Assembly (NCBI RefSeq): GCF_900101545.1
Contig: NZ_FMZU01000003.1
Location: forward strand, 62,001-126,000
Length of the DNA stretch: 64,000 bases
Origin: Variovorax sp. CF079
Lineage (GTDB): Bacteria; Pseudomonadota; Gammaproteobacteria; Burkholderiales; Burkholderiaceae_C
Reading direction: 5' to 3'
Notes under the pieces: generated by a model
What the model saw: only the letters and a program-made list of their open reading frames with translations
Database searches by the model: none
What the model was told of the DNA's origin: nothing
Shown here: positions 1-64,000 of the stretch, in pieces
Layout of the letters: every line of letters starts with the position of its first letter
Numbering within the stretch: position 1 is the first letter of the stretch
Position numbers and translations under genes: made by a program

Positions 1-1057
1 CGGCGGCCTTCTTCAGGTCCACCGGGTAGCGCACCAGGTCCGGCACGGCGAAGGGGCTGCTCGCCACGATCGGGCCGTCGACCGGGGTCGCGAAGCCGCC
101 CATCAGCGCCTTGGTGATGAAGTTCTTGTCGATCGCGGTGGCGATGGCCTTGCGCACCTGAAGGTCCGACAGCGGCTTCTTCGTCAGGTTGAAGGCCAGC
201 CAGTTGATGGCGCCGATGCCCTCGTAGCCCTTGGGCGTGAGCGTGACCTGCGGGTTGGTCGCCAGGCGCTTGAGGTCGCTGGGCACGCTCACGAAGGGCA
301 GCATCTGCACGTCGCCGCGCTCCAGGCCGAGCATGAGGCTCGCCAGGTCGGGCATGCTGTTCACGATCACCTTGTCGAGGTAGGGCTTGCCGGGGAGGAA
401 GAACTTGTCGAATCGCTCCATCACGATGCGCTGGCCCGGCTTGAACTCGACCAGCTTGAAGGGCCCCGAACCCACCACGTCGGTACTGTTGCGCGGGTGG
501 CTCTTGAGGTCCTGGCCGTCGCCGTAGATGTGCTTCGGAAGAATGGGGCACAGGGCCGGCGACATCGCCAGCACGATCGCCGGATGCGGCTTGCTCATGC
601 GGATGACGGCGGTGTAAGGGTCGGGCGTCTCCACCTGCTCCACCGGGCCCATCATGGTGGTGAAGGGGTGGTTGGCCTTGATCGCCATGATCGAGAAGGC
701 CACGTCGGCCGAGGTGACCGGCTTGCCGTCGTGGAACACGGCGTTCTTGCGCAGGTTGAGGGTGAGCGATTTGCCATCCTCGGCGAGCTTCCACGATTCG
801 GCCAGGTAGGGCTGCGGGTTCCACTTGTCGTCGAAGCGCAGCGGGCTGGCGAAGATCTGGGTCGAAGGCACCGCCGTCGCGACGCCCGACTGCACCGCGC
901 CGTTGAGATGCCGCGGCGTCTGCGTGCTGCCGACCACCAGTGTGCCGCCGCGCTTGGGGGCTTCGTCGGCGGCGGCCGGCAGCGCGAGCAGCGCGCCGAC
1001 GGTGGCCAGGGCGCCCGACAGCATCGCGGCGCGGCGTGTGAAGGTGAAGGTGGGCAT
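1..1057 (-). CDS. ABC transporter substrate-binding protein, family 5 (partial)
   Basis: Periplasmic solute-binding protein of the dipeptide/oligopeptide/nickel class (SBP_bac_5), which delivers a ligand to an ABC importer. The window edge cuts off the C-terminal part, leaving about 352 residues. The N-terminus carries a twin Arg (TRRAAM) followed by a hydrophobic, Ala-rich stretch ending near AAADEAP, a probable secretion signal. The mature part then shows the family pattern GGTLVVG, LRFDDKWNPQPYLAESW and NAVFHDGKPVTSADVAFS. I chose the ATG at 1057 because AGG lies just upstream; an in-frame ATG at 1069 is also possible. The ligand cannot be read from sequence. It may serve uptake of the substrate used by the oxidase upstream, but the 188-bp gap makes co-transcription uncertain. 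Confidence 0.9.
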   Translation of the reverse strand, partial: MPTFTFTRRAAMLSGALATVGALLALPAAADEAPKRGGTLVVGSTQTPRHLNGAVQSGVATAVPSTQIFASPLRFDDKWNPQPYLAESWKLAEDGKSLTLNLRKNAVFHDGKPVTSADVAFSIMAIKANHPFTTMMGPVEQVETPDPYTAVIRMSKPHPAIVLAMSPALCPILPKHIYGDGQDLKSHPRNSTDVVGSGPFKLVEFKPGQRIVMERFDKFFLPGKPYLDKVIVNSMPDLASLMLGLERGDVQMLPFVSVPSDLKRLATNPQVTLTPKGYEGIGAINWLAFNLTKKPLSDLQVRKAIATAIDKNFITKALMGGFATPVDGPIVASSPFAVPDLVRYPVDLKKAA

Positions 1058-1245
1058 GCGTGACCTCATGAAGTTCGACTGGAAGAGAGCGTCCGGGCCA
1101 TTGCGGCCTCGAAGTCGAAGATAGGCGCAGGGCGGACGCCGGCGAAGATCCACCTGGCGACCAGTTGAAGGGCCAGAAGGGGCGGGTTATTACCGGTATG
1201 CACCAGGGCAATGCGCGCTTGCCTCAGCGCGCACCACCAGCGCGC

Positions 1246-2694
1246 CTACTTCTCGTCCCGCAGCCAATACCACTTGTAGAGCACGCGCTGCCCCATTCGC
1301 CGGAAGGGCGCGAAGGCCGGCGACTCGACCAGCCCCAGCACGTTGGGGAAGGGCAGCGGCGACTTGTAGATCGGCAGCTCGAAGACCTTGCGCCCTGCGT
1401 CCTTGCCGGCCACGCGCTCGGCCAGGCGCTTGCCGGCCCAGGTCGAGAAGGAGACGCCGTTGCCGCCGTAGCCCACCGCGTACCAGATCTTCTTGTCGGG
1501 CTCGGGCTGCGTGATGCGCGGCATCATGTCGTGGCTCACGTCGACCCAGCCCCACCACGAGTAGTCGATCTGGATGCCGGCCAGCGGCGGGAACTTGCGC
1601 GCGATCGCGTCGGTGAGCAGCTTCAGGTGCACCGGGTCCTCGGCATCGGCGCCGCTCACCGAGCTGCGACTGCCCAGCTGCAGCCGGTTGCCCTTGAGCA
1701 GCCGGTAGTAGAAGCGCAGCGTGCGCGTGTCGGTCAGGAAGGTGAACGACCTGAAGTTGGTGGCCTGGAGCTCGGCCTCGGTCAGCGGGCGCGTGACCAC
1801 GGAGTTCGACAGGATCGGCATGATCTTGTTCTTGAGCAGCGGCGAGAGCGCCTGTCCCGTATAGCCGCCCGTGCACACCGCCACGCGCCGCGCGCGCACG
1901 ATGCCGCCGGGGGTGCGCAGGCGGTGCACGCCGTCGATGGTCTGCCAGCCCTGCACTGGGCTCGAGGTGTGGACTTTCACGCCCAGCGCACGCGCCTTTT
2001 CCATCAGCCCGAAGGTGAACTTGAGCGGATGGATGCCCACGCCCTCGGATTCGAACAGGGCGCCCGCGGTCTCGCGCTCGTCGCAGTAGTCGCGCCGCAC
2101 CTCCTCGGCGGTGAGCATGCGCGTGTCGTAGCCGAACTGCTCGCGCATCACGCGCGCCTCGGCCTCCAGGCTGGCGAGCTTTTCGGGCCGGTGGGCGAGG
2201 TAGAGGTGGCCGCCGTCGTAGGCGTCGCAGTCGATCTGCGTCGTCAGGTGCCTGAAGTTCTCGAAGCCGGCGCGGATCTCGGCGTCGAGGCGGCGGGCCG
2301 TGTCCAGGCCCCAGCGCTGGATCCACTGCGAGCGCTTGAGCCGGCCGCTCGCGTTCTGGCCCTGGCCGCCGCTGCGGCTGGAGCAGCCCCACGAAGTCTG
2401 GTTGGCCTCCAGCACCGTGGCCTGGATGCCGTGCTCCTGCGCGAGGTACAGCGCGGTCGACATGCCGGTGGCGCCGGAGCCGATGATGGCCACGTCCACG
2501 TCGATGTCGCGCACGACCGGGCCGTCGTCCTCGGGCGGCGTGCCCGCGCTGGCCACCCACCAGGTGGGCGCGTAGGCGCGGCCGGCCCCGGGGTCGGGCG
2601 CCACCAGCGGGTCGTAGCGCGGGTCGTAGGGCTTGGGCGCGGGCGCGGCCCGGCCGGCCGTCGAGAACTGCGCGGTGCCTGCGGTGATCGTCAT
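1246..2694 (-). CDS. FAD-dependent amine/amino-acid oxidoreductase (PuuB/OrdL-like)
   Basis: A 482-residue flavoenzyme of the D-amino-acid-oxidase fold, closest in style to gamma-glutamylputrescine oxidases. It should oxidise an amine or N-alkyl amino acid with FAD. Visible motifs are a dinucleotide-binding GSGATG near residues 72-77, the SSRSGGQGQNASGRL segment near 105-120 typical of PuuB-like proteins, and the C-terminal GYGGNGVSFSTWAGK that closes over the flavin. Start ATG has GAGGAAA six bases upstream. It lies 21 bp after the NTF2-like gene, so the two form an operon divergent from the MocR gene, the usual regulator of such amine-catabolism genes. Exact substrate unknown. Confidence 0.9.
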   Translation of the reverse strand: MTITAGTAQFSTAGRAAPAPKPYDPRYDPLVAPDPGAGRAYAPTWWVASAGTPPEDDGPVVRDIDVDVAIIGSGATGMSTALYLAQEHGIQATVLEANQTSWGCSSRSGGQGQNASGRLKRSQWIQRWGLDTARRLDAEIRAGFENFRHLTTQIDCDAYDGGHLYLAHRPEKLASLEAEARVMREQFGYDTRMLTAEEVRRDYCDERETAGALFESEGVGIHPLKFTFGLMEKARALGVKVHTSSPVQGWQTIDGVHRLRTPGGIVRARRVAVCTGGYTGQALSPLLKNKIMPILSNSVVTRPLTEAELQATNFRSFTFLTDTRTLRFYYRLLKGNRLQLGSRSSVSGADAEDPVHLKLLTDAIARKFPPLAGIQIDYSWWGWVDVSHDMMPRITQPEPDKKIWYAVGYGGNGVSFSTWAGKRLAERVAGKDAGRKVFELPIYKSPLPFPNVLGLVESPAFAPFRRMGQRVLYKWYWLRDEK

Positions 2695-2715
2695 GGCGTT
2701 TCCTCGAACCAGGCG

Positions 2716-3123
2716 CTACTTCGCCGCAGGCAGGTTCGGCCGCGTCTTGCGGAACACGTTCTTGAGCGCGATCTTGCCGTCCTTGAAGCTGAAGACATCG
2801 ATGCCGTCGGTCTCGATGCGGCTGCCGTCGGCCGCGGTGCCGGTGAAGGTCCACTGCGAGGTGCCGAAGTCGCCGGCCACGAAATGCTGGCCGTTGATCC
2901 ACTGCGCATCCGGCACCGTCTCCCAGGCCGCGGCGAAGGCCCTGCGCACCGCTGCCGTGCCGCTGTGGCGGGTGCCGCAGGCCTCGGGGCCGGCGGCGGT
3001 CTGGAACACGCAGTCCGAGTGCATGAAGCCCATCAGGGCATCGATGTCGTGGCGGTTCCAGGCCTCGCTGAAGGCCTCCAGGGTGGCGATGGTCACGGGG
3101 GCGGGCGATGCTGCTGCTGTCAC
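2716..3123 (-). CDS. NTF2-like / SnoaL-like domain protein
   Basis: A 135-residue protein of the nuclear-transport-factor-2-like fold. The motif AWNRHDIDALMGFMHSDCVFQTAAG near the N-terminus and WTFTGTAADGSRIETDGIDVFSFKDGKI in the middle are typical of the family, whose members are small isomerases, hydrolases or stress-response proteins. I chose the GTG at 3123 because AGGAG sits 7 bases before it; longer in-frame extensions run into the divergent regulator. It is first in the operon with the FAD oxidase. Function in that pathway is unknown. Confidence 0.85.
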   Translation of the reverse strand: MTAAASPAPVTIATLEAFSEAWNRHDIDALMGFMHSDCVFQTAAGPEACGTRHSGTAAVRRAFAAAWETVPDAQWINGQHFVAGDFGTSQWTFTGTAADGSRIETDGIDVFSFKDGKIALKNVFRKTRPNLPAAK

Positions 3124-3242
3124 GCGAAACTCCTGTCTTGTCGATGAGCGGAGCGTAGAGAGCCGGCGCGCGCGGTGATAGAGCCAGATGCAGGGATTCG
3201 ACCGAGCCAGTCGCTTCCAACTGGTCCTAAACTGACCGCACC
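3124..3242. promoter_or_regulatory. Divergent promoter region with imperfect direct repeat
   Basis: A 119-bp gap between two divergently read genes must hold both promoters. Just before the MocR start there is an imperfect direct repeat, AACTGGTCC (3219-3227) and AACTGACC (3230-3237). MocR-type regulators commonly bind direct repeats next to their own promoter, so this is a candidate operator. The link is inference. Confidence 0.4.
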
Positions 3243-4793
3243 ATGCCCAACCCCCGTGCCATCCAGTGGGCGCAGCTTTTCGCGCTGCCCGACCAGCCCG
3301 GCCTGCCGCTGCAGGGCCGCCTGCGTGCGGCGGTGGTGCAGGCCATCCTGGAGGACCGGCTGAGCCCCGGCGCACCGCTGCCCTCGTCGCGCGAGCTGGC
3401 GGCGCTGCTGGGCCTGAGCCGCAACACCGTGACCTCGGCCTACCTGCAACTGATGGACGAGGGCTTCCTGGAGGCGCGCCCGCGCAGCGGCGTGTTCGTC
3501 GCGCACAACGCGCGGCCGCTCACGGCCGAGCTGGCCGAGCCGCTGGTGGGACGCAGCGGCCAGTCGGGCCAGCCGCCCGAGTGGTCGGCGCGGGTGCTGC
3601 GCTCGCAGCTGGACCGGCCCACGCTCTCCAAGCCCGACCGTTGGCGCGACTATCCGTACCCCTTCGTCTATGGCACCTACGACCCGCAGTTGTTTCCCAC
3701 CGAGGACTTCCGCGAGTGCTGCGCACGCAGCCTGGCGCGCTCGCAGCTGCCGCACTGGACGCCTGACTTCGAGACCGACGACGTGCCCGACCTGATCGAG
3801 CAGATCCGCATGCGCCTTCTGCCCAAGCGCGGCGTGTTCGCGCTGAAGGAGGAGATCCTGGTCACGCTCGGCGCCCAGCATGCCTGTTATCTCTTGGCCG
3901 AAGCGCTGTTCGACGAGCACACGCGCATCGGCCTGGAGGAGCCCGGCCATCCGCATGCGCGCAACAGCTTCGCGATGCGCAACCCGAAGTGGGTGGAGAT
4001 CGACGTCGACGAGGAAGGCCTGGTGGTCGATGCGCTTCCGGCCGCCGACTACCTGTTCTGCACGCCGTCGCACCAGAGCCCGACCACCGCCACGCTGAGC
4101 CTGGAGCGCCGCCAGTGGCTGCTGCGCAAGGCCGAGCTGCAGGACTTCGTGATCATCGAGGACGACTACGAGGCCGAGAACCTGTATGAAGGCACGCCGA
4201 TGCCGGCGCTCAAGAGCCTGGACAAGACCGGGCGCGTCATCTACGTCGGCTCGGTGTCCAAGAGCCTGTCGCCGGCGCTGCGCCTGGGCTTCATCGTGGC
4301 GCCGCGCGCGCTGATCAAGGAGCTGCGCGTGATCCGGCATGCGATGGTGCGCCATCCCAGCGCCTTCCTGCAGCATGCCTATGCGCTCTTCCTCTCGCTG
4401 GGCCACCACGAGTCGCATGCGCGTCGGGTCAACCACGCGATGCAGGAGCGCCTGGCGTTGGCCGCGCAGGCGCTGCGCGACCATCTGCCGGACTTCGAGT
4501 TCAGGCTGCCCTCGGGCGGCGCCTCGATCTGGGTGCAGGCGCCGTCGTGGGTGGATGCGGCGGAGCTGGCGTTGATGGCGCGCAGCCATGGGGTGCTGAT
4601 CGAGGCGGGCGATGTGTTCTTCGCCAAGCCGCCGTATCCGTGCCCCTTCTTCCGGCTGCGGCTGTCGTCGATCGCGGCGGCGCAGATCCCCGCGGGGATC
4701 CGGGCGTTGGGGATGGCGGTGCAGGATCTGGCGCAGGCACGTGGGGAGAGCTTCGCGCCACCCCTCGCACCCATTGACTTGCTCCCTCCGTGA
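3243..4793 (+). CDS. MocR/PdxR-family transcription regulator (GntR HTH + aminotransferase domain)
   Basis: A 516-residue MocR regulator. Residues about 20-90 form a GntR-type winged helix (PSSRELAALLGLSRNTVTSAY) and the rest is a fold-type I aminotransferase domain that senses PLP or an amine ligand. The PLP lysine is visible in VGSVSKSLSPALRLGF (about K340). It is transcribed away from the NTF2-like and FAD-oxidase genes and probably controls them. The stop codon overlaps the start of the broken integrase fragment that follows, so the island junction lies at or just inside the 3' end and the last few residues could be foreign. Confidence 0.92.
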   Translation: MPNPRAIQWAQLFALPDQPGLPLQGRLRAAVVQAILEDRLSPGAPLPSSRELAALLGLSRNTVTSAYLQLMDEGFLEARPRSGVFVAHNARPLTAELAEPLVGRSGQSGQPPEWSARVLRSQLDRPTLSKPDRWRDYPYPFVYGTYDPQLFPTEDFRECCARSLARSQLPHWTPDFETDDVPDLIEQIRMRLLPKRGVFALKEEILVTLGAQHACYLLAEALFDEHTRIGLEEPGHPHARNSFAMRNPKWVEIDVDEEGLVVDALPAADYLFCTPSHQSPTTATLSLERRQWLLRKAELQDFVIIEDDYEAENLYEGTPMPALKSLDKTGRVIYVGSVSKSLSPALRLGFIVAPRALIKELRVIRHAMVRHPSAFLQHAYALFLSLGHHESHARRVNHAMQERLALAAQALRDHLPDFEFRLPSGGASIWVQAPSWVDAAELALMARSHGVLIEAGDVFFAKPPYPCPFFRLRLSSIAAAQIPAGIRALGMAVQDLAQARGESFAPPLAPIDLLPP

Positions 4794-4935
4794 CGGAGGC
4801 TGGCCGGCAGAACATGCCGCTGTCTGAGACCATGGCGATGACGGGCTTCAGCGCGTCGCCGCCGTAATGGGGTATTTCCGCTCAGAAAGCTCACTCAACA
4901 GCAGGACCAGCCGGATGGCGCGCGCGCCTCGATGA
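4789..4935 (+). pseudogene. 3' fragment of a tyrosine recombinase gene (inverted relative to the intact copy)
   Basis: Translation on the plus strand gives VTEAGRQNMPLSETMAMTG, almost the same as the C-terminal end of the intact integrase at 5551-6909. After a one-base loss the reading continues in another frame as QRVAAVMGYFRSES and ends at a TGA at 4933-4935. It keeps the catalytic Tyr region but is frameshifted and lacks everything upstream, so it is not functional. It reads in the opposite direction to the intact copy and marks the left junction of the island. Confidence 0.8.
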
Positions 4936-4953
4936 GGAGCGAGGCGTTTTCTT
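4925..4953 (+). terminator. Rho-independent terminator
   Basis: A perfect 7-bp stem CGCCTCG (4925-4931) / CGAGGCG (4940-4946) with an 8-base loop is followed by TTTTCTT. On the plus strand it lies at the 3' end of the integrase fragment and would stop transcription coming from the MocR gene. Confidence 0.6.
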
Positions 4954-5055
4954 GGTATCCGCGCTCGGCTTCGTCGACGCCACGAGCCATGTCCGTGCCG
5001 ATCCACGGAGTTCACGTGCCGCCGCGGTCGCTCAGGGCGTCGCAGGCCCGACATG

Positions 5056-5467
5056 CCTCAGACTCTAGGAATTCCGTCGCTGCCGCTACCGCAGAGCACG
5101 ACGGCAATCTTCTCGTCCTCGTGCCGCTCGAAGCAGCGCTCGCTGACGGCCGCCAGCGCCGTGGCCGCGCCCAGCTCGATCGCCAGCCCGGCATGCGACC
5201 AGGCGGCGCGCGCCTCGGAGCGGCGGCGCCCGCCGGTGGCCCAGGCAAAGAGGAGCAGGGCGCGGTCGCGCTTTCCGCGCAGGGATTCGTCACAGGTGGC
5301 CAAGAGCAGTTGCAGCGGATCCTTGGTGAGCGCGCGCTGGCGCTTGGGCCGCGCGCCGCGCTGGGCGTAGGCGCGGCGGGTGCGCGCGAGGAACTCGCGC
5401 ACCAGGGGGTCTGCACAGGGGTTCGCGAGCTTCTGGCCGCTGGGCACGCCGGGTGTGGCGCGGCCTG
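5056..5467 (-). pseudogene. Internal fragment of a tyrosine recombinase gene
   Basis: The minus strand encodes about 75 residues nearly identical to the middle of the intact integrase (from LANPCADPLVRE to FAWATGGRRRSE). It then diverges into unrelated sequence and has no HxxR or Tyr motif. The nucleotide match to the intact gene is the 255-bp direct repeat listed separately. It is a partial duplication with no catalytic core. Confidence 0.75.
5213..5467. repeat. Direct repeat copy A (integrase internal segment)
   Basis: About 255 bp that recurs 811 bp to the right at 6024-6278 inside the intact integrase gene, in the same orientation, with only scattered differences. It begins at CCTCGGAG and ends at GCGGCCTG in both copies. 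It arose by partial duplication or by insertion of a second related element. Confidence 0.85.
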
Positions 5468-5550
5468 GGCCGACTGCGCCGCCTGGGTTTGCTCATGTGG
5501 ATCGAGGGACTTCACCGCCCTTTGCGTCTCATCCCGACCAAGCATCCGTT

Positions 5551-6909
5551 TCACTCCTCGTCCATCATCCGGCTGACCTTGCTTCCGAGCGCACTCTCCG
5601 CCCTGAAATACCCCACCACCGTCGCCACGCTCTGATGCCCCGTCATGGCCATGGTCTCGGGCAGCGGCATGTTCTGCTTGCCCGCCTCGGTGACGAAGCC
5701 GGCGCGCAGCGAGTGCGCGCTGAAGCGGCCTTCGATGCCCGCCAGCGCACAGCGCTCCTTGACGATGTCGCGCACGGCCGCGGGGGCGAGGGGCTCGCCC
5801 AGGTGGCCGCCCTTGCGGATGCGCCGGAAGATCGGTCCCTCCTGGACGCGGTGCGCCTGGAGCACCGCGAGCCATTCGGTCATGGCGGCTGCGGCGCTGC
5901 CCACCAGCGGCTTCACATCCTCGGGCCGCAGCTCCCCGCGCTGGTTGGTCTTGGAGTGGGCGAGGGTGTAGACGAAGGCTTCGGCATTCACCCGCTGCAG
6001 GTTTTCCAGGGTGGCGGCGGCCACCTCGGAGCGGCGGCGCCCGCCGGTGGCCCAGGCGAAGAGGAGCAGGGCGCGGTCGCGCTTTCCGCGCAGGGACGCG
6101 TCACAGGTGGCCAAGAGCAGCTGCAGCGGGTCCTTGGTGAGCGCGCGCTGGCGCTTGGGCCGCGCGCCGCGCTGGGCGTAGGCGCGGCGGGTGCGCGCGA
6201 GGAGCTCGCGCACCAGGGGGTCTGCACAGGGGTTCGCGAGCTTCTGGTCGCTGGGCACGCCGGGTGTGGCGCGGCCTGACCCGCCTGGGCCGGCTGCGGG
6301 CGCTGAAGCGCGCGTCGCCCCGGTGGTCCCCGCGTAGGCCATCTGATGCGCCTTGGACAGCACCGCGATGCGGTGGATGAGGGTGTTCAAGGCCGGCGGT
6401 CCGAGGCGCGCCTTGTAGCCGTTCTTCACCAGCGCCTGGTCGACGTCCGGCGGCAGTTCGCTGACCAGCGCGCTGGCCTTGCGCCGCGGGCCGACGGGGG
6501 GTGACTCGCGGTGGCGCGCCTGGCCGGCTTCCTCAGGCATGCCGTCGCCATGCGCGCCGCTATCTGCGTCGCCCTCCGCATCGCCATCCTCGTGCCGGCG
6601 CGCTGCGTGGTCGACGATGAACTGGACCACCACCGGCACGGGCACCGGCAATGACAGCGCGTGGCCGTAGCGCGCGGCGTACCAGGCGCACCAGTAGCGC
6701 ATCGCCGAGCCGTAGGACATGCGTGTATTGACCGATTCGCCCTGGCGCAGCAGCGCGCGCGCGGCGTCTTCGGCGGTGGAGGCCAGCCGTGCGGGATCGA
6801 GCACGGCATGGCGCTCGGCCAGGGTGGCCAGCGGATGCTGCGCCGGGGTCGGGGGCTGCGCGGGCGCGCTCGGCCCGTCATTGGCGGGTTGGGACGGCAG
6901 CGGGTTCAT
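5551..6909 (-). CDS. Tyrosine recombinase / integrase
   Basis: A 452-residue site-specific recombinase, probably the integrase of the island. The C-terminal half has the full catalytic set: Arg in ATGGRRRSEV, HxxR in HSLRAGFVTEAG, His in MTGHQSVATV and Tyr in VVGYFRAES. The N-terminal part (about residues 45-180) resembles a core-binding SAM-like domain (NTRMSYGSAMRYWCAWYAARYG). I prefer the ATG at 6909; a GTG at 6930 would add seven residues and neither has a clear ribosome-binding site. It is divergent from the KfrA-like gene with only 82 bp between them, so it may be repressed by that protein. Two broken relatives lie to its left. Confidence 0.9.
   Translation of the reverse strand: MNPLPSQPANDGPSAPAQPPTPAQHPLATLAERHAVLDPARLASTAEDAARALLRQGESVNTRMSYGSAMRYWCAWYAARYGHALSLPVPVPVVVQFIVDHAARRHEDGDAEGDADSGAHGDGMPEEAGQARHRESPPVGPRRKASALVSELPPDVDQALVKNGYKARLGPPALNTLIHRIAVLSKAHQMAYAGTTGATRASAPAAGPGGSGRATPGVPSDQKLANPCADPLVRELLARTRRAYAQRGARPKRQRALTKDPLQLLLATCDASLRGKRDRALLLFAWATGGRRRSEVAAATLENLQRVNAEAFVYTLAHSKTNQRGELRPEDVKPLVGSAAAAMTEWLAVLQAHRVQEGPIFRRIRKGGHLGEPLAPAAVRDIVKERCALAGIEGRFSAHSLRAGFVTEAGKQNMPLPETMAMTGHQSVATVVGYFRAESALGSKVSRMMDEE
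6024..6278. repeat. Direct repeat copy B (inside the intact integrase)
   Basis: Partner of the repeat at 5213-5467, offset 811 bp. It encodes the segment that contains the first catalytic Arg of the recombinase. Recombination between the copies would delete 811 bp, including the integrase C-terminus. Confidence 0.85.
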
Positions 6910-6991
6910 GGCGAGTAAATTACATATCACGTATGATTTGCTACATCATACATCGATAAGTTCCGATAACCATCCCTTATCGAGGGTAAAT
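6910..6991. promoter_or_regulatory. Shared integrase/kfrA promoter with two inverted repeats
   Basis: This 82-bp AT-rich divergent region contains two clean inverted repeats: GTATGAT (6931-6937) / ATCATAC (6945-6951) with a 7-base spacer, and CGATAAG (6954-6960) / CTTATCG (6976-6982) with a 15-base spacer. They lie next to each other and look like operators for one or two dimeric repressors controlling both genes. The KfrA-like protein is the natural candidate, because KfrA is known to repress its own promoter. Confidence 0.6.
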
Positions 6992-8107
6992 ATGGGACGG
7001 GGCAGGGCGGCTGTTTACGGAAAGTACGAGGGGCAAATGGCTGAAATTCGACAAACACTCTCACGCGGCATCCAGGAAGACGACGTCTGGGGCGCCGCCG
7101 ACCTGCTGCTCCATGAGGGCCTGCGGCCCACGATCGAGCGCGTGCGCCAGAAGATCGGCCGCGGCTCGCCCAATACCGTCAGCCCGATGCTCGAGCGTTG
7201 GTTTGCGTCGCTGGGCCAACGGCTGGTGGGGTCGACGGCAGGTTCGGCTTCGGGGCGTCTCGCCGGCAACGATCCGGACGACATGCCGATGGGCGTTCGC
7301 AACGCCGCGCGGCTGCTGTGGGAGACGGCGCGGCGGGAGGCCGAGGAAGTTCAGCGCGGCGAGCTGGAATCGGTGCGGGCGGAACTTCAGACCCGCGAGG
7401 ACGCGCTGGCCGAGGCCCAAACAGCCCTGGCGCAGCGCGAGCAAGCCTTCGCACAGGCGCGGGTCAGTCTGGACTCGGCGCTGGCGTCCTCTCAGCAGGC
7501 GCGTGAAACCCTGGAGCTGCAGCTCAAGGAGCACGCCATCGAGGCACACCGTGTGCGCACGAGCCAGGATGACGAAATCAAGCGGCTGACCACCCTGCTC
7601 TCTCAGGCGGGCGAAGTCCAGGAACGGATGCGGCGGGAACACGCCGAGGCGATGGCAGCGCGGGACCAGGATCTGCGCCAAGCCGAAGAGCGGCATGCCG
7701 GGCAGGAGAAGCGCATGCTCGCCGAGGTAGATCGCGCGCGCCAGGCGGCCAAGGCGCTGGAGGCCGAACTGGCCAAGGAGCAGCAGCGCAGAGCCAGGGG
7801 CGAAGAAGCCGCGGCCAAGCGTCTTGAGGCGGAGCTCGAGAAGCTGAACCAGGTACGCGAGTCCGCGCGCTCGATGGAAGCTGAATTGCGCGACCGGTTA
7901 GCGGCGAAAGGAATGGAACTGGCGCAGGCGGTTGCCGAAGGCACCGCCGTCAAGACACAGAATGAAGCGCTGCGGCGACGCGTGGAGGAGGAACGAACTG
8001 CACACGAGGCGACTCGCCAGTTCCTTGCCAAGGCGCTTGGCGAACGCCGCCAGTCGTCAAGCGACGCGCCCGTGACGCGTGCCAAGCGCCCGCGAGGCAC
8101 GAAGTGA
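6992..8107 (+). CDS. KfrA-like DNA-binding coiled-coil protein
   Basis: A 371-residue protein with an N-terminal KfrA-type DNA-binding domain (about residues 20-80, EDDVWGAADLLLHEGLRPTIERVRQKIGRGS is the recognisable stretch). A very long, charged Ala/Glu/Arg/Gln-rich alpha-helical coiled coil follows, from about 120 to 355. KfrA proteins are plasmid nucleoid-like autorepressors. GAGGG seven bases upstream supports the ATG at 6992; a second in-frame Met lies at 7037. In chromosomal islands such proteins usually sit beside the integrase, as here, and may regulate excision. The C-terminus ends in a basic tail (TRAKRPRGTK). Confidence 0.8.
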   Translation: MGRGRAAVYGKYEGQMAEIRQTLSRGIQEDDVWGAADLLLHEGLRPTIERVRQKIGRGSPNTVSPMLERWFASLGQRLVGSTAGSASGRLAGNDPDDMPMGVRNAARLLWETARREAEEVQRGELESVRAELQTREDALAEAQTALAQREQAFAQARVSLDSALASSQQARETLELQLKEHAIEAHRVRTSQDDEIKRLTTLLSQAGEVQERMRREHAEAMAARDQDLRQAEERHAGQEKRMLAEVDRARQAAKALEAELAKEQQRRARGEEAAAKRLEAELEKLNQVRESARSMEAELRDRLAAKGMELAQAVAEGTAVKTQNEALRRRVEEERTAHEATRQFLAKALGERRQSSSDAPVTRAKRPRGTK

Positions 8108-8456
8108 CCTGCCCTGTTGAGCCTGCAAACCGGGCGACGTGCCATGGGATATTGCCTCCGCACCGCGGAGACTTTCCGGACGAGCTTGGACCTCCCTGGG
8201 GTTGGCGCTCCGGGGTCATATGGAAGCTCGGGCAATGCCGCTGGAGTGTTGGCGCCGGCCGAAAATTGACCCACCTGTGAGGGGTTGTGGGTCAAAGTTC
8301 AACCGGCGCCGACATTCCACGTTCCTTGAGCTAAGTTGCCGCGTGCCGCTCGGCTACGACCGAACGCCATGGCAGGTAAAGTCTTCAGGCCGTCAGACTG
8401 TGGCAGCAGAAATGACGTCGTAACAAGAACCAAAACTCGGAGCCAGCAGAGCGCCC
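8108..8456. other. Gap with no recognisable gene apart from a 68-bp inverted repeat
   Basis: Between the KfrA-like gene and the FRG gene I see no open frame with recognisable protein. The only structure is the long inverted repeat at 8247-8314 listed next. Confidence 0.6.
8247..8314. repeat. 68-bp interrupted inverted repeat
   Basis: Outer arms TGTTGGCGCCGG (8247-8258) and CCGGCGCCGACA (8303-8314) pair at 11 of 12 positions. Inner arms TTGACCCA (8266-8273) and TGGGTCAA (8288-8295) pair perfectly. The arrangement looks like two insertion-sequence ends joined tail to tail, the remnant of an element, rather than a terminator: there is no T run. Confidence 0.65.
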
Positions 8457-9122
8457 ATGGCAGAACATCTCGTCAACTCCTTCGCAGACTTTCACGACAT
8501 CGTGACGAAGTACAGTGATATAGCTGTCGTGTTTCGCGGCGTTCGAAGCGTCGATTTTGAGTTGCTCCCCAAGATTGGGCGGTACAGAAAGCTTCACTTG
8601 ACCGACCGACAAAAGGAGGAGCGCCAAATCCTGAAGCTCTTCAAGGACCAGGCCATGCCCCACCTCAACTTCCAACCGGAAGACGATTGGGAGTGGCTGG
8701 CTCTCGCCCAACACCATGGGCTGCCAACACGCCTTCTTGATTGGTCCCGCAATCCACTCGTTTCTGCGTACTTTGCCGTTGAGGAATCGCATGACGGTGA
8801 CAGCGCGGTGTACGCTTATCGGTCATCCAAGAGCCTCAAGGAAAAGCGTGGAAGCCCCTTCGACATCAACAGCGTTGAGCGGTTCATCCCGCGACACGTG
8901 ACTCGCCGCATTACGTCCCAGGCTGGCCTATTCACTGCGCACCCGGACCCAACAAGGCCATTTGAGAGCCGCGCCGCTGTGGATAGGCTCATCATCAAGC
9001 AGGCATTCCGCAAGAACCTGAAGAGCATTCTCTTCAGGTACGGCATTCACCGCGCAAGCCTTTTCCCGGACCTCGACGGCCTGTCCAAGCACATCGAGTG
9101 GATGCGCACGGACTCATACTGA
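8457..9122 (+). CDS. FRG-domain protein
   Basis: A 221-residue protein with the FRG domain (named for its conserved Phe-Arg-Gly). FRG itself is at VVFRGVRSVDFELLPKIGR (about residues 23-41), followed by the second signature LAQHHGLPTRLLDWSRNPLVSAYFAV (about 82-108). Its biochemical role is not established; FRG genes are frequent in mobile and defence regions. It stands alone here, between insertion-sequence remnants, and has lower GC than its neighbours, suggesting separate acquisition. The ATG at 8457 is the first in frame. Confidence 0.85.
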   Translation: MAEHLVNSFADFHDIVTKYSDIAVVFRGVRSVDFELLPKIGRYRKLHLTDRQKEERQILKLFKDQAMPHLNFQPEDDWEWLALAQHHGLPTRLLDWSRNPLVSAYFAVEESHDGDSAVYAYRSSKSLKEKRGSPFDINSVERFIPRHVTRRITSQAGLFTAHPDPTRPFESRAAVDRLIIKQAFRKNLKSILFRYGIHRASLFPDLDGLSKHIEWMRTDSY

Positions 9123-9364
9123 GTCTGAACGTTGGGGGGCCAACCCGCGTTCGGTGGCGATGGCTCGTCGACGAGAACGCATTCGAACGGCGCCCTCCAC
9201 TCATCCGGCTTGTACCCTGCCGCAGCAGGTATCCACGTCCGCACGGTCGAGGGCCGCCTCGCAGCTCTTTGTCACAGCAATGCCGCCCGCGCGCCGGTCC
9301 TTACTTGGAATGGCTTGCCTCCGGTCCGGCTTGAGGTCAGCGCAACCGTCAAACGCATACAACT

Positions 9365-10020
9365 CGTTTTGGAGTCACGCAGTTCGGCCGGGTCTTGTAC
9401 GAGTTGAACATTAACATCATGTGCGCCAACACCAGCCAGGCCAAGGGCAGGGTTGAACGCGCCAACCAGACGTTGCAGGACAGGCTGGCCAAGGAGCTGC
9501 GGCTGCGCGGCATCAGCACGCTCGAGGCGGGCAACGCGTTTGCGCCGCACTTCATCGCCGACTTCAACGGCCGGGTCGCCAAGTCACCGCGGCGCGACTT
9601 CGATGCACACCGCCCTCTGCGCGCGGACGAAGACCTGACCTCACCTTCACGTGGCGCGAGCAGCGCAAGGTATCGCTGTCGCTGACGTTGAACTATGCGC
9701 GCGAGATCTACATGCTGGCGGACACGGCGGACACGGCGGACACGGCGGGCAACCGGAGGCTGATCCAGCGATACATCGATGTATACGAGTATCCCGATGG
9801 GCGCATCGAGGTGTGCGCGGGGGGCCGCGCCCTGCCCTACGTGCGCTATGACAAGCTGCCGCAGATCGACACCGCGGCCGTCGTGGAGAACAAGCGCCTG
9901 GATCATGCGCTGCGCGCGGCGCAGGCGATCCAGGCGCAGCGAGATGACCGGCGCTGCACGCCATCGCGAACGAATCAAGGGCAGCCTCCACGGCCCAGGG
10001 CGGCAGTACCCGGCACGAGT
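9365..10020 (+). pseudogene. ISNCY-like transposase fragment, 5'-truncated and frameshifted
   Basis: The C-terminal third of a DDE transposase of the ISNCY-like type. The first frame reads from GVTQFGR through NTSQAKGRVERANQTLQDRL to about 9640. The second frame continues the same protein as FTWREQRKVSLSLTLNYARE, YEYPDGRIEV and VVENKRLDHALRAAQAIQAQR. A small frameshift near 9640 separates the two, and the N-terminal catalytic part is missing. Three perfect 9-bp tandem copies of GACACGGCG at 9721-9747 encode DTADTADTAG. Non-functional remnant. Confidence 0.8.
9721..9747. repeat. Three tandem copies of a 9-bp unit
   Basis: GACACGGCG occurs three times head to tail inside the dead transposase and adds Asp-Thr-Ala repeats in frame. 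Probably replication slippage. Confidence 0.85.
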
Positions 10021-10366
10021 AACTCGAGACAGTTCAACGTCCAGGACTTTGAGCAGGCCCTGCGCAAGGCGTGCAAATCGATGACGCCCTTGTCGTCTGC
10101 TTCGACCACGGCAGCGCGCCCTTCGACGCGATAGCCCAATCAATTCAGCAGCGTTGAACAACCGAACGCGCCGGCCTTCGGCTGGCAAGGCCTGTGCGAG
10201 TTCAAGCAAGGCGGCCACTGCGTTCGAGGGGCTCCATCAGAAAGAAGAAATGAATGAAAGGGCCTTCCCCGTCCCGATCTAGCCGCTGCGTGTTGCGGCT
10301 GCCGGCAACTGAGTGCCACGATGGGGTTGCGAAGCTCCATCAACTCACTCGGAAAGGGGAAGCCCA
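10021..10366. other. Gap without gene, leads into the IS110 element
   Basis: No recognisable gene. The stretch probably holds the end of the dead ISNCY-like element and the left end of the IS110-type element; neither terminus can be fixed from sequence alone. Confidence 0.5.
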
Positions 10367-11383
10367 ATGACCATTCTGTACGTTGGCATCGATCTCGCCA
10401 AGTCTGTTTTTGCCGTCCACGGCGTCAACGAAGCCGGCAAACCCGAGCTCGTGTCTCCCAAGGTGGCACGCGCCAAGTTGCTCGAATTGATCGCGTCGCT
10501 GCCGCCGTGCGTGATCGGAATGGAAGCGTGCTCCGGCGCGCACCACTGGGCTCGCCTGTTCATGGCTCATGGTCACACCGTTCGCCTGATGGCACCGAAG
10601 TTCGTCAGCCCGTATCGCCTGTCCGGCAAGCGCGGCAAGAACGATGCAGCCGACGCGGCCGCGATCTGCGAAGCAGCGCAACGGCCGAACATGAGATTCG
10701 TGCCGATCAAGAGCCTGGAGCAGCAATCGCAACTGAGCGTGCATCGCGTGCGCCAGGGATTCGTCGAGCAGCGCACGGCAGTCATCAACCGGGTACGTCG
10801 GTTGCTTAGTGAGTTTGGTATCGTGCTGCCGCTGAAGGCATCGACCGTGCGCAGCCAAGCCATGGCGTGCCTGGAGGATCTGCCCGGGTGGAGCAACACT
10901 GTCATCGGCGATCTGCTCAGCGAATTGACGCGTCTGGACGAGCGGATCGCGCTCTACGACCGACACATCGCGCAGATGGCGCGCGAAGACGCTCGAGCCC
11001 AGCAGCTCATGCGCCTGAGCGGGATTGGCGAGACCACCGCCACTGCGATGCTGGCCATGATCGGAAACGGGCACGACTTCAAGAACGGTCGCCAGTTCGC
11101 AGCCTGGCTAGGCTTGGTGCCAAGTCAGTACAGCTCGGGTGGAAAGACACGACTCGGGCACATCACAAAGGCGGGGGATGCGTACATGCGATCGCTGCTG
11201 GTCTTGGGAGCCCGATCGATGCTCAACAGAGCCCAAAGCAAGACGGATGGAGTGAGCCGATGGGCCACGACGCTTGCCGAGCGTCGAGGCTACTGGCGAG
11301 CGATCGTGGCCATCGCCGCCAAGAATGCCCGCATGGCCTGGGCCGTACTGTCTCGAGGAGAGACGTTCGCAATGCCAGCATGA
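10367..11383 (+). CDS. IS110-family transposase
   Basis: A complete 338-residue IS110 transposase. The N-terminal RuvC-like DEDD domain is visible, with D9 (GIDLAK), E53 (GMEACSG), and D93 and D96 (KNDAADA). The C-terminal Transposase_20 domain has LSGIGETTATAMLAMIG and the conserved Ser region GLVPSQYSSGGKTRLG. It starts at the ATG at 10367 with a GGAAAGGGGA ribosome-binding site. The frame is intact, so the element may still be active. IS110 elements lack long terminal inverted repeats and use bridge RNA from flanking non-coding DNA, so the gene-poor flanks belong to the element. Confidence 0.93.
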   Translation: MTILYVGIDLAKSVFAVHGVNEAGKPELVSPKVARAKLLELIASLPPCVIGMEACSGAHHWARLFMAHGHTVRLMAPKFVSPYRLSGKRGKNDAADAAAICEAAQRPNMRFVPIKSLEQQSQLSVHRVRQGFVEQRTAVINRVRRLLSEFGIVLPLKASTVRSQAMACLEDLPGWSNTVIGDLLSELTRLDERIALYDRHIAQMAREDARAQQLMRLSGIGETTATAMLAMIGNGHDFKNGRQFAAWLGLVPSQYSSGGKTRLGHITKAGDAYMRSLLVLGARSMLNRAQSKTDGVSRWATTLAERRGYWRAIVAIAAKNARMAWAVLSRGETFAMPA

Positions 11384-12219
11384 CCGGGGTCGGCAACGAC
11401 TTGAAGTCTTCGAGCCAACCTTTCGAACCACGAAATTTGCCCCGAGTTTGATTGGCACCGCCGCTTGACGGCTTATTGTGATGAAGCAAGGTTGGACCCG
11501 CGCGGGGAGTGCCTGAGAAATGTCGGGAGGTGGCAACATGCCATCCTCGCGAAATGAATGAGGCCCTCGCGCGCGTCTTTCATCAGGGTCCGCTTCAGCG
11601 GTTGACCGGCATTTCGCTGCGCGACTGCCCGGCGTGCGCGCGTGGGCAGATGGTGTGCGTGGAGACCTTTCTGCCACAGGCTCTGCCGAGAGGCCCACCT
11701 TGACCCCCCATGAGACTGCCGACCCATATCGCCGAGCTCGCCATCGTGTCGCGCCGCCCGAGGGGCGCCGCTGCATGCACGCCGGCCAACGACAAGACAA
11801 CCCTGCTTCCGCGCGCTTGGCATGTACTGCCGATGCGCGGGAAGCCTGTGATCGAACTGCCATCGGCGCGCACAGACGTGCAGTCTGCGCGCTTTCGCGG
11901 CGTTGCCCGACGCTCGAACAGATCGAATCTCCATAGCCTGCGACCGTAGCGGCGGCGGCTCAGTCCAAACGGTCTTTTGCGCACCGGACGCGGAGGTGGC
12001 GTCGTCTCGTTCATCAACAGCAGCTCGCCGCGTCCGCCACGCAAAAGACCCTCTGCCTTATCGCGATAGTCGTATTTGCAAAAGGAAACGGACAGGAAAA
12101 AGTCATACCGTCCACCGAACAAGAACGTCGTGCGAGATCGCTGGACCCGATTGACATAAGGGACGGAAGCGACAGGGCAAGTCCTGCATTCGTCGCCCAT
12201 CCCCGCGGCCTTCACTGAC
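11384..12219. other. 836-bp gene-poor stretch after the IS110 transposase
   Basis: No convincing gene. A short plus-strand frame (about 11530-11703) ends in DCPACARGQMVCVETF, which weakly recalls the Cys-pair tail of IS91-type transposases and may be a remnant of one. The part next to the IS110 gene may encode that element's non-coding RNA and contain its right end. Confidence 0.4.
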
Positions 12220-15200
12220 TCACGTGTTCGGCAATGTTGGTGGCGCATTCGGCGATACATCGTACTTCTTGACCGCCCATCTCAGTAGCTCCCATTGCCC
12301 GAGTTCCTCGCGCGGCGCTTCCGTGTCGCCACGCCGAATCGCGGAAGCTATCGCTGCGCGATCAACGTAAGGCACCTTGCACGTTTCGATCAGCAGACGC
12401 GAGAGCTTCTCGTTCGGCTGCACCGCCTGCCGGATGTCGTCCCCAGGTTCGAGCAGGGACGACAGGATTCCCGACATCGCCATCGCACTGGGTCCAGCGC
12501 CTATCTTCATAGTCAGCATGGCCGTGGAAACCTTCTCGGTAAGCTGGGTCCGGTGCTCCGTGCTGAGTAGTCTGGTGTGAGCTCTGATGACCGCGGCGAT
12601 GGCGTTGAGGTCACGGGTGCTTTTTGCGTCACCCATGTTGGTCAGCAGAACCACGATGGACGAATGAAGGGCGGGTTCTTCGCGTCCCTTGAGCAAGGCC
12701 GCCAGGATTAAGCGCTTGTGCCGCCCGGTTACGTGGCTGAGCCGGGCAAATTGCCGGACGCGTACTTCGGCGCTGGCGTCGGGCAGCTTGGCTCCGAGGA
12801 TCGCAAGGCCGTCCTGCACGGTGGCGGGAGATTTCGACGAGCCTCGCAGTCTCGAGGATAGACTACCGCCGTCCTCTTCATCATCGAGCGAGTCGTCGTC
12901 ACCTAACGTCGACGATAGGACCGCCGCGGCAAGTCGCCTGTCGTCACGAGCGACCGCGGGAAAGATGCCGGCCAGATGATCGAATAGCTTTTCGCGCGCA
13001 GCGGCCGGCTGGTGTTCGACGGTGGCGACCAGCGCTGAATTGATATGAGATCCCGACTCCTTGTCCACTTTAACGTCGATCAAGGCCTTGGTCCACGTTT
13101 CCAGCTCCGCTGGATCTTTCGCTGCGGAGGTCGAAACCGAGACCAGCACCTCGCCGAGCGTGTCCGATCGCTGAAGGTTCGACGCCCTGAGTCGTCGGAC
13201 CATGTCCGAAACATTCCTGGCGATTCCGAAGGGACGCGTCGACTCGGCGTCGACCTGGGCGAACTTCGCATTCTGAAGCTCCGCATACTTGCCCAGCAAC
13301 GCGGTGCCTATGCCCACGGCCTCGCCGGCGGTCGTATAGAGCACAAGGACCTGCATCATCCTTGTCCGCTTGTTCATTTCGATGCGGCTCGTCGCCAACT
13401 TGATCGAGGCTATGGAGGCGTCGACGATCTCACGACGAATTGCTGGGGAAAAACGCTTGGCAGTCGCGGCAAGTCCTTTCATTAGGGCTGCGATCTGGTC
13501 GTCGTCGTTGAGAGTGACCAGTTGGGTTTCCAGTGCGGCAAACAATCCTGGCAGCTGCCGTTCGGGAACTCGCTGGATCACCCCCACCAGATCGTCGCCG
13601 AGCGTCACCAGCTCTTCGGCATCGATGGTCGCGTGAATAGCACGCAGAACACCGTCGGTGCTCGCCGCCTTGCGGGCCCGTATCCTGACCGAAGATCCGC
13701 GATTCGCGACTTTCATGCCGTCGGCTTGGATCGCCTTTTCCAACTGCTTTTGCATGCCCGCCAACCGCAGCCTCTCGGATGGCTTCGCGGACTCCATCTC
13801 CTGCGCGATCGAAGCATTCCACGACATGACATGATCAATCGGGGCGGCGTCGATGATCTTGCCTGTCACGCCCAGCCTGCCCTCCGGGGAAAGCTTGACC
13901 AGCCTGCGGGCCAAGTCGAACCGACGATCGACCTGGGGCTCGGGAACCTTGACGGGTAGCGTTGCGATCCAGCTCTCCTCGCGAAGCAGCAGGGGGTCTC
14001 CGAGCCTCGAGGCCTCGCCGATGAGATGCTCAACGAGCCCTTCCTGCCCGTCCCCCCGCCTCATGATGGTTCGAAGCGCCGGAGCCAATGACACGGTTGT
14101 CGTCGGCGCGGTCACAGCCCGCATCACAACGACGGACCATGGCTGCAGCAGCGTGTTGGGTATGTTTGCGCTGACGATCTGCGCCTCCTGCGCCAGACGT
14201 CCTTGAGCCTCCGGGGTCGACGTCGTTGCGAGCCGCGAAGACCACACGGCGGCAAAACGGGCGATCTGATCCGCGTCGACATGCTTCGCGACCTGCCCCA
14301 ACCCTTTCAGAAATGCATCGCTCTGTGCTTTTTCCAGCGGTCTGTTCGCGTGGTCGTGCAAGGTCAGCAGCCATCTCTCGCGCTCCTGCCCCCCGATTTC
14401 GGCCATGGCACTGCTCAGCAGCGCTGAGCGTGCGTCCAGCAACAGCATCTCACTTCGGGAACCGTCGACTATCTGTTGAACAAGCCGATCGACCCACTCA
14501 GACCGCTCGCGAGCCGGCGCCATGGCCGCTGCGGCGCCAAAGTGCGCCGCCAGATCGCCCGGCGAGACAATCGCGCTCTTGCTTTGCAATGCAGCGTCCC
14601 AGTCTTCGAATCTGCTCTCGCCCAGCATCCCTAGTACGCTCGCGTCGGCTGCCTTGTCGCGCTCTTTTCCCTGTGTCGAAGAGCGTATCCTGCTGGCGAT
14701 CTCGCTGCGCAATGCGTCATCCAGACCCACGGCGCCCCGGACCACTAACCCGGTACCGGCAAACATGCTTCGCTGCAGGCGCGTTTCACTCACGCCCTGG
14801 AGTGCGAATCTCGCGCGAATCTGCTCGCTGGCCTGGGCCACATCGAACATCTTGTGAGCCGCGCTGGCGGGAAGGGACTCCGTGTTCTCGTTGATGCGGA
14901 TGTCCGTCCACAGCGATCCGACCTGCGTGTTCAGTTCCTGGTTGTAGGCGGAATAGCTGAAGTAACCCACCGCGACGCTCGCGACTACGAGCAGTGCCGA
15001 CAATCCGTGCAGCGTGTATTTGCCCACCTTCTCGCGCATGTCGCTCCGGTGAATGAAAGCCGCAACATCGTCGAAGGTGTTGCGCTCCGCGCTCTTGTAG
15101 CGGGACGCCCACGCCAGAGTCGGCCTGCCACCCTCGTCACCTAGCCACAGCCCTCGTTTTAACCAGACCATTGCGCGTTGTAGGTCGCCACCACTCAGGA

Positions 15201-16602
15201 GGGAGCCGGTCTTGAGCCGTTCATCCTTCATGCGCTCTTGCAGGCGGCGGTATTCCCGTCCGCCGTCCGCCTCCCGCGTGACCCATTTCTCGAGCGTCGC
15301 CCATTGGCGCATCAGCGACTCATGCGAAAGGTCTATGACGGTGTTCTCGCCGTCGGCCGGCTCCAGCGGCTGGCCGCGATACGTCAAGAAGTTCGCGCTC
15401 GGGTCCGAGAACAGTTCGACGATCGGAACATACGTGCGCCACGCACGGCCGCTCCATTCCGCGATGCGCTTCAAAGTCTGCGGCCGCCTGACGCGTTGAC
15501 CCCCGCCGTCCATCGATCGTTCGTCGGTGATTGCGCGGAAGAGCCACTCGGCGTCGATGCGCTGCGTAGCGTTCAGATGGGTCAGCAGCGTCTCGCCGTG
15601 GATCGAAAGCGCGCCATCGACGCCTCCGACCTCGCTCAGGTCTGCCATCGTGACTCGTATCTCCGATCCGGCGGCACGGACCTTCGCCGCGGACCACATC
15701 CGGGCCAGCGCGTGCTGCAGGATGGGAAGCTGATCCGAGTTCTTCTGGACGGCGTTGATCAATTCCTCCACCAGCCTGGGTTCTATGCCCCCCCCGAACA
15801 TTTCGGCCGGTCCGGTCACGACCTCCCGGACCTGGTCCCGGGCCAGGCGTGGCGTCAGATACTGAGCGCGATTGATCGCCTCCGGTAGATCGAGAAAACG
15901 CACGCAGTGGCCGAGAAAGTCTGTCCTCATAGTCAAGGTGACGAACAGCTTATTTTCGTGTGCCGATTTCGCAGTCAGAAGCAGATTGACGAAGACGTCC
16001 GACTCGTCCGCTTGCGCGTCGCCTGCCTCAGCATAGGTGAAGAGCTCCTCGAACTGATCGACCAGGATCAGAAGATTGAATTCCGGATGTCGGCTCTTTC
16101 CGCGCGCTGCATCGACCAAATCGACCATGGAGCGAGGGCCGCGCCGGAGGGCGGTTTCGATCAACGTGACCACCGACTGATCGGGCTGTCGTGCGGGCAA
16201 AGGGAGCAACTCATCACCCAATACGTCCGGCTTCAACAACGCTTCCGCGAGGCTTCGTAGCGGCTTCTGGCCGGGCCTGACGACCGCGACCCTCCACCTC
16301 GTTCCGGTGCCGACGGGTCCGAGCGGCAGGAGAGGTAGCAGGCCGGCGCGTACCAAGCTCGACTTTCCCGAACCGGAGGGCCCGATGACTGCAAGAAATC
16401 GCTCGCGTTGAAGAATCTCGAGCAATCTGCCGACGTGCCGTTCGCGCCCGAAGAAAATCCCCGCCTCGGCCTCCCCGAAGGGGCGGAGGCCGGGATACGG
16501 TGACGACGGCGACTGCAGGGTGAACGAATCCTCGTCGTCGATTTCCGTCGGCGGCTGCTCGACGAAGTCGTCGTGCGTAAGGCCCAGCGTCGCCTCATGC
16601 AT
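12220..16602 (-). CDS. nSTAND1-type NTPase with membrane segment and long C-terminal region
   Basis: A 1460-residue STAND-class NTPase. After a short acidic N-terminus comes the nSTAND1 entry motif PYPGLRPFGEAEAGIFFGR (about residues 35-53), Walker A GPSGSGKSS (74-82) and Walker B LLILVDQFEEL (about 177-187). A winged-helix-like region follows to about residue 500. One strong transmembrane helix lies near residues 525-550 (LSALLVVASVAVGYFSYSAY). The remaining 900 residues are helical and show no domain I recognise. STAND proteins act as oligomerising sensors that activate effectors. The gene overlaps the end of the TIR gene by 8 bases, so translation is probably coupled; the TIR protein is the likely effector partner. 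Confidence 0.85.
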   Translation of the reverse strand: MHEATLGLTHDDFVEQPPTEIDDEDSFTLQSPSSPYPGLRPFGEAEAGIFFGRERHVGRLLEILQRERFLAVIGPSGSGKSSLVRAGLLPLLPLGPVGTGTRWRVAVVRPGQKPLRSLAEALLKPDVLGDELLPLPARQPDQSVVTLIETALRRGPRSMVDLVDAARGKSRHPEFNLLILVDQFEELFTYAEAGDAQADESDVFVNLLLTAKSAHENKLFVTLTMRTDFLGHCVRFLDLPEAINRAQYLTPRLARDQVREVVTGPAEMFGGGIEPRLVEELINAVQKNSDQLPILQHALARMWSAAKVRAAGSEIRVTMADLSEVGGVDGALSIHGETLLTHLNATQRIDAEWLFRAITDERSMDGGGQRVRRPQTLKRIAEWSGRAWRTYVPIVELFSDPSANFLTYRGQPLEPADGENTVIDLSHESLMRQWATLEKWVTREADGGREYRRLQERMKDERLKTGSLLSGGDLQRAMVWLKRGLWLGDEGGRPTLAWASRYKSAERNTFDDVAAFIHRSDMREKVGKYTLHGLSALLVVASVAVGYFSYSAYNQELNTQVGSLWTDIRINENTESLPASAAHKMFDVAQASEQIRARFALQGVSETRLQRSMFAGTGLVVRGAVGLDDALRSEIASRIRSSTQGKERDKAADASVLGMLGESRFEDWDAALQSKSAIVSPGDLAAHFGAAAAMAPARERSEWVDRLVQQIVDGSRSEMLLLDARSALLSSAMAEIGGQERERWLLTLHDHANRPLEKAQSDAFLKGLGQVAKHVDADQIARFAAVWSSRLATTSTPEAQGRLAQEAQIVSANIPNTLLQPWSVVVMRAVTAPTTTVSLAPALRTIMRRGDGQEGLVEHLIGEASRLGDPLLLREESWIATLPVKVPEPQVDRRFDLARRLVKLSPEGRLGVTGKIIDAAPIDHVMSWNASIAQEMESAKPSERLRLAGMQKQLEKAIQADGMKVANRGSSVRIRARKAASTDGVLRAIHATIDAEELVTLGDDLVGVIQRVPERQLPGLFAALETQLVTLNDDDQIAALMKGLAATAKRFSPAIRREIVDASIASIKLATSRIEMNKRTRMMQVLVLYTTAGEAVGIGTALLGKYAELQNAKFAQVDAESTRPFGIARNVSDMVRRLRASNLQRSDTLGEVLVSVSTSAAKDPAELETWTKALIDVKVDKESGSHINSALVATVEHQPAAAREKLFDHLAGIFPAVARDDRRLAAAVLSSTLGDDDSLDDEEDGGSLSSRLRGSSKSPATVQDGLAILGAKLPDASAEVRVRQFARLSHVTGRHKRLILAALLKGREEPALHSSIVVLLTNMGDAKSTRDLNAIAAVIRAHTRLLSTEHRTQLTEKVSTAMLTMKIGAGPSAMAMSGILSSLLEPGDDIRQAVQPNEKLSRLLIETCKVPYVDRAAIASAIRRGDTEAPREELGQWELLRWAVKKYDVSPNAPPTLPNT

Positions 16603-18076
16603 GCCCAGCCTCCAAAACTAGGGCATCGAGGAATCTTTGAACCTCGTGCGCAGAAACGCCCGCGCTACATTCAAGCGGCATGACGCGCTCGTCGGCAATC
16701 CGGGGAGACTTTCCGCCCTTGGGCGGCGGTGCATTCAGCACGGCGCCCCAGAGCTTGCGTGACCTTTTCGCAAGCAGGCGCTGGGCTCTCAGATACTGCG
16801 CCTGGACCCAGGTCGGCGACTCGGCGCCGTAGACGAGGATCATGGCATCGCATCCGCTGATGATCTCGTCGACTGTTGCCTGATAGTCGCCGGAGGACTG
16901 GTTCGCGGAGAGCTGCAACGGAGGCTGGATCGCACGATGCCCTAGCGAACCGATGGTGTCCAGCAGTTGCGTGCAAATATCTTCGTCATCAGAGCCAGCG
17001 GCGACGCAGATGCCGAGCGAGATAGTGTCGTCGTGGCCGGATTTCTTCGGCGGCGGTGGCCTGCATGCCGCCAGCACCGCGAGGCGGAACTGTTCGAAGT
17101 TCTGGTTCGAGGTGCCGGTGAGGAGCTCCTTGAGCGTTTTATCCTCAAGCTTCTCCATCGCGATCGTCGGAGCGCGCCAACGTAGGACGCGAACGCTAGT
17201 GTCCAGTGAGGCGCTGACGTCCATGAGCTGTGCCTGCAGCCCTGCGACCGTCGCATTCGATGTACCTATGGCTTCACCCAAGGTGGCGCCGAAGAGCTGC
17301 ACCAGCACACTGCATTGGCTTAAGTCTGCCTCGACGGCATTCTTGAACAGCGGGGCCGAATCGGTAGGATAGACTTGTGCCGCTTTCGGCAGGACTTCAA
17401 TGCCTTCCCTGACGAGCGTCGACTTAAGGAGATCCCATTGCTCGGTCAGTTCCGGAGGTGGCTGCGCAATCCAAACCTTGGCGCCGAGGTAGCGCTGCGG
17501 ATCCGAGGGAAGTACTGCCCCGTCCAGGCGATTCATTAGCGCGAAGGCCAGTTCGTTGACATTGATCCAGTAGGGGCTGGACTCGTCATCTTTCGGCATC
17601 GGATCGCCAAGCAGTTTGGGGGCGGTGGCCCTCGGGTCCTTGGCCCACATCTGGACCGTCTTCAGACTCTGCAATTGCGGATGCCAGGTGCTTCGATTCG
17701 TGGTGAACATCTCGACGATAAAAACACTGGCGGGACGTGCCGCCGCCGCATTTTTCTGTAGGAACGTGATCAACTCCGTGGCGCACCAGGGAGACTGCTG
17801 GTAACTCCTAGAAAGAAACAGCAGAAGCGTCCTTGCTGACGACGCGGTCCTTTCCAGGAGCGGCGTCACGGCCACACCGGCGGCCAGTTGGTGATCCATG
17901 AAGATCGACGCTCCGTTCCCCATCTGCATGGTGAGCTGACGGTCCAGATTGAGAACGAACCGCGTCACCCAGCCCATCTTGCCGTCCAATGCCGTGTCGT
18001 CCGCGCGGGCGTAGCTCACAAACACGTCGAAAGGTTCGCTCCGGTTGTCCAGATCGGCAGGCAAAGCCAACGGCAT
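16595..18076 (-). CDS. Protein with N-terminal TIR and C-terminal TIR-like domain
   Basis: A 493-residue protein. Residues about 15-150 form a TIR domain of the bacterial effector type: FDVFVSYARADD, then FLSRSYQQSPWCATELITF, where the Glu after WCAT (about E101) is the expected NAD-cleaving residue. A middle segment (about 190-320) is unassigned. Residues about 350-450 look like a second, degenerate TIR (ISGCDAMILVYGAESPTWVQ). Paired TIR domains of this kind commonly accompany nSTAND1 NTPases. Here the NTPase is the next gene, overlapping by 8 bases. Probable role is NAD-depleting effector controlled by the STAND partner; this is inference. Confidence 0.85.
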   Translation of the reverse strand: MPLALPADLDNRSEPFDVFVSYARADDTALDGKMGWVTRFVLNLDRQLTMQMGNGASIFMDHQLAAGVAVTPLLERTASSARTLLLFLSRSYQQSPWCATELITFLQKNAAAARPASVFIVEMFTTNRSTWHPQLQSLKTVQMWAKDPRATAPKLLGDPMPKDDESSPYWINVNELAFALMNRLDGAVLPSDPQRYLGAKVWIAQPPPELTEQWDLLKSTLVREGIEVLPKAAQVYPTDSAPLFKNAVEADLSQCSVLVQLFGATLGEAIGTSNATVAGLQAQLMDVSASLDTSVRVLRWRAPTIAMEKLEDKTLKELLTGTSNQNFEQFRLAVLAACRPPPPKKSGHDDTISLGICVAAGSDDEDICTQLLDTIGSLGHRAIQPPLQLSANQSSGDYQATVDEIISGCDAMILVYGAESPTWVQAQYLRAQRLLAKRSRKLWGAVLNAPPPKGGKSPRIADERVMPLECSAGVSAHEVQRFLDALVLEAGHA

Positions 18077-18282
18077 GGTGCGTCCTTAGCTCGAAACGAG
18101 TGCGATCGAAGATATTCCAAGTGCAGATCGGCGCAATCCCACGGATTGTCTATATCCAGGCGCGGAGCGGACGCTGCTCCTTCGGCGCGCCCGCGGGGCG
18201 GTCGCGAGCTATTGCTTTTGGCGTACTGTCCGTGTCTGCCAAGGCTCTTAACATACGGCGATATCAACAAGCGGGAAGAGGC
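18077..18282. promoter_or_regulatory. Divergent promoter region of the TIR/STAND/FxsC/SLOG cluster
   Basis: A 206-bp non-coding gap separates the leftward TIR-STAND pair from the rightward five-gene operon. Both promoters must lie here, which would allow joint control of all seven genes. I see no strong inverted repeat in it. Confidence 0.5.
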
Positions 18283-18765
18283 ATGAGCAACGACCCGACA
18301 ACGTCACCGTTGTGGCCCGCGGACAGCCCAGCCGTAGTCGCGCACATGAGCCTGCTTCAGGGCGTCGTGAACCGCCTGGCCGGCAACAGCGCATCTTGCA
18401 AGACTTGGTGCATGACCCTCGTCGCAGCGCTGCTAAGCTTGGCCGGCGCCGCGCATGCGCCTGCGATCGTCGGCATCGCACTGGTTCCCGTGGCCGTGTT
18501 CGGCTATCTCGACACGATGTACCTGAGCCAGGAGCGGGCGTACCGCCGGCACTTCGAAAACCTTGCGAAGAAGATCCGGCAGAAAGAGTACACGCTCGAC
18601 GATCTCTTCGACGCGGACGCGCCGCGCAATGCGGGGGACTTCTGGCATGCCTTGGGCTCGTGGTCGATAGGGCCGGTGTATGCCGGACTCGCGCTGGCCT
18701 ACTTCGTTGCCCATAGCCTGGGATACCTCGCGATCCTGGCAATCCCGGCGTCAGCCGCGAAGTAA
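18283..18765 (+). CDS. Small membrane protein, SLATT-like arrangement
   Basis: A 160-residue protein. Two adjacent hydrophobic segments lie at about residues 43-75 (TLVAALLSLAGAAHAPAIVG and ALVPVAVFGYLDTMYL), followed by a charged helix (SQERAYRRHFENLAKKIRQ) and a third hydrophobic segment near the C-terminus (AGLALAYFVAHSLGYLAILA). The two-helix hairpin followed by an ExxYR-type cytosolic helix recalls SLATT proteins, membrane effectors that accompany SMODS and SLOG genes. A SLOG gene is indeed in the same operon. The assignment is tentative. The ATG at 18283 has a GGGAAGAGG ribosome-binding site. The next gene starts 8 bases after its stop. Confidence 0.7.
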   Translation: MSNDPTTSPLWPADSPAVVAHMSLLQGVVNRLAGNSASCKTWCMTLVAALLSLAGAAHAPAIVGIALVPVAVFGYLDTMYLSQERAYRRHFENLAKKIRQKEYTLDDLFDADAPRNAGDFWHALGSWSIGPVYAGLALAYFVAHSLGYLAILAIPASAAK

Positions 18766-18773
18766 AGGCCCGC

Positions 18774-20066
18774 ATGGCAGTGCCCCCGCGCTTCTTCTTC
18801 TCGCATGCCCGCCTAGACACTGAAATGCCGGGGCGCTACCTACTGCGCTTCTTCGAAGACCTCGAGAAGACGGTGGCGGCGTTCCACGCGGCCGCCCTTC
18901 CGCTAGGGACCATCGACAAGCGAGTGGGCCACGGCACGGATTGGGATCAATTCCTCAGCAGTGGCCTAATGCGCGACAAAGCTTTCATCGCCGTCCTGAC
19001 ACCCTACTACCCAACCCGCCTAAACTGCGGCAAGGAGCTGGGCGTCTTCCTCCTGCGCAGCCCGAAGCTGGGCGTAACGGACAGCGGCGAGTTGACCGGC
19101 GTGAGCAATGTGCTGCCCATACGTTGGATGACACAGGAGGCGTATGCGGTCAACAACGTGAAAGATGCGCTGATCCCCGAAATACTTCGCCTTGTGCAGG
19201 ACGGACCCGCGGACGATCTGCACGATGCGGAGCGGACGCGAGCCATCGAACGCTACCGCAGGACCGGCATGCAGAACTGCGTGTCGCGCGGGCGGCGCTA
19301 CTACACGATCCTGCTCGAACTCCTCGCGCTGCGCATCCGCGAGATGGGCGAGCTTCCGCCCGCCGCCGATGCCAGCTTTGACACGGCGAAGGACGCATTC
19401 AGCTATGACTGGCGACTGCACTTCAATGGCGCGCCTTCGGACCCGAACTGTTTGCCACCAGTGCCTGCGGCGCCATCGGCCCTCGCCGAACGGCCAGGGG
19501 CGTTGAATTCGCTGGTCGCGTTCTACATCACGAAGCGCGCGTACACCGTCGCATCCGTTCGTGGAGAATTTTCCGAGCACTTGATCGCCGAGTCGTTCTC
19601 GGGGGTTGCGGCAGCGACGGACCTAGACCTTGCCGGCCTGTTCGCCGACATCCGTTCCGCCGCAATGGACGAAGGGTTGAACGCGTTCCATGCGGCAACA
19701 CAGCTCCCTTCGCTGCTGGCACATCTCGCCTCGTTGAGCAGCGCGCATGTGCTCGTGGCGGTCGTGATCGATCCGGACCTCTGGCCAGTCGCGCCGGGCG
19801 CTTACAACGATGGTCTCATCGACGGCATCGTCGGATCGCAGAATTGGCGCGGGCCGGTCCTGCGGCCGATCTTCGACGGCAGTTCGGCCGGAGCCAATCT
19901 TCCGCCGCGGGTCGTGACCCTACCCCGGACGCCTGTCGAGCGCGTCCCGGTGCTGCGCCGCGTGTTCGTCGAGTCAAGGGGGGAAGCGTTGCGCACCAGC
20001 AGTCGAGTCAATTTGGAGTCCAAGCGGCTGCCTCTGCTTCGGGGTGTCGGCGGGGAGCGCCCGTGA
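18774..20066 (+). CDS. FxsC-like TIR-related protein
   Basis: A 430-residue protein resembling FxsC. The N-terminal TIR-like fold begins PPRFFFSHARLDTEMPGRYL and continues with FIAVLTPYYPTRLNCGKELGVF (about residues 68-90), where GKEL takes the place of the usual TIR catalytic Glu segment. The C-terminal part (about 310-400) has HVLVAVVIDPDLWP and LRPIFDGSSAGANLPP, matching the second FxsC domain. In actinobacteria FxsC accompanies a radical-SAM enzyme and an FxSxx peptide; neither is present here. It lies inside a tight operon and ends in a GTGA overlap with the ATPase gene. Confidence 0.75.
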   Translation: MAVPPRFFFSHARLDTEMPGRYLLRFFEDLEKTVAAFHAAALPLGTIDKRVGHGTDWDQFLSSGLMRDKAFIAVLTPYYPTRLNCGKELGVFLLRSPKLGVTDSGELTGVSNVLPIRWMTQEAYAVNNVKDALIPEILRLVQDGPADDLHDAERTRAIERYRRTGMQNCVSRGRRYYTILLELLALRIREMGELPPAADASFDTAKDAFSYDWRLHFNGAPSDPNCLPPVPAAPSALAERPGALNSLVAFYITKRAYTVASVRGEFSEHLIAESFSGVAAATDLDLAGLFADIRSAAMDEGLNAFHAATQLPSLLAHLASLSSAHVLVAVVIDPDLWPVAPGAYNDGLIDGIVGSQNWRGPVLRPIFDGSSAGANLPPRVVTLPRTPVERVPVLRRVFVESRGEALRTSSRVNLESKRLPLLRGVGGERP

Positions 20067-21715
20067 CGCCCAGCCGCGGCCGTATCGTCACCTTCTATTC
20101 GTACAAGGGAGGCACAGGGCGCTCGATGGCAATGGCGAACTTCGCGTGGCTCCTTGCGGCCAGCGGCAAGCGCGTGCTGACCATCGACTGGGACCTCGAA
20201 GCGCCCGGGCTGCATCGCTACTTCCGGCCCTTTCTGGTCGATCCCGACCTGTTTGAAACGGACGGCCTGATCGAGACCTTCTGGCGCTTCGCCGCGGCGG
20301 CGATGGCCAAGTCGCCGTCGACCCCGATGCCGGCGCCGACTCCGGCCCTCGTGGATGAGGACACGCTCGTCGACGCCTTGGAGGACGCAACCGTCCGACT
20401 CGACTGGTCGTTTGCCACCGACGGCTACATCGACTTCATCGGGGCAGGGCGACAGGGCGCCACGTACAGCGAACGCGTCAACACCTTCGACTGGACACGT
20501 TTCTACGAAATCGGTGGCGACCGCATCTTGCAATCGGCGACGCAGCACCTGCGCGGGCTCTACGACTGGGTCCTGATTGACAGCCGCACTGGCGTATCCG
20601 ACACCTCGGGCATCTGCACGATCCAGATGCCGGATGCGGTTGTCTCCTGTTTCACCCTTAACCGGCAGAGCATCGATGGGGTCGTAGCCGTCCTACGATC
20701 CATCCGATCGTTTCGCAGCAAGAACCTGGACAGCGACAGGATCGACTTCTATCCGATCGCCACGCGGATCGAAAACGCCGAACAGGCGCGGCTCGAAACG
20801 GCACGTGCCTATGCGCGCTCGGCCATGGCCGAGTTCTTGCCAAAGGATGCGCAATCGAGCGTGCGCGACTATTGGGACGGCATGGAAATCACCTACCGCC
20901 CTTCGTACGCCTTCGAGGAGGTGCTGGCGGCCTTCGGCGATGCCACGGGCGCTGCCGGAGCGGCCGACACCATGTTGTCGCAGGTGGAAGCGGTCGCGCA
21001 CAGAATCACCGGCGACTCGTCGTTGCGCATGCCCGAAATCATTGACATCGATCGGAACCGGGTCTTGGCGAGATACGCGCTCGACAACGGCCTGGACGAC
21101 CGTTCGCCCAAAAGCACAGCAAGCGCGGACGAGTCCGGGGCTCTGCGCGACGGCGACACAACGGGCTCGAGTACCGGCAGCATCGCTGCATTCGGCAACG
21201 ACATCGATTTTCTCCGCGGCGTCTTTGCGAAAGAGCAACTCTGGCGGACTTCCGGATTTCCCTGGCGATTGCTCCTAAGCCGTCGCGAATTGGACCTGTT
21301 GACGGACAGCGACAGGAGGAGCTTCGGTCGGACGGTCGCGTACTACGTCCTGCAAAGCCAGCGGGCCGAAGCGCTTTCCGTTTCTGCCAGCAAGGGCTTC
21401 GTGATCAGCGTGGGCATGGGTATTGTCGCAGTTGCCATGTACTTCTTCTGGACGGTCCTGGTCGGCGACTATCCTCGAACGGCTTGGGTCTTGATCTTCG
21501 CGGAGCTATCCCCAAAGTTGCCGGTGGCCGCGATGTTTGGTTTCGTGGCGTCGTCTCTGGTCGTCAGCAGCATGCAGCGACTCGGGAAAGACGTGCCCTA
21601 CGGGTTGCGCACGGTCGACGCTTTGGCTTTGGCACTCCTCGGGCCGCTGAAACCGCGTGTCCGGGACTACGAGAACCTTCCGGAGCATGACAATGCGCGT
21701 CGACATTTACGGTGA
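20063..21715 (+). CDS. KGGTGR-motif MinD/ParA-like ATPase with membrane tail
   Basis: A 550-residue protein starting at a GTG that overlaps the previous stop, with GGGGAG upstream. Residues about 7-60 carry a deviant Walker A, YSYKGGTGRSMAMAN, followed by VLTIDWDLEAPGLHRYF. This is the signature of the KGGVGR-variant P-loop ATPases that travel with FxsC. YDWVLIDSRTGVSDTSG near residue 170 is the next motif. After a variable linker, the C-terminus has two or three hydrophobic segments (VISVGMGIVAVAMYFFWTVL and KLPVAAMFGFVASSLVVS), so it is probably membrane-anchored. It may couple nucleotide state to the TIR proteins encoded on either side. Confidence 0.8.
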   Translation: MTPSRGRIVTFYSYKGGTGRSMAMANFAWLLAASGKRVLTIDWDLEAPGLHRYFRPFLVDPDLFETDGLIETFWRFAAAAMAKSPSTPMPAPTPALVDEDTLVDALEDATVRLDWSFATDGYIDFIGAGRQGATYSERVNTFDWTRFYEIGGDRILQSATQHLRGLYDWVLIDSRTGVSDTSGICTIQMPDAVVSCFTLNRQSIDGVVAVLRSIRSFRSKNLDSDRIDFYPIATRIENAEQARLETARAYARSAMAEFLPKDAQSSVRDYWDGMEITYRPSYAFEEVLAAFGDATGAAGAADTMLSQVEAVAHRITGDSSLRMPEIIDIDRNRVLARYALDNGLDDRSPKSTASADESGALRDGDTTGSSTGSIAAFGNDIDFLRGVFAKEQLWRTSGFPWRLLLSRRELDLLTDSDRRSFGRTVAYYVLQSQRAEALSVSASKGFVISVGMGIVAVAMYFFWTVLVGDYPRTAWVLIFAELSPKLPVAAMFGFVASSLVVSSMQRLGKDVPYGLRTVDALALALLGPLKPRVRDYENLPEHDNARRHLR

Positions 21716-22895
21716 CCCCAAGGGCAATCGCAAGGCGTTTGAGAGGGCGCTGCGGGCTCAGTGCCGGCAACTCGGAATCGAGTTGAATACTGTCGCTGCA
21801 GGGGACTTGGCAGCAGCAGTTTCCGTTGTTTTTGCCGAGCACGGCGTCGATTGGTCATCGCTCGACCTCGACACTTTCGCGGACCTCGCCTGCCGGGATC
21901 GACGGGTGCTTCCGGTCATCGACGTTGCTGCGAATGCGACGCGCATTCCGTCGGCTCTGACGAAGTACAATGCCTTTCTGACGAGCCCTTGGAGAACAGG
22001 GTGGCCAACAGGCCTCGTCGACGAAGTTCTGAGCCATGCCTGGCTTCGCCGGCGTGAGAGGAAAGTGTTCGTCAGCTACAAGCGAACCGACAGCGCGGCT
22101 CTCGCGAACAGGCTCTATGACGAACTCACGCGGCATGGCTATGTGACTTTCCTCGACGATGTGTCGATCGACAAGGGCACCGACTTTCAGAGCGATCTGA
22201 AGTGGTGGCTCAACGACGCCGACCTGCTTCTGGTCCTGCTCAGTCCGAACTTCACGAGTTCCAAATGGTGCCTGGAGGAAATAGCTTTTGCGAGGTCCAG
22301 ATCGATCGGCTTGCTGGCCGTCGAATGGCCCGATAGTGTCTACGCGCAGAAGATGACCCGCGTCTTCCCCGGCGCTGCCGCTGGCAGCCTACGACCTTCG
22401 GTGTTGCAGGCGACCGACCCCGACCAGAGACTTCAGTTGCGGGAAAAGGACTTAGAGGGACTCCGGGACGATCCGTTATGCGATCGGCCGCTGTCCCCCA
22501 TCGGCATGGAAAGACTGCTTACGGCCTGTGCCCGCCAGCGCTCACTTGCGATTCGGCAGCGACTCGAGGACCTGATCCCGTTGGCCCACGAAATGCTTGA
22601 TGCGGAAGATAGCTTTCAATCGAGCGAGGAACTGGGAGACTTCAAGTTCACCGACAAACTAAACCGGCGCTGCTTCGTGCGGGTGCTTCCTTTTCGGCCC
22701 GATCCGAAGGCCCTTTGGGACGCCTGTAGAAAGGCCAAGGGAGAGGATGTCGGTGGATGCTTCTACAGCGAATGCGACAAGGTCGACGAACGCGCGCGCG
22801 CGCTGCGCTGGCTGGCTAACCGACCGCACGAGGAAGCTGGCATGGCAGCCCACAGCCAGCTTTGGGCGTGCCTCGGCGACGAGATATTGCCATGA
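21693..22895 (+). CDS. TIR-domain protein with N-terminal extension
   Basis: A 400-residue protein. Residues about 1-115 are an unassigned domain (VDIYGDPKGNRKAFERALRA at the start). Residues about 115-240 are a TIR domain: KVFVSYKRTDSAALANRLYDEL, FLDDVSIDKGTDF, and LSPNFTSSKWCLEEIAFA containing the expected catalytic Glu. The rest (240-400) is unassigned. Of three TIR-type proteins in the cluster, this one and the leftward one keep the WC..E motif. I chose the ATG at 21693 because GGAG lies seven bases before it; the ATG at 21687 is too close to that site. It overlaps the ATPase gene by 23 bases and the SLOG gene by four (ATGA). Confidence 0.85.
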   Translation: MRVDIYGDPKGNRKAFERALRAQCRQLGIELNTVAAGDLAAAVSVVFAEHGVDWSSLDLDTFADLACRDRRVLPVIDVAANATRIPSALTKYNAFLTSPWRTGWPTGLVDEVLSHAWLRRRERKVFVSYKRTDSAALANRLYDELTRHGYVTFLDDVSIDKGTDFQSDLKWWLNDADLLLVLLSPNFTSSKWCLEEIAFARSRSIGLLAVEWPDSVYAQKMTRVFPGAAAGSLRPSVLQATDPDQRLQLREKDLEGLRDDPLCDRPLSPIGMERLLTACARQRSLAIRQRLEDLIPLAHEMLDAEDSFQSSEELGDFKFTDKLNRRCFVRVLPFRPDPKALWDACRKAKGEDVGGCFYSECDKVDERARALRWLANRPHEEAGMAAHSQLWACLGDEILP

Positions 22896-23686
22896 CGACC
22901 GGGCCGACCGACATTGCCGCTGCGTCGTCGCCGATATTCGGGTTGATGCTTCGCGTGGCCGACGTGACCGAAGTCGAGGCGTTGCTGGACGATGTTCCGT
23001 CCCTGCTGCTTTCGGCGAGCGTTCCCTATGCGCTCGACGAATCGATGTGCGAACCGAAGGACGTCGCGCGACTGCCTTTCCTGAATCAGCGCTATGTCGG
23101 CCGCGCTAGGCCCGACCGGATTCGCGCCGCGATCTCCGCATTGACGCGGGTCGCCCTTAATCACGAACTCCGCCTGGTCTTCGGTGCGCATCCCGCGATC
23201 AGCCCGATGGTGCTGCAGGCCGCCCGCGACATGCGCGCGCAGGCGAAGAGCATTGTCATCTTCCAATCCGCCGTCTACGCCGGGCGGTTGGCCCAGTCCA
23301 CCCTGGCGCTCGCCCAGTGGGACGCCGGCGTGCTGATCATGACTGCGGACCAAAAGGAGAGCGCGTCGAGCAGGCGAAATCCGAAGAGCCTGGAATTTAT
23401 GCGAAAGGCCATGGTCCGCGTGCCGGGACTGCTGGGCGCGGTGTTCGTCGGCGGCATGCAGGGGGTGGAGCGCGAAGCGCAGCTCTTTCAGAAGGCGCAT
23501 CCGAGAAAGAAGCGTTACGCTATCGCGTCCACCGGCTCCGCGGCGGAGTCGCTCGCCGACGACGATCCCAATGCGTTTCGCGGCACGCTGAGCGACCCTT
23601 CCCTGCTGGCGGACATGCGCTCCTACAGCGTCGTTGCACGCAGGATCGTTCTGGATCTGCTAGGGCCACTTCCGATCGCGACCTAA
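22892..23686 (+). CDS. SLOG-domain protein (TRPM/SLOG-like nucleotide sensor)
   Basis: A 264-residue protein of the SLOG superfamily, Rossmann-like domains that bind or process nucleotide-derived signals. The strand-loop patterns LRLVFGAHPAISPMVLQAA (about residues 90-108) and LLGAVFVGGMQGVEREAQLF (about 176-195) fit the family. SLOG domains are known sensor partners of TIR enzymes in Thoeris (ThsA) and of SLATT membrane effectors. Here both partner types lie in the same operon. The start codon overlaps the stop of the TIR gene (ATGA). It is the last gene of the operon and its end overlaps the convergent patatin-like gene by four bases. Confidence 0.75.
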   Translation: MTTGPTDIAAASSPIFGLMLRVADVTEVEALLDDVPSLLLSASVPYALDESMCEPKDVARLPFLNQRYVGRARPDRIRAAISALTRVALNHELRLVFGAHPAISPMVLQAARDMRAQAKSIVIFQSAVYAGRLAQSTLALAQWDAGVLIMTADQKESASSRRNPKSLEFMRKAMVRVPGLLGAVFVGGMQGVEREAQLFQKAHPRKKRYAIASTGSAAESLADDDPNAFRGTLSDPSLLADMRSYSVVARRIVLDLLGPLPIAT

Positions 23687-25053
23687 TCGACAGACATCAT
23701 CTTCAGGCAGCGCGCGTCGTGCGCCGACGGAGTATCGCCCACAGGGTCGGTGATCGCTGGCTCGAAAGGAAGAACGCACGAGTCGAGCCACCGCTTGCGT
23801 ATCCCGCGATCTGGCCACGCATAGTCTACATAGGGAATGACATGGTGCGCGGCGATGTATCCCCAATTGATCAACCTGGCCTGCAGAGAGTCGGGCATGG
23901 CGCGAAACTGGGTCGGTATCGCGGAAAGCGCGCGAACTTCGTCCGTCATCCATCGCGCCTCGGCCGGGCATTCAAACCCAAGGTATTTCGGACGTCGGCG
24001 CACGCTCCAGTAGGCATAGGCATCGGACGCTGAGTCTGCACCCGCCCTGCGTCTAGCGGACTCCAGGGTGGCTGGAATATCGGCGGTGGTGCAGGAATCC
24101 GCCGGCGCCGAGACCTGCCACGAAAATGCCCTCAAGCGCAGACTCCCCGCACGAATGATATTCGCTACGCGGATCTCGTCCGGCTGATCGGACATGAGAT
24201 GGAGTACCCGGAGGCTCTGGCTGAGCCAATTCCCGGCGGGGCCTGCATCGAGCGCTGTTGTCGCACCGCCGTCGGAAATGAGCGTCGCCGTCGCGTGTGC
24301 AACACCGTTCAGCCTCCTCAGTCGATTGATCTCCTCAATGGTTCCGATGCCGAGATTGTCCCGAACTCTGCGATCGACGAGATACACCCTCTGCCGGAAT
24401 GCGGCCAGGCCGTCGCGATCGTCGGGGAGCACGCGTCCCGGCTCGTTGCTATAGGCGATGCCATAGGGGTTGTCGTGGAAATCGCTGCAGTTGTGCCAGT
24501 CGGATCGGACATCCGTATCGGACAAGTCCAACTGCAGCGGCGAAAGCACCAGCGGGAAGCCACTCGAGGCGGCAACCGCCTCTGACAGAAGCGTCTTGCG
24601 CGGCGCGGTCCAATGTGTAATCGGACCGCCGATCGCGGAAGACCTGAGCTGCCACAGTTCGCCGGTCTGCAGATTAGTCGCATTGAAAACGAAGAGCGGC
24701 AGCGGTCTTCTTCTGTCGTCGAGCGGATCGGTGTGGCCACTGCCGGGCTCAATGTCGGCAAGAAGCGCACGATGGAACAGTCGCGAATCGAACTGCTCGA
24801 CCTGCTCCTTCGCGCTTGATGCAAATGGAAAGAAGCCGCGAATCACGACAGCGGCGCCCAATACTGCCAATGTCAACCAACCGCGCCGCCTTGATCGAAG
24901 TGCGTCGGTGCGCGGGCGGTCGGTGCATTCTCTCCAGGATTCGGCGCGCTCGAGCGTTTGCAATCGTGCACGCCGCTGTGGAACTAATGCGGGCTTGTCA
25001 TCCGGGCATTGCAAGGCCGGCAGCCTTGACCGGCGAGGTTCATTGCGCTCCAC
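23683..25053 (-). CDS. Patatin-like phospholipase relative lacking the nucleophile region
   Basis: 456 residues. From about residue 95 the protein follows the patatin family: FDSRLFHRALLADI, LFVFNATNLQTGELW, LSEAVAASSGFPLVLSPLQL, YLVDRRVRDNLG, WLSQSLRVLHLMSDQ and RLINWGYIAAHH. The first part of a patatin, with the oxyanion-hole glycines and GxSxG nucleophile, is absent. It is replaced by a basic stretch and one hydrophobic segment (GWLTLAVLGAAVVIRGFF, about 58-75). The catalytic DG[G/A] motif reads VDRR. The protein is therefore probably inactive as a lipase or a truncated gene. The GTG at 25053 has GAGGG upstream. Confidence 0.65.
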   Translation of the reverse strand: MERNEPRRSRLPALQCPDDKPALVPQRRARLQTLERAESWRECTDRPRTDALRSRRRGWLTLAVLGAAVVIRGFFPFASSAKEQVEQFDSRLFHRALLADIEPGSGHTDPLDDRRRPLPLFVFNATNLQTGELWQLRSSAIGGPITHWTAPRKTLLSEAVAASSGFPLVLSPLQLDLSDTDVRSDWHNCSDFHDNPYGIAYSNEPGRVLPDDRDGLAAFRQRVYLVDRRVRDNLGIGTIEEINRLRRLNGVAHATATLISDGGATTALDAGPAGNWLSQSLRVLHLMSDQPDEIRVANIIRAGSLRLRAFSWQVSAPADSCTTADIPATLESARRRAGADSASDAYAYWSVRRRPKYLGFECPAEARWMTDEVRALSAIPTQFRAMPDSLQARLINWGYIAAHHVIPYVDYAWPDRGIRKRWLDSCVLPFEPAITDPVGDTPSAHDARCLKMMSVD

Positions 25054-25490
25054 CTTCGTACCCTCTTCCTAGTGGCAGGCATATCTCGAGCCAAGATGAT
25101 TCGCCGCGTCTATACGGCATCCGGATACCTGGAAGAAGGACTGAAGGGCACTCGTCGCGATAGCTGCATTCTAGCTATGCCCTGGATGGAGCACCGACTA
25201 CCTATGACGCGTTTACTTGCGTACCGGGGCGTTGCGCCCGAGCGCGGATCGGCATGCTTGATCGACTTGGCTGGAGTGATAACCGCACGCCCATCCACCC
25301 TAGTCGCTCTCGGCGGCGCGCCCACCTCATCGTTCTCCTTGGCCGCCTTTGCCGCGGTGGCCTTAAGCATCTCGCGCACGGTAGTACGGCCGATGATGGA
25401 AATGATTGAACTTGGTCATGTTGTTCTCCGAGGTGTGAAGCCGGGCGTCGGTTTTAGCTCAGCACGGACGACGCCGCTGCAGGTCAAACG
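25054..25490. other. Gap without a convincing gene
   Basis: A minus-strand frame (25110-25379, MREMLKATAAKAAKENDEV at the start) is open but shows no recognisable protein and no ribosome-binding site. It may be a remnant. I see no repeats or hairpins here. Confidence 0.4.
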
Positions 25491-26168
25491 TCACCGCCGT
25501 CCGAAAGTGGCACTGGGCCGGCGCAGGCACTGTAGTCCGCTTTTCTTTGTGGCCTGCCGCTGCGTCCCTTGTCTCGTGACCTCCATGGCTTCCGGAGCCA
25601 GCCTCCAGAAGCCATTCTGGCCTTGCTTCAGTATGGAGGCGAGCGATAGAACGCATCGTTGACGCGCATCTTGCTGTTCGATGTCCGGAGGTACGGGGTA
25701 TGGTTGCGCGCTCGCCGGTCCGTCCGAATAGTGCGTGCGGTGCTGCTTCACTGCCTCGCGAAGCTCGTTTATCGCGGCACGGGGGGTGGCAGCCGCGGCC
25801 TGCAGGCGCCCGACCGTCATGCACGCGACGAACTGACCTCGCGATGCGAACAGCCAGAACTTGTTCGGCCGATCGCTGTGTAGCAGCTTCAGCATTCGGG
25901 TGTCGCTGGTCTCGGGCTCCAGGTCGTTGACCCATGCCATCCGTCGAACGCGCTCCAGGTTAGGCACGGACCACAGCACGCCAACCCAAGCGATTGAAAG
26001 TACTGGCACGCAGCGGGCGTCGACTAGCGAGATGCCCACGGAGGAAAGTCCTGCGCCAGCGCCGACTCCCTGTTTGCACTGATTGGCCGGGTGATGTCGC
26101 GCGGAAAGAAGGCAGCCCGAAACGAGCCAATGCGGCGAACAACGCCGTCCATGCAAGAGTCGCTGCAT
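25491..26168 (-). CDS. Hypothetical protein, possibly frameshifted near its start
   Basis: A 225-codon open frame without database-recognisable motifs. The middle part reads like real protein: VPVLSIAWVGVLWSVPNLER is a likely hydrophobic segment and RPNKFWLFASRGQFVACMT follows. In the neighbouring frame just upstream (26080-26180) there is another plausible N-terminus (KWAHAATLAWTALFAALARFG), suggesting a one-base frameshift near 26080 and a membrane-anchored protein. It would follow the metallopeptidase gene on the same strand. Confidence 0.35.
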   Translation of the reverse strand: MQRLLHGRRCSPHWLVSGCLLSARHHPANQCKQGVGAGAGLSSVGISLVDARCVPVLSIAWVGVLWSVPNLERVRRMAWVNDLEPETSDTRMLKLLHSDRPNKFWLFASRGQFVACMTVGRLQAAAATPRAAINELREAVKQHRTHYSDGPASAQPYPVPPDIEQQDARQRCVLSLASILKQGQNGFWRLAPEAMEVTRQGTQRQATKKSGLQCLRRPSATFGRR

Positions 26169-26177
26169 GGGCCCACT

Positions 26178-27593
26178 TCACTCGAGTTCGACCAAGAAGG
26201 TCAGATTCGCACCCGTCGCTTCCAAAGAATGGATCGACAGCCCCGATGGAGTGCCATCCCACCATGGGCTTCCTACCTTGGCACCCTTGCCGAACACCGG
26301 TCCCGACGACACGCCGAACAGATCCTGCGCATCGCCATCATCCGAACCGAGCCGAAGTTCGTCCAACCCATCGGCCTGCAACAGCGCGCACTCATAGTGC
26401 TGATGCCCCTCGGGCGCAGTCTCCGAGTGTGTATTGCTGCCCAACTCGTCGACATGCCAGATCGCAAGCCCGTCGTTCATCAACCCCGCATCGCGCCCGA
26501 CCATGCGCCGCGCCTCGACGATGAAGTATTCCGTCGCATTGCGGCGGTGGATGAAGAAGCGATTGGGTTCGGCCGCGCTCAGCGTCTGCCTGCCCGCCGC
26601 CAGCGGTACCGCTTCACCCCAGCCGGCTTTGAACTTGAGATACGCACCCACACGTGTCGGGTTGGTGGTCGTGGTGTACGAACCCAGGCACATTAGGCAG
26701 TAGCGACCCACGCCCTTGCGCGTGTTGTCATACTGGTACAGATCCGGAAAGTCGCACAGCATGTGCCCGTTCTCGTGGCAGTACACGCCCAGAGTCAGTG
26801 CGTCGCCCGTGGCCGTCACCTGGTAGTCGAACGCACTCTTGCCCGGCGCCAGGGGCAACGGATGGCTGAGCCGTGAAGAGTGCGGCCACAGCCCTTGGCC
26901 CCACTCGTTGACCACATCGCCCGCGTAGAACACGTTCAATGCATACACGCCACGCTGTGCGTCAACCGTGAGCGCCGAGAAGTCCAGCCCAGCGTCGCGA
27001 TGCGAAGTGAGGGCTTCCACGATCAGTTCGCGCGCACGCTGGCCGAAAGGCAGTGTCTTGTCGACATAGTGCGCATGAGACTGCTTCGCGGTATAGAGAG
27101 GCGCAACCACCGTACGGTAGCGCAGCCGGCCGCCCGAGACGTCGTGGTAGTAATCGAACACCGAGCCGTTGTTGCCGAAGCCGTTGTAGCCCGGCCTGTT
27201 GCAGAAGTCATCGATCTCCTCGCGCGAAATCGTCGCCGGCACGTCCGGAAACGCGATCGGCAGGCACAGCCCAGTGAAGTCTCCTACCGTCTCGCGCTGC
27301 GGCGGCGCTCTCAGGCGGCCATCTGTCGCCACCTGCTCGCGTAGCCGCTGGCGCTGCTGTTCGTGGCGTACGCGCCAGCGTGGTTCCGGCAGGCCGTCGG
27401 CCGCTGTGGCCGGCGTCCCGGCCGTCGACGGGGAGACCGCACGAAAGAAGCCGGTGATCGGATCGCGGACTACCGGCGTGCCGGCGGCCGTCCGGAACTC
27501 CGCGCGCTGCTGGTCGCCCCAGCCCTGCACTGTCAGCGTGCCGCCGTCCGGTTGCGCGAAGACGAACTCCCTGGCGAGGAAAGGAACGGACAT
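26178..27593 (-). CDS. M6-type metallopeptidase (immune-inhibitor-A-like)
   Basis: A 471-residue zinc metallopeptidase of the M6/InhA type. The zinc site is H273-E-N-G-H277 in GVYCHENGHMLCDFPDLY, with the third ligand region following as FPDLYQYDN. Upstream, GDFTGLCLPIAFPDVPATIS and NNGSVFDYYHDVSGGRLRY match the M6 catalytic domain. There is no signal peptide: the N-terminus starts MSVPFLAREFVFAQ, so the enzyme is probably cytoplasmic, unlike secreted InhA. The ATG at 27593 is supported by GAGGAGC upstream. It is divergent from the caspase-like gene across 168 bp, which suggests a shared function such as proteolytic activation or killing. Confidence 0.85.
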   Translation of the reverse strand: MSVPFLAREFVFAQPDGGTLTVQGWGDQQRAEFRTAAGTPVVRDPITGFFRAVSPSTAGTPATAADGLPEPRWRVRHEQQRQRLREQVATDGRLRAPPQRETVGDFTGLCLPIAFPDVPATISREEIDDFCNRPGYNGFGNNGSVFDYYHDVSGGRLRYRTVVAPLYTAKQSHAHYVDKTLPFGQRARELIVEALTSHRDAGLDFSALTVDAQRGVYALNVFYAGDVVNEWGQGLWPHSSRLSHPLPLAPGKSAFDYQVTATGDALTLGVYCHENGHMLCDFPDLYQYDNTRKGVGRYCLMCLGSYTTTTNPTRVGAYLKFKAGWGEAVPLAAGRQTLSAAEPNRFFIHRRNATEYFIVEARRMVGRDAGLMNDGLAIWHVDELGSNTHSETAPEGHQHYECALLQADGLDELRLGSDDGDAQDLFGVSSGPVFGKGAKVGSPWWDGTPSGLSIHSLEATGANLTFLVELE

Positions 27594-27761
27594 GGCAGCT
27601 CCTCGAATACAAAGTCGGGCCACTCTGAACCGATGCGAATACGCGCGCAATACCTCGTTTGGTGGACGAAGCGCCCGGCGTAGAAGCGTCCAATACCGAT
27701 CGTCGGAGGTGCACAACTCACCTTGCGCGCCACCACGGTTCAACAACGCCTGGAGGTCCCC
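27594..27761. promoter_or_regulatory. Divergent promoter region of the M6/caspase/CHAT module
   Basis: 168 bp between the two divergent peptidase genes, the only place for both promoters. No clear operator repeat is visible. Confidence 0.45.
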
Positions 27762-28604
27762 ATGGCCAAACTCGCCTTGTGCATCGGCATCAACAACTAT
27801 CCCGGCACCGACATGGATCTGGCCGGCTGCGTCAACGACGCCAACGACTGGGCCACCGAGCTCGCTTCGCGCGGCTTCGAGGTCACGAAGCTCATCGATG
27901 CGCAGGCCACCAAGGCGGGCATGGTTGACGGCTTCAGAAAGGTGATCGGCGCGGCGGTGCGCAGCGACGTGGTGGTGATCACCTTCTCGGGCCACGGCAC
28001 CTACCAGTACGACATCGACGGCGACGAGGAAGACGACCTAGACGAGGCGCTCTGTCCCCACGATATCCGCGCCATCGACGCGGCGCTGATCGACGACGAG
28101 ATCCACGCGCTCTTCAAGGCCCGCAAGGACGGCGTGCACATCGTGCTGATCTCGGACAGCTGCCACTCGGGCACTGTGAGCCGCGCGATCCCGCGCAGCG
28201 GCGACGTGGAAGCTGGCCGGGCCCCGCGCTTCATGCCAATGGAAAACTGGATGTCGCCCGAGCACTTCGCCAAAGGCGGGCCACGCGGCGCGACGGCGCC
28301 GCACGGTTCCGCGCACGTCGCATCGACGCCGTTTACCGATGCGCCGCAGGACGACGCGGGCGACGTGCTGATGGCGGGCTGCGAGGAAGGCGAAGATCAC
28401 TTCAGCTACGACGCCACCTTCATGGACCGCCCGAACGGCGCTTTCACGTTCTACGCGCTGAAGGCACTGCGCACCTTGAGGTCAGGTGCGACCTATGCCG
28501 ACTGGCATAGGGCATTGAAGGACTCGCTGCCGTCCACGCGCTATCCACAGACGCCGCGGATCCAGGGTACGGAGACTTCGACGGGCCGCGCGATCTTCAC
28601 CTAA
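27762..28604 (+). CDS. Caspase-like (metacaspase, C14) peptidase
   Basis: A 280-residue caspase-fold cysteine peptidase made up almost only of the catalytic domain. The N-terminal strand LALCIGINNYPGTDMDLAGC, catalytic His78 in FSGHGTYQYD and catalytic Cys134 in ISDSCHSGTV are all present. An acidic loop (DGDEEDDLDEA) lies between them and could bind calcium. No transmembrane segment or regulatory domain is fused. GGAGG is placed well before the ATG at 27762. The CHAT-hydrolase gene starts 54 bp downstream, and CHAT is itself a caspase-fold peptidase, so a proteolytic cascade is plausible but unproven. Confidence 0.92.
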   Translation: MAKLALCIGINNYPGTDMDLAGCVNDANDWATELASRGFEVTKLIDAQATKAGMVDGFRKVIGAAVRSDVVVITFSGHGTYQYDIDGDEEDDLDEALCPHDIRAIDAALIDDEIHALFKARKDGVHIVLISDSCHSGTVSRAIPRSGDVEAGRAPRFMPMENWMSPEHFAKGGPRGATAPHGSAHVASTPFTDAPQDDAGDVLMAGCEEGEDHFSYDATFMDRPNGAFTFYALKALRTLRSGATYADWHRALKDSLPSTRYPQTPRIQGTETSTGRAIFT

Positions 28605-28658
28605 GGCCCCCCACATGAAAGCCGCGCGGACTACCAGAACAACGACGACGAGGACACT

Positions 28659-31600
28659 ATGTCGGACCCGATCGTGCTGAAGATCACCGGGCGCAAAAGC
28701 GAGAAGCCCGAGGTGCCCTCGCTGATGCGCTCGTCAACGCGCAGTGTGGACGGTCGTGGGCCAGATGCCTACTTGCCGCCCGAGTTGCTGAAGGCCAAAA
28801 CCGCTATCGACGTGAGCGCCAGCACGCGCGGCTCAACCGCGACCACGGCTGAGCAGCTCGAAGCCGCCGATGACGAAGTGCTGGTGATCGAGCTGGCGGA
28901 CGGGGGCACGCTCATCACCAGTCCCTCGCGAATGAAGGCCGCGCTGCAGAGAAACCGGCCCGACCTGGTAGACGACGCGGGGCATATCCTGTTCGACCGA
29001 ATGAATGTCGAAGGTGCCTTGCAGCAGCGCAGCATTCTCGGCGGTGCGGCGGGCTCTCTCGTGACGCGGGTGGTGGCACTGGCAGTGAACGTCAGCGGCG
29101 ACAAGCTGATCAAGGAAGCTGAAACCAAGCTCGCCGAGCTTCTTAGCAAAAAAAAGCTCAAGGCGGACGCGACAGGCGCGGCCGCGCTCGGCGTGAGCTG
29201 GCTCGGCACCAAGGCGCTGATGTGGGCGGTCGAGAACCGGTTGCCGCGCAAACCCGGCCTCTACCCCTGGGGCAACGAGAACGAACTCGCAGCTACTGCT
29301 GTAGCGCCCGGCGGCATAGGCAGCAAGATGCTTGGCGAAGACGGCAAGCCCAGGCGTGCACTGATCTTCATACACGGCACCGGCTCAAGCACCCTCGGCA
29401 GCTTCGGCGACCTGCAGCGCAACGACCGCGGTCTGTGGACGAGGCTGGAGAGCCGCTTTCCGGGCGGCATATACGGCCTGGAGCACTACACGCTGTCCGA
29501 AAGCCCGATCGAGAACGCATTGCAGCTCGTCGACGCACTTCCGAAGGGCGCACTGGTGAGCCTCGTCACGCATTCGCGTGGCGGACTGGTCGGTGATTTG
29601 CTGTGCCTGCGCGACATCGACCAGCACATTGACACCTACGGCTTCGCCTTCAAGGACGCGGGCGATCCGCAGGACGCGCAGATCAACGTGCGCACAGAAC
29701 TCGACGAAGCGCATGCCGAGCATCGCGAACAACTGAGGAAGCTCTTCCAGGCCTTGCGCGACAAGGCACCGGAGATTCAGAGCTATGTCCGGGTCGCCAG
29801 CCCCGCCCAAGGCACCAAGCTCGCTAGCGGCAACTTCGACGTTTTTCTCTCGGGCCTGCTCACGCTTATAGGCCACGTGCCGTACTTCTTTGGCAACCCA
29901 CTCTATTCGGCATTCAAGCGCGTGGTAATTGAGATCGCCCGCAACCGCACCAACCCGCATCTGGTGCCCGGCATCGAGGCAATGCTGCCCGATTCGCCAA
30001 TGGCCGCGCTGCTGCGCGACGGTGCAGTGCAGCCGGGCATCGCCATGGCACTGATCGCCGGCGACATTCAGGGCGGCAACCTCCTGATGCGCATGGGCGT
30101 GATGCTCACCGACTTCCTGCTGTTTGAGAACACGGACAACGACCTGGTCGTCAACACCGCCGCGATGCTCGCGGGCATTGCCACCAAGACCAGCGCACGG
30201 GTGCTGTTCGATCGCGCGGCGGACGTGTCGCACTTCAACTACTTCGGCAACCTCGACACGCGCAGCGCCATGCGGGACTGGCTGCTCGCCGACGAGCCGA
30301 AGGCTATCGAGGCCTTTCGCGAACTGCCGTCGCGCTTCACCACGCTAGACGCTGCGGGCTTCGGCAAATCGCGCGATGCGGCGGCGGCGGCTGCGCTGGC
30401 AGCCCGGCCGGTTGTCGTCGTGCTGCCGGGCGTGATGGGCACCTGTCTGCGCGCGGACGATGCACTCGTGTGGTTGAACCCTCTGGCGCTTGTCAATGGC
30501 GGCGTGAAGAAGATCGCCTTCGGTGCGCCACAGGTCACGACCGGCGATCTCTTCGGAATGACCTATGGCGCCATCTGCGAGCGCCTGGCCGAGACGCACC
30601 GGGTGGTGCCCTTCCCCTACGACTGGCGCCAGCCGCTGGACGTGCTCGGCGAGCGCCTGGGCGAAATGCTCGACGGGCTGCTCAAGGACACCGAAAGGCC
30701 CGTGCGCCTGCTCGCGCATAGCATGGGCGGACTGGTGGTGCGCTCCTGCATCTACCGCCGGCGCGACGTAATGGACCGGCTAATGGGGCGCGAAGGCGCG
30801 CGGCTCGTGATGTGCGGCACGCCGCACCAGGGGGCGCATTCGATGGTTGAGAACATGCTCGGCAAGGGTGGCGCGCTGCGCACGCTGGCGCGGCTCGACG
30901 TCACGAACGGCTTGCAGAGCGTGTTGGACGTGGTGGCCGGCTTTCGCGGTGCATTGCAGCTGCTGCCGCGGCCGGGCTTCGTCGACACCTTCGAAGGCCA
31001 GGACGATGGCGGCGAGACGCACGCCTACGGCGAGCCGAAGACCTGGATTGACCTGCAGGCCGTCAATACCGACCTCTGGTTCGGCGACAAGATCTGCGCC
31101 CTGCCGGATGCCATGGCCCTCAAGGAGGCGAGCTGGTTGTGGTCCGAGGACGCGAAGGCCCGCGCTGCCGCATCGCCGCCGCTGCCCGACAGCGTCACGC
31201 CGGCCCTGCCCGACGCTTATCGCGACAAGTCGATTTACATCTTCGGCGTCGCGCCCGCGACGCCCTGCGGCGTGCGCCTCGAGAAGCGCGGTGACAAGCC
31301 GCGCCTGCGCATGGTAGCCACGACGCGCGGCGACGGCACCGTCACTTGGGACTCAGGGCGCATCGGCGGCATCGGTAGCTTCTACTACCTGCCGGTGGTG
31401 CACGGAGACCTGCTGTCCACTGCGGGCAGCTTCGCTGCGCTGACCGAACTTCTGCTGAATGGCGCCACCAATGCGCTCGACCGCAACCCGCCCAAGACGC
31501 GCGATGGCGGCGCCGAGCGCCCCACCAGCTACGACCCTGGTCCGCCGAGCGCCAGCGACGCCGTCGATCTGGCCGCGGCCTTCACCGGCGGCACGCCCGG

Positions 31601-34600
31601 CAGCGGCATCACTCCGCGCGCCAAGGTGCGGTTGCAGGTCAACCTCAAGGCGATGGACCTTCGCTTCCTAGCATGCCCAATCATGGTCGGCCACTATGAG
31701 AACGACTCGATTGCCGGCACCGAGGCGCTGGTAGACACCGAGCTCATGGACGGCCAGCTTGCGCAGCGCAAGGCGCTCGACCTCTACGCCGGGCCGCTCG
31801 GCACCGCCGCCGTGGTGCTGCGCGCCCCGAGTGCGCTAGACCGCCGGCGCGGCGTTCTTACCGGCGCTGTGGTCACCGGCCTCGGGCGCTATGAAGGCAA
31901 CCTGACCCAGGACGCGCTGATGCTTGCGGTGCGCGCCGGCGTGATGCGCTTCCTGCTGCAGGTCGTCGACGTGATGGGCCGCGAAGATCGGGAGGTGTCG
32001 CTTGCCACCCTACTGCTCGGCTACAACTCTTCGGCAAGCCTCAGTATCGCGGCATCGGTCGAGGCCATCGTGCGCGGGGTGGTCGATGCCAACGAGAAGT
32101 TCCGGCGCACCACCGGCCTCGCCGTGCGCATAGCGCAGCTCGACCTGGTCGAGCTGTACCTCGACACTGCCATCACGGCGGTCTACGAGCTGCGCCAGCT
32201 CGCGCCGCGGCTCCTGACCATGGCCGCTAGCAAGGACACGCTGCTCACCTGTGGCAGCGAGCTGATCCAGGGCATCGGCGTGCGCCAGCGGCTCTTTGAC
32301 AACCGCGGGACGAGCACCTGGCCCCGACTGATCGTCACCGACGCCGAAGACCCCAATGCCGAATGCCCGCCGGGCTGCACTGGACAGCCTCAACGGAGAA
32401 GCGGCTTGGCCAACCGCCTGCGCTTTCTGTACGTCGGCCAGCGCGCGCGCGCAGAAACGGTTGTGCAGCAGCGTCAGCCTAGCCTGATCGAAACACTGGT
32501 TCGGCAGCAAATCACGCAGACCAGCTGGAACCAGGACTTCGGCCGCATGTTGTTCCAGCTGATCGTGCCGCCCGACTTCAAGGACGCTGCGCGGCAATTG
32601 CAACGCGTGGTATTGGTGGTCGACAGCGCCACCGCGAACTTGCCCTGGGAGCTGATGCTTACCGACCCGCTCTTCACGCCCGCTGCGCAGGGTGACGGGC
32701 CGCTGCTGCCGCTGGCAGTATGCACGCCTGTGGTGCGGCAGCTCTCGTCGTCGGCGTTCCGGCGTGACGTGCGGCAGAGCGTCGCGCGCAACGCCTACGT
32801 GGTCGGCAATCCCTCGGTCGAAGGTTTTGCCAAGGCCTTTCCCGATCCGGCAGAACCGCGGCGCAAGGACCCGCCTGCACTCGGTGCCGCGGAGGAAGAG
32901 GCAAACGCGATCGCGACGCTCCTCGCGAGCATGGGATACGAGATGAGCCGCGCCATTGGCGCAGACAACCTGGCGACCGACGTGCTGTCCAAGCTCTACC
33001 GCAAGCCGTACCGCATCCTGCACGTGTCGGCTCACGGCGTGTTCGACCTGGCCCACGTCGACGGGCTGCGTCGCAGCGGCGTAGTGCTCTCGGGCGGGCT
33101 GCTGATAACTGCGGCCGAGATCGCGGCGATGGAGTCTGTGCCCGAGCTAGTGTTTCTCAACTGCTGCCACCTCGGGAAAATTGATGCCACGCACCTACCC
33201 GAGGTGACGGTGCGCGATGGCAATAAGCTCGCCGCGAGTGTGGCACGCGAGCTGATCGACATCGGCGTACGCTGCGTTCTAGTGGCGGGCTGGGCGGTAG
33301 ACGATAAGCTGGCTCAAATGTTCGGCGAGGTGTTCTACAAGTCGCTGCTGCAATCGCGCCGGCCCTTTGGCACCGCTGTGTTCGACGCGCGCCAGGCGCT
33401 GTGGGCGGAGCGCTCCGGCAACGTCACCTGGGGCGCCTTTCAGGCCTACGGCGACCCGCTGTGGATGGCCGAACCTGAGGCGGACGGCGGCGGCGTATCC
33501 AGGGACGGCGAGCCCTTCGTCTCGCTGGATGAAATGCTCGACGAACTGGCGCGGACGCGCGTCGAGGCCTCGCGCCGTCCCAACGGCCAGCCCGACAGCC
33601 GTCGACAAGCCTTCGTGAAGGCCATCGAGGATGCCCGCGACAAGCGCTGTCCTCCGGCTTGGCTGCGGCTGCCAGCGCTGCAGTCCGCCCTGGGCGCCTC
33701 ATGGCGCGACCTGGGCTGCCTCGACGAGGCCTACCAGGCGCTGCGGATCGCCGTGCGAGCTGTGGACGTGTTGGGCCGCGTGCCGATACGCGACATCGAG
33801 CAGCTGGCGGCAGTTGAGGTCGAGCTCGGCGCGAGCAAAGTTGAGAAGGCGGTGCAGCGCATTCGCGCGGACCAGGGCAACCGCAAGGGGTTCGACCAGA
33901 CGGATCTGAACGAGGGCCATGCGCTGATCCAGCGAGGCATCGACCGGCTGGAGTCGCTCGACCTTCTCATCTCCGATGGCGCCGGCGCCGGCGACGCACA
34001 GGCGGGCGCGGCTTCTGCGGTGAATGCCGAACGCTTCGCCACGCTCGGCAATGCCTACAAAACAAAGGCCACGGCGATCGCGCTGCAGTTGTTGCGCGTC
34101 GACGCGGACGAGGCCCTGCGCAGGGCATGGGCCGACGAGATGGACAGGTCCGTGAAGGCCGGCGTAGACGGCTTGGCGCGGGCGCAGGGGACGCCCGGCG
34201 CCGAAGGCTTCCGGCCCTACTGCGTGCTGAACGGGCTTGCGTTGCGCGTGGCGGGAGATGGCTGGGATGACGCAGCAGAAACATCCGCAGCCGTGGCGCT
34301 GGCGCGGCAGTGCGGTGCGGCCGCGTCTCGCGCCCTGACCGCCGACGGCGACCCCTGGGACGTCGTAGTGAATCCCGAGTCGCTGCTGGTCGAGCGGCTG
34401 CGCGATGGCCAGCTCGGCCAGCCCGGCGACGCGGGTAAGGAGGCGCTCGACGAGGTGCTGGACGCTTATCGCGCCGCGCTCGACAACTTGGGCCCAAGGG
34501 CGCGGCACATCGACGCCGCGGTCGCGCAGATGGACATGCTCGCGACGCTGTTCGACGCGCGCTTCCGGCTGGGCAAAGGCGAGTCATACCAGCGCATGGC

Positions 34601-34703
34601 CGGCGCCCTGCTCGATGTTGCCGGTCAGTTGCGGCCTGGGCGCGACGTACGCGACGACCGACCCAAGGAAACGAAACCTTTGGCGGCAACTGCGAGCACG
34701 TAA
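28659..34703 (+). CDS. Giant alpha/beta-hydrolase - LCAT-like lipase - CHAT peptidase fusion
   Basis: A 2014-residue protein. Residues 1-220 are unassigned, with one hydrophobic stretch near 130. A first alpha/beta-hydrolase starts at LIFIHGTGSST (about 232) and has nucleophile Ser306 in THSRGG. A second, LCAT/PGAP1-like, starts at VVVLPGVMGT (about 585), has FPYDWRQPL and nucleophile Ser688 in AHSMGG. The CHAT domain covers about 1300-1595: LPWELMLTDPL, catalytic His1459 in HVSAHGVFD and Cys1503 in LNCCHLG. The C-terminal 400 residues are helical and probably TPR-like. It is co-directional with the caspase gene 54 bp upstream. It may cleave lipids and proteins; the trigger is unknown. Confidence 0.85.
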   Translation: MSDPIVLKITGRKSEKPEVPSLMRSSTRSVDGRGPDAYLPPELLKAKTAIDVSASTRGSTATTAEQLEAADDEVLVIELADGGTLITSPSRMKAALQRNRPDLVDDAGHILFDRMNVEGALQQRSILGGAAGSLVTRVVALAVNVSGDKLIKEAETKLAELLSKKKLKADATGAAALGVSWLGTKALMWAVENRLPRKPGLYPWGNENELAATAVAPGGIGSKMLGEDGKPRRALIFIHGTGSSTLGSFGDLQRNDRGLWTRLESRFPGGIYGLEHYTLSESPIENALQLVDALPKGALVSLVTHSRGGLVGDLLCLRDIDQHIDTYGFAFKDAGDPQDAQINVRTELDEAHAEHREQLRKLFQALRDKAPEIQSYVRVASPAQGTKLASGNFDVFLSGLLTLIGHVPYFFGNPLYSAFKRVVIEIARNRTNPHLVPGIEAMLPDSPMAALLRDGAVQPGIAMALIAGDIQGGNLLMRMGVMLTDFLLFENTDNDLVVNTAAMLAGIATKTSARVLFDRAADVSHFNYFGNLDTRSAMRDWLLADEPKAIEAFRELPSRFTTLDAAGFGKSRDAAAAAALAARPVVVVLPGVMGTCLRADDALVWLNPLALVNGGVKKIAFGAPQVTTGDLFGMTYGAICERLAETHRVVPFPYDWRQPLDVLGERLGEMLDGLLKDTERPVRLLAHSMGGLVVRSCIYRRRDVMDRLMGREGARLVMCGTPHQGAHSMVENMLGKGGALRTLARLDVTNGLQSVLDVVAGFRGALQLLPRPGFVDTFEGQDDGGETHAYGEPKTWIDLQAVNTDLWFGDKICALPDAMALKEASWLWSEDAKARAAASPPLPDSVTPALPDAYRDKSIYIFGVAPATPCGVRLEKRGDKPRLRMVATTRGDGTVTWDSGRIGGIGSFYYLPVVHGDLLSTAGSFAALTELLLNGATNALDRNPPKTRDGGAERPTSYDPGPPSASDAVDLAAAFTGGTPGSGITPRAKVRLQVNLKAMDLRFLACPIMVGHYENDSIAGTEALVDTELMDGQLAQRKALDLYAGPLGTAAVVLRAPSALDRRRGVLTGAVVTGLGRYEGNLTQDALMLAVRAGVMRFLLQVVDVMGREDREVSLATLLLGYNSSASLSIAASVEAIVRGVVDANEKFRRTTGLAVRIAQLDLVELYLDTAITAVYELRQLAPRLLTMAASKDTLLTCGSELIQGIGVRQRLFDNRGTSTWPRLIVTDAEDPNAECPPGCTGQPQRRSGLANRLRFLYVGQRARAETVVQQRQPSLIETLVRQQITQTSWNQDFGRMLFQLIVPPDFKDAARQLQRVVLVVDSATANLPWELMLTDPLFTPAAQGDGPLLPLAVCTPVVRQLSSSAFRRDVRQSVARNAYVVGNPSVEGFAKAFPDPAEPRRKDPPALGAAEEEANAIATLLASMGYEMSRAIGADNLATDVLSKLYRKPYRILHVSAHGVFDLAHVDGLRRSGVVLSGGLLITAAEIAAMESVPELVFLNCCHLGKIDATHLPEVTVRDGNKLAASVARELIDIGVRCVLVAGWAVDDKLAQMFGEVFYKSLLQSRRPFGTAVFDARQALWAERSGNVTWGAFQAYGDPLWMAEPEADGGGVSRDGEPFVSLDEMLDELARTRVEASRRPNGQPDSRRQAFVKAIEDARDKRCPPAWLRLPALQSALGASWRDLGCLDEAYQALRIAVRAVDVLGRVPIRDIEQLAAVEVELGASKVEKAVQRIRADQGNRKGFDQTDLNEGHALIQRGIDRLESLDLLISDGAGAGDAQAGAASAVNAERFATLGNAYKTKATAIALQLLRVDADEALRRAWADEMDRSVKAGVDGLARAQGTPGAEGFRPYCVLNGLALRVAGDGWDDAAETSAAVALARQCGAAASRALTADGDPWDVVVNPESLLVERLRDGQLGQPGDAGKEALDEVLDAYRAALDNLGPRARHIDAAVAQMDMLATLFDARFRLGKGESYQRMAGALLDVAGQLRPGRDVRDDRPKETKPLAATAST

Positions 34704-34729
34704 CTCGACATAGTCGGGTTGAGCAATAA

Positions 34730-34766
34730 GGGGTAATCGTATTTTTTTGACAAATTGACACGGTCG
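34730..34766. repeat. Left terminal inverted repeat of the Tn3-family element
   Basis: A 37-bp sequence starting GGGGTAATCG and ending TTGACACGGTCG. Its reverse complement is present at 37941-37977 with one difference. Ends beginning GGGG are typical of the Tn3 family. Confidence 0.9.
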
Positions 34767-34923
34767 TAGTTGTCGCCGACGCGCGCACGCTTTCGACGGA
34801 GTGACCGGAAGCCGCAGCCACAACGCGCGCCTAAGGAGTAGATTGGCGGGCCGCATCCCTGTGGAGGATCATGCCGTGTCGTTCGCCCAGCGCTTCATTG
34901 GCGCGGAAACCCTTCCCTCCAGG

Positions 34924-37798
34924 ATGTCCGAGCTCGATGTCCAACAGTTCTTCAGCCTGAGCAAGGACGACATCTCCGCGGTCTGCGAACGGTTCCGCGA
35001 CGACCGCCGCGTCGCTGCAGCCATCCAGTTGCTCTTTCTGCGGGCGAGCGGCCGCCCCATGGACCGATTTGCCACGGTACCGAAAGTCCTGCTGCGTTCA
35101 GTATGCGAAGCGGTCGCCCAGCGTGAGCATCGCCAGTCTGCGATCACTCTATGAACGTCGCCAGACGTTGTACGAGCACCAGGCCTGGGCCCGCACGTAT
35201 CTTGGCCTGGGCGACTTGGATGAGGTCCAACTGCAGAAGATCGACCAGGTTCTCGCGGTCGCTGCCCTCGAGGCCGCCCACCCTGACGACCTGATACGAA
35301 CCGCGCGCATCTGGCGGTACGGCAGGCGAATCATCATCCCGGGCTCACGCCGAATTGCCGACTGGGCCCGAAAGGCGTTCGACGCCACGGAGGCAGCAAT
35401 GGCCGCAACGATCGAGGCGGCAATTGGGAGGGCGGCGCTGCGCCAAGCCATCGACTGGGCCTATGCACCCTCCCCTGCGGCCTCAGGCAGTCATCTGGAG
35501 TGGCTCAAGACACCGCCTCAGCGCCAAGCCCCGAGCACGACCGAGCAGACCCTGGAGAAAATCCGCGCTCTCAAGGCCTTGGGCGTGCACAACTGGGCGT
35601 TGGATTCCATCGCCCTGAGCAAACAGCAGGCCTATGCGGCGCACGTCCAGATGCGCCGGCCATCGATGACCGCTCGCATCGAACAGCGACGCCAGATCGT
35701 CGAGGTTGTCTGCTTTCTGCACGCCACGTTGATGGAGTTGACTGACATCGCGCTGCTGCAGGCTTCGCGGCGCAGCCAGGAACTGTTCCGGCATGCTGCG
35801 GAGCGTGTCTTCAGGAGTCGCGCCCGAAACAACAGCGCCACGCTGGAGCAGGCCGTCAGAGCGAGGGCCGTGCTTCGTGACGAGACGAAGTCGTGGCGCG
35901 AACGTGTGCTCGAAGCTCGAAGCCTCCTCGACGGCATCGGCGACGCAGGGGCCACCTCATTCGCCTCGCAGGTTCGTCGAGCTCTTGCTGAGGACAGCCG
36001 CCGCGTTCACGCGCACTTGGCAGGACTTCAAGCCATCGACTTCGCCGGAAGACCTGGTGACCTGGCATACGAGCAATGGCAGGCGTGGATGAAGCTTCAG
36101 GCGATCGGCGGCCGGGAGATTCCGGCGGACTTCAAGCGTCCATCGGTAGGGCTTGCATGGAGCGCGATCGTCACCGATTTGGATCCTCGGTCCCGCTATC
36201 GCGCGTTCGAGGCCAGCACGATGATGGCCCTGCGCAAGAGCTTGCGGCGCGGCAGCGTATGGGTAAATCATTCGATCGGTCACCGCTCCAGCCAATCCAT
36301 GCTGCTCGCCGACGCGGAATGGACGAGGTTCAAGGAACAGCATTACCAGATCCTTGGGCTGCCAGCGCAGGCCAGCGAGTTCCTGGCGCCGATTCTGGCC
36401 ACGATGTCGGTCGGGGTGTACGCGCTTGCCGAAGCGGTCGAGCGCGGGAAGGTGAACATCGACACCAAGGGTCTGGTGCATTTGCAGGCGATCAATGCGC
36501 TGGACGAGGAGATCGAACCTCGCAAGACCAGAGAGGCCGTCTTCAAGCACATTGGGCATGTGCAATTGCCCGACCTGCTGATGGAGGTCGACGCGGCGAC
36601 GCACTTCAGCGAGGCGCTGCTGGCCCGTCGCCCCGAGTCTGGCCAAGAACTGATGGCAGTCTATGGTGCGCTGCTTGCCCATGGGAGCGACAACGACGCC
36701 ACCGGGGTGGGATCGATGATTCCTGGACTGGATCCAGCGCATATTGCCGCGGCCATGCGCACCATCGAATTCAGTGGCCGCCTGCGGCGGGCCAACGAAC
36801 GGGTCTCGGAATACCAGAACTCGCTGCCGATCGCCGCCTTGTGGGGAGACGGCACCAAAGGGTCGGCAGACATGATGGCCATGGATGCGAGCCGGCACTT
36901 GTGGACGGCCAGGGTAGATCCGAGGCGACGCACCTATGCCGCCGGCCTGTACACCCACATCCGGGACCGCTGGGGGCTCTTCTACGACCAGCCAATCGTG
37001 CTGAACGAACGACAGGCGGGTGCCGCCGTCGAAGGCGTCGAGCAACACAATCGCAGCGAGGATCGCATTCGCATCTCTCTCCTGGCCGTGGACACCCATG
37101 GCATGACCAGCGTGGCCCTCGCCCTTGCAAAGCTCCTGGGGTTTGACCTGTGTCCGCGACTGAAGGCCCTGAGAGAGCGCAAGCTGTTCGTTCCCAGGGG
37201 ATGGTCGGTGCCGGAAAGCTTGGAGAGGGCCACCGTCCGCCGAGTGTCTCTCAAGTCCATCGAGCGCGGCTGGGATGATCTTGTGCGACTGGTGGCCTCC
37301 ATTCGCGCTGGTAAGGTGTCCGCGGTGCACGCCATCCATCGCCTTGGATCGGCCGCCGTCGGCGATCCATTGCACCGTGCGGCTGATCACCTGGGAGGGC
37401 TGCTGCGAACGCTGTTCCTGTGCGACTACATGACGATCAACGACTTTCGACGTGAACTCCTCGCGCTACTCAGCCGCGGCGAATCGGTGCATCAACTCCA
37501 ACGTGCAATCCACGGCGGGCAGATAGCGCAGGACCGGGGACGGCGCAGACAAGAGATGGTGGCCATCTCCGGGGCACACGCCCTGCTCACGAACATCGTG
37601 CTTGCCTGGAACACCAGCCGCATGGACAGCGTCGTTTCCCGTCTCAGAGCCTCCGGCTTGCCGATGGAGGACGACTGGCTTCGCCGGATCGGACCCGCAC
37701 ACTTCTCGCACATCAACTTCCGCGGGACGTACCGGTTCAACCTCGAGAAGTATGGGCCGTTGCTGGTCGAGCGTCGCTCGGGCACAGCGGCACTCTGA
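34924..37798 (+). pseudogene. tnpA: Tn3-family transposase TnpA, frameshifted near the 5' end
   Basis: Together about 958 codons, the normal length for a Tn3 transposase. The first frame (34924 to about 35120) encodes the N-terminal DUF4158 region (MSELDVQQFFSLSKDDISAV, LLFLRASGRPMDRF). The second frame carries the rest, from SIASLRSLYERRQTLYEHQ to the end. The catalytic core is intact: LWGDGTKGSADMMAMDA, LAVDTHGMTSVALALA and INFRGTYRFN. The switch between frames lies near 35115-35125. Either the gene is dead, or a shorter protein starting inside the second frame is made; programmed frameshifting is not usual in this family. Confidence 0.85.
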
Positions 37799-37856
37799 TC
37801 ACCTGAGCCCGAGCCGTGCGAGATCACACGTACGCCTGGGCCGGCGCCGAGTCGGT

Positions 37857-37899
37857 GACCGTGTCAATCTGCACCCGTCGCACTCCCCTGCTCCGACAG
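37857..37899. repeat. Degenerate extra copy of the Tn3 terminal repeat
   Basis: GACCGTGTCAATCTG at 37857-37871 and CCCCTGC about 14 bases further match the two ends of the right terminal repeat at 37941-37977, but the middle differs. It is in the same orientation and 84 bp inside the right end. It may be a former transposon end or a second transposase-binding site. Confidence 0.6.
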
Positions 37900-37940
37900 G
37901 CAATTTTGCAAGTGCTTGTCGTGATTGACGTTTTTCGGGG

Positions 37941-37977
37941 CGACCGTGTCAATCTGTCAAAAAAATACGATTACCCC
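37941..37977. repeat. Right terminal inverted repeat of the Tn3-family element
   Basis: Reverse complement of the left terminal repeat at 34730-34766 with one mismatch in 37 bp (GACAG against GACAA). Confidence 0.9.
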
Positions 37978-38223
37978 TGCTTGCAACGATTGGCGGCACG
38001 GCTGCGGTTCAACGAAGGACTGCCGCCTGGGCTGGCTGACCAAGTCGTGGAGCAGTTCTGCAACGAACACTCTGAGCGCTACTTGCTCGCGTTCGCCTAT
38101 GGCTACCTGGGCGAGCACGACCTGCTGAGTGTTCGCAATGATGCCGAGAAGTTCCTGCTCCTCGCCGTTCTCAACCTCGTGGAGTGCATTGCCCTCGTCG
38201 GAACTCAACCGCCGTCGGATTGA
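37978..38223 (+). pseudogene. 3' remnant of a gene cut by the Tn3 insertion
   Basis: Directly outside the right terminal repeat an open frame of about 80 codons reads LQRLAARLRFNEGLPPGLAD, YLLAFAYGYLGEHDLLSV and NLVECIALVGTQPPSD, then stops at 38223. It looks like a genuine protein C-terminus, but its 5' part is missing: left of the transposon there are only 26 bp before the CHAT gene ends. The frame also continues leftward through the terminal repeat, so a short fusion product is possible. Function unknown. Confidence 0.55.
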
Positions 38224-38556
38224 CCGAGGATCCCGGACCTCCGGTCAAGGTGGAACGGCTGGACGCTCACAGTGGGTCGGCATGTCTGACACTGAAATCG
38301 AGGTCCCTTCGGAACACGGTCGGTTCCGGAAACCGATTTGATTGACCTGGATCTCGATGAGCCTGACATGCCACGAGGACGCTAAATGCGAATCCCGGCT
38401 CTGTTGTCGAACTGCTATCGTATTCGATGAGCGTTCTGCCCCTTGGCGACAAAGGTCTCGAGCTTTCGTTCGACGCGGTCAAATAGGTCAGTGAGCCCGG
38501 TATCTCGACATCCCCTTCTGTTACGCGCCGTGACTGCAAGATCGCCGAGGCCTGCT
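38224..38556. other. Gap without gene between transposon remnant and mcrC
   Basis: 333 bp with no recognisable gene, repeat or terminator; it follows the convergent ends of the transposon side and mcrC. Confidence 0.5.
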
Positions 38557-39678
38557 CTATGCCACAAGCGCAGGTTCGCACAGGCGCAGTAGTTGCGATC
38601 GAATCTCTCCGGGCGGCGCTGTCAGATCCACCGTCGCAAATCGGATGCCGTGCTCCTGGATGACCACCGTCTCATCAACGGCGTCACCGACGGAAGGGTG
38701 AAGCAGCAAGCCACTGGCGCAATCCGCAAGCGGATCGCCGTTCCCAACCTGAGAACGCAAGTAGGCGTAGATCTGGTAAACGTAGCCGCTGCGCAGTGTT
38801 TCGTCTCGATACCAGCCGCTTGTGACGATCGACGTGAACTTGGTGTCAATGACGATTCGCCGACCGGACGGCGCGTGGTCCAGCACCACGTCGGTTCGCA
38901 TCGTTGGCAAGATCTTGTCAATTCCTGACGTCTTGTGCTCAATCTGCCAACCGAGCGTTCCGCCGCACCTAACACGCCATCCCTGCGGTTGCAGCACCAC
39001 GTCATAGAAGCCCCCTACGGCCTTCTCGAACAGTCGGCGGACCCAAGTGACCTCACGGTCCGGCAGAGTCAACACGTTCATCCCCGTCGTCTCGGTTGGC
39101 AAGGCAAGATCAACCGCCAGCTGCGCCGCAGCAACCATGAATCTGTCGTGCGCGTCGTTGCGGCCAAATCGATCGGTGCTCATCTGAGCTCGAGTGGGAA
39201 CTTTGCCGGAGACTCCCATGGCTTTCATGCCACTCGCAAGTGACCGGCAGCGATGGGCCACGTCTTTCCTGCGCACGATCCTGGAGATGGATTCCAGCGC
39301 CGCACGGACGAAACGATTGCGCGGAGTGTCGATCGTCAACTCGTCAAACCGACAGGCCACGAGGCCACGGTCCAGCAGTCGCTGCCGTTCCGTGCTCAGG
39401 ACATCAATCCGACCCCGCACGCGATTGAGAATAGCGTTCTGAGATCGGTAGCCAAGACTGAGCTGACGGCGCTGCCTGACTTCAACTGCGTGGGCCAGAA
39501 TCTCAGCGACTAGATCAGGCAGGTCGTCAGGGCTTTCCTCCAGGTCGACATTGCCGATGCCCCCAGTACGGAACAGGTCCGAGGCATATAGCATCAGCAA
39601 CCACAGGTTGCGCACCGGAATACGTCCGATGTAGCCCTCTACGCCTGTTAACGCGTTCTCGAGTTGGTCCGCGCCCAC
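38557..39678 (-). CDS. mcrC: McrC, nuclease subunit of the McrBC modification-dependent restriction system
   Basis: A 373-residue McrC protein. McrC stimulates the McrB GTPase and supplies the PD-(D/E)xK nuclease that cuts modified DNA. The start region IGRIPVRNLWLLMLYASDLF is highly typical. The nuclease core is seen as RTDVVLDHAPSGRRIVIDTKF (about residues 275-297) with Asp, Asp and Lys in order, followed by YQIYAYLRSQ. The gene begins 5 bases after mcrB ends, so the two are co-transcribed. Confidence 0.92.
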   Translation of the reverse strand: MGADQLENALTGVEGYIGRIPVRNLWLLMLYASDLFRTGGIGNVDLEESPDDLPDLVAEILAHAVEVRQRRQLSLGYRSQNAILNRVRGRIDVLSTERQRLLDRGLVACRFDELTIDTPRNRFVRAALESISRIVRRKDVAHRCRSLASGMKAMGVSGKVPTRAQMSTDRFGRNDAHDRFMVAAAQLAVDLALPTETTGMNVLTLPDREVTWVRRLFEKAVGGFYDVVLQPQGWRVRCGGTLGWQIEHKTSGIDKILPTMRTDVVLDHAPSGRRIVIDTKFTSIVTSGWYRDETLRSGYVYQIYAYLRSQVGNGDPLADCASGLLLHPSVGDAVDETVVIQEHGIRFATVDLTAPPGEIRSQLLRLCEPALVA

Positions 39679-39683
39679 AACGA

Positions 39684-41900
39684 CTACCAGTCCTTAATCA
39701 ACCGTGCGCAGCTCTTCTGTGCTGCATCAGGAGCATCAAACCAATACTCATCGAGCAGAGGCCCGATCTCCGTGTCGACCACCTGCTGGAACCACTTCCT
39801 CGTGTCCCCCACCTCCAGCCTGTGGGCGGGCGTTACGTAGCTGTGGCCAATCCGGAACTGCTTTCCCAAGCGGGCGTCGGCAGCGATCTGGTCATTGAGC
39901 TCGGCGATCCGGTGCTCGATGTCCTTCACCAGGCTTGAATCGACAGCACACTCTTTGACCACCCAATCACGCCAAGCGGAGCCCAACCGCGGTTCTAAAC
40001 TCACGAAGGCGAAGCGACGGCGCAGCGCTAGGTCGACAAGGGCCAGCGATCGGTCAGCGATGTTCATCGTGCCCACAACGTAGAGGTTCTCCGGTATGTG
40101 GACCGGACGGCGCTCGCCATCTGCATCTGGGTAGCACAGCTCCAGTGCCTCGTTGGGCGTGCGTTTTCCGGCCTCCAGCAGCGTCAACAGTTCGCCGAAA
40201 ATCTGCGCCGGGTTTCCGCGGTTGATCTCCTCAATCACCACGACAAACTTCGACGATGGGTCCTTCGACGCGGCCTTGATCGCTTCCATGAAGACGCCGT
40301 CGGCCAAAGACAACTTGCCTTCGCCGGTCGGCCGCCATCCCCTAACGAAGTCCTCGTAGGACAGATTTGGGTGAAATTGCACTGCGCGGACTTTGCTTTC
40401 GTCCTTCTGCCCCATGAGCGCGAACGCCAGCCGCTTCGCCAGCCACGTCTTGCCGGTGCCAGGTGGCCCCTGCAGGATCAGATTCTTCTTTGTACGAAGG
40501 CGGTCGAGCAGCCGGTCAATCTCGTCACGTTCGAGGAAACATCCGTCCTTGAGAATGTCGTCGACCGAGTACGGAACGATCGGCGCAGCGACCTGAAAGG
40601 CCTCACGCACCTCGCCCTCCGTTGCTTGATCCTCAGCAACCTCTCCCCCAACAGCACCGGCTGGTGCGGGTTCGTCAATCGGGTCCTTGTACATCCAAGA
40701 CGAAAGCGATAGGTCAGGGAAGCTATGAACCGGGTATCCGTCCTCACCGAAGCGCGACCGCAGATCGTCAAGCAGCTTCAAGTAACTACGGGCGTCACAG
40801 GGATCCTGCTGACCAGTGGCAACACTCAGCCCGAGGCGCTTGTTGATGTAGTGGCGCGACTGGCTATCGAGGGTTAGAAACTCCCACGGGTGCATCCAGT
40901 AGAGACCTGTCGACAGATTCCACGCGACCCCCCACACTTGGGTGGCCTCGTCGTAGGACTGAATGAAGGCATCCCGAGTGCCCGGTTGCTCGTCTTCGAT
41001 GCGGTTCGCCGCCACGAACACCTTCCATAAGGCGTCGATATCGCCCGCACCACGCTTGTCGGCGTATGCAAAGAACCAGGATCGCTGGTTGTTGAGAACA
41101 GGAATGCCTTCGAATGAGGGCGGCACAGGGACCGTCACACCCAGGAACTTGGCGAGTTCACCTGCGATGATCTTGCGGTTTGCGTCGGTCATGGATCGGT
41201 TGAAGGTCCCCATCGCGGTGAATGGGCAGATGTCTCGCAGCGGGCCGCTGGTGCCGTCTGGAAACTTGTCCTGCAAGTAGCCCAGGCCCTGAACACGCGA
41301 GGCAATCTGGTGAATGCCCTCGATGAGCGGGGTTCGGTTGTCCGCGAAGGTGAGAAGTTTCTCGGCCACAGCCTCGTAGAAGTCCGTCCACTGAAAGCGC
41401 TGCCTTTCTGGCGACGTAGTCCCGAAACGCTCCCGCCAGAACGGCTCGTTTCGAAAACGATCCACGTCCTGCGGTTTGCCATCGAAGGCGAATGCGATCA
41501 ACGCATCGTTCATCCAGTCACCGGGCAGCACACGCCAGATTGTTCCCCGGTGAGTGTTGAAGTACCACTCCCGTACCGGTGCGACCTTGGTCCAGTCCAC
41601 CTTCACTCGTTTTCCGTCGTTGAGGTTTTCAGTGATCCTGCCGACAGCCTTGATCGCCATCACGGATACTGTTTGCCCGCGATTGTCGAAGGGCAGCCCG
41701 TGTTTGCGTGTGTACGCCGACTTGATAGCAATCCGATCTCCCGGCCGCATTGATCGCACCATGTCGAGGTGCCTGTCCTCATAGCCGTTCTCCCAAATCC
41801 CCTCTGAAAGGAATCTCGGCATCTGATCATTGGTCCCGCCAAAGGCTGCACCGACAAACCACGTTGAATTCGATGCGCTATTGTTCGTTTGCTCACTCAT
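39684..41900 (-). CDS. mcrB: McrB, AAA+ GTPase subunit of McrBC
   Basis: A 738-residue McrB-type protein. The N-terminal 170 residues (TWFVGAAFGGTNDQMPRFL, MRPGDRIAIKSAYT) are a modified-base or target reader unlike the classic McrB DNA-binding domain. A middle domain of the type common in long McrB proteins follows. The AAA+ motor has Walker A LQGPPGTGKTWLAK near residue 478, Walker B FVVVIEEINRGN and the McrB signature GTMNIADRSLALVD near 610. It translocates DNA and recruits McrC. It starts 11 bp after hsdR and continues the same transcription unit, recalling the hsd-mcrBC immigration control region of enteric bacteria. Confidence 0.92.
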   Translation of the reverse strand: MSEQTNNSASNSTWFVGAAFGGTNDQMPRFLSEGIWENGYEDRHLDMVRSMRPGDRIAIKSAYTRKHGLPFDNRGQTVSVMAIKAVGRITENLNDGKRVKVDWTKVAPVREWYFNTHRGTIWRVLPGDWMNDALIAFAFDGKPQDVDRFRNEPFWRERFGTTSPERQRFQWTDFYEAVAEKLLTFADNRTPLIEGIHQIASRVQGLGYLQDKFPDGTSGPLRDICPFTAMGTFNRSMTDANRKIIAGELAKFLGVTVPVPPSFEGIPVLNNQRSWFFAYADKRGAGDIDALWKVFVAANRIEDEQPGTRDAFIQSYDEATQVWGVAWNLSTGLYWMHPWEFLTLDSQSRHYINKRLGLSVATGQQDPCDARSYLKLLDDLRSRFGEDGYPVHSFPDLSLSSWMYKDPIDEPAPAGAVGGEVAEDQATEGEVREAFQVAAPIVPYSVDDILKDGCFLERDEIDRLLDRLRTKKNLILQGPPGTGKTWLAKRLAFALMGQKDESKVRAVQFHPNLSYEDFVRGWRPTGEGKLSLADGVFMEAIKAASKDPSSKFVVVIEEINRGNPAQIFGELLTLLEAGKRTPNEALELCYPDADGERRPVHIPENLYVVGTMNIADRSLALVDLALRRRFAFVSLEPRLGSAWRDWVVKECAVDSSLVKDIEHRIAELNDQIAADARLGKQFRIGHSYVTPAHRLEVGDTRKWFQQVVDTEIGPLLDEYWFDAPDAAQKSCARLIKDW

Positions 41901-41911
41901 TGCGGCCCCTC

Positions 41912-44896
41912 TTAGTAATACTGCCGGATGTAGCTGTACGCCTTTTCGAACAGTTCCTCATCCGCGTGCAGCTTGTATTTGAAGAGCGCCTTGCGCAGTG
42001 CCTTCTTGACCTCGCGCTCGCCAGCCTGCGTGCCCTGCCAACCGGGGAAGCGCACAAGGCGCACGATCTCATCGATGTCCGCAACTACTCGCTCGACCAT
42101 GATGGGCGTCTCGGCGGTCTTTACTTCGTTGAACAGTTCGGTCAGCGCCGCCTTGCCGCGATCCTCGTCCTCTTCGGGCGGGACCTCCTTCTCGGCCTGC
42201 AGGGTCTCCTTGGCGATCTCCAGCAACTGCTTCAGAAACTCGACGCTGTTGATCTGACCGGACTCGAAGCGGTCCTTCAGCGCATCGAGCCGTTCCGACA
42301 GCTTCTTGAACTTGGGGTTGCCGCCGTGCCCGCGCAGCCGGCGCTTGAGCTTGATCTCGATTTCCTTGGCCTTCTTCGGGTCGGGGTTCGAGAGCACGGC
42401 CTCCAGGAGATCGGCGTCCAGCACCAGGGTGTCGAGGTCATCCCGCACGGCGTCGACATGCACGTTCTGGTGGATCAGCTCGATCGTCTTGGCGCCCAGC
42501 GAATGCCAGATCAGCTTGCCGTGGCCGCTGGACGGCTGTACGGACTGATAGACCTGCGACAGCCACTTGTAGTCCTTCTCGAAGGGGCCCAGCACGGTGT
42601 CCGGTGACAGCGCCTCCCAGATCTTGTTGAGCACGCTGTACTCGGCGGCGAAGTTGTCTCGCACCTCGTTGTTGGGCAGGCACTGCTGCGCGGCAATCAG
42701 GCCCTCATAGCCCTGCAAGCTGACGTCGCAGCCGGCAAAGAAGGCCAGGCACTTCTGCATGGCTTCGGGCAGCTTGTCCTTCAGCTCCTGGATGTTGCTG
42801 ACCACCTGCTTGACGCTCTGGTCGTCGAACTCCAGCGCCGCTGCCACGTCATCGAAGATGCCGAGGTAGTCCACGATCAGGCCGTGAGTCTTCTGCTCGG
42901 AGTAGGTGCGGTTCACCCGACAGATGGCCTGCAGCAGCGTGTGATCGCGCAACGGCTTGTCCAGGTACATCGCCTGCAGGATGGGCGCGTCGAAGCCTGT
43001 CAGCAATTTGGCCGTGACGATGATCAGCTTCAGTGGGTCGGCCGGGTCGCGGAAGCGATCCAGCAGCCGTTCCTCTTCGTCACGTGTGCGGTCGTACTTC
43101 GCGTACTCAGGGCGATCCTTCTTGTCGGACGCCTGCACCGACATCACGATGTCCGTGGCCTCGGGCGGCAGCAGCTTGTCCAGCTCGGCCTTGAACAGCA
43201 GGCACGACTCCCGGTCGAACGTGACGATCTGGCCCTTGAAGCCGTTGGGCTCCACCTTGGTGTGGAAATGCTCGACGATGTCCTCGCACACCTTGCGGAT
43301 GCGCTCGGGCGTCTTGACCAGCACGGCCATCTTGGCGGCGGTCTTGGCTAGGTTGTCCTTGTCCAGATCCGACAGACCGCCGGTCAGGTCTTTGTACGCG
43401 GCATCCAACGCGGCCTTGTCGATGTGGAGGTCGATCAGCCGCGGCTCGAAGTGCAGCTTCAGCGTGGCGCCATCGCGGATCGACTCTTCGAACCCGTAAC
43501 GGCTCATGTAGCCCTTCTCGTCTTCGTCGGCACCGAAGGCGTAGAAGGTGTTGCGGTCGGCGCGGTTGAGCGGCGTTCCCGTCAGGCCGAACAGAAACGC
43601 ATTAGGCAGGGCCTCGCGCATCTTCCGGCCTAAGTCACCTTCTTGCGTGCGGTGGGCCTCGTCCACCAGCGCGATGATGTTGCTGCGCGTGTTCAGCGCC
43701 CCGCTGGCCTCGCCGAACTTAAAAATCGTCGTGATGATGATCTTGCGCACGTCCTGCGCCAGCAACTGCTGCAGCTTCTCTCGGCTGTCGGCCTTCTCCA
43801 GGTTCGGAATGTCCGCCCCGGTGAAGGTGCCCGTGATCTGGCTGTCGAGATCGATCCGGTCCACCACGATCAGCACCGTGGGGTTCTTCAGGCCGGCATG
43901 CAGGCGCAGCTTCTGCGCGGCGAACACCATCAGTAGCGACTTGCCCGAGCCCTGGAAATGCCAGATCAGGCCCTTTCTGGGATGGCCAGCCAGCACACGC
44001 TCCACGATCTTGTTGGCCGCCTCGTACTGCTGATAGCGGCAGATGATCTTGATGCGGCGCTTCTTCTTGTCCGTGGCGAACAGGGTAAAGCTGCCGAGGA
44101 TGTCCAGCACCACATGCGGGCGCAACATGCTCTCGGCCGAGAGCTTGAGGGACTTCAGCGGGTGGTGTTGCGCATCGCCGCCGTCCAGATGCCACGGCCC
44201 CCAATCCTTGACCGGCAGGCCGATCGACCCGTAGTGGTAGGCCTTGCCCTCGGTGGCCACCGAGAACACGTTGCAGACGAAGAGCTCGGGCACGAACTTC
44301 TCGTAGTCGTCGTGCACCTGCACCGCGCCGTCGACCCAGCTGATGCACTTCTTGACCGGCGTCTTGGCCTCGATCAGCACCAGCGGCAGACCGTTGACCA
44401 GCAGCACCAGATCGGCACGGCGCTCGGCGGGCCCTGCGCGGTAGATGAACTGCTGGGTGACGACGTACTGGTTCTGCTTCAGGTCGTCCAGGTCGATCAG
44501 CCGTACCGGCACATGCTCGTTGTTGCGGCCGAAGGGCATGGAGCGCTCGCCACGCATCCAGGCGGTCATCTCCTCGTTGGCGCGGATCAGGCCGTCCGAG
44601 CGCACCGACAACACGATGGCGCGCAGCTTGTAGAGCACCTCGTCGGCCCGGACGGGCTGGAGGGCGATCTCCGGGTTCAGGCGGATCAGCGCATCGCGCA
44701 ACCAGGGCTCGACCATCACCTCCTGAATCTGGCGCCGCACCTCGGAGGGGGCTGCGTAGCGCCAGCCGATGCCTTTGGGGCTGGGGCCGTAGCTGGGCAG
44801 GGGTTCCTGTACGGCGTTTGCCGGTGTCGCCTTGATCGGGCCTGCGAGCAGGTCGCGGACGTAGGCTTCGACGGTGTTGGATTCATTGAACGACAT
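41912..44896 (-). CDS. hsdR: Type I restriction enzyme, R subunit (HsdR)
   Basis: 994 residues, usual length for HsdR. The N-terminal PD-(D/E)xK nuclease is visible as RRADLVLLVNGLPLVLIEAK (about 157-176). The SF2 motor has LIWHFQGSGKSLLMVF near 310-325, ALVDEAHRTQ near 405 and QAICRVNRTYSEQKTHGL. The C-terminal helical part contacts the methyltransferase. It translocates and cuts unmodified DNA with HsdM and HsdS. I chose the ATG at 44896 because GGAGG precedes it; it overlaps hsdS by 14 bases. Confidence 0.95.
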   Translation of the reverse strand: MSFNESNTVEAYVRDLLAGPIKATPANAVQEPLPSYGPSPKGIGWRYAAPSEVRRQIQEVMVEPWLRDALIRLNPEIALQPVRADEVLYKLRAIVLSVRSDGLIRANEEMTAWMRGERSMPFGRNNEHVPVRLIDLDDLKQNQYVVTQQFIYRAGPAERRADLVLLVNGLPLVLIEAKTPVKKCISWVDGAVQVHDDYEKFVPELFVCNVFSVATEGKAYHYGSIGLPVKDWGPWHLDGGDAQHHPLKSLKLSAESMLRPHVVLDILGSFTLFATDKKKRRIKIICRYQQYEAANKIVERVLAGHPRKGLIWHFQGSGKSLLMVFAAQKLRLHAGLKNPTVLIVVDRIDLDSQITGTFTGADIPNLEKADSREKLQQLLAQDVRKIIITTIFKFGEASGALNTRSNIIALVDEAHRTQEGDLGRKMREALPNAFLFGLTGTPLNRADRNTFYAFGADEDEKGYMSRYGFEESIRDGATLKLHFEPRLIDLHIDKAALDAAYKDLTGGLSDLDKDNLAKTAAKMAVLVKTPERIRKVCEDIVEHFHTKVEPNGFKGQIVTFDRESCLLFKAELDKLLPPEATDIVMSVQASDKKDRPEYAKYDRTRDEEERLLDRFRDPADPLKLIIVTAKLLTGFDAPILQAMYLDKPLRDHTLLQAICRVNRTYSEQKTHGLIVDYLGIFDDVAAALEFDDQSVKQVVSNIQELKDKLPEAMQKCLAFFAGCDVSLQGYEGLIAAQQCLPNNEVRDNFAAEYSVLNKIWEALSPDTVLGPFEKDYKWLSQVYQSVQPSSGHGKLIWHSLGAKTIELIHQNVHVDAVRDDLDTLVLDADLLEAVLSNPDPKKAKEIEIKLKRRLRGHGGNPKFKKLSERLDALKDRFESGQINSVEFLKQLLEIAKETLQAEKEVPPEEDEDRGKAALTELFNEVKTAETPIMVERVVADIDEIVRLVRFPGWQGTQAGEREVKKALRKALFKYKLHADEELFEKAYSYIRQYY

Positions 44897-46049
44897 TGCA
44901 GATCGCCTCCTCACGCAATTCGCGCTTTACCGTCGCTGCCTGCTCACGTCGTCGAAGGATCTCAGCTCTTGCCTTTGCCACCGCGTCAATACTGGCCACT
45001 GCCGCTCTTTGTTCATCCAGTGGCGGTGTCGGAATGCTGAACCCTTTGATCATTGCCAAGTTCAAATTGGGTTGCGCAGCACCCTGAGCCATCGCGCGAA
45101 GCGATAGGTATTTCCCAGACAGGTAGTAGTAGACAAACCAAGGGTCAAAATCGGCGCTCGGGTAGATGGCAGCGCATGCCTGGTTGACAGCGGCCTCGAT
45201 GCCAAGCATGCCAACGCGACCCCGCGTGGGCCCTTGACCGTAGAGTGCAACCACGACGGAGCCCGAAGGGCACAGCTTCGCGGCGGACCCGTTCAATCCT
45301 TCGGCAGTGATGCGCTCTTCCGTCGACGTAATGACGTAGTAATTGACCTCGCCGGTCTTGACCCACGGTACGTCACCATTCCAAAAGGCCGCGTTGTTTC
45401 GGCTCGGGGTTCCGCCGGTCGTCACCTTGAAAACCTGCCCGATCGGCTGCTTCGGCCAGCCGTTTAAGTCGGCATCTAGCAAGTCCTGCATTGCTGCTCG
45501 CTGCAATCGGTTGGCTTTGTGTTCGGCCGTTCGTAGTTCTTCTTCAAGCGCGACGATCGATCCGACGAGTTCAACGAGACGGCTCTGTTCGTCTTTCGAC
45601 GGTAGCGCGAACTCTTGCGCCGCCATCGTTCTCCAATTGATTGTTGGTGAAAGTGAACCAACAGAGATTTCGACAGCTCGCTTCATGAACAGTTCACTCT
45701 GCATGAAGAACGGCAGAAACTCGGGCAGCACGACGTCAGGCTTGGCTCGCAGCACCATCGCGTGTGCGGAGCAGATCCCGTCGAACTCCGCGACACCGAG
45801 CTTCCGCTGGTAAGCCCGGCGGCGACCAAAAATGATGTCCCCCTTCTTGAACATCAGCTTGGTTGCTTCCACATCGTCCGGGGTGCCCCAGCGACGTATC
45901 TTCAGTGAGTCGGAATCGAGATGTTCCAGGCCAACGTAGTGCTCCATCCCGGACTCAGAAGGGTTGTCGATGCGAGCATTGACGTTGGTCGCCATTTGAT
46001 CAAAGCGCCAGATCTTCCAGCTCGGCTTCAAGTTCTTGCCGTCAGACAC
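44883..46049 (-). CDS. hsdS: Type I restriction-modification specificity subunit (HsdS)
   Basis: 388 residues with two target-recognition domains. The first runs from about 10 to 150 and ends in LFMKRAVEISVGSLSPTINW. The second runs from about 195 to 350, WPKQPIGQVFKVTTGGTPSRNN and on to IKGFSIPTPPLDEQRA. Coiled-coil spacers follow each (LVELVGSIVALEEELRTAEH and SIDAVAKARAEILRRREQA). It sets the DNA sequence for methylation and cleavage. The GTG at 46049 is preferred: GGAGGA lies upstream and it overlaps the hsdM stop by 8 bases. Confidence 0.92.
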   Translation of the reverse strand: MSDGKNLKPSWKIWRFDQMATNVNARIDNPSESGMEHYVGLEHLDSDSLKIRRWGTPDDVEATKLMFKKGDIIFGRRRAYQRKLGVAEFDGICSAHAMVLRAKPDVVLPEFLPFFMQSELFMKRAVEISVGSLSPTINWRTMAAQEFALPSKDEQSRLVELVGSIVALEEELRTAEHKANRLQRAAMQDLLDADLNGWPKQPIGQVFKVTTGGTPSRNNAAFWNGDVPWVKTGEVNYYVITSTEERITAEGLNGSAAKLCPSGSVVVALYGQGPTRGRVGMLGIEAAVNQACAAIYPSADFDPWFVYYYLSGKYLSLRAMAQGAAQPNLNLAMIKGFSIPTPPLDEQRAAVASIDAVAKARAEILRRREQAATVKRELREEAICNVVQ

Positions 46050-47568
46050 GCTCGACGTCCTCCGCAATCAGGCCATTCAGCGTTTCCACCAGCGCGGCCA
46101 TCTGCTGCCAGAAGGACCGTCCGTCGTTCTGCCACTGCGCCCAGGAGGAGCGCAGCGATACCGCGTCGCCATTGCTGTCGGTTGCGATGGCTGCGGCAAT
46201 GCGCTTCACGTACAGCGGGATCGACAGGTTGGCCCCGTTGCCGCCAATCTCGGCCAGCGTGGCGACCTTGGCGAAACCGGGAACATCCGAAAATGTCTTG
46301 TACGCAGCCAGGATGCGCTGCTGGTGCGCTGGCGTGAGGAAGCTCTGTGCGCGCTCGCGGGTGACCTCGTTCACCGCGTCGATGAAGATCACCTTGCCCT
46401 TGCGTGCAGCCGCCTTCTTGCGGTTGCAGATGACGATGCACGACTCCATTGGGGAGTTGTAGAACAGGTTGGGCCCCAAGCCGATGACGGCTTCCACCCA
46501 TTCTTGCTCGACCATCTTGACGCGCATGGCCTGTTCCTCGTTGCGGAACAGCACGCCATGCGGCCAGAGCACGGCGCAGCGCCCCTTGGCGGTGAGGCTG
46601 GTCAGGATGTGCTGCTGGAACGCGTAGTCGGCGCGGCCCTGCGGCGGCGTGCCCAGGGAATTGCGGCCCCACTTGTCGCTGCTCCAGGCCTCGCGGTTCC
46701 ACTGCTTGATGGAATACGGCGGGTTGGCCAGGATCACATCGAACTGGCGCAGGCGGTCGCCCTCGATGTGCTTGGGGTCGGCCAGGGTGTCGCCGCGGAT
46801 GATCTCGAAGTCTTCCACGCCGTGCAGGAACAGGTTCATGCGGGCGATGGACGAGGTGATCAGGTTGCGCTCCTGCCCGTAGAGCTTGAGCGTGCGGTAC
46901 TCGCCGCCCGAGCGCTTCACTTCGTCCAGCGCCGAGATCAGCATGCCGCCGGTGCCGCAGGTGGGGTCGTAGATCGACTCGCCTGCTTGCGGCGCCAGAA
47001 GTTGCGTCATCAGGTGGACGACGGTGCGGTTGGTGTAGAACTCGGCGGCTGTGTGGCCGGAGTCGTCGGCGAACTTCTTGATCAGGTACTCGTACGCGTT
47101 GCCGAGCTCGTCCTCGGGCACGTTGGCCACCGACAGCGTCTGGGTCGAGAAATGCTCGATCAGGTTCTTCAGCGTCTCGTCGGGCAGGCGCTCGCGGTTG
47201 GTCCAGGGGGCGTCGCCGAAGATGCCATCGAGCAGATCCGGGTTGGCGGTCTCGATGGCGCGCATGGCCTTCTGGATGGCGGCGCCGACGTTCTTTGGGG
47301 TCTGGCGCACGTCATTCCAGTGCGCACCCTCAGGGATCTGGAAGCGGTGGTTCTCGGCGAACTGCGCGTAGGAGAGATCGCCGCTTGAGTTGGCCAGGGC
47401 TGCTTGGTATTCCTCGTCCCAGACGTCCGAGACACGCTTGTAGAACAGCAGCGGGAAAATGAACTGCTTGTAGTCGCCCGCGTCGATCAGGCCGCGCAGC
47501 AGCACGGCAGCGCCCCACAGGTAGCTTTCCAACTCTTGCTGGGTGATGCGTTTGCTTGGATGACTCAT
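46042..47568 (-). CDS. hsdM: Type I N6-adenine methyltransferase subunit (HsdM), second copy
   Basis: 508 residues. Motif I DPTCGTGGML (about 200-210) and the catalytic NPPY in DVILANPPYSIKQW (about 275-288) mark an active N6-adenine methyltransferase. The N-terminal helical HsdM domain starts ESYLWGAAVLLRGLIDAGDYKQFIFPLLFYKR. It differs from the preceding HsdM both in overall sequence and in the catalytic motif (NPPY here, NPPF there), so the two are not a recent duplication. The start overlaps the preceding stop (ATGA) and the end overlaps hsdS. Confidence 0.93.
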   Translation of the reverse strand: MSHPSKRITQQELESYLWGAAVLLRGLIDAGDYKQFIFPLLFYKRVSDVWDEEYQAALANSSGDLSYAQFAENHRFQIPEGAHWNDVRQTPKNVGAAIQKAMRAIETANPDLLDGIFGDAPWTNRERLPDETLKNLIEHFSTQTLSVANVPEDELGNAYEYLIKKFADDSGHTAAEFYTNRTVVHLMTQLLAPQAGESIYDPTCGTGGMLISALDEVKRSGGEYRTLKLYGQERNLITSSIARMNLFLHGVEDFEIIRGDTLADPKHIEGDRLRQFDVILANPPYSIKQWNREAWSSDKWGRNSLGTPPQGRADYAFQQHILTSLTAKGRCAVLWPHGVLFRNEEQAMRVKMVEQEWVEAVIGLGPNLFYNSPMESCIVICNRKKAAARKGKVIFIDAVNEVTRERAQSFLTPAHQQRILAAYKTFSDVPGFAKVATLAEIGGNGANLSIPLYVKRIAAAIATDSNGDAVSLRSSWAQWQNDGRSFWQQMAALVETLNGLIAEDVERV

Positions 47569-49061
47569 TGCAGCCATCCTCCTTCGCTCATGACCTGCGC
47601 GAGCCGCTCTTCGGCCTCACGGCAGCGGGTCAGCGCAACCTTGAACGCCGCGATGGCGTCGGGCAGCGGTGGGATGTCTTCCTGTAGCGGTGGCAGCACG
47701 TAGCGCGAAATGTTCAGCGTCCAGTCTTCGGCCTTGATCTCATCGAGGCTGACCACCCGAGTCGCGTCCTGCACGTCGGCAAAGCCGCGATACCAACCGA
47801 GGATTTCGGCAGCGTGCTCGGGCTCCAGATAGTTCTGCGCGCGCCCCCGGCGGAACATACGTGAGGCATCGGCGATAAGAACCTTCTTCTTGTGCTTGAC
47901 CGGTTTGCGTTCGCGCAGGACCAGGATGCACGCGGCCAGGCCGGTGCCGTAGAAGAGGTTGGGTGCCAGCCCAATCACGGCCTCGACCAGATCCAGCTCC
48001 AACAGCTTCTGCCTGATGCTGCCTTCCACGCCTTTGCGGAACAGGGCGCCCTGGGGCAGCACCACGGCCATCCGCCCGCTAACGTCGGCCATGGACTTGA
48101 CCATGTGCTGCACCCAGGCGAAGTCACCACTTGACGAGGGAGGCAGACCGGCAAAGTTACGACCGAAGGGGTCGTTCAACCACAGGTCCTCGCCCCACCT
48201 TTCCAGCGAGAACGGCGGATTGGCGATCACGCAGTCGAAGGTGGCCAGTCGGTCGCCCTCGAAAAAGGCCGGGTTGCGCAGCGTGTCCCCGCGCACCACT
48301 TGGAAGTCCTCTATGCCGTGCAGGAACAGGTTCATCCGCGCGATAGAGGAGGTGGTGAGGTTCTTCTCCTGCCCGTACAGCTTGCCCCACAGCCGCTTGA
48401 CGTCGCCGTGCATCTCTTTGACGTGCTGCACGGCAGCCAGCAACATGCCGCCGGTGCCACAGGCCGGGTCGTAAATGGTCTCGGCTTCCTTGGGATCGAG
48501 CATATCGATCATCAGCCGCACCACGCTGCGCGGGGTGTAGAACTCGCCGGCCTTCTTGTTGGTCGCATCGGCGAACTTCTTGATCAGATATTCGTAGGCG
48601 TCGCCAAGCAGATCCGAGTTGACGTTCCTGTTGCCGAACGGAAGCTTGGAGAAGTGCTCGATCAGGTCCTTGAGCAAGGCATCTGACAGCCGCTCCTTGT
48701 TCGACCACTGGGCATCCCCGAACACGCCGTACAGGGTGTCCGGGTTGGCTTTCTCGATCTCCCGCATCGCGCGCTGGAGGGCCGCACCAACGTTGCTCGC
48801 CTTGGTGCGGACATCGTTCCAGTGGCAGTCGTCGGGGATTTGGAAGCGGTGCGACTCCGGGAACCAAGCCAGTTGTTCGTCGCCGGTATCGTCAACGATC
48901 TCCTGATACTCCTCGTCCCAGACATCGCAGATGCGCTTGAAGAACAGCAGTGGGAAGATGTAGGTCTTGAAGTCAGCCGCATCCACTGGGCCGCGCAGGA
49001 TGTTGGCGGATTCCCAGAGGTGGCTTTCGAGCTGGCTGAGGGTGACGTTGGGATCGCTCAA
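47565..49061 (-). CDS. hsdM: Type I N6-adenine methyltransferase subunit (HsdM), first copy
   Basis: 498 residues from a TTG start with AGAAGGA upstream. It has the HsdM N-terminal domain (ESHLWESANILRGPVDAADFKTYIFPLLFFKR), motif I DPACGTGGML (about 194-204) and catalytic NPPF (CVIANPPFSLERW, about 277-290). It is the first gene of the operon hsdM-hsdM-hsdS-hsdR. Standard type I systems have one hsdM whose product dimerises, so this one and the next may form a heterodimer around HsdS. It begins 81 bp after zorD. Confidence 0.93.
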   Translation of the reverse strand: MSDPNVTLSQLESHLWESANILRGPVDAADFKTYIFPLLFFKRICDVWDEEYQEIVDDTGDEQLAWFPESHRFQIPDDCHWNDVRTKASNVGAALQRAMREIEKANPDTLYGVFGDAQWSNKERLSDALLKDLIEHFSKLPFGNRNVNSDLLGDAYEYLIKKFADATNKKAGEFYTPRSVVRLMIDMLDPKEAETIYDPACGTGGMLLAAVQHVKEMHGDVKRLWGKLYGQEKNLTTSSIARMNLFLHGIEDFQVVRGDTLRNPAFFEGDRLATFDCVIANPPFSLERWGEDLWLNDPFGRNFAGLPPSSSGDFAWVQHMVKSMADVSGRMAVVLPQGALFRKGVEGSIRQKLLELDLVEAVIGLAPNLFYGTGLAACILVLRERKPVKHKKKVLIADASRMFRRGRAQNYLEPEHAAEILGWYRGFADVQDATRVVSLDEIKAEDWTLNISRYVLPPLQEDIPPLPDAIAAFKVALTRCREAEERLAQVMSEGGWLQ

Positions 49062-49142
49062 GCGAATGGTTCCTTCTGTTCGATGCGGGTACGGTGCGAT
49101 TGTCCGCGCCTTTCTTCAGTGCGGCGGTTCGATCGCCCGCAT

Positions 49143-52001
49143 TCACTGAGTTCCAGCGCTCGTTGCCCGGGTTGCGTTGATCAAGTCTGCATAGTCGGCG
49201 CGGGTGAACGCAGGCGCCGCCAACAGGTTGCGCGCAAGGTCACGCTTGCGCTCCATCAGCATCTGCAGCTGCATGTCGAAGCTGCGTTCATGCGCTTGCG
49301 GCAGCACAGCGAGCGGGTAGTAGATGTGAACGGGCTTTTTCTGGCCGATGCGGTATACCCGGTCGGAACACTGATCCTCGACGGCGGGGTTCCACCAGCG
49401 CGACAGGTGGATGACGTGATTGGCCGCCGTGAGGGTGAGGCCCACCCCGCCGGCTTTCGGAGAAAGCAGCATGACATCGAAGCCGCGATCCCGTTGAAAC
49501 GCATTGACGCGGGCCTGGCGCACCTCGGTGCTGACCTGGCCGTTGATCACCATGGGAGGCTTGACGAGGCCATAGCGGCGTTGCAGCAGCAGTGGAAGCT
49601 GGTCGGCATCCTGCAGGTCGAGGGACTCGAGGAAGACGAGCACCTTTTCCTGGGTCGGCGCAACCCGGTCGAGCACATCCATCATCGCCGTGAAACGGGC
49701 GGATTCTTCGACCTTCAACTCCATGTCTCTGGCCGCCCCATCTAGGAGCGCCGGGTGCAAGGAGACCCGCCGCAGGGCATGGATCATACCCAATGTACCT
49801 TGGGGCCCGGCAATCTCCTTGAGCGCCAAGGCGCGCTCATACGCTTCCACCTGGCGGGCAGGCATCTCGACCTTCATCGGGTACTCGTGCTTGGTCGGCA
49901 GGCCTTCGAGCTTGTCGGTCTTCAGGCGGCGCAGCAGGATTCTGGGCGGCGCGCTCGGCGACGCGGACTCTTCCTGCCAGACAATCTCGCGCAGCGCCCC
50001 CACATTGGCACCCTCGACCTCGTAGCGGCTGCTGAAGTCCTTGAGATCGGCCAAGGCGCCCGGCTGAACGGCATCGGCAATGCACCACAGATCCGCCAAG
50101 CGGTTTTCGACCGGGGTGCCCGTCATCGCCAGCATGAACTGGGAATGGAGGGCCTTGACCGCATGTGTCATCCGGGCGGAAGGAGACTTGATCTTTTGAG
50201 CCTCGTCCAGGACCACGGCCGCAAAGGGCACCGCGCCGAAACTCAACTGGTAGTCGGAGACGGCCTCGTAGTTCGCGAGCACCACGTCGGCGCCGCTGAG
50301 ACGCGCCATGTCGAGCCCGGCGGTGCCATCGACATGGCGACCACGCTTGAGCGCACGCAGATGATCGCCGTATGCTCGAACGATGTCGCCGAGGCCGGGC
50401 GAATGAAGATGCTCTTCAATCTCGGCCTCCCAGTTTCGCAAGAGGCCAACGGGCGCGACCAGAAGCAAGGGCCTTCGCTCCAATGCGCCCGCGTCCATCA
50501 ATTCCCTCAGCCACACGCAAAACGCCAGCGCCTGAAAGGTCTTGCCCAGGCCCATGTCGTCGCACAAGAGGGCGCCCCGACTGCCTTCCAGCCAGTGCCG
50601 TTGCAGCCAAGCGATGCCCAGTTCCTGGTGCGGCTTGGGCGTGGTCCTCAGCCCCATCGGCAGCCCCAGTGTTCCGGAGCGCGCGCCGGACTTGACGCGC
50701 GTGAAGGATGCTTCATCGAGGTTAGTTTCGATCAGCAGCACATTCTTGACCGCCTTCGACTCTTCATCCGAAGCTGCTCGCCCCTTCTCGCGAAGATCCA
50801 GGGCCTTCTTCAGCTGCTTCATGGCGCCAACGTTGGCCTTGGATGCCGCAATGGTCCTTCCGGCCACTTGCACTTCGGGCTCGCCCTTGGCGAGCGCGGC
50901 CTCAAGATCATCGATCGCCTTGTCTATGGTGGGCTTGTCTAGCGGCAGCTCCGCGCCGTCGATGCGAATGCCCGCCGCGGTGGGGGCGCCCCAATCCTGG
51001 CCGGCAATCTTGATCCACGGGACGATGGGCGCGGCCCATTCGCCGATATCCATGACGCGCTCGGCAAAGCGCTCGGTCTCCACAAACACCGAGGGCTCCG
51101 ATTCGCAAGCGTTGGTCAGCTCCCGCAGCACCGCCTCGGGGTGCATGGCCGCGCGCTTGCGCTGTTCGGCCGGGGCCTTGCGTAGACCCCGCACAGCGAT
51201 CAATGCCTTTTGCAGGCGCTCGTCCGCAACGACATAGGTGCCCTGGCTCAAGGGGAACGCCGGGACGCCCTCGCGCAGCTGATCGAGCCGTTGGGGGAAT
51301 AGGCGTTCGTCGACCTCCGAGAGTGCGCGCACTTGGTGCACGCCCTCTCCGCTCTCGTCGCGCTGGTTCGTCAGCAGGACTGGGTCGATCTGGACGTCGC
51401 CGCGGGCATCCGTGCTGATCGAGAAGGTCAACGCGCTGGCGCTCACCACCCGAAAGGACTTCAGGAACCCGTCGGTGATTTGGCTGGTGCCCGCTTCGCC
51501 CAAGGCCTCACGGATCTGGGCCCAGTGCCGGAACTGCTCTTCGATCGATGCGTCGGTCGAAGCGTTGAACCTTTCTACGAGCGCCAGGACTTCATAGACA
51601 GGGGAGCATAACCGGTAGACTTTGCCCTGCCAGTCCATCCAGATGCCCCGCCGCTCTGCGTCCTTGGCGGTGATGGACTTGCCCGGCTGCAGCCAGCGCA
51701 CGTTGATCTGCGCGCCGGGCTTGCCCATGGCGCCGGAGAGTCGGACATCCAGCGCCAACGGGCAATTGGCGGGAAGGCCCAACTGGTCGGCGGCGGTAGC
51801 CGACCAGGTGGCTACCGTCGACGCCGGGACCACCAGCGATCGGCCTGCCAGCAATTCGGGCGACTCGGGGGACTGCGAGAGGAATTCGTTGATGGCGGCA
51901 GCGGCCTGAATCGGCAGGTCCTTCAGCCAAGCTTCGACACGCTGGGTCAGATCCCAGCGGACCGCATCAGGTGTCAGGTCACGTCTCATAGATTTGTGCA
52001 T
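49143..52001 (-). CDS. zorD: ZorD, Zorya type I SNF2-type helicase
   Basis: 952 residues. The first 450 residues have no obvious catalytic motif. The C-terminal half is an SNF2 ATPase: CDDMGLGKTFQALAF near 480 (Walker A), VVLDEAQKIKSPSARM near 595, MTGTPVENRLADLW, and the late motifs VMLLSPKAGGVGLTLTAA and SRWWNPAVEDQCSDRVYRIGQ near 850-870. ZorD is the effector that acts on phage DNA in Zorya type I. The start overlaps zorC by 23 bases; an ATG at 51989 is an alternative and neither has a good ribosome-binding site. Confidence 0.9.
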   Translation of the reverse strand: MHKSMRRDLTPDAVRWDLTQRVEAWLKDLPIQAAAAINEFLSQSPESPELLAGRSLVVPASTVATWSATAADQLGLPANCPLALDVRLSGAMGKPGAQINVRWLQPGKSITAKDAERRGIWMDWQGKVYRLCSPVYEVLALVERFNASTDASIEEQFRHWAQIREALGEAGTSQITDGFLKSFRVVSASALTFSISTDARGDVQIDPVLLTNQRDESGEGVHQVRALSEVDERLFPQRLDQLREGVPAFPLSQGTYVVADERLQKALIAVRGLRKAPAEQRKRAAMHPEAVLRELTNACESEPSVFVETERFAERVMDIGEWAAPIVPWIKIAGQDWGAPTAAGIRIDGAELPLDKPTIDKAIDDLEAALAKGEPEVQVAGRTIAASKANVGAMKQLKKALDLREKGRAASDEESKAVKNVLLIETNLDEASFTRVKSGARSGTLGLPMGLRTTPKPHQELGIAWLQRHWLEGSRGALLCDDMGLGKTFQALAFCVWLRELMDAGALERRPLLLVAPVGLLRNWEAEIEEHLHSPGLGDIVRAYGDHLRALKRGRHVDGTAGLDMARLSGADVVLANYEAVSDYQLSFGAVPFAAVVLDEAQKIKSPSARMTHAVKALHSQFMLAMTGTPVENRLADLWCIADAVQPGALADLKDFSSRYEVEGANVGALREIVWQEESASPSAPPRILLRRLKTDKLEGLPTKHEYPMKVEMPARQVEAYERALALKEIAGPQGTLGMIHALRRVSLHPALLDGAARDMELKVEESARFTAMMDVLDRVAPTQEKVLVFLESLDLQDADQLPLLLQRRYGLVKPPMVINGQVSTEVRQARVNAFQRDRGFDVMLLSPKAGGVGLTLTAANHVIHLSRWWNPAVEDQCSDRVYRIGQKKPVHIYYPLAVLPQAHERSFDMQLQMLMERKRDLARNLLAAPAFTRADYADLINATRATSAGTQ

Positions 52002-53364
52002 CGCGCAGGTACACGCCGGTATGGTGTCGGATCAGATCGCGCGCCTTTCGCTGCCAGGTTCCCCCTTCCGAGTTCATGTGGCGAAGCTCGGGATTCGCGT
52101 TAAAGCCGCCGTGGAAGTCCATGGAGAGCACGGCGCGCAGGTCTTCTCCGTAGTAGTACGGTTGATAGAGCTTCGGCGCAAGAAGATCGGTGTCCCGGTA
52201 GGCTCGCAGACTTCCGTTGTGGCTCCATTCCGTGAAGATAAGGTCGCCTACCTTGAGCAGGAGGACGGATTGCGCGTGGCTCACATTGCCTTCAAGGCGG
52301 CTGTAGCCCATGCCCTTCTCATCCACCTGAAGCCGGCGGGCCTGCTCACGCGCGGCCGGGCCCAAGGCCAGCCACGCCTCGTCGATGTAGCCCGCGTCGT
52401 AGTAGGCCATCCAGAACTTCTGCCGGTACATCCAGATCTCGTCCGCGGTGCGTTGCAGCAGCTTCATGAAGCCCCGGAGGGTGTCGCCCGTCAACCAGTT
52501 CAGCAGCGCGGCCAGGGCTGGCGCGGGAACGCCTTCCCATCGGATGCGCGTAATGCGAGGATCGCCGTACGTCGGGATGAAGAAGGCCAGGAGCATGGTC
52601 TTCATGTCATCGGGCGGCTTCCTGCGCGACCAAGGTTTGAGCAATGCCTCCGCAAACGGGGCCCTCAAGCCAGTTTGCGAGATAGGCGCCGCCAGCTTCT
52701 TGCTCCACGCCAGCAGCCGCGACACTGGCTCTTTCTCCCTCAGGACGTCATCGGGCAACGCTAGGCACGAAGCAAAGATCGCGGTTCCCATGCGCGTGTC
52801 GAGGAATCCGGGCCACAGCAGCAGGTCGGCCATGTGCAGTTCGATACACTGGCTCTGGTCGGAAAGAAAGAGCGCTGCCAGCCTCTTCGGTGCTTCGTGG
52901 GGCGCGAAGAATTCGTGCGCACCGTGCGCCGCGCGCAGTCGAACTCCGAAAGGCCCGGGGGCGGCCTCCAGCGCATGGACAAGACGCGACGCGAAGTCCA
53001 TGAACCGAGGATCGTTCGCATCGAAGGACTCGCAATACACAAAGAACAACGGGGCCAGCCATCGCTTCGCCCGCTTGGAACTGCCTTGCAGGGCGTCGGG
53101 GAGCAGCGTTTCCCAGTAGAGCGTGACCAGCGCCGGATCAATTTCTGGCAACGCCGGCTCGCCGGCGATCCAGTAGGCATAGGGCAGCTTTCGCTGATCG
53201 GCGCGGCTCAAGCCAGCGTAGCCGGTGGCTCGGTGAGACGCAAACGTGTGACGCAGGCGTTTGCCGATCTCGGCGATTGGAGGCGGGGCTTGGGCCGTCG
53301 ATTCGCCCAGGGCACCGACGGCTGATTCCAGCCGGGTCATCGACCGTGGGAGAGGCGCGAACAT
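51979..53364 (-). CDS. zorC: ZorC, Zorya type I EH-signature protein
   Basis: 461 residues. The sequence fits ZorC in position and length and carries the C-terminal EH-signature-like pattern WSHNGSLRAYRDTDLLAPKL and YYGEDLRAVLSM. In Zorya type I ZorC binds DNA and helps recruit ZorD after the motor complex is triggered. I start it at the ATG at 53364, two bases after the zorB stop with GAAGTGAGC before it; a longer frame to 53406 would overlap zorB. Confidence 0.88.
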   Translation of the reverse strand: MFAPLPRSMTRLESAVGALGESTAQAPPPIAEIGKRLRHTFASHRATGYAGLSRADQRKLPYAYWIAGEPALPEIDPALVTLYWETLLPDALQGSSKRAKRWLAPLFFVYCESFDANDPRFMDFASRLVHALEAAPGPFGVRLRAAHGAHEFFAPHEAPKRLAALFLSDQSQCIELHMADLLLWPGFLDTRMGTAIFASCLALPDDVLREKEPVSRLLAWSKKLAAPISQTGLRAPFAEALLKPWSRRKPPDDMKTMLLAFFIPTYGDPRITRIRWEGVPAPALAALLNWLTGDTLRGFMKLLQRTADEIWMYRQKFWMAYYDAGYIDEAWLALGPAAREQARRLQVDEKGMGYSRLEGNVSHAQSVLLLKVGDLIFTEWSHNGSLRAYRDTDLLAPKLYQPYYYGEDLRAVLSMDFHGGFNANPELRHMNSEGGTWQRKARDLIRHHTGVYLRDAQIYET

Positions 53365-53366
53365 GC

Positions 53367-54140
53367 TCACTTCTGGGCACGCTGGGCCGCTCGGGCGGCC
53401 TCCCACGGCGCAACGGCGGTTTGCGGCCGGTACTTCAGGACGATGCGCAGATCGACGCGCCGGTTTCGCCCATCGGACGGATCCACATTCTTGAGGGGAC
53501 GCGAATCGCCGTAGGCGCTATGAGAGAAGACGGGCTGCTGCTGGTCGTTTCTGAAGTCGTCCAAGGACGTCCGATTGACGAGCGCATCGCCAACCGAGAT
53601 CGCCCGATCCAGTGATAGCTTGGTGTTGCCGCCTGGACGGTTCATCGGTCGGTTGTCGGTGTGGCCTTCGATGAAGATGGTCTCAATCTCGTTGCCTTGC
53701 GGGTTCGTTGCACAGGGTTGGCCATGGCGCTCACTGGCCACATAGCAGGCCAACACGCCGCTCAAAGCATTGGCGACTTGCGCGAGCTTGCCCGCGGCGC
53801 CGTCCTTGAGCGTCGAGCTGCCGAGGTCGAAAAGCACGTCTTCGGGCAGCGAGATCACGCCGCTGGCAGGATCGACGCGTACCGTTGGCAGAGTTTTTTG
53901 GACGGCGCGGCCAATCGCTTCTGTCACGCTTCCGCGCGGGTCCTGCGCGTTCTGACGGGCGGCCTCGATCGCGAGGGCTGCCGCCTCCTGTTCCGCCTTC
54001 TTTTGCAGCGCCAGGAAGGCGACCATGATGATGAACACGAACAGCAATCCGATCATCAGATCGGCTGCCGAGGCCAGGTAGCTGTGCTCTGTTTCCCCCG
54101 ACGCGGTGCGAGGCGAGGGCCTGTGCATGTTGCCGAGCAT
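53367..54140 (-). CDS. zorB: ZorB, Zorya peptidoglycan-binding motor subunit (MotB/OmpA-like)
   Basis: 257 residues. A single membrane helix near residues 24-45 (SAADLMIGLLFVFIIMVAFL) contains the conserved Asp (about D27) that carries protons in MotB-like proteins. A linker follows, then an OmpA peptidoglycan-binding domain with IFIEGHTDNRPMNRPGG and NRRVDLRIV. With ZorA it forms the proton-driven motor in the inner membrane. The start overlaps the zorA stop in the arrangement TGATG, so translation is coupled. Confidence 0.93.
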   Translation of the reverse strand: MLGNMHRPSPRTASGETEHSYLASAADLMIGLLFVFIIMVAFLALQKKAEQEAAALAIEAARQNAQDPRGSVTEAIGRAVQKTLPTVRVDPASGVISLPEDVLFDLGSSTLKDGAAGKLAQVANALSGVLACYVASERHGQPCATNPQGNEIETIFIEGHTDNRPMNRPGGNTKLSLDRAISVGDALVNRTSLDDFRNDQQQPVFSHSAYGDSRPLKNVDPSDGRNRRVDLRIVLKYRPQTAVAPWEAARAAQRAQK

Positions 54141-55864
54141 CACTGGATCACCCGCTCGCCATTCATCACATCCGCCAGCTCATCGATGGAATCCGCAAGC
54201 TCGCTCACACCTTTGTCGAAGCTGCCCACGGCCTTGGCAAGGTGTGCATCCATGTCGAGGTGGAGTTTGGCAACCTGCTCCGAATAGATGGAGACGCCTT
54301 CGGTGATGGAACTCAGCGTCTTGCCCAAGGCGCCCGTTGCCTCGTTCAGCGAGGTGCGGGTGTGCTGCAGGGCCTCAAGGCCTCGCTGGCTGGCGTCCTC
54401 CAGCAGTCCCGCCACTCGCTCAACCGCCGAGGTGGCTTGGGGGGCAAACTCCCTGACCGTTTGGACCACGACCCGTTGTTCACGGCACAGCTCCTGCGCG
54501 CTGTCGAGCGCTTCGGCGATCCGGTCGCCTGCGGCGTCTACGCTGGAAGCCGCCGTTGCCAGTCCTGCAGTGACCGTGGCTAGGCCATCGACGGTTTCGC
54601 CCGCCTTCTCCAGCGCGCGGGTGACGAAGATGACCCCTTGCTTTCCAGCGGCCGAAGCGTCGCAGAGCGTGTCATCCAACGCCTCCATCGAGCCGCTGAG
54701 CGAGTCGGCCGCTTGAACCATCCTGTCAGCGCCTTCGGACAGGGTCTTTGTCACGTCGTCCAGATGGGTGACAAGCTGGGTGCCCGCGCTCTGCAGCGCG
54801 TCTGCTGCACCCGATGCGTTCTTTCCGAGGGACTGGCCGGCCTCCTGGAGGTTGTCGGCCAGCTGGGTCAGCGTTCTTTGCAGCTGGGCCATCTCGGATT
54901 CTGTGCCTTGCTTGAGCTGGGCCGAAAAGTCGGTCAACATCTTCTCGAGCGCATCTTGATTCATCGCCCCCAGCTTGTTGCTCAGGCCATCGATGGCGGT
55001 AACCAGACTGTCGGTCATGGCCTGCATCTGCGGATTGATGGCGCCGGCCAGCGACACGGCCAGATCGGTTTCGAAGCGTTTGAGGGTTCCGTTCTGATCG
55101 CGTGCCTCGTTTAGCAATTCTTCGATCAACTCCACGCTGGCCTCGGCATGCTCAATGTTCATTGCCGCCACCGCCACCTGGTGGCGCACGAGGAGCTCAC
55201 CGCCGTTGGCCGGTACTGCCCGCACCAGCGCTTCGAGCACCTCGTCACAGGCACGGTCGATCTGCCGGAGCGCGCGCTTGGAAAAGCCCGTCCAGAGAAT
55301 GGAGGCGAGAAGGCCCGCCAGGGACGTCAAGAACTTGCCGCCGGCGACCTTGAGCAAATTGCTGATGGCCTCCTCCGTGTCCTTGGCGCTGATCTGACTC
55401 TGCGTGAGCGCCGTGGTGGTGTCGGTCAGGGCCAGCGTCAGAAACACGAAGGTGAAGAAGAGGCCGACGCCCACGAGGATGTTCGGAACCGTCTCCGCCA
55501 AGTCGAGGTTGAAGCGCCGGCTCAGGAGCGACCGGGGACTCCAGATATCACGCGGGACCCCGAACATCACCGGCACGGCGCGATCACCCACGGGCAACGA
55601 CGTGACACGTTCCTCGGTTTCGAGCCACGTGCTGGCGAGATTCGCATAGCGCTTCACAACGTCGTGCGCCCGTGAGCGGATGGTCGGCCAGCCTTCATCG
55701 GACTGGCCGGTCAAAGCTTTCGTCATCTGCTTGATGGACAGCAGCACCGATCGCACGGACCGCGAAAACCAGAAAACGTAAGCCACCAGGGCGACCGTCA
55801 GGATCAACCCCGCAAAGACGGTCACGTCCCTTCCAGCAACTAAGAACTCAATGAATGAATGCAT
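54140..55864 (-). CDS. zorA: ZorA, Zorya motor subunit (MotA/ExbB-like with long tail)
   Basis: 574 residues. Transmembrane segments are at about 14-34 (VTVFAGLILTVALVAYVFWF), 128-150 (NILVGVGLFFTFVFLTLAL) and 172-195 (FLTSLAGLLASILWTGF). The remaining 350 residues form a long helical tail rich in Ala, Gln, Thr and Ser (many coiled-coil heptads), the intracellular tail known for ZorA that carries the infection signal. It is first of zorABCD. The ATG at 55864 lies in the only promoter-sized gap (about 120 bp) upstream of the operon. Confidence 0.93.
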   Translation of the reverse strand: MHSFIEFLVAGRDVTVFAGLILTVALVAYVFWFSRSVRSVLLSIKQMTKALTGQSDEGWPTIRSRAHDVVKRYANLASTWLETEERVTSLPVGDRAVPVMFGVPRDIWSPRSLLSRRFNLDLAETVPNILVGVGLFFTFVFLTLALTDTTTALTQSQISAKDTEEAISNLLKVAGGKFLTSLAGLLASILWTGFSKRALRQIDRACDEVLEALVRAVPANGGELLVRHQVAVAAMNIEHAEASVELIEELLNEARDQNGTLKRFETDLAVSLAGAINPQMQAMTDSLVTAIDGLSNKLGAMNQDALEKMLTDFSAQLKQGTESEMAQLQRTLTQLADNLQEAGQSLGKNASGAADALQSAGTQLVTHLDDVTKTLSEGADRMVQAADSLSGSMEALDDTLCDASAAGKQGVIFVTRALEKAGETVDGLATVTAGLATAASSVDAAGDRIAEALDSAQELCREQRVVVQTVREFAPQATSAVERVAGLLEDASQRGLEALQHTRTSLNEATGALGKTLSSITEGVSIYSEQVAKLHLDMDAHLAKAVGSFDKGVSELADSIDELADVMNGERVIQ

Positions 55865-55987
55865 GATCTTGTGGCCCGGATTGGGTTGCGCGCTCCAGCC
55901 TTATGGAGAAATGAATGAATGCGCTCGTAGGCCGGCGCGATGGCGCAGCGGTGCCCGGAGCCGCGCGAAGGTCGGTCCGGTACACCG

Positions 55988-56197
55988 CTAGCCCGGCGCC
56001 TTGGCATTGGGCAGCGTGTCTTTGGACACCCCTTCCAGTGGATGACCCTGCGCACGGCAGTACACCACCACCATGACTTCGACCATGTTGGCGAGGCTTC
56101 TGATCTCGCGATCAGCCGCCGCCTGGAGCGCCGCCTTGATGGGCGGCTCCACGCGGATGCTGATGACTTCTGATTTGCTATTGAGTTTTTGAGACAC
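55988..56197 (-). CDS. Small ribbon-helix-helix-type protein
   Basis: About 69 residues from a GTG (a TTG at 56218 would add seven). The N-terminal KSEVISIRVEPPIKAALQAAADREIRSLANMVEVMVV fits a ribbon-helix-helix DNA-binding fold: a short strand, then two helices. It lies just upstream of zorA on the same strand and could regulate that operon, but no toxin partner or operator is visible. Function is inferred only from fold-like pattern. Confidence 0.55.
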   Translation of the reverse strand: MSQKLNSKSEVISIRVEPPIKAALQAAADREIRSLANMVEVMVVVYCRAQGHPLEGVSKDTLPNAKAPG

Positions 56198-56377
56198 GTG
56201 TAAGCCGAACGCTTGCAAAACGCCACATTAGCGCCATCGAATCGCTGGCCGAGCTATCGAAGCAAACTTTGGCTGACACTCGCGCAGTACTTCACGCCAA
56301 ACCCCCCGGGAGAGCGCGTGGCGGCGGCCGGAATCCTGTGCCGGCCCTGCGTAGTCTTGGCAGCAAGACGAAGCCGG

Positions 56378-57030
56378 CTAGCGCTTTGAGTGACCGAAAG
56401 ATGCGTCTGGATCGAAAGGTCTCATACGCGCCTTTGGATCCGCGAGACATGCCTTGTCCGTCCGAAGATTCGCGAACCACTCTTCACCAGCGGCCTTGTT
56501 GTAACCCCCGTTGTGCGCTGAAAGAATTGGCGTTGGTCGATTCTCTTCAAGGGCCAAGCGATAGGCAGCAACTTCTCTCCTGACCGATGGGATCTTCAGG
56601 TCACGTGCATACCCGCCGCGCCTCACGTGTGCTAGGAACGCGAGCCAGAGCGCTGGACCTGACATTCTTCGACGAAACGTTTATGGAGTTTGAAGCGGTG
56701 GCAGTGGAGGCAGAGGCAATACTGCGCGGGTTTGCCCCAGATCGGGGGTGCACCATAGTCTTCGTCATGATATTCAAACTTAACGGAGGCGTCGGAGTCA
56801 CCGCAGAGATCGCAAGGTCCGACCGCAGGGGCCAATTCCCCCGAAGCGAGAAGGCGGTTCATCGCCCTCAGCTTGCTCAAGCGTTCCGTCGCACTGTATT
56901 CGTTGTAAGACTCCATGCTGCCCGCTCCTCGGAATGTCTGGATTCCCACCATAGCAAAAGATGGCTCTCCGGTGGCCTTGTCAGAGACGATGCATACCCG
57001 ATACCCGGCTATAAACTCGTACTGCGACAC
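56378..57030 (-). pseudogene. Zn-ribbon/HNH-like small protein split by a frameshift
   Basis: Two overlapping frames seem to be one protein. The first (57030 to about 56655) has AVGPCDLCGDSDASVKFEYHDEDYG and AQYCLCLHCHRFKLHKRF, a pair of CxxC/CxxCH motifs like a zinc-ribbon or HNH-type fold. The second (about 56660-56378) continues with WLAFLAHVRRGGYARDLKIPSV and RREVAAYRLALEE, the usual sequel after KLHKRF in such proteins. The switch lies near 56655. It may be inactivated, or the two parts may be separate small proteins. Confidence 0.5.
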
Positions 57031-58385
57031 GTATTGCCATCCGCTTCGGCGGACGAGTCAACGGCGCGCCCGGTGAGATCGGCGGGTAGTGAATGTCTCA
57101 CTCGGTGCGCCTGCAGGTAATCCAGGTGACGCGGCATCACTTGAATGCGCGACGACCGCGTCAGCCCGACGCTGGCGAGATCGTGATCGGAGAGCGTCTG
57201 CGATGCGAGAAGAAGCCCGTTGTCGTCAAACGAGATCAAGCCGGCGTCGAAAAGCTTGTCGACTGATGCTGCGAGCAGCAGCCCGTTGTACTCGTCGAGG
57301 CGCTGGAAATTGGTGCTCTCAGACCAAGGTCTCGCATGCGAAGCAACCAGCACTTCCTTGATCGCACAACGTGTCACCGCGCACTTGGAATTCCAAAGTT
57401 CCATCATGCGTTGACGATAACTGCCCTGCCCGACGCGCGCATTGGCCAGAACTTTGCGCGTAGTCTCAGGTACGCTGGCGGCTTGCGGGTCCGCGCGCAG
57501 ATCCACTTCTGCTTGGGCGGCGTCTGACGACAGGGTTTCATCCTCGAATGCATAGACCGGCAATCGCTGCGCAAGCGCTGCACGCGCTTTGGGCGACATC
57601 GTGCAGGGCATATCCGTGCTCACAGCTCCGTTCAACGGTTTTCCAGTGTGAAAGTTCCTGAACTGCTCGCGCCCGACGGGCTCGAGCAGTCTTGCGAAGT
57701 CTTGGAGTTCGACCAAGGCGCTCGGACCGCTGCTTCGCCGCACTGTGGCGATGCGCGCAACCCAGGTCGCGAGAGTGGGTGCGCGATCCTCGACTAGAAA
57801 GAACGGAATCGGAGGCAGGTCGCTGGGTCGTTTCTTGCGCTCGCTCTCCACTGTGGACCAGTTCGCGGAACGACTCAGGTAAAGGTACGGGTCCGGGAGG
57901 CCCGACGTGGAGATCAGCCGATGCAGGTCGGTTATGCCCACGGAACCCCACACCGCAAAGTGGCTGGCGTCGGGTTGGGCTGAAGGCCGAGGGTAGGCAG
58001 CAGGGATTCCCATCGGCGCGATATCTGCGCCAGACACGAGATGGTGCAACTCCTCCGCAAGCACGTAGCCTTGGATCTCACGTCCGGCGTGAAGACAAAG
58101 CAGATTGCTGCCCTTCCCCTCGGTCATGGGGTCGACGGTCACCCTAAGACGCCGCCCTTGCAGCACGACCGAACGAACGACATCCTCCAGATCGTCGAGG
58201 GAGGTGCGATCGCCCAGGCGATCAGGGCCCACTACGAATCCTGAGTAGGTGCTGCCTCCCTCGGCAACCTTGTACGGATAGCGAAGCTCACCGACGGTGT
58301 CGACCAGCGCGAAGCGTTTGTCGATCCGTGCCTGCTTGCTCGTCCTTCGGCCGCTCTTGCCCTGCTCCTGCCTCTTTGCGTTCAT
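57009..58385 (-). CDS. HNH endonuclease-domain protein
   Basis: 458 residues. The C-terminal third is an HNH_2-type nuclease: GQGSYRQRMMELWNSKCAVT, IKEVLVASHARPWSES, NFQRLDEYNGLLLAASVDKLFDAGLISF. The conserved His (SHARPW) and the Asn of YNGLLL are present. The N-terminal 300 residues are unassigned and may give specificity. Nucleases of this type are often modification-dependent or stand-alone restriction enzymes. It overlaps the next minus-strand gene by 22 bases. Confidence 0.85.
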   Translation of the reverse strand: MNAKRQEQGKSGRRTSKQARIDKRFALVDTVGELRYPYKVAEGGSTYSGFVVGPDRLGDRTSLDDLEDVVRSVVLQGRRLRVTVDPMTEGKGSNLLCLHAGREIQGYVLAEELHHLVSGADIAPMGIPAAYPRPSAQPDASHFAVWGSVGITDLHRLISTSGLPDPYLYLSRSANWSTVESERKKRPSDLPPIPFFLVEDRAPTLATWVARIATVRRSSGPSALVELQDFARLLEPVGREQFRNFHTGKPLNGAVSTDMPCTMSPKARAALAQRLPVYAFEDETLSSDAAQAEVDLRADPQAASVPETTRKVLANARVGQGSYRQRMMELWNSKCAVTRCAIKEVLVASHARPWSESTNFQRLDEYNGLLLAASVDKLFDAGLISFDDNGLLLASQTLSDHDLASVGLTRSSRIQVMPRHLDYLQAHRVRHSLPADLTGRAVDSSAEADGNTCRSTSL

Positions 58386-58417
58386 GGTCTCGATCGACGT
58401 GGCAAACCACAGAAATC

Positions 58418-59047
58418 CTAGACACCTGCCGACGGATGCACGGTCGGGACGAACCCAGCGGAAAAAGTTCGCACGATGGACTCAGGGGTCAGCACCCGCA
58501 CAGGAGCGGACGGAGCCAGTCTCCTCTTGTAAGGAAAATATCCGTTGAATGACCACTGCAGAAGCCCTGGACGCCAAACGAGAAATGCTTCTCCCTCGAC
58601 ATCGATGAATGCCCCCAAGGGGAGATCTGCGAGCGGCCTTTCGATTGTGGCCTTTGTCCCAGCGCGTGTGACACGCTCCGCATGCAACAGCTTGTCGACC
58701 TCGGTCATTGACGCATCTGGCAGTGAGAAGGCCGCCCCATTCGCATCCGTCCACTTTGATCTGAACTCCAGATACCGCGCTCGCCGGCAAGACGCGCACG
58801 GCCTATGCCCAGCGGAGAACGCCGTGGCTTCATCGAGAAAGAACAGCTCGGAATACGAGTTTGGACCGAACACTTCGCGTTTGCGCCCGTCGTGCTCAAG
58901 CTCACACGTGACCCAGGCCTTACGATCCCATTGCCGTGTGAGCTGCCGAATCTCATCGTGAAGCCTCCCTCGATTTCCGAGCAAAGTGCCTCGTGCCGCC
59001 ACCGCATGAATGTGGCCCCAGGGATCAACGCGATTTTCAAGAGGCAT
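58418..59047 (-). CDS. Conserved hypothetical protein with RVDPWG and CxxC motifs
   Basis: 209 residues. It starts at an ATG with AAGGAA upstream. Strong local motifs suggest a conserved family: ENRVDPWGHIHAVAARGTLL near the start, then SYSELFFLDEATAFSAGHRPC and ASCRRARYLEFRSKW, with Cys-x-x-Cys that may bind metal. I do not know a function. It lies just upstream of the HNH gene (32-bp gap, same strand) and is the last island gene before recD, so it may work with the nuclease. Confidence 0.6.
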   Translation of the reverse strand: MPLENRVDPWGHIHAVAARGTLLGNRGRLHDEIRQLTRQWDRKAWVTCELEHDGRKREVFGPNSYSELFFLDEATAFSAGHRPCASCRRARYLEFRSKWTDANGAAFSLPDASMTEVDKLLHAERVTRAGTKATIERPLADLPLGAFIDVEGEAFLVWRPGLLQWSFNGYFPYKRRLAPSAPVRVLTPESIVRTFSAGFVPTVHPSAGV

Positions 59048-59122
59048 CTGTGTTCCTTGCGGTCAAGTACGACGAGCAAAGACGCGCGCCGGGAGACGCG
59101 AGCGCCCGCGGCGGGACGAACT

Positions 59123-61252
59123 TCATGCGGGGCCTTCGCGAGATGAGTGGGACAAGCGAGCGTCCCCGGGTTCCAACCGCTCGAGCAATCCGCTCGCGCG
59201 CTGGGTGGGATGCGCCAGCGCATCGGCCATCGCCGCCGTGCGTCCCGTCACCAGCGTGAATGCCTCCCGCGCCCGCGTGATGCCGGTGTAGACCAGTTCG
59301 CGCGTCAGCACCCGGCTGGGCTCGCGTGGCAGCACCAGCACCGTGTGCGCAAACTCCGAGCCTTGCGACTTGTGGACAGTCATGGCGAACGCCGTCTCGA
59401 CATGCGCCAGCCGGCTCACGGCGACCGATCGCACGGTGTCGCCGTCGAGGAAGTAGGCGCGCAGCGGGGCGCCCCTGGCCGGCGGCTTCAGCGTGATGCC
59501 GATGTCGCCGTTGAAGACGCCCAGGCCGGCGTCGTTGCGGGTGACGATGACGGGGCGGCCTTCGTACCACTCGCCTGCTTTCGTCAGACGGCCCTCCGCC
59601 ACCAGCGCCCGTTCGATCGCCAGGTTCAGGCCGATGGCACCCCACTCGCCTTCGCGCACCGCACACAGCACCCGGAAGCGCTCGAACGCACGCAGCACCG
59701 CGTGCGTCCAACTGGCGTGGGCAGGCGCATCGTCCCCACGTGGCCGTGCCTGCAGCGCCGCCACATAGCCGCCGTAGCCGCCATACACACCGGCCGCCCC
59801 TGCGGCATCCGCCGCGCCCACGACGGCGCCGCGCCCCTCCAGCGCCAGCTGCACGGCAGCCGAAGCAGATTCGGCGTCGAGCCACACCACCGCGGGGCTG
59901 CCGTTGTCGCGCAGCAGGGTCGCCGCGGCAGCCGAGTCACCGCGATTGGCAGCCAGTGCGAGTTGGCCGATGGCCCCGCCGAAGCGCTTGCTGGCACGCA
60001 GCATGACCGTCTGCTGCGCCAGCGGCGCACCGTCGCCCAGGAAAGCCGTGGGGATGCACTGGCCGGAGGCCGCTTCCACATAAGCGGCCGTGGAAGGCCG
60101 ATAGCGTCCCTGCTGCGCATGGCGGCACAGGTCGCCCAGCACAGCGCCCGCCTCCACCGAGGCCAGCTGGTCCTTGTCGCCCAGGAAGATCACGCGCGCT
60201 TGCGACGGCAGTGCCTCCAGCAGCGCGGCCATCATTTCCAGGTGGATCATCGAAGCCTCGTCCACGATCACGACGTCGACTTCCAGCGGGTGCGCCGCGT
60301 CGAAGCCAAACGCGCGAGTGTCGGGCCGCGCCCCGAGCAGCGAGTGCAGCGTCCGGGCGGCGCCGATGTGGGCGGCGAGGGCCCCCAGCGGCAAGCTGTC
60401 GCCCAGGCGGTCCTGCAGTTCGGCCAGCGAGGTCTCGATCGACTGCTTGAGCCGCGCGGCCGCCTTGCCGGTCGGCGCGGCCAGCGCCACGCGCATCCGC
60501 TCCGGCGCCGGGTCCACTGCGTACAGCAGCGCCAGCAGGCGGGCGGCCGTGTAGGTCTTGCCGGTGCCCGGACCGCCGGTCAGGATCGACAGCTTGCTGC
60601 GCAGCGCCACGGCGCAGGCTGTTTTCTGCCAGTCAATGGCCTCTTCGCCGCTCGCCGGCGCAGTGACGTCGGCGGGGAACAGGCGGTCCAGCCACGTGCG
60701 CACCGCCACGGCGTTCACTGGCAGCACGGTCCTGCTGCGCGCATCGACCTGTGCCGCCACGCGTCGCTCATCGTCCCAGTAACGCCGCAGGTACAGCGTG
60801 TGCCCGCGCAGCATCAGCGGCGGATGACCGTCGACCGTTGCCGACCCCCGGGCGCCATCATCGGCCCCGACCAGCGGGCAGGCCCGGAACGCCTCGATCC
60901 AGGCGTCGGCGTCGCCCGGCAATGTATCCAGCACCGCGCGCAAGGCCGCCGCGGGCTCGGCCGGCCAGCCCAGAATATCCTGCGGATCGCGCAGGAGCTC
61001 GTCCAGCCGGAGGCACGAGTGCCCACGCCCCTCCATGTGTACCAGTAGGGCAGCGGCCAGCACCAGCGCGTCCGGGACGTCCGGCGACAGATCGACCAGG
61101 AAACGCGCGAAAGCGATGTCAAGCCGTCGCAGCCAGCCCTGCTCTCGCCAAGACGCCATGAGCGCGAGCAGAGGTCGCGAGGACATGGGCAGTAGCTTGG
61201 CAACGGCAACGTCGGCCGATGCCAGCGAATCGGAAGGCAGGGTGGCACTCAC
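59123..61252 (-). CDS. recD: RecD, exodeoxyribonuclease V alpha subunit
   Basis: 709 residues. RecD is the 5'-3' SF1B helicase of RecBCD, which degrades linear and phage DNA and loads RecA at breaks. Walker A LTGGPGTGKTYTAARLL lies near 218-234; VDVVIVDEASMIHLEMM is the DExx motif; the C-terminal MTVHKSQGSEFAHTVLVLP is motif VI-like. A repetitive Ala/Gly insert (ADAAGAAGVYGGYGGYVAA) sits near residue 480. The GTG start overlaps the recB stop (GTGA), so translation is coupled. Confidence 0.95.
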   Translation of the reverse strand: MSATLPSDSLASADVAVAKLLPMSSRPLLALMASWREQGWLRRLDIAFARFLVDLSPDVPDALVLAAALLVHMEGRGHSCLRLDELLRDPQDILGWPAEPAAALRAVLDTLPGDADAWIEAFRACPLVGADDGARGSATVDGHPPLMLRGHTLYLRRYWDDERRVAAQVDARSRTVLPVNAVAVRTWLDRLFPADVTAPASGEEAIDWQKTACAVALRSKLSILTGGPGTGKTYTAARLLALLYAVDPAPERMRVALAAPTGKAAARLKQSIETSLAELQDRLGDSLPLGALAAHIGAARTLHSLLGARPDTRAFGFDAAHPLEVDVVIVDEASMIHLEMMAALLEALPSQARVIFLGDKDQLASVEAGAVLGDLCRHAQQGRYRPSTAAYVEAASGQCIPTAFLGDGAPLAQQTVMLRASKRFGGAIGQLALAANRGDSAAAATLLRDNGSPAVVWLDAESASAAVQLALEGRGAVVGAADAAGAAGVYGGYGGYVAALQARPRGDDAPAHASWTHAVLRAFERFRVLCAVREGEWGAIGLNLAIERALVAEGRLTKAGEWYEGRPVIVTRNDAGLGVFNGDIGITLKPPARGAPLRAYFLDGDTVRSVAVSRLAHVETAFAMTVHKSQGSEFAHTVLVLPREPSRVLTRELVYTGITRAREAFTLVTGRTAAMADALAHPTQRASGLLERLEPGDARLSHSSREGPA

Positions 61253-64000
61253 GGCGCGACCTCCTCGGGTTCTTGTTGCAGGAGTCGGTCCAGCCCGTCG
61301 AGCACCTCCAGGGAGGGCGGGACGTGGTAGCAGCCGTGCGTTGCGCTGTGAACCCCGCGCAGGAAGAAGAAGACGGCGCCACCCAGGTGCTGCATCGGGT
61401 CGTAGCCTGCACCCAGGCGAGCGCGCAGCAACCGGTGCAGTGCCAGGAGGTAGACGGCCGCCTGCACGTCGTAGCGATGCGCGGCCATGGCGCCTTCCAG
61501 CGCCTCGGGCGTGTAGTCGGCGTCGCGTTCGCCCAGATGGTTCGACTTGTAGTCCAGCACCCAGTAGCGGCCGCCGTGCGCGAACACCACATCGGCAAAA
61601 CCCATCAGCATGCCCCTGAGTTCGCGCTCAGGCAGGACCGGACGCGCGCACCCTGCGAGCAGGTGATCGCGACACAGGGTGTCGATGGCCGATGCGGACA
61701 ACCCGTCGACCGGGAACCAGAACTCCATTTCGGGCAGGACAGCGCGAACGCTCTCGAGATCGGCGCCCACCGGCGGCAGCGGGGTACGCAGCACCTCGCC
61801 CAACCATTCACGCACGTCGGCCCTCCGCTCGCCCCAGCCTTGACGCTCGCAACGGCGCTGCAGCTGTTCCGCGCGATCGGGGGACTGGTTCAGGTCGAAG
61901 CCCTCGCTGGCCAGCCACTCCAGCTGGTCGTGCAGGAAGTTGCCCGGCAGCGCTCCGCGTGGAAAGCGATGCCAGGGCTGGCCACCGTCGGACACCACAG
62001 TGGCACCGGACAGCGAAGCGGCATTCCCGGGCACCGCCGCGTGGGCGGCGGCAGGTGCCGCTTCGTCCATGCTCGCCAGGTTCACGTGCTCGTCATCGCG
62101 CACCGCTGCGACGCTGGCCGCGGCCGCTCCCGTCGACGGCAGGTCCCGAACCAAGGCGGAGAAGCTGCCGATGGTCCAGTGACGCTCGAAAGTCGCCATG
62201 TAGGGCTCCAGGTCACGCAGCGCCGGCGCGGCCTCCCGTGGCTGCAAGGGTGTGCGGGCCAGCGCCTCGAGCGGCTGCGCATCGACCAGCACGATGTCGG
62301 GGCAGCCCGCGATCAACTTCTCGATCTGAGTCTTCAGCGCGTCCTGGTGCAGGTCCCCATGGCCGTGGACGACATACCCGATGGCGCTGCGCGTGAACGT
62401 GCAGCGATCGCTGTTGCCGGACTTCAGGGCTGCGAGTCCCACCCACACGGCGTGACGCGCGCGCGTCAGTGCGACGTACAACAGCCGCAGGTCCTCCCGG
62501 TGCCGCTCCTTGTCGGCTGCATCGATGTGCGCCTCACTCAGGTGCAGGTGGAGGGTGCGCTGCCCATCAGTGCCGGCGAGGTTGATCATCCGGGTGGTCT
62601 TGCGCTCGACCGGCCGGAAGCCACTCGCGAAGGGCAGGAACACGAGCGGATACTCGAGCCCCTTGGACGCATGCACCGTGACCACCTTGACCAGGTCCGC
62701 ATCGCTTTCCAGGCGCACGATCTGGTCGTCGTTGCGCGTCGGCTCGCCCTGCGTCTGCTCGGCCAGCCAGCGCACCAGCGCCTGCTCGCCGTCGAGCTGG
62801 CCGCTTGCCGCCTGCAGCAGTTCCGCCAGGTGCATGAAGTTGGTCAGCCTGCGTTCGCCGTCATGGCCGCCATCCATGCCCACCTCCTGGCTGCCACCGG
62901 CCGGGAGAGTGCCGAGCCAGCGTGCCGGCAGGTCCAGCAAATGCAGGGTCTGCCGCAGCATCGTGAGCACGCCCTGCTGCTGCCAGACGACATGCAGCTG
63001 GCGCAGCTGTTCGCTGCGCTCGTCGAACGCCTCGTCGTCGTCAGCCAGGCGCATCAGTTCGGCGATGGTCAGCCCGACGCTGCGCGTGGCCAAAGCCGCG
63101 CGCGCCAGGCGAATGTCCAGGGGTGAGGCCACCGCCCGCAGCCAGTGCAGCAGGTCCTGCGCCTCCGCGCTCGCAAAGACCGACTGCTGGTCCGAGAGGT
63201 ACACCGAGGCCACGCGGCGGCGGCGCAGTTCGCGCTGGACCGCGGCGGCCTCCGTGCCGGTGCGCACCAGCACCGCGATGTCCGCGGGCCGCAGTCGCGC
63301 GAAGTCGCTCCCCTTCTCCTCAAAGCCCGCCGTCGGGTCGTTCAGCAGGCCGGCAATGCGCTCCGCGCAGCGCGCCGCGAAGGCACGCCGGCTTGCGGCG
63401 CCCCGGCTCAAGCTGGCATCGAGCGCAAGCGTGACCGCCGGCACAGCGCCATCCGCGCTGACCAGGCGCTCGGCTCGTCCGCGCGCTGCTACCGGCAGAA
63501 ACGGCAACGGGTTCTCGGTGGGTACCCCTTCCGCCGCAGGCGCACTGCGGTACATGAAGGCGCCCTCGCCGTCCCGGCCTTCGGGATGGTCCAGCAGATG
63601 ATTCACCGCCGCCACGACCGACGCCGTGGAGCGATGGTTGGTGCCCAGCATGTAGTGCTGCCCGGTCGTCGCGCGGCGCGCCGTCAGGTAGCTGTGGATG
63701 TCCGCACCCCGGAACCCGTAGATCGACTGCTTCGGGTCGCCGATCAGCAGCAGCGCGGTCTGGCGGTCGTTCGCAGCGATGCGATACAGCCGGTCAAAGA
63801 TGCGGGCCTGCACCGGGGACGTGTCCTGGAACTCGTCGACAAGCGCCACCGGATACTGCGCCAGGATGCGTGCGCGCAAGCGCTCGGCCGCCTCCGCGTT
63901 GCTGGCGGGATCAAGCGCCGCGTCCAGCCGCAACAGCATGTCGGCGAAGCCGAAGGTGCTGGCTTGCTGTTTGAGGGCGGCTAGGCGGGCCGCGATGTGG
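61249..64000 (-). CDS. recB: RecB, exodeoxyribonuclease V beta subunit (partial)
   Basis: The C-terminal ~917 residues of RecB; the 5' part lies beyond the window. Helicase motifs VDEFQDTSPVQARIFDRLY and LLIGDPKQSIYGFRGADIHS near the visible start, VVTVHASKGLEYPLVFLPF in the middle, and the C-terminal nuclease with YWVLDYKSNHLGERDADY are all present, so the nuclease domain is intact. RecB is the 3'-5' helicase and sole nuclease of RecBCD. The gene order recB-recD is normal. Confidence 0.95.
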   Translation of the reverse strand, partial: HIAARLAALKQQASTFGFADMLLRLDAALDPASNAEAAERLRARILAQYPVALVDEFQDTSPVQARIFDRLYRIAANDRQTALLLIGDPKQSIYGFRGADIHSYLTARRATTGQHYMLGTNHRSTASVVAAVNHLLDHPEGRDGEGAFMYRSAPAAEGVPTENPLPFLPVAARGRAERLVSADGAVPAVTLALDASLSRGAASRRAFAARCAERIAGLLNDPTAGFEEKGSDFARLRPADIAVLVRTGTEAAAVQRELRRRRVASVYLSDQQSVFASAEAQDLLHWLRAVASPLDIRLARAALATRSVGLTIAELMRLADDDEAFDERSEQLRQLHVVWQQQGVLTMLRQTLHLLDLPARWLGTLPAGGSQEVGMDGGHDGERRLTNFMHLAELLQAASGQLDGEQALVRWLAEQTQGEPTRNDDQIVRLESDADLVKVVTVHASKGLEYPLVFLPFASGFRPVERKTTRMINLAGTDGQRTLHLHLSEAHIDAADKERHREDLRLLYVALTRARHAVWVGLAALKSGNSDRCTFTRSAIGYVVHGHGDLHQDALKTQIEKLIAGCPDIVLVDAQPLEALARTPLQPREAAPALRDLEPYMATFERHWTIGSFSALVRDLPSTGAAAASVAAVRDDEHVNLASMDEAAPAAAHAAVPGNAASLSGATVVSDGGQPWHRFPRGALPGNFLHDQLEWLASEGFDLNQSPDRAEQLQRRCERQGWGERRADVREWLGEVLRTPLPPVGADLESVRAVLPEMEFWFPVDGLSASAIDTLCRDHLLAGCARPVLPERELRGMLMGFADVVFAHGGRYWVLDYKSNHLGERDADYTPEALEGAMAAHRYDVQAAVYLLALHRLLRARLGAGYDPMQHLGGAVFFFLRGVHSATHGCYHVPPSLEVLDGLDRLLQQEPEEVAP

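Follow-up and report, generated by a model that had tools for sequence, protein, structure and literature searches.

A Thoeris type III-like TIR–SLOG pair within a divergent seven-gene TIR cluster of Variovorax sp. CF079

Thoeris systems are the described systems closest to the locus considered here. According to excerpts of two papers (PMC11204291, PMC12948488), types I and II combine a TIR protein with a SLOG protein, and the effector is a SIR2-SLOG ThsA in type I and a TM-macro ThsA in type II. For type III, NCBIfam already holds models of a SLOG protein, ThcA (NF058525), and of a TIR protein, ThcB4 (NF058526), and the sole text on this type found in the literature searched is a mention of TadIII in an excerpt of PMC12390725. 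In that literature, which did not include NCBIfam's own type III reference, no account of the activation of the type III TIR was found, nor any combination of FxsC or KGGVGR proteins with Thoeris. FxsC peptide systems carry the radical SAM protein FxsB and an FxsA peptide nearby. MinD/ParA-like domains occur in NTP-dependent conflict systems, in whose description the name FxsC is absent from the excerpt available (PMC7159879). A further relative is the PADLOC candidate PDC-M50, whose component PDC-M50B is a ThsB-type TIR.

In the window (the whole 64,000-nucleotide stretch that was analysed), the seven ORFs reported in an earlier note, their divergent layout and the 206-bp gap between the two halves were all confirmed, within positions 12220-23686. 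On the minus strand, the gene of a 493-aa TIR protein (16595..18076; two stretches matching Pfam TIR_2, 2.4e-13) overlaps by 8 bp the gene of its partner, an nSTAND1 NTPase of 1460 aa (12220..16602; Pfam nSTAND1, 2.3e-89). The NTPase has one hydrophobic segment, residues 530-548, which hydropathy predicts to be a single transmembrane segment, in agreement with the membrane nSTAND1 protein proposed earlier. The divergent intergenic region, delimited by its length and the start codons (18077..18282), presumably contains both promoters. The plus-strand operon (18283-23686) comprises five genes and has the tight spacing that had been described, namely an 8-bp gap after the first gene and overlaps thereafter. 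The cluster is more than a chance grouping: two of the three TIR_2 matches in the 6.85-Mb genome fall within it, and both the adjacency of ThcB4 with ThcA and that of FxsC with the ATPase recur elsewhere. The seven genes are best read as two neighbouring systems.

The last two genes of the operon form the part that can be assigned to a described type. The SLOG protein (22892..23686, plus strand, 264 aa; Pfam LD_cluster3, 1.4e-30) exceeds the cut-off of the ThcA model (130.8 vs 110 bits). Directly upstream on the same strand, overlapping it by 4 bp at 22892-22895, lies the gene of a TIR protein of about 400 aa (21687 or 21693..22895), which matches the ThcB4 model (2.3e-45) but remains below its cut-off (155 vs 220 bits). 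This TIR keeps the conserved TIR glutamate, and W194 and E198 are invariant among 13 aligned sequences. In 28 of 29 plasmid records, the ThcA match is likewise directly preceded by a ThcB4 match on the same strand, at a distance of no more than 300 bp. The earlier description of the locus as undescribed is not supported for the TIR–SLOG pair, for which models exist. What is new is the set of genes that precede the pair, encoding a 2TM protein, an FxsC-like TIR and a KGGTGR ATPase. A Thoeris type III locus used for comparison (L072) has a SLOG-patatin protein and, as judged by eye, small TIR-like genes, whereas the window operon lacks both and has these three genes instead. The ThcA model was matched in 2 of 369 genomes of the class and the SLOG protein in 2 of 61 relatives, the own genome being counted in both cases, and the second positive relative is a genome of the same genus with two ThcB4-ThcA-type pairs. 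Scans of genome contigs with the SLOG protein or the FxsC alignment, and of viral contigs, were unproductive.

The structure model of the SLOG protein (pLDDT 76) is closest to the BcThsA SLOG domain solved with 3'cADPR (E 2.3e-5). The logic of a TIR coupled to a SLOG domain is thus shared with types I and II, but neither the SIR2-SLOG nor the TM-macro effector occurs among the seven proteins, in none of which Pfam finds a SIR2 or macro domain. No effector domain is fused to the ThcA protein according to Pfam, and LOG structures also occur among the fold matches. These two points, together with the hydrophobic segments at the C-terminus of the ATPase, would fit a reading in which ThcA is a LOG-like nucleotide-processing enzyme that remodels or degrades what the TIR makes, while the membrane segments of the ATPase act as the effector. 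Such an arrangement appears quite improbable, since ThsA accounts for all three fold matches with an E-value of at most 0.001, the structure matched in two of them being its SLOG domain with 3'cADPR, and since the operon also encodes a 2TM protein whose family is tied to TIRs.

The 2TM protein (18283..18765, plus strand, 160 aa) opens the operon, with hydrophobic segments by hydropathy at residues 50-68 and 136-154, and belongs to the PADLOC family PDC-M50A (8.9e-23). The SLATT likeness suggested in the earlier note found no support: no Pfam family, SLATT models included, matches the trimmed protein at E up to 5, and SLATT was dropped as the family name for 18283-18765. In the six loci that were read, out of 19 plasmid records with relatives of this protein, ThsB-type TIRs adjoin the relative in every case. 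PDC-M50 is matched in this component only; none of the TIRs among the seven proteins matches PDC-M50B at E 0.01. The 2TM protein is predicted to be the membrane effector.

Between the 2TM gene and the TIR–SLOG pair lie an FxsC-like TIR protein of 430 aa (18774..20066, plus strand; NCBIfam FxsC_Nterm, 3.1e-16) and, overlapping it by 4 bp, a KGGTGR MinD/ParA-like ATPase of 550 aa (20063..21715, plus strand; NCBIfam AAA_KGGVGR, 3.2e-40), the start of which was set from a 550-aa database protein (P0026). The ATPase is above its family cut-off (138.5 vs 90 bits). The FxsC-like protein is below those of both FxsC_Nterm (59.8 vs 130 bits) and Pfam TIR_2 (18.4 vs 28 bits); its residues 85-88, CGKE, are invariant in 13 aligned sequences, and its structure model is poor (pLDDT 63), with no PDB match at E 0.001. 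The placement of an FxsC-like TIR beside a KGGVGR-type ATPase resembles FxsC peptide systems and NTP-dependent conflict systems, but the protein falls short of the FxsC model. No radical SAM family was found among the 28 window ORFs scanned with Pfam, a scan of the longer ORFs. Nine of 12 FxsC relatives lie on a contig identical in size to one carrying an ATPase relative, against 0.03 expected from jittered sizes, which implies adjacency without showing it. The C-terminal part of the ATPase varies between loci: it consists of hydrophobic segments in the window (residues 440-504, by hydropathy), of an FGE domain in a Rhizobium beringeri locus (L010) and of NACHT-FGE in a locus of genome G856 (L069). 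For FGE/C-type-lectin domains borne by STAND proteins, a role in sensing antigens is proposed in an excerpt of PMC10907252.

The ATPase type of the window is rare, being found in 4 of 398 genomes of the phylum at E 1e-20, the own genome counted. Among the other three, only G856 has a TIR–SLOG pair, and in its class G856 itself is the only positive genome of 48; the ATPases of G092 (29% identity) and G844 (35% identity) match less well, and inspection by eye showed neither a TIR nor a SLOG gene there. The KGGVGR superfamily as a whole, above cut-off in 14 of 369 class genomes including the own, was rejected as a marker of the system, since 14 other loci fetched, judged by eye from ORF starts, show different neighbours. 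The FxsC alignment gave three positives among 399 genomes of the order, the own included and two of them weak, and on plasmids neither the FxsC-like nor the TIR-TIR protein had a match by tblastn.

The recurrence of the parts raises the question of whether the operon is one system. It could consist of three unrelated TIR modules (2TM; FxsC-ATPase; ThcB4-ThcA) that were stacked by island growth, are merely co-transcribed and each defend alone. The ThcB4-ThcA plasmid pairs agree with this reading, none of the 29 ThcA records being among the 17 that match the ATPase, and no KGGTGR-type ATPase is named in the annotation of eight ThcA plasmid loci; the 2TM-TIR neighbours in six loci and the FxsC-ATPase contigs that recur without the other modules point the same way. 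However, the ATPase and TIR genes overlap across the module border by 23 or 29 bp, depending on the TIR start, only 8 bp follow the 2TM gene, and two loci combine two modules each, in differing gene orders. In L069, genes for ThcB4 (250 vs 220 bits, above cut-off), a ThcA-like SLOG (53.7 bits, below cut-off) and the KGGTGR-NACHT-FGE ATPase overlap on one strand; G856 is a genome distant from that of the window. In L010, an FxsC gene (119 bits vs a cut-off of 130) overlaps that of the KGGTGR-FGE ATPase, which is 45% identical to the window ATPase over 321 positions, and the facing strand carries SLOG, TIR and patatin genes; this SLOG is of the LD_cluster2 type, unlike ThcA, and the TIR has no ThcB4 match. 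The earlier note would have given up its proposal if other genomes combined two of the genes at most; genes of the same kinds number three in L069 and four in L010. The full five-gene set was found in no other genome searched. Independent stacking appears unlikely.

The plus-strand operon thus adds the ATPase, the FxsC-like TIR and the 2TM protein to a Thoeris type III-like ThcB4-ThcA pair. The preferred reading, held with about as much confidence as doubt, is that this set forms a hybrid of Thoeris that acts by abortive infection. From the protein families we infer NAD cleavage, a signal, its binding and a membrane step. Detection of infection would fall to the ATPase-FxsC pair, which would free the TIR enzymes; these would produce an NAD-derived nucleotide, ThcA would bind it, and the 2TM protein would then breach the membrane, so that the infected cell dies. 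The ThsA-like SLOG fold, the TIR glutamate and the 2TM family make the earlier suggestion of a TIR-made signal read by SLOG and executed at the membrane the best model for this operon. Its location among genes that match known antiviral systems also speaks for the preferred reading. The least supported steps are the sensor role of the ATPase, beside which the differing C-terminal parts may be set, and the relay of the signal to the 2TM protein by ThcA, which has no effector domain. A more specific version, tentative and less probable than the general one, proposes a new type of Thoeris: the KGGTGR ATPase, NLR-like and anchored in the membrane, and the FxsC-like TIR would gate a ThcB4-ThcA nucleotide signal that opens a 2TM pore, the C-terminal part of the ATPase being taken as an interchangeable sensor. 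The ATPase that shares the operon with the SLOG-TIR pair has a C-terminal part that varies between loci and is sometimes NACHT-FGE; if the reading is true, Thoeris would gain a dedicated, swappable sensor, and three TIR-based modules that are mostly met separately would be tied together.

The earlier note went further and joined both halves into a single two-branch system. On this view, sensing would be the task of the TIR-nSTAND1 pair, and signalling and execution that of the plus-strand operon. The shared 206-bp region, the concentration of TIR_2 matches and a similar layout in L010, where the FxsC-KGGTGR ATPase genes are divergent from a gene with WD40, whose product has an N-terminal TIR and a TM segment recognized by eye only, favour this view. 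Nevertheless, none of the three database relatives of the minus-strand TIR, one of which lies on a contig of 63,885 bases, is on a contig of the same size as those of the 12 FxsC or 119 listed ATPase relatives; a Caballeronia plasmid locus (L075) has a TIR and nSTAND1-WD40 pair that stands alone, the annotation of the surrounding 9 kb naming neither a SLOG nor a KGGTGR gene; and L069, with its ThcB4, ThcA and ATPase genes, shows by eye no TIR-STAND gene among its other ORFs. Independence of the two halves, named earlier as grounds for abandoning the proposal, was thus observed in part: a similar pair occurs alone in Caballeronia, yet the divergent WD40 gene of L010 lends the unity of the seven genes a slight probability. 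As a whole, the two-branch system is decidedly unlikely. The divergent TIR-nSTAND1 pair is likely a second, independent system of the TIR-STAND kind, in which the nSTAND1 NTPase would probably act as the switch. The comparison with Avs that had been suggested gave no Avs model match in PADLOC; at E 0.01 the NTPase matches only mad3 and mad8, weakly.

Downstream of the operon, a convergent ORF (23683-25053) that resembles a patatin by eye was rejected as one, since Pfam gave nothing at E 1 and BLAST did not match it to the patatins of L010 or L011. Zorya I, type I R-M and McrBC genes share the low-GC stretch in which the cluster lies.

The seven open reading frames, their strands, their overlaps and the 206-bp divergent gap were all borne out when the window sequence was re-read. 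The plus-strand operon encodes a 2TM protein (likely start 18283), an FxsC-like TIR protein, a KGGTGR ATPase (likely start 20063, matching P0026, a database protein of 550 aa), a ThcB4-like TIR protein (likely start 21687 or 21693) and a ThcA SLOG protein (likely start 22892). The 6.85-Mb genome contains three TIR_2 matches, two of them within this cluster.

The earlier note regarded the whole cluster as a candidate undescribed system. This is not supported for the last two genes of the operon, since both match existing NCBI Thoeris type III models: the SLOG protein scores 130.8 bits, above the ThcA cut-off of 110, and the TIR protein 155 bits, below the ThcB4 cut-off of 220. The pair is recurrent. 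Relatives of the SLOG protein occur in 29 plasmid records, the same 29 that are matched by the ThcB4 query from G856 (a genome of the same phylum but another class), and in 28 of them the TIR match lies directly upstream of the SLOG match, on the same strand and within 300 bp. In the exception, from Cupriavidus, the listed SLOG row is a second place; a TIR–SLOG pair is present at the TIR match, and its SLOG aligns with the other SLOG sequences. Two ThcB4–ThcA-type pairs are also found in a genome of the same genus. A fuller Thoeris type III set, in genome G703 (L072, 3751-9947), comprises ThcB4 (452 bits), ThcA (245 bits), a SLOG(LD_cluster2)-patatin protein, at 219.9 bits above the CBASS lipase cut-off of 200, and four small TIR-like genes recognized by eye, outside the Pfam scan. 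The window operon has neither the SLOG-patatin protein nor the small TIR-like genes. The operon is filed as Thoeris-III-like, and is not counted as a member, because it reaches only one of the two model cut-offs and carries a different set of genes.

A structural model of the SLOG protein, built from five sequences (pLDDT 76, pTM 0.80), matches PDB entry 7uxs, the SLOG domain of BcThsA with 3'cADPR, better than any other (E 2.3e-5), followed by other ThsA, DprA and LOG entries; at 12% sequence identity, the match to 7uxs does not give the identity of the ligand. In the TIR protein, Trp194 and Glu198 are invariant across 13 ThcB4-type sequences, and the glutamate is presumably catalytic, as in TIR NADases.

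The FxsC-like protein, whose CGKE motif (85-88) is invariant across 13 sequences, appears to travel with the ATPase. It has 12 database relatives, against 119 listed ATPase relatives (own excluded) of 4421 at E 0.001 or better. For 9 of the 12, the longest-contig size is identical to the base with that of a listed ATPase relative (0.03 expected with jittered sizes); the partners of the other three may fall outside the 119 listed. These nine pairs represent co-occurrence only, and direct adjacency was observed at L010, on the Rhizobium beringeri plasmid pRlX4. FxsC-like proteins had no plasmid match and occur in 3 of 399 genomes of the order, own included, two of the three being weak. At E 1e-20, the ATPase type is present in 4 of 398 genomes of the phylum, own included, and within the class of G856 in that genome only (1/48). 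The remaining two of the four phylum genomes give weaker matches (29% and 35% identity) and showed no TIR or SLOG gene on inspection by eye.

Elsewhere, genes of these kinds were found joined in partial combinations; no second copy of the complete five-gene set was found in the genomes and plasmids searched. In G856 (L069, 5747-10835), three genes overlap on one strand in a single operon: ThcB4 (250 bits, above the cut-off), a ThcA-like SLOG (53.7 bits on ThcA; 44 bits on LD_cluster3) and an ATPase of KGGTGR-NACHT-FGE type. Here a Thoeris pair is coupled to an FGE-bearing, NLR-like protein. L010 (3472-15087) holds in one stretch a divergent WD40 gene with a TIR part recognized by eye, FxsC (119 bits, below the cut-off of 130) and an ATPase of KGGTGR-FGE type (45% identity across 321 positions with the window ATPase), faced by an LD_cluster2 SLOG, a TIR without a ThcB4 match and a patatin protein in which hydrophobic stretches were recognized by eye. 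On plasmids, the 29 ThcA records and the 17 records matching the ATPase do not overlap, and none of eight ThcA loci read has a KGGTGR-type ATPase named in its annotation. The C-terminal part of the ATPase varies between loci (hydrophobic in the window, FGE in L010, NACHT-FGE in L069, TIR by annotation in the comparison locus L011), which suggests sensor swapping. In PMC10907252, FGE/C-type-lectin domains on STAND proteins are proposed as antigen sensors, and PMC7159879 discusses MinD/ParA-like and SLATT components in related conflict systems.

The 2TM protein matches PADLOC PDC-M50A and has relatives in 19 plasmid records (15 listed). Six loci chosen from these 19 were read, and each has an annotated TIR gene no more than 1 kb from the 2TM match. 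PADLOC ThsB models recognize every one of these TIRs, and PDC-M50B recognizes four of them as well. In the operon, sensing would fall to the KGGTGR ATPase with FxsC, as we infer; the TIRs, judging by their families, would make a signal; ThcA, on the basis of its modelled fold, is predicted to bind it; and the 2TM protein, by family association, would be the executor. The weakest link is the inferred step to the membrane from ThcA, which has no fused effector. At a Rhodococcus ruber locus (L085, 3578-4468), the 2TM match lies inside a HIT family-annotated gene overlapping a ThsB-type TIR gene; such a HIT-type nucleotide hydrolase fused to a 2TM effector could be an off-switch.

The minus half, nSTAND1 (12220-16602) and TIR-TIR (16595-18076), had been joined with this operon into one two-branch system. 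This reading is considered unlikely, since none of the three TIR-TIR relatives shares a longest-contig size with the 12 FxsC or 119 listed ATPase relatives, and a comparable pair stands alone at one Caballeronia locus. Matches to the nSTAND1 protein occur in 163 plasmid records, with Caballeronia nSTAND1-WD40 genes ranked highest; at the sole such locus read (L075), nSTAND1-WD40 is preceded by a TIR gene, with a DUF4231 gene upstream, and the annotation within 9 kb names neither a SLOG nor a KGGTGR gene. The minus half is read as a separate TIR-STAND system.

GC content, about 0.70 at the edges of the window, drops to roughly 0.59-0.64 across most of 8-58 kb, a stretch read as a defence island. 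A convergent ORF (23683-25053) overlaps the SLOG stop by 4 bp and has patatin-like motifs by eye, an identity without family-model or BLAST support. Outside the cluster, the island includes an FRG-domain gene (8457-9122; PADLOC candidate PDC-S15, 265.6 bits); a gene with a caspase domain and, immediately after it, one for a 2014-aa CHAT protein that also matches LCAT and DUF7379 (27723-34703), which could together be a further cell-death system; a Tn3-family transposase (35069-37798); a McrBC-like pair adjoining a type I restriction-modification set in which HsdM is encoded twice (38557-49061); and, by PADLOC models, a minus-strand Zorya type I set of ZorA, ZorB, ZorC and ZorD (49143-55864).
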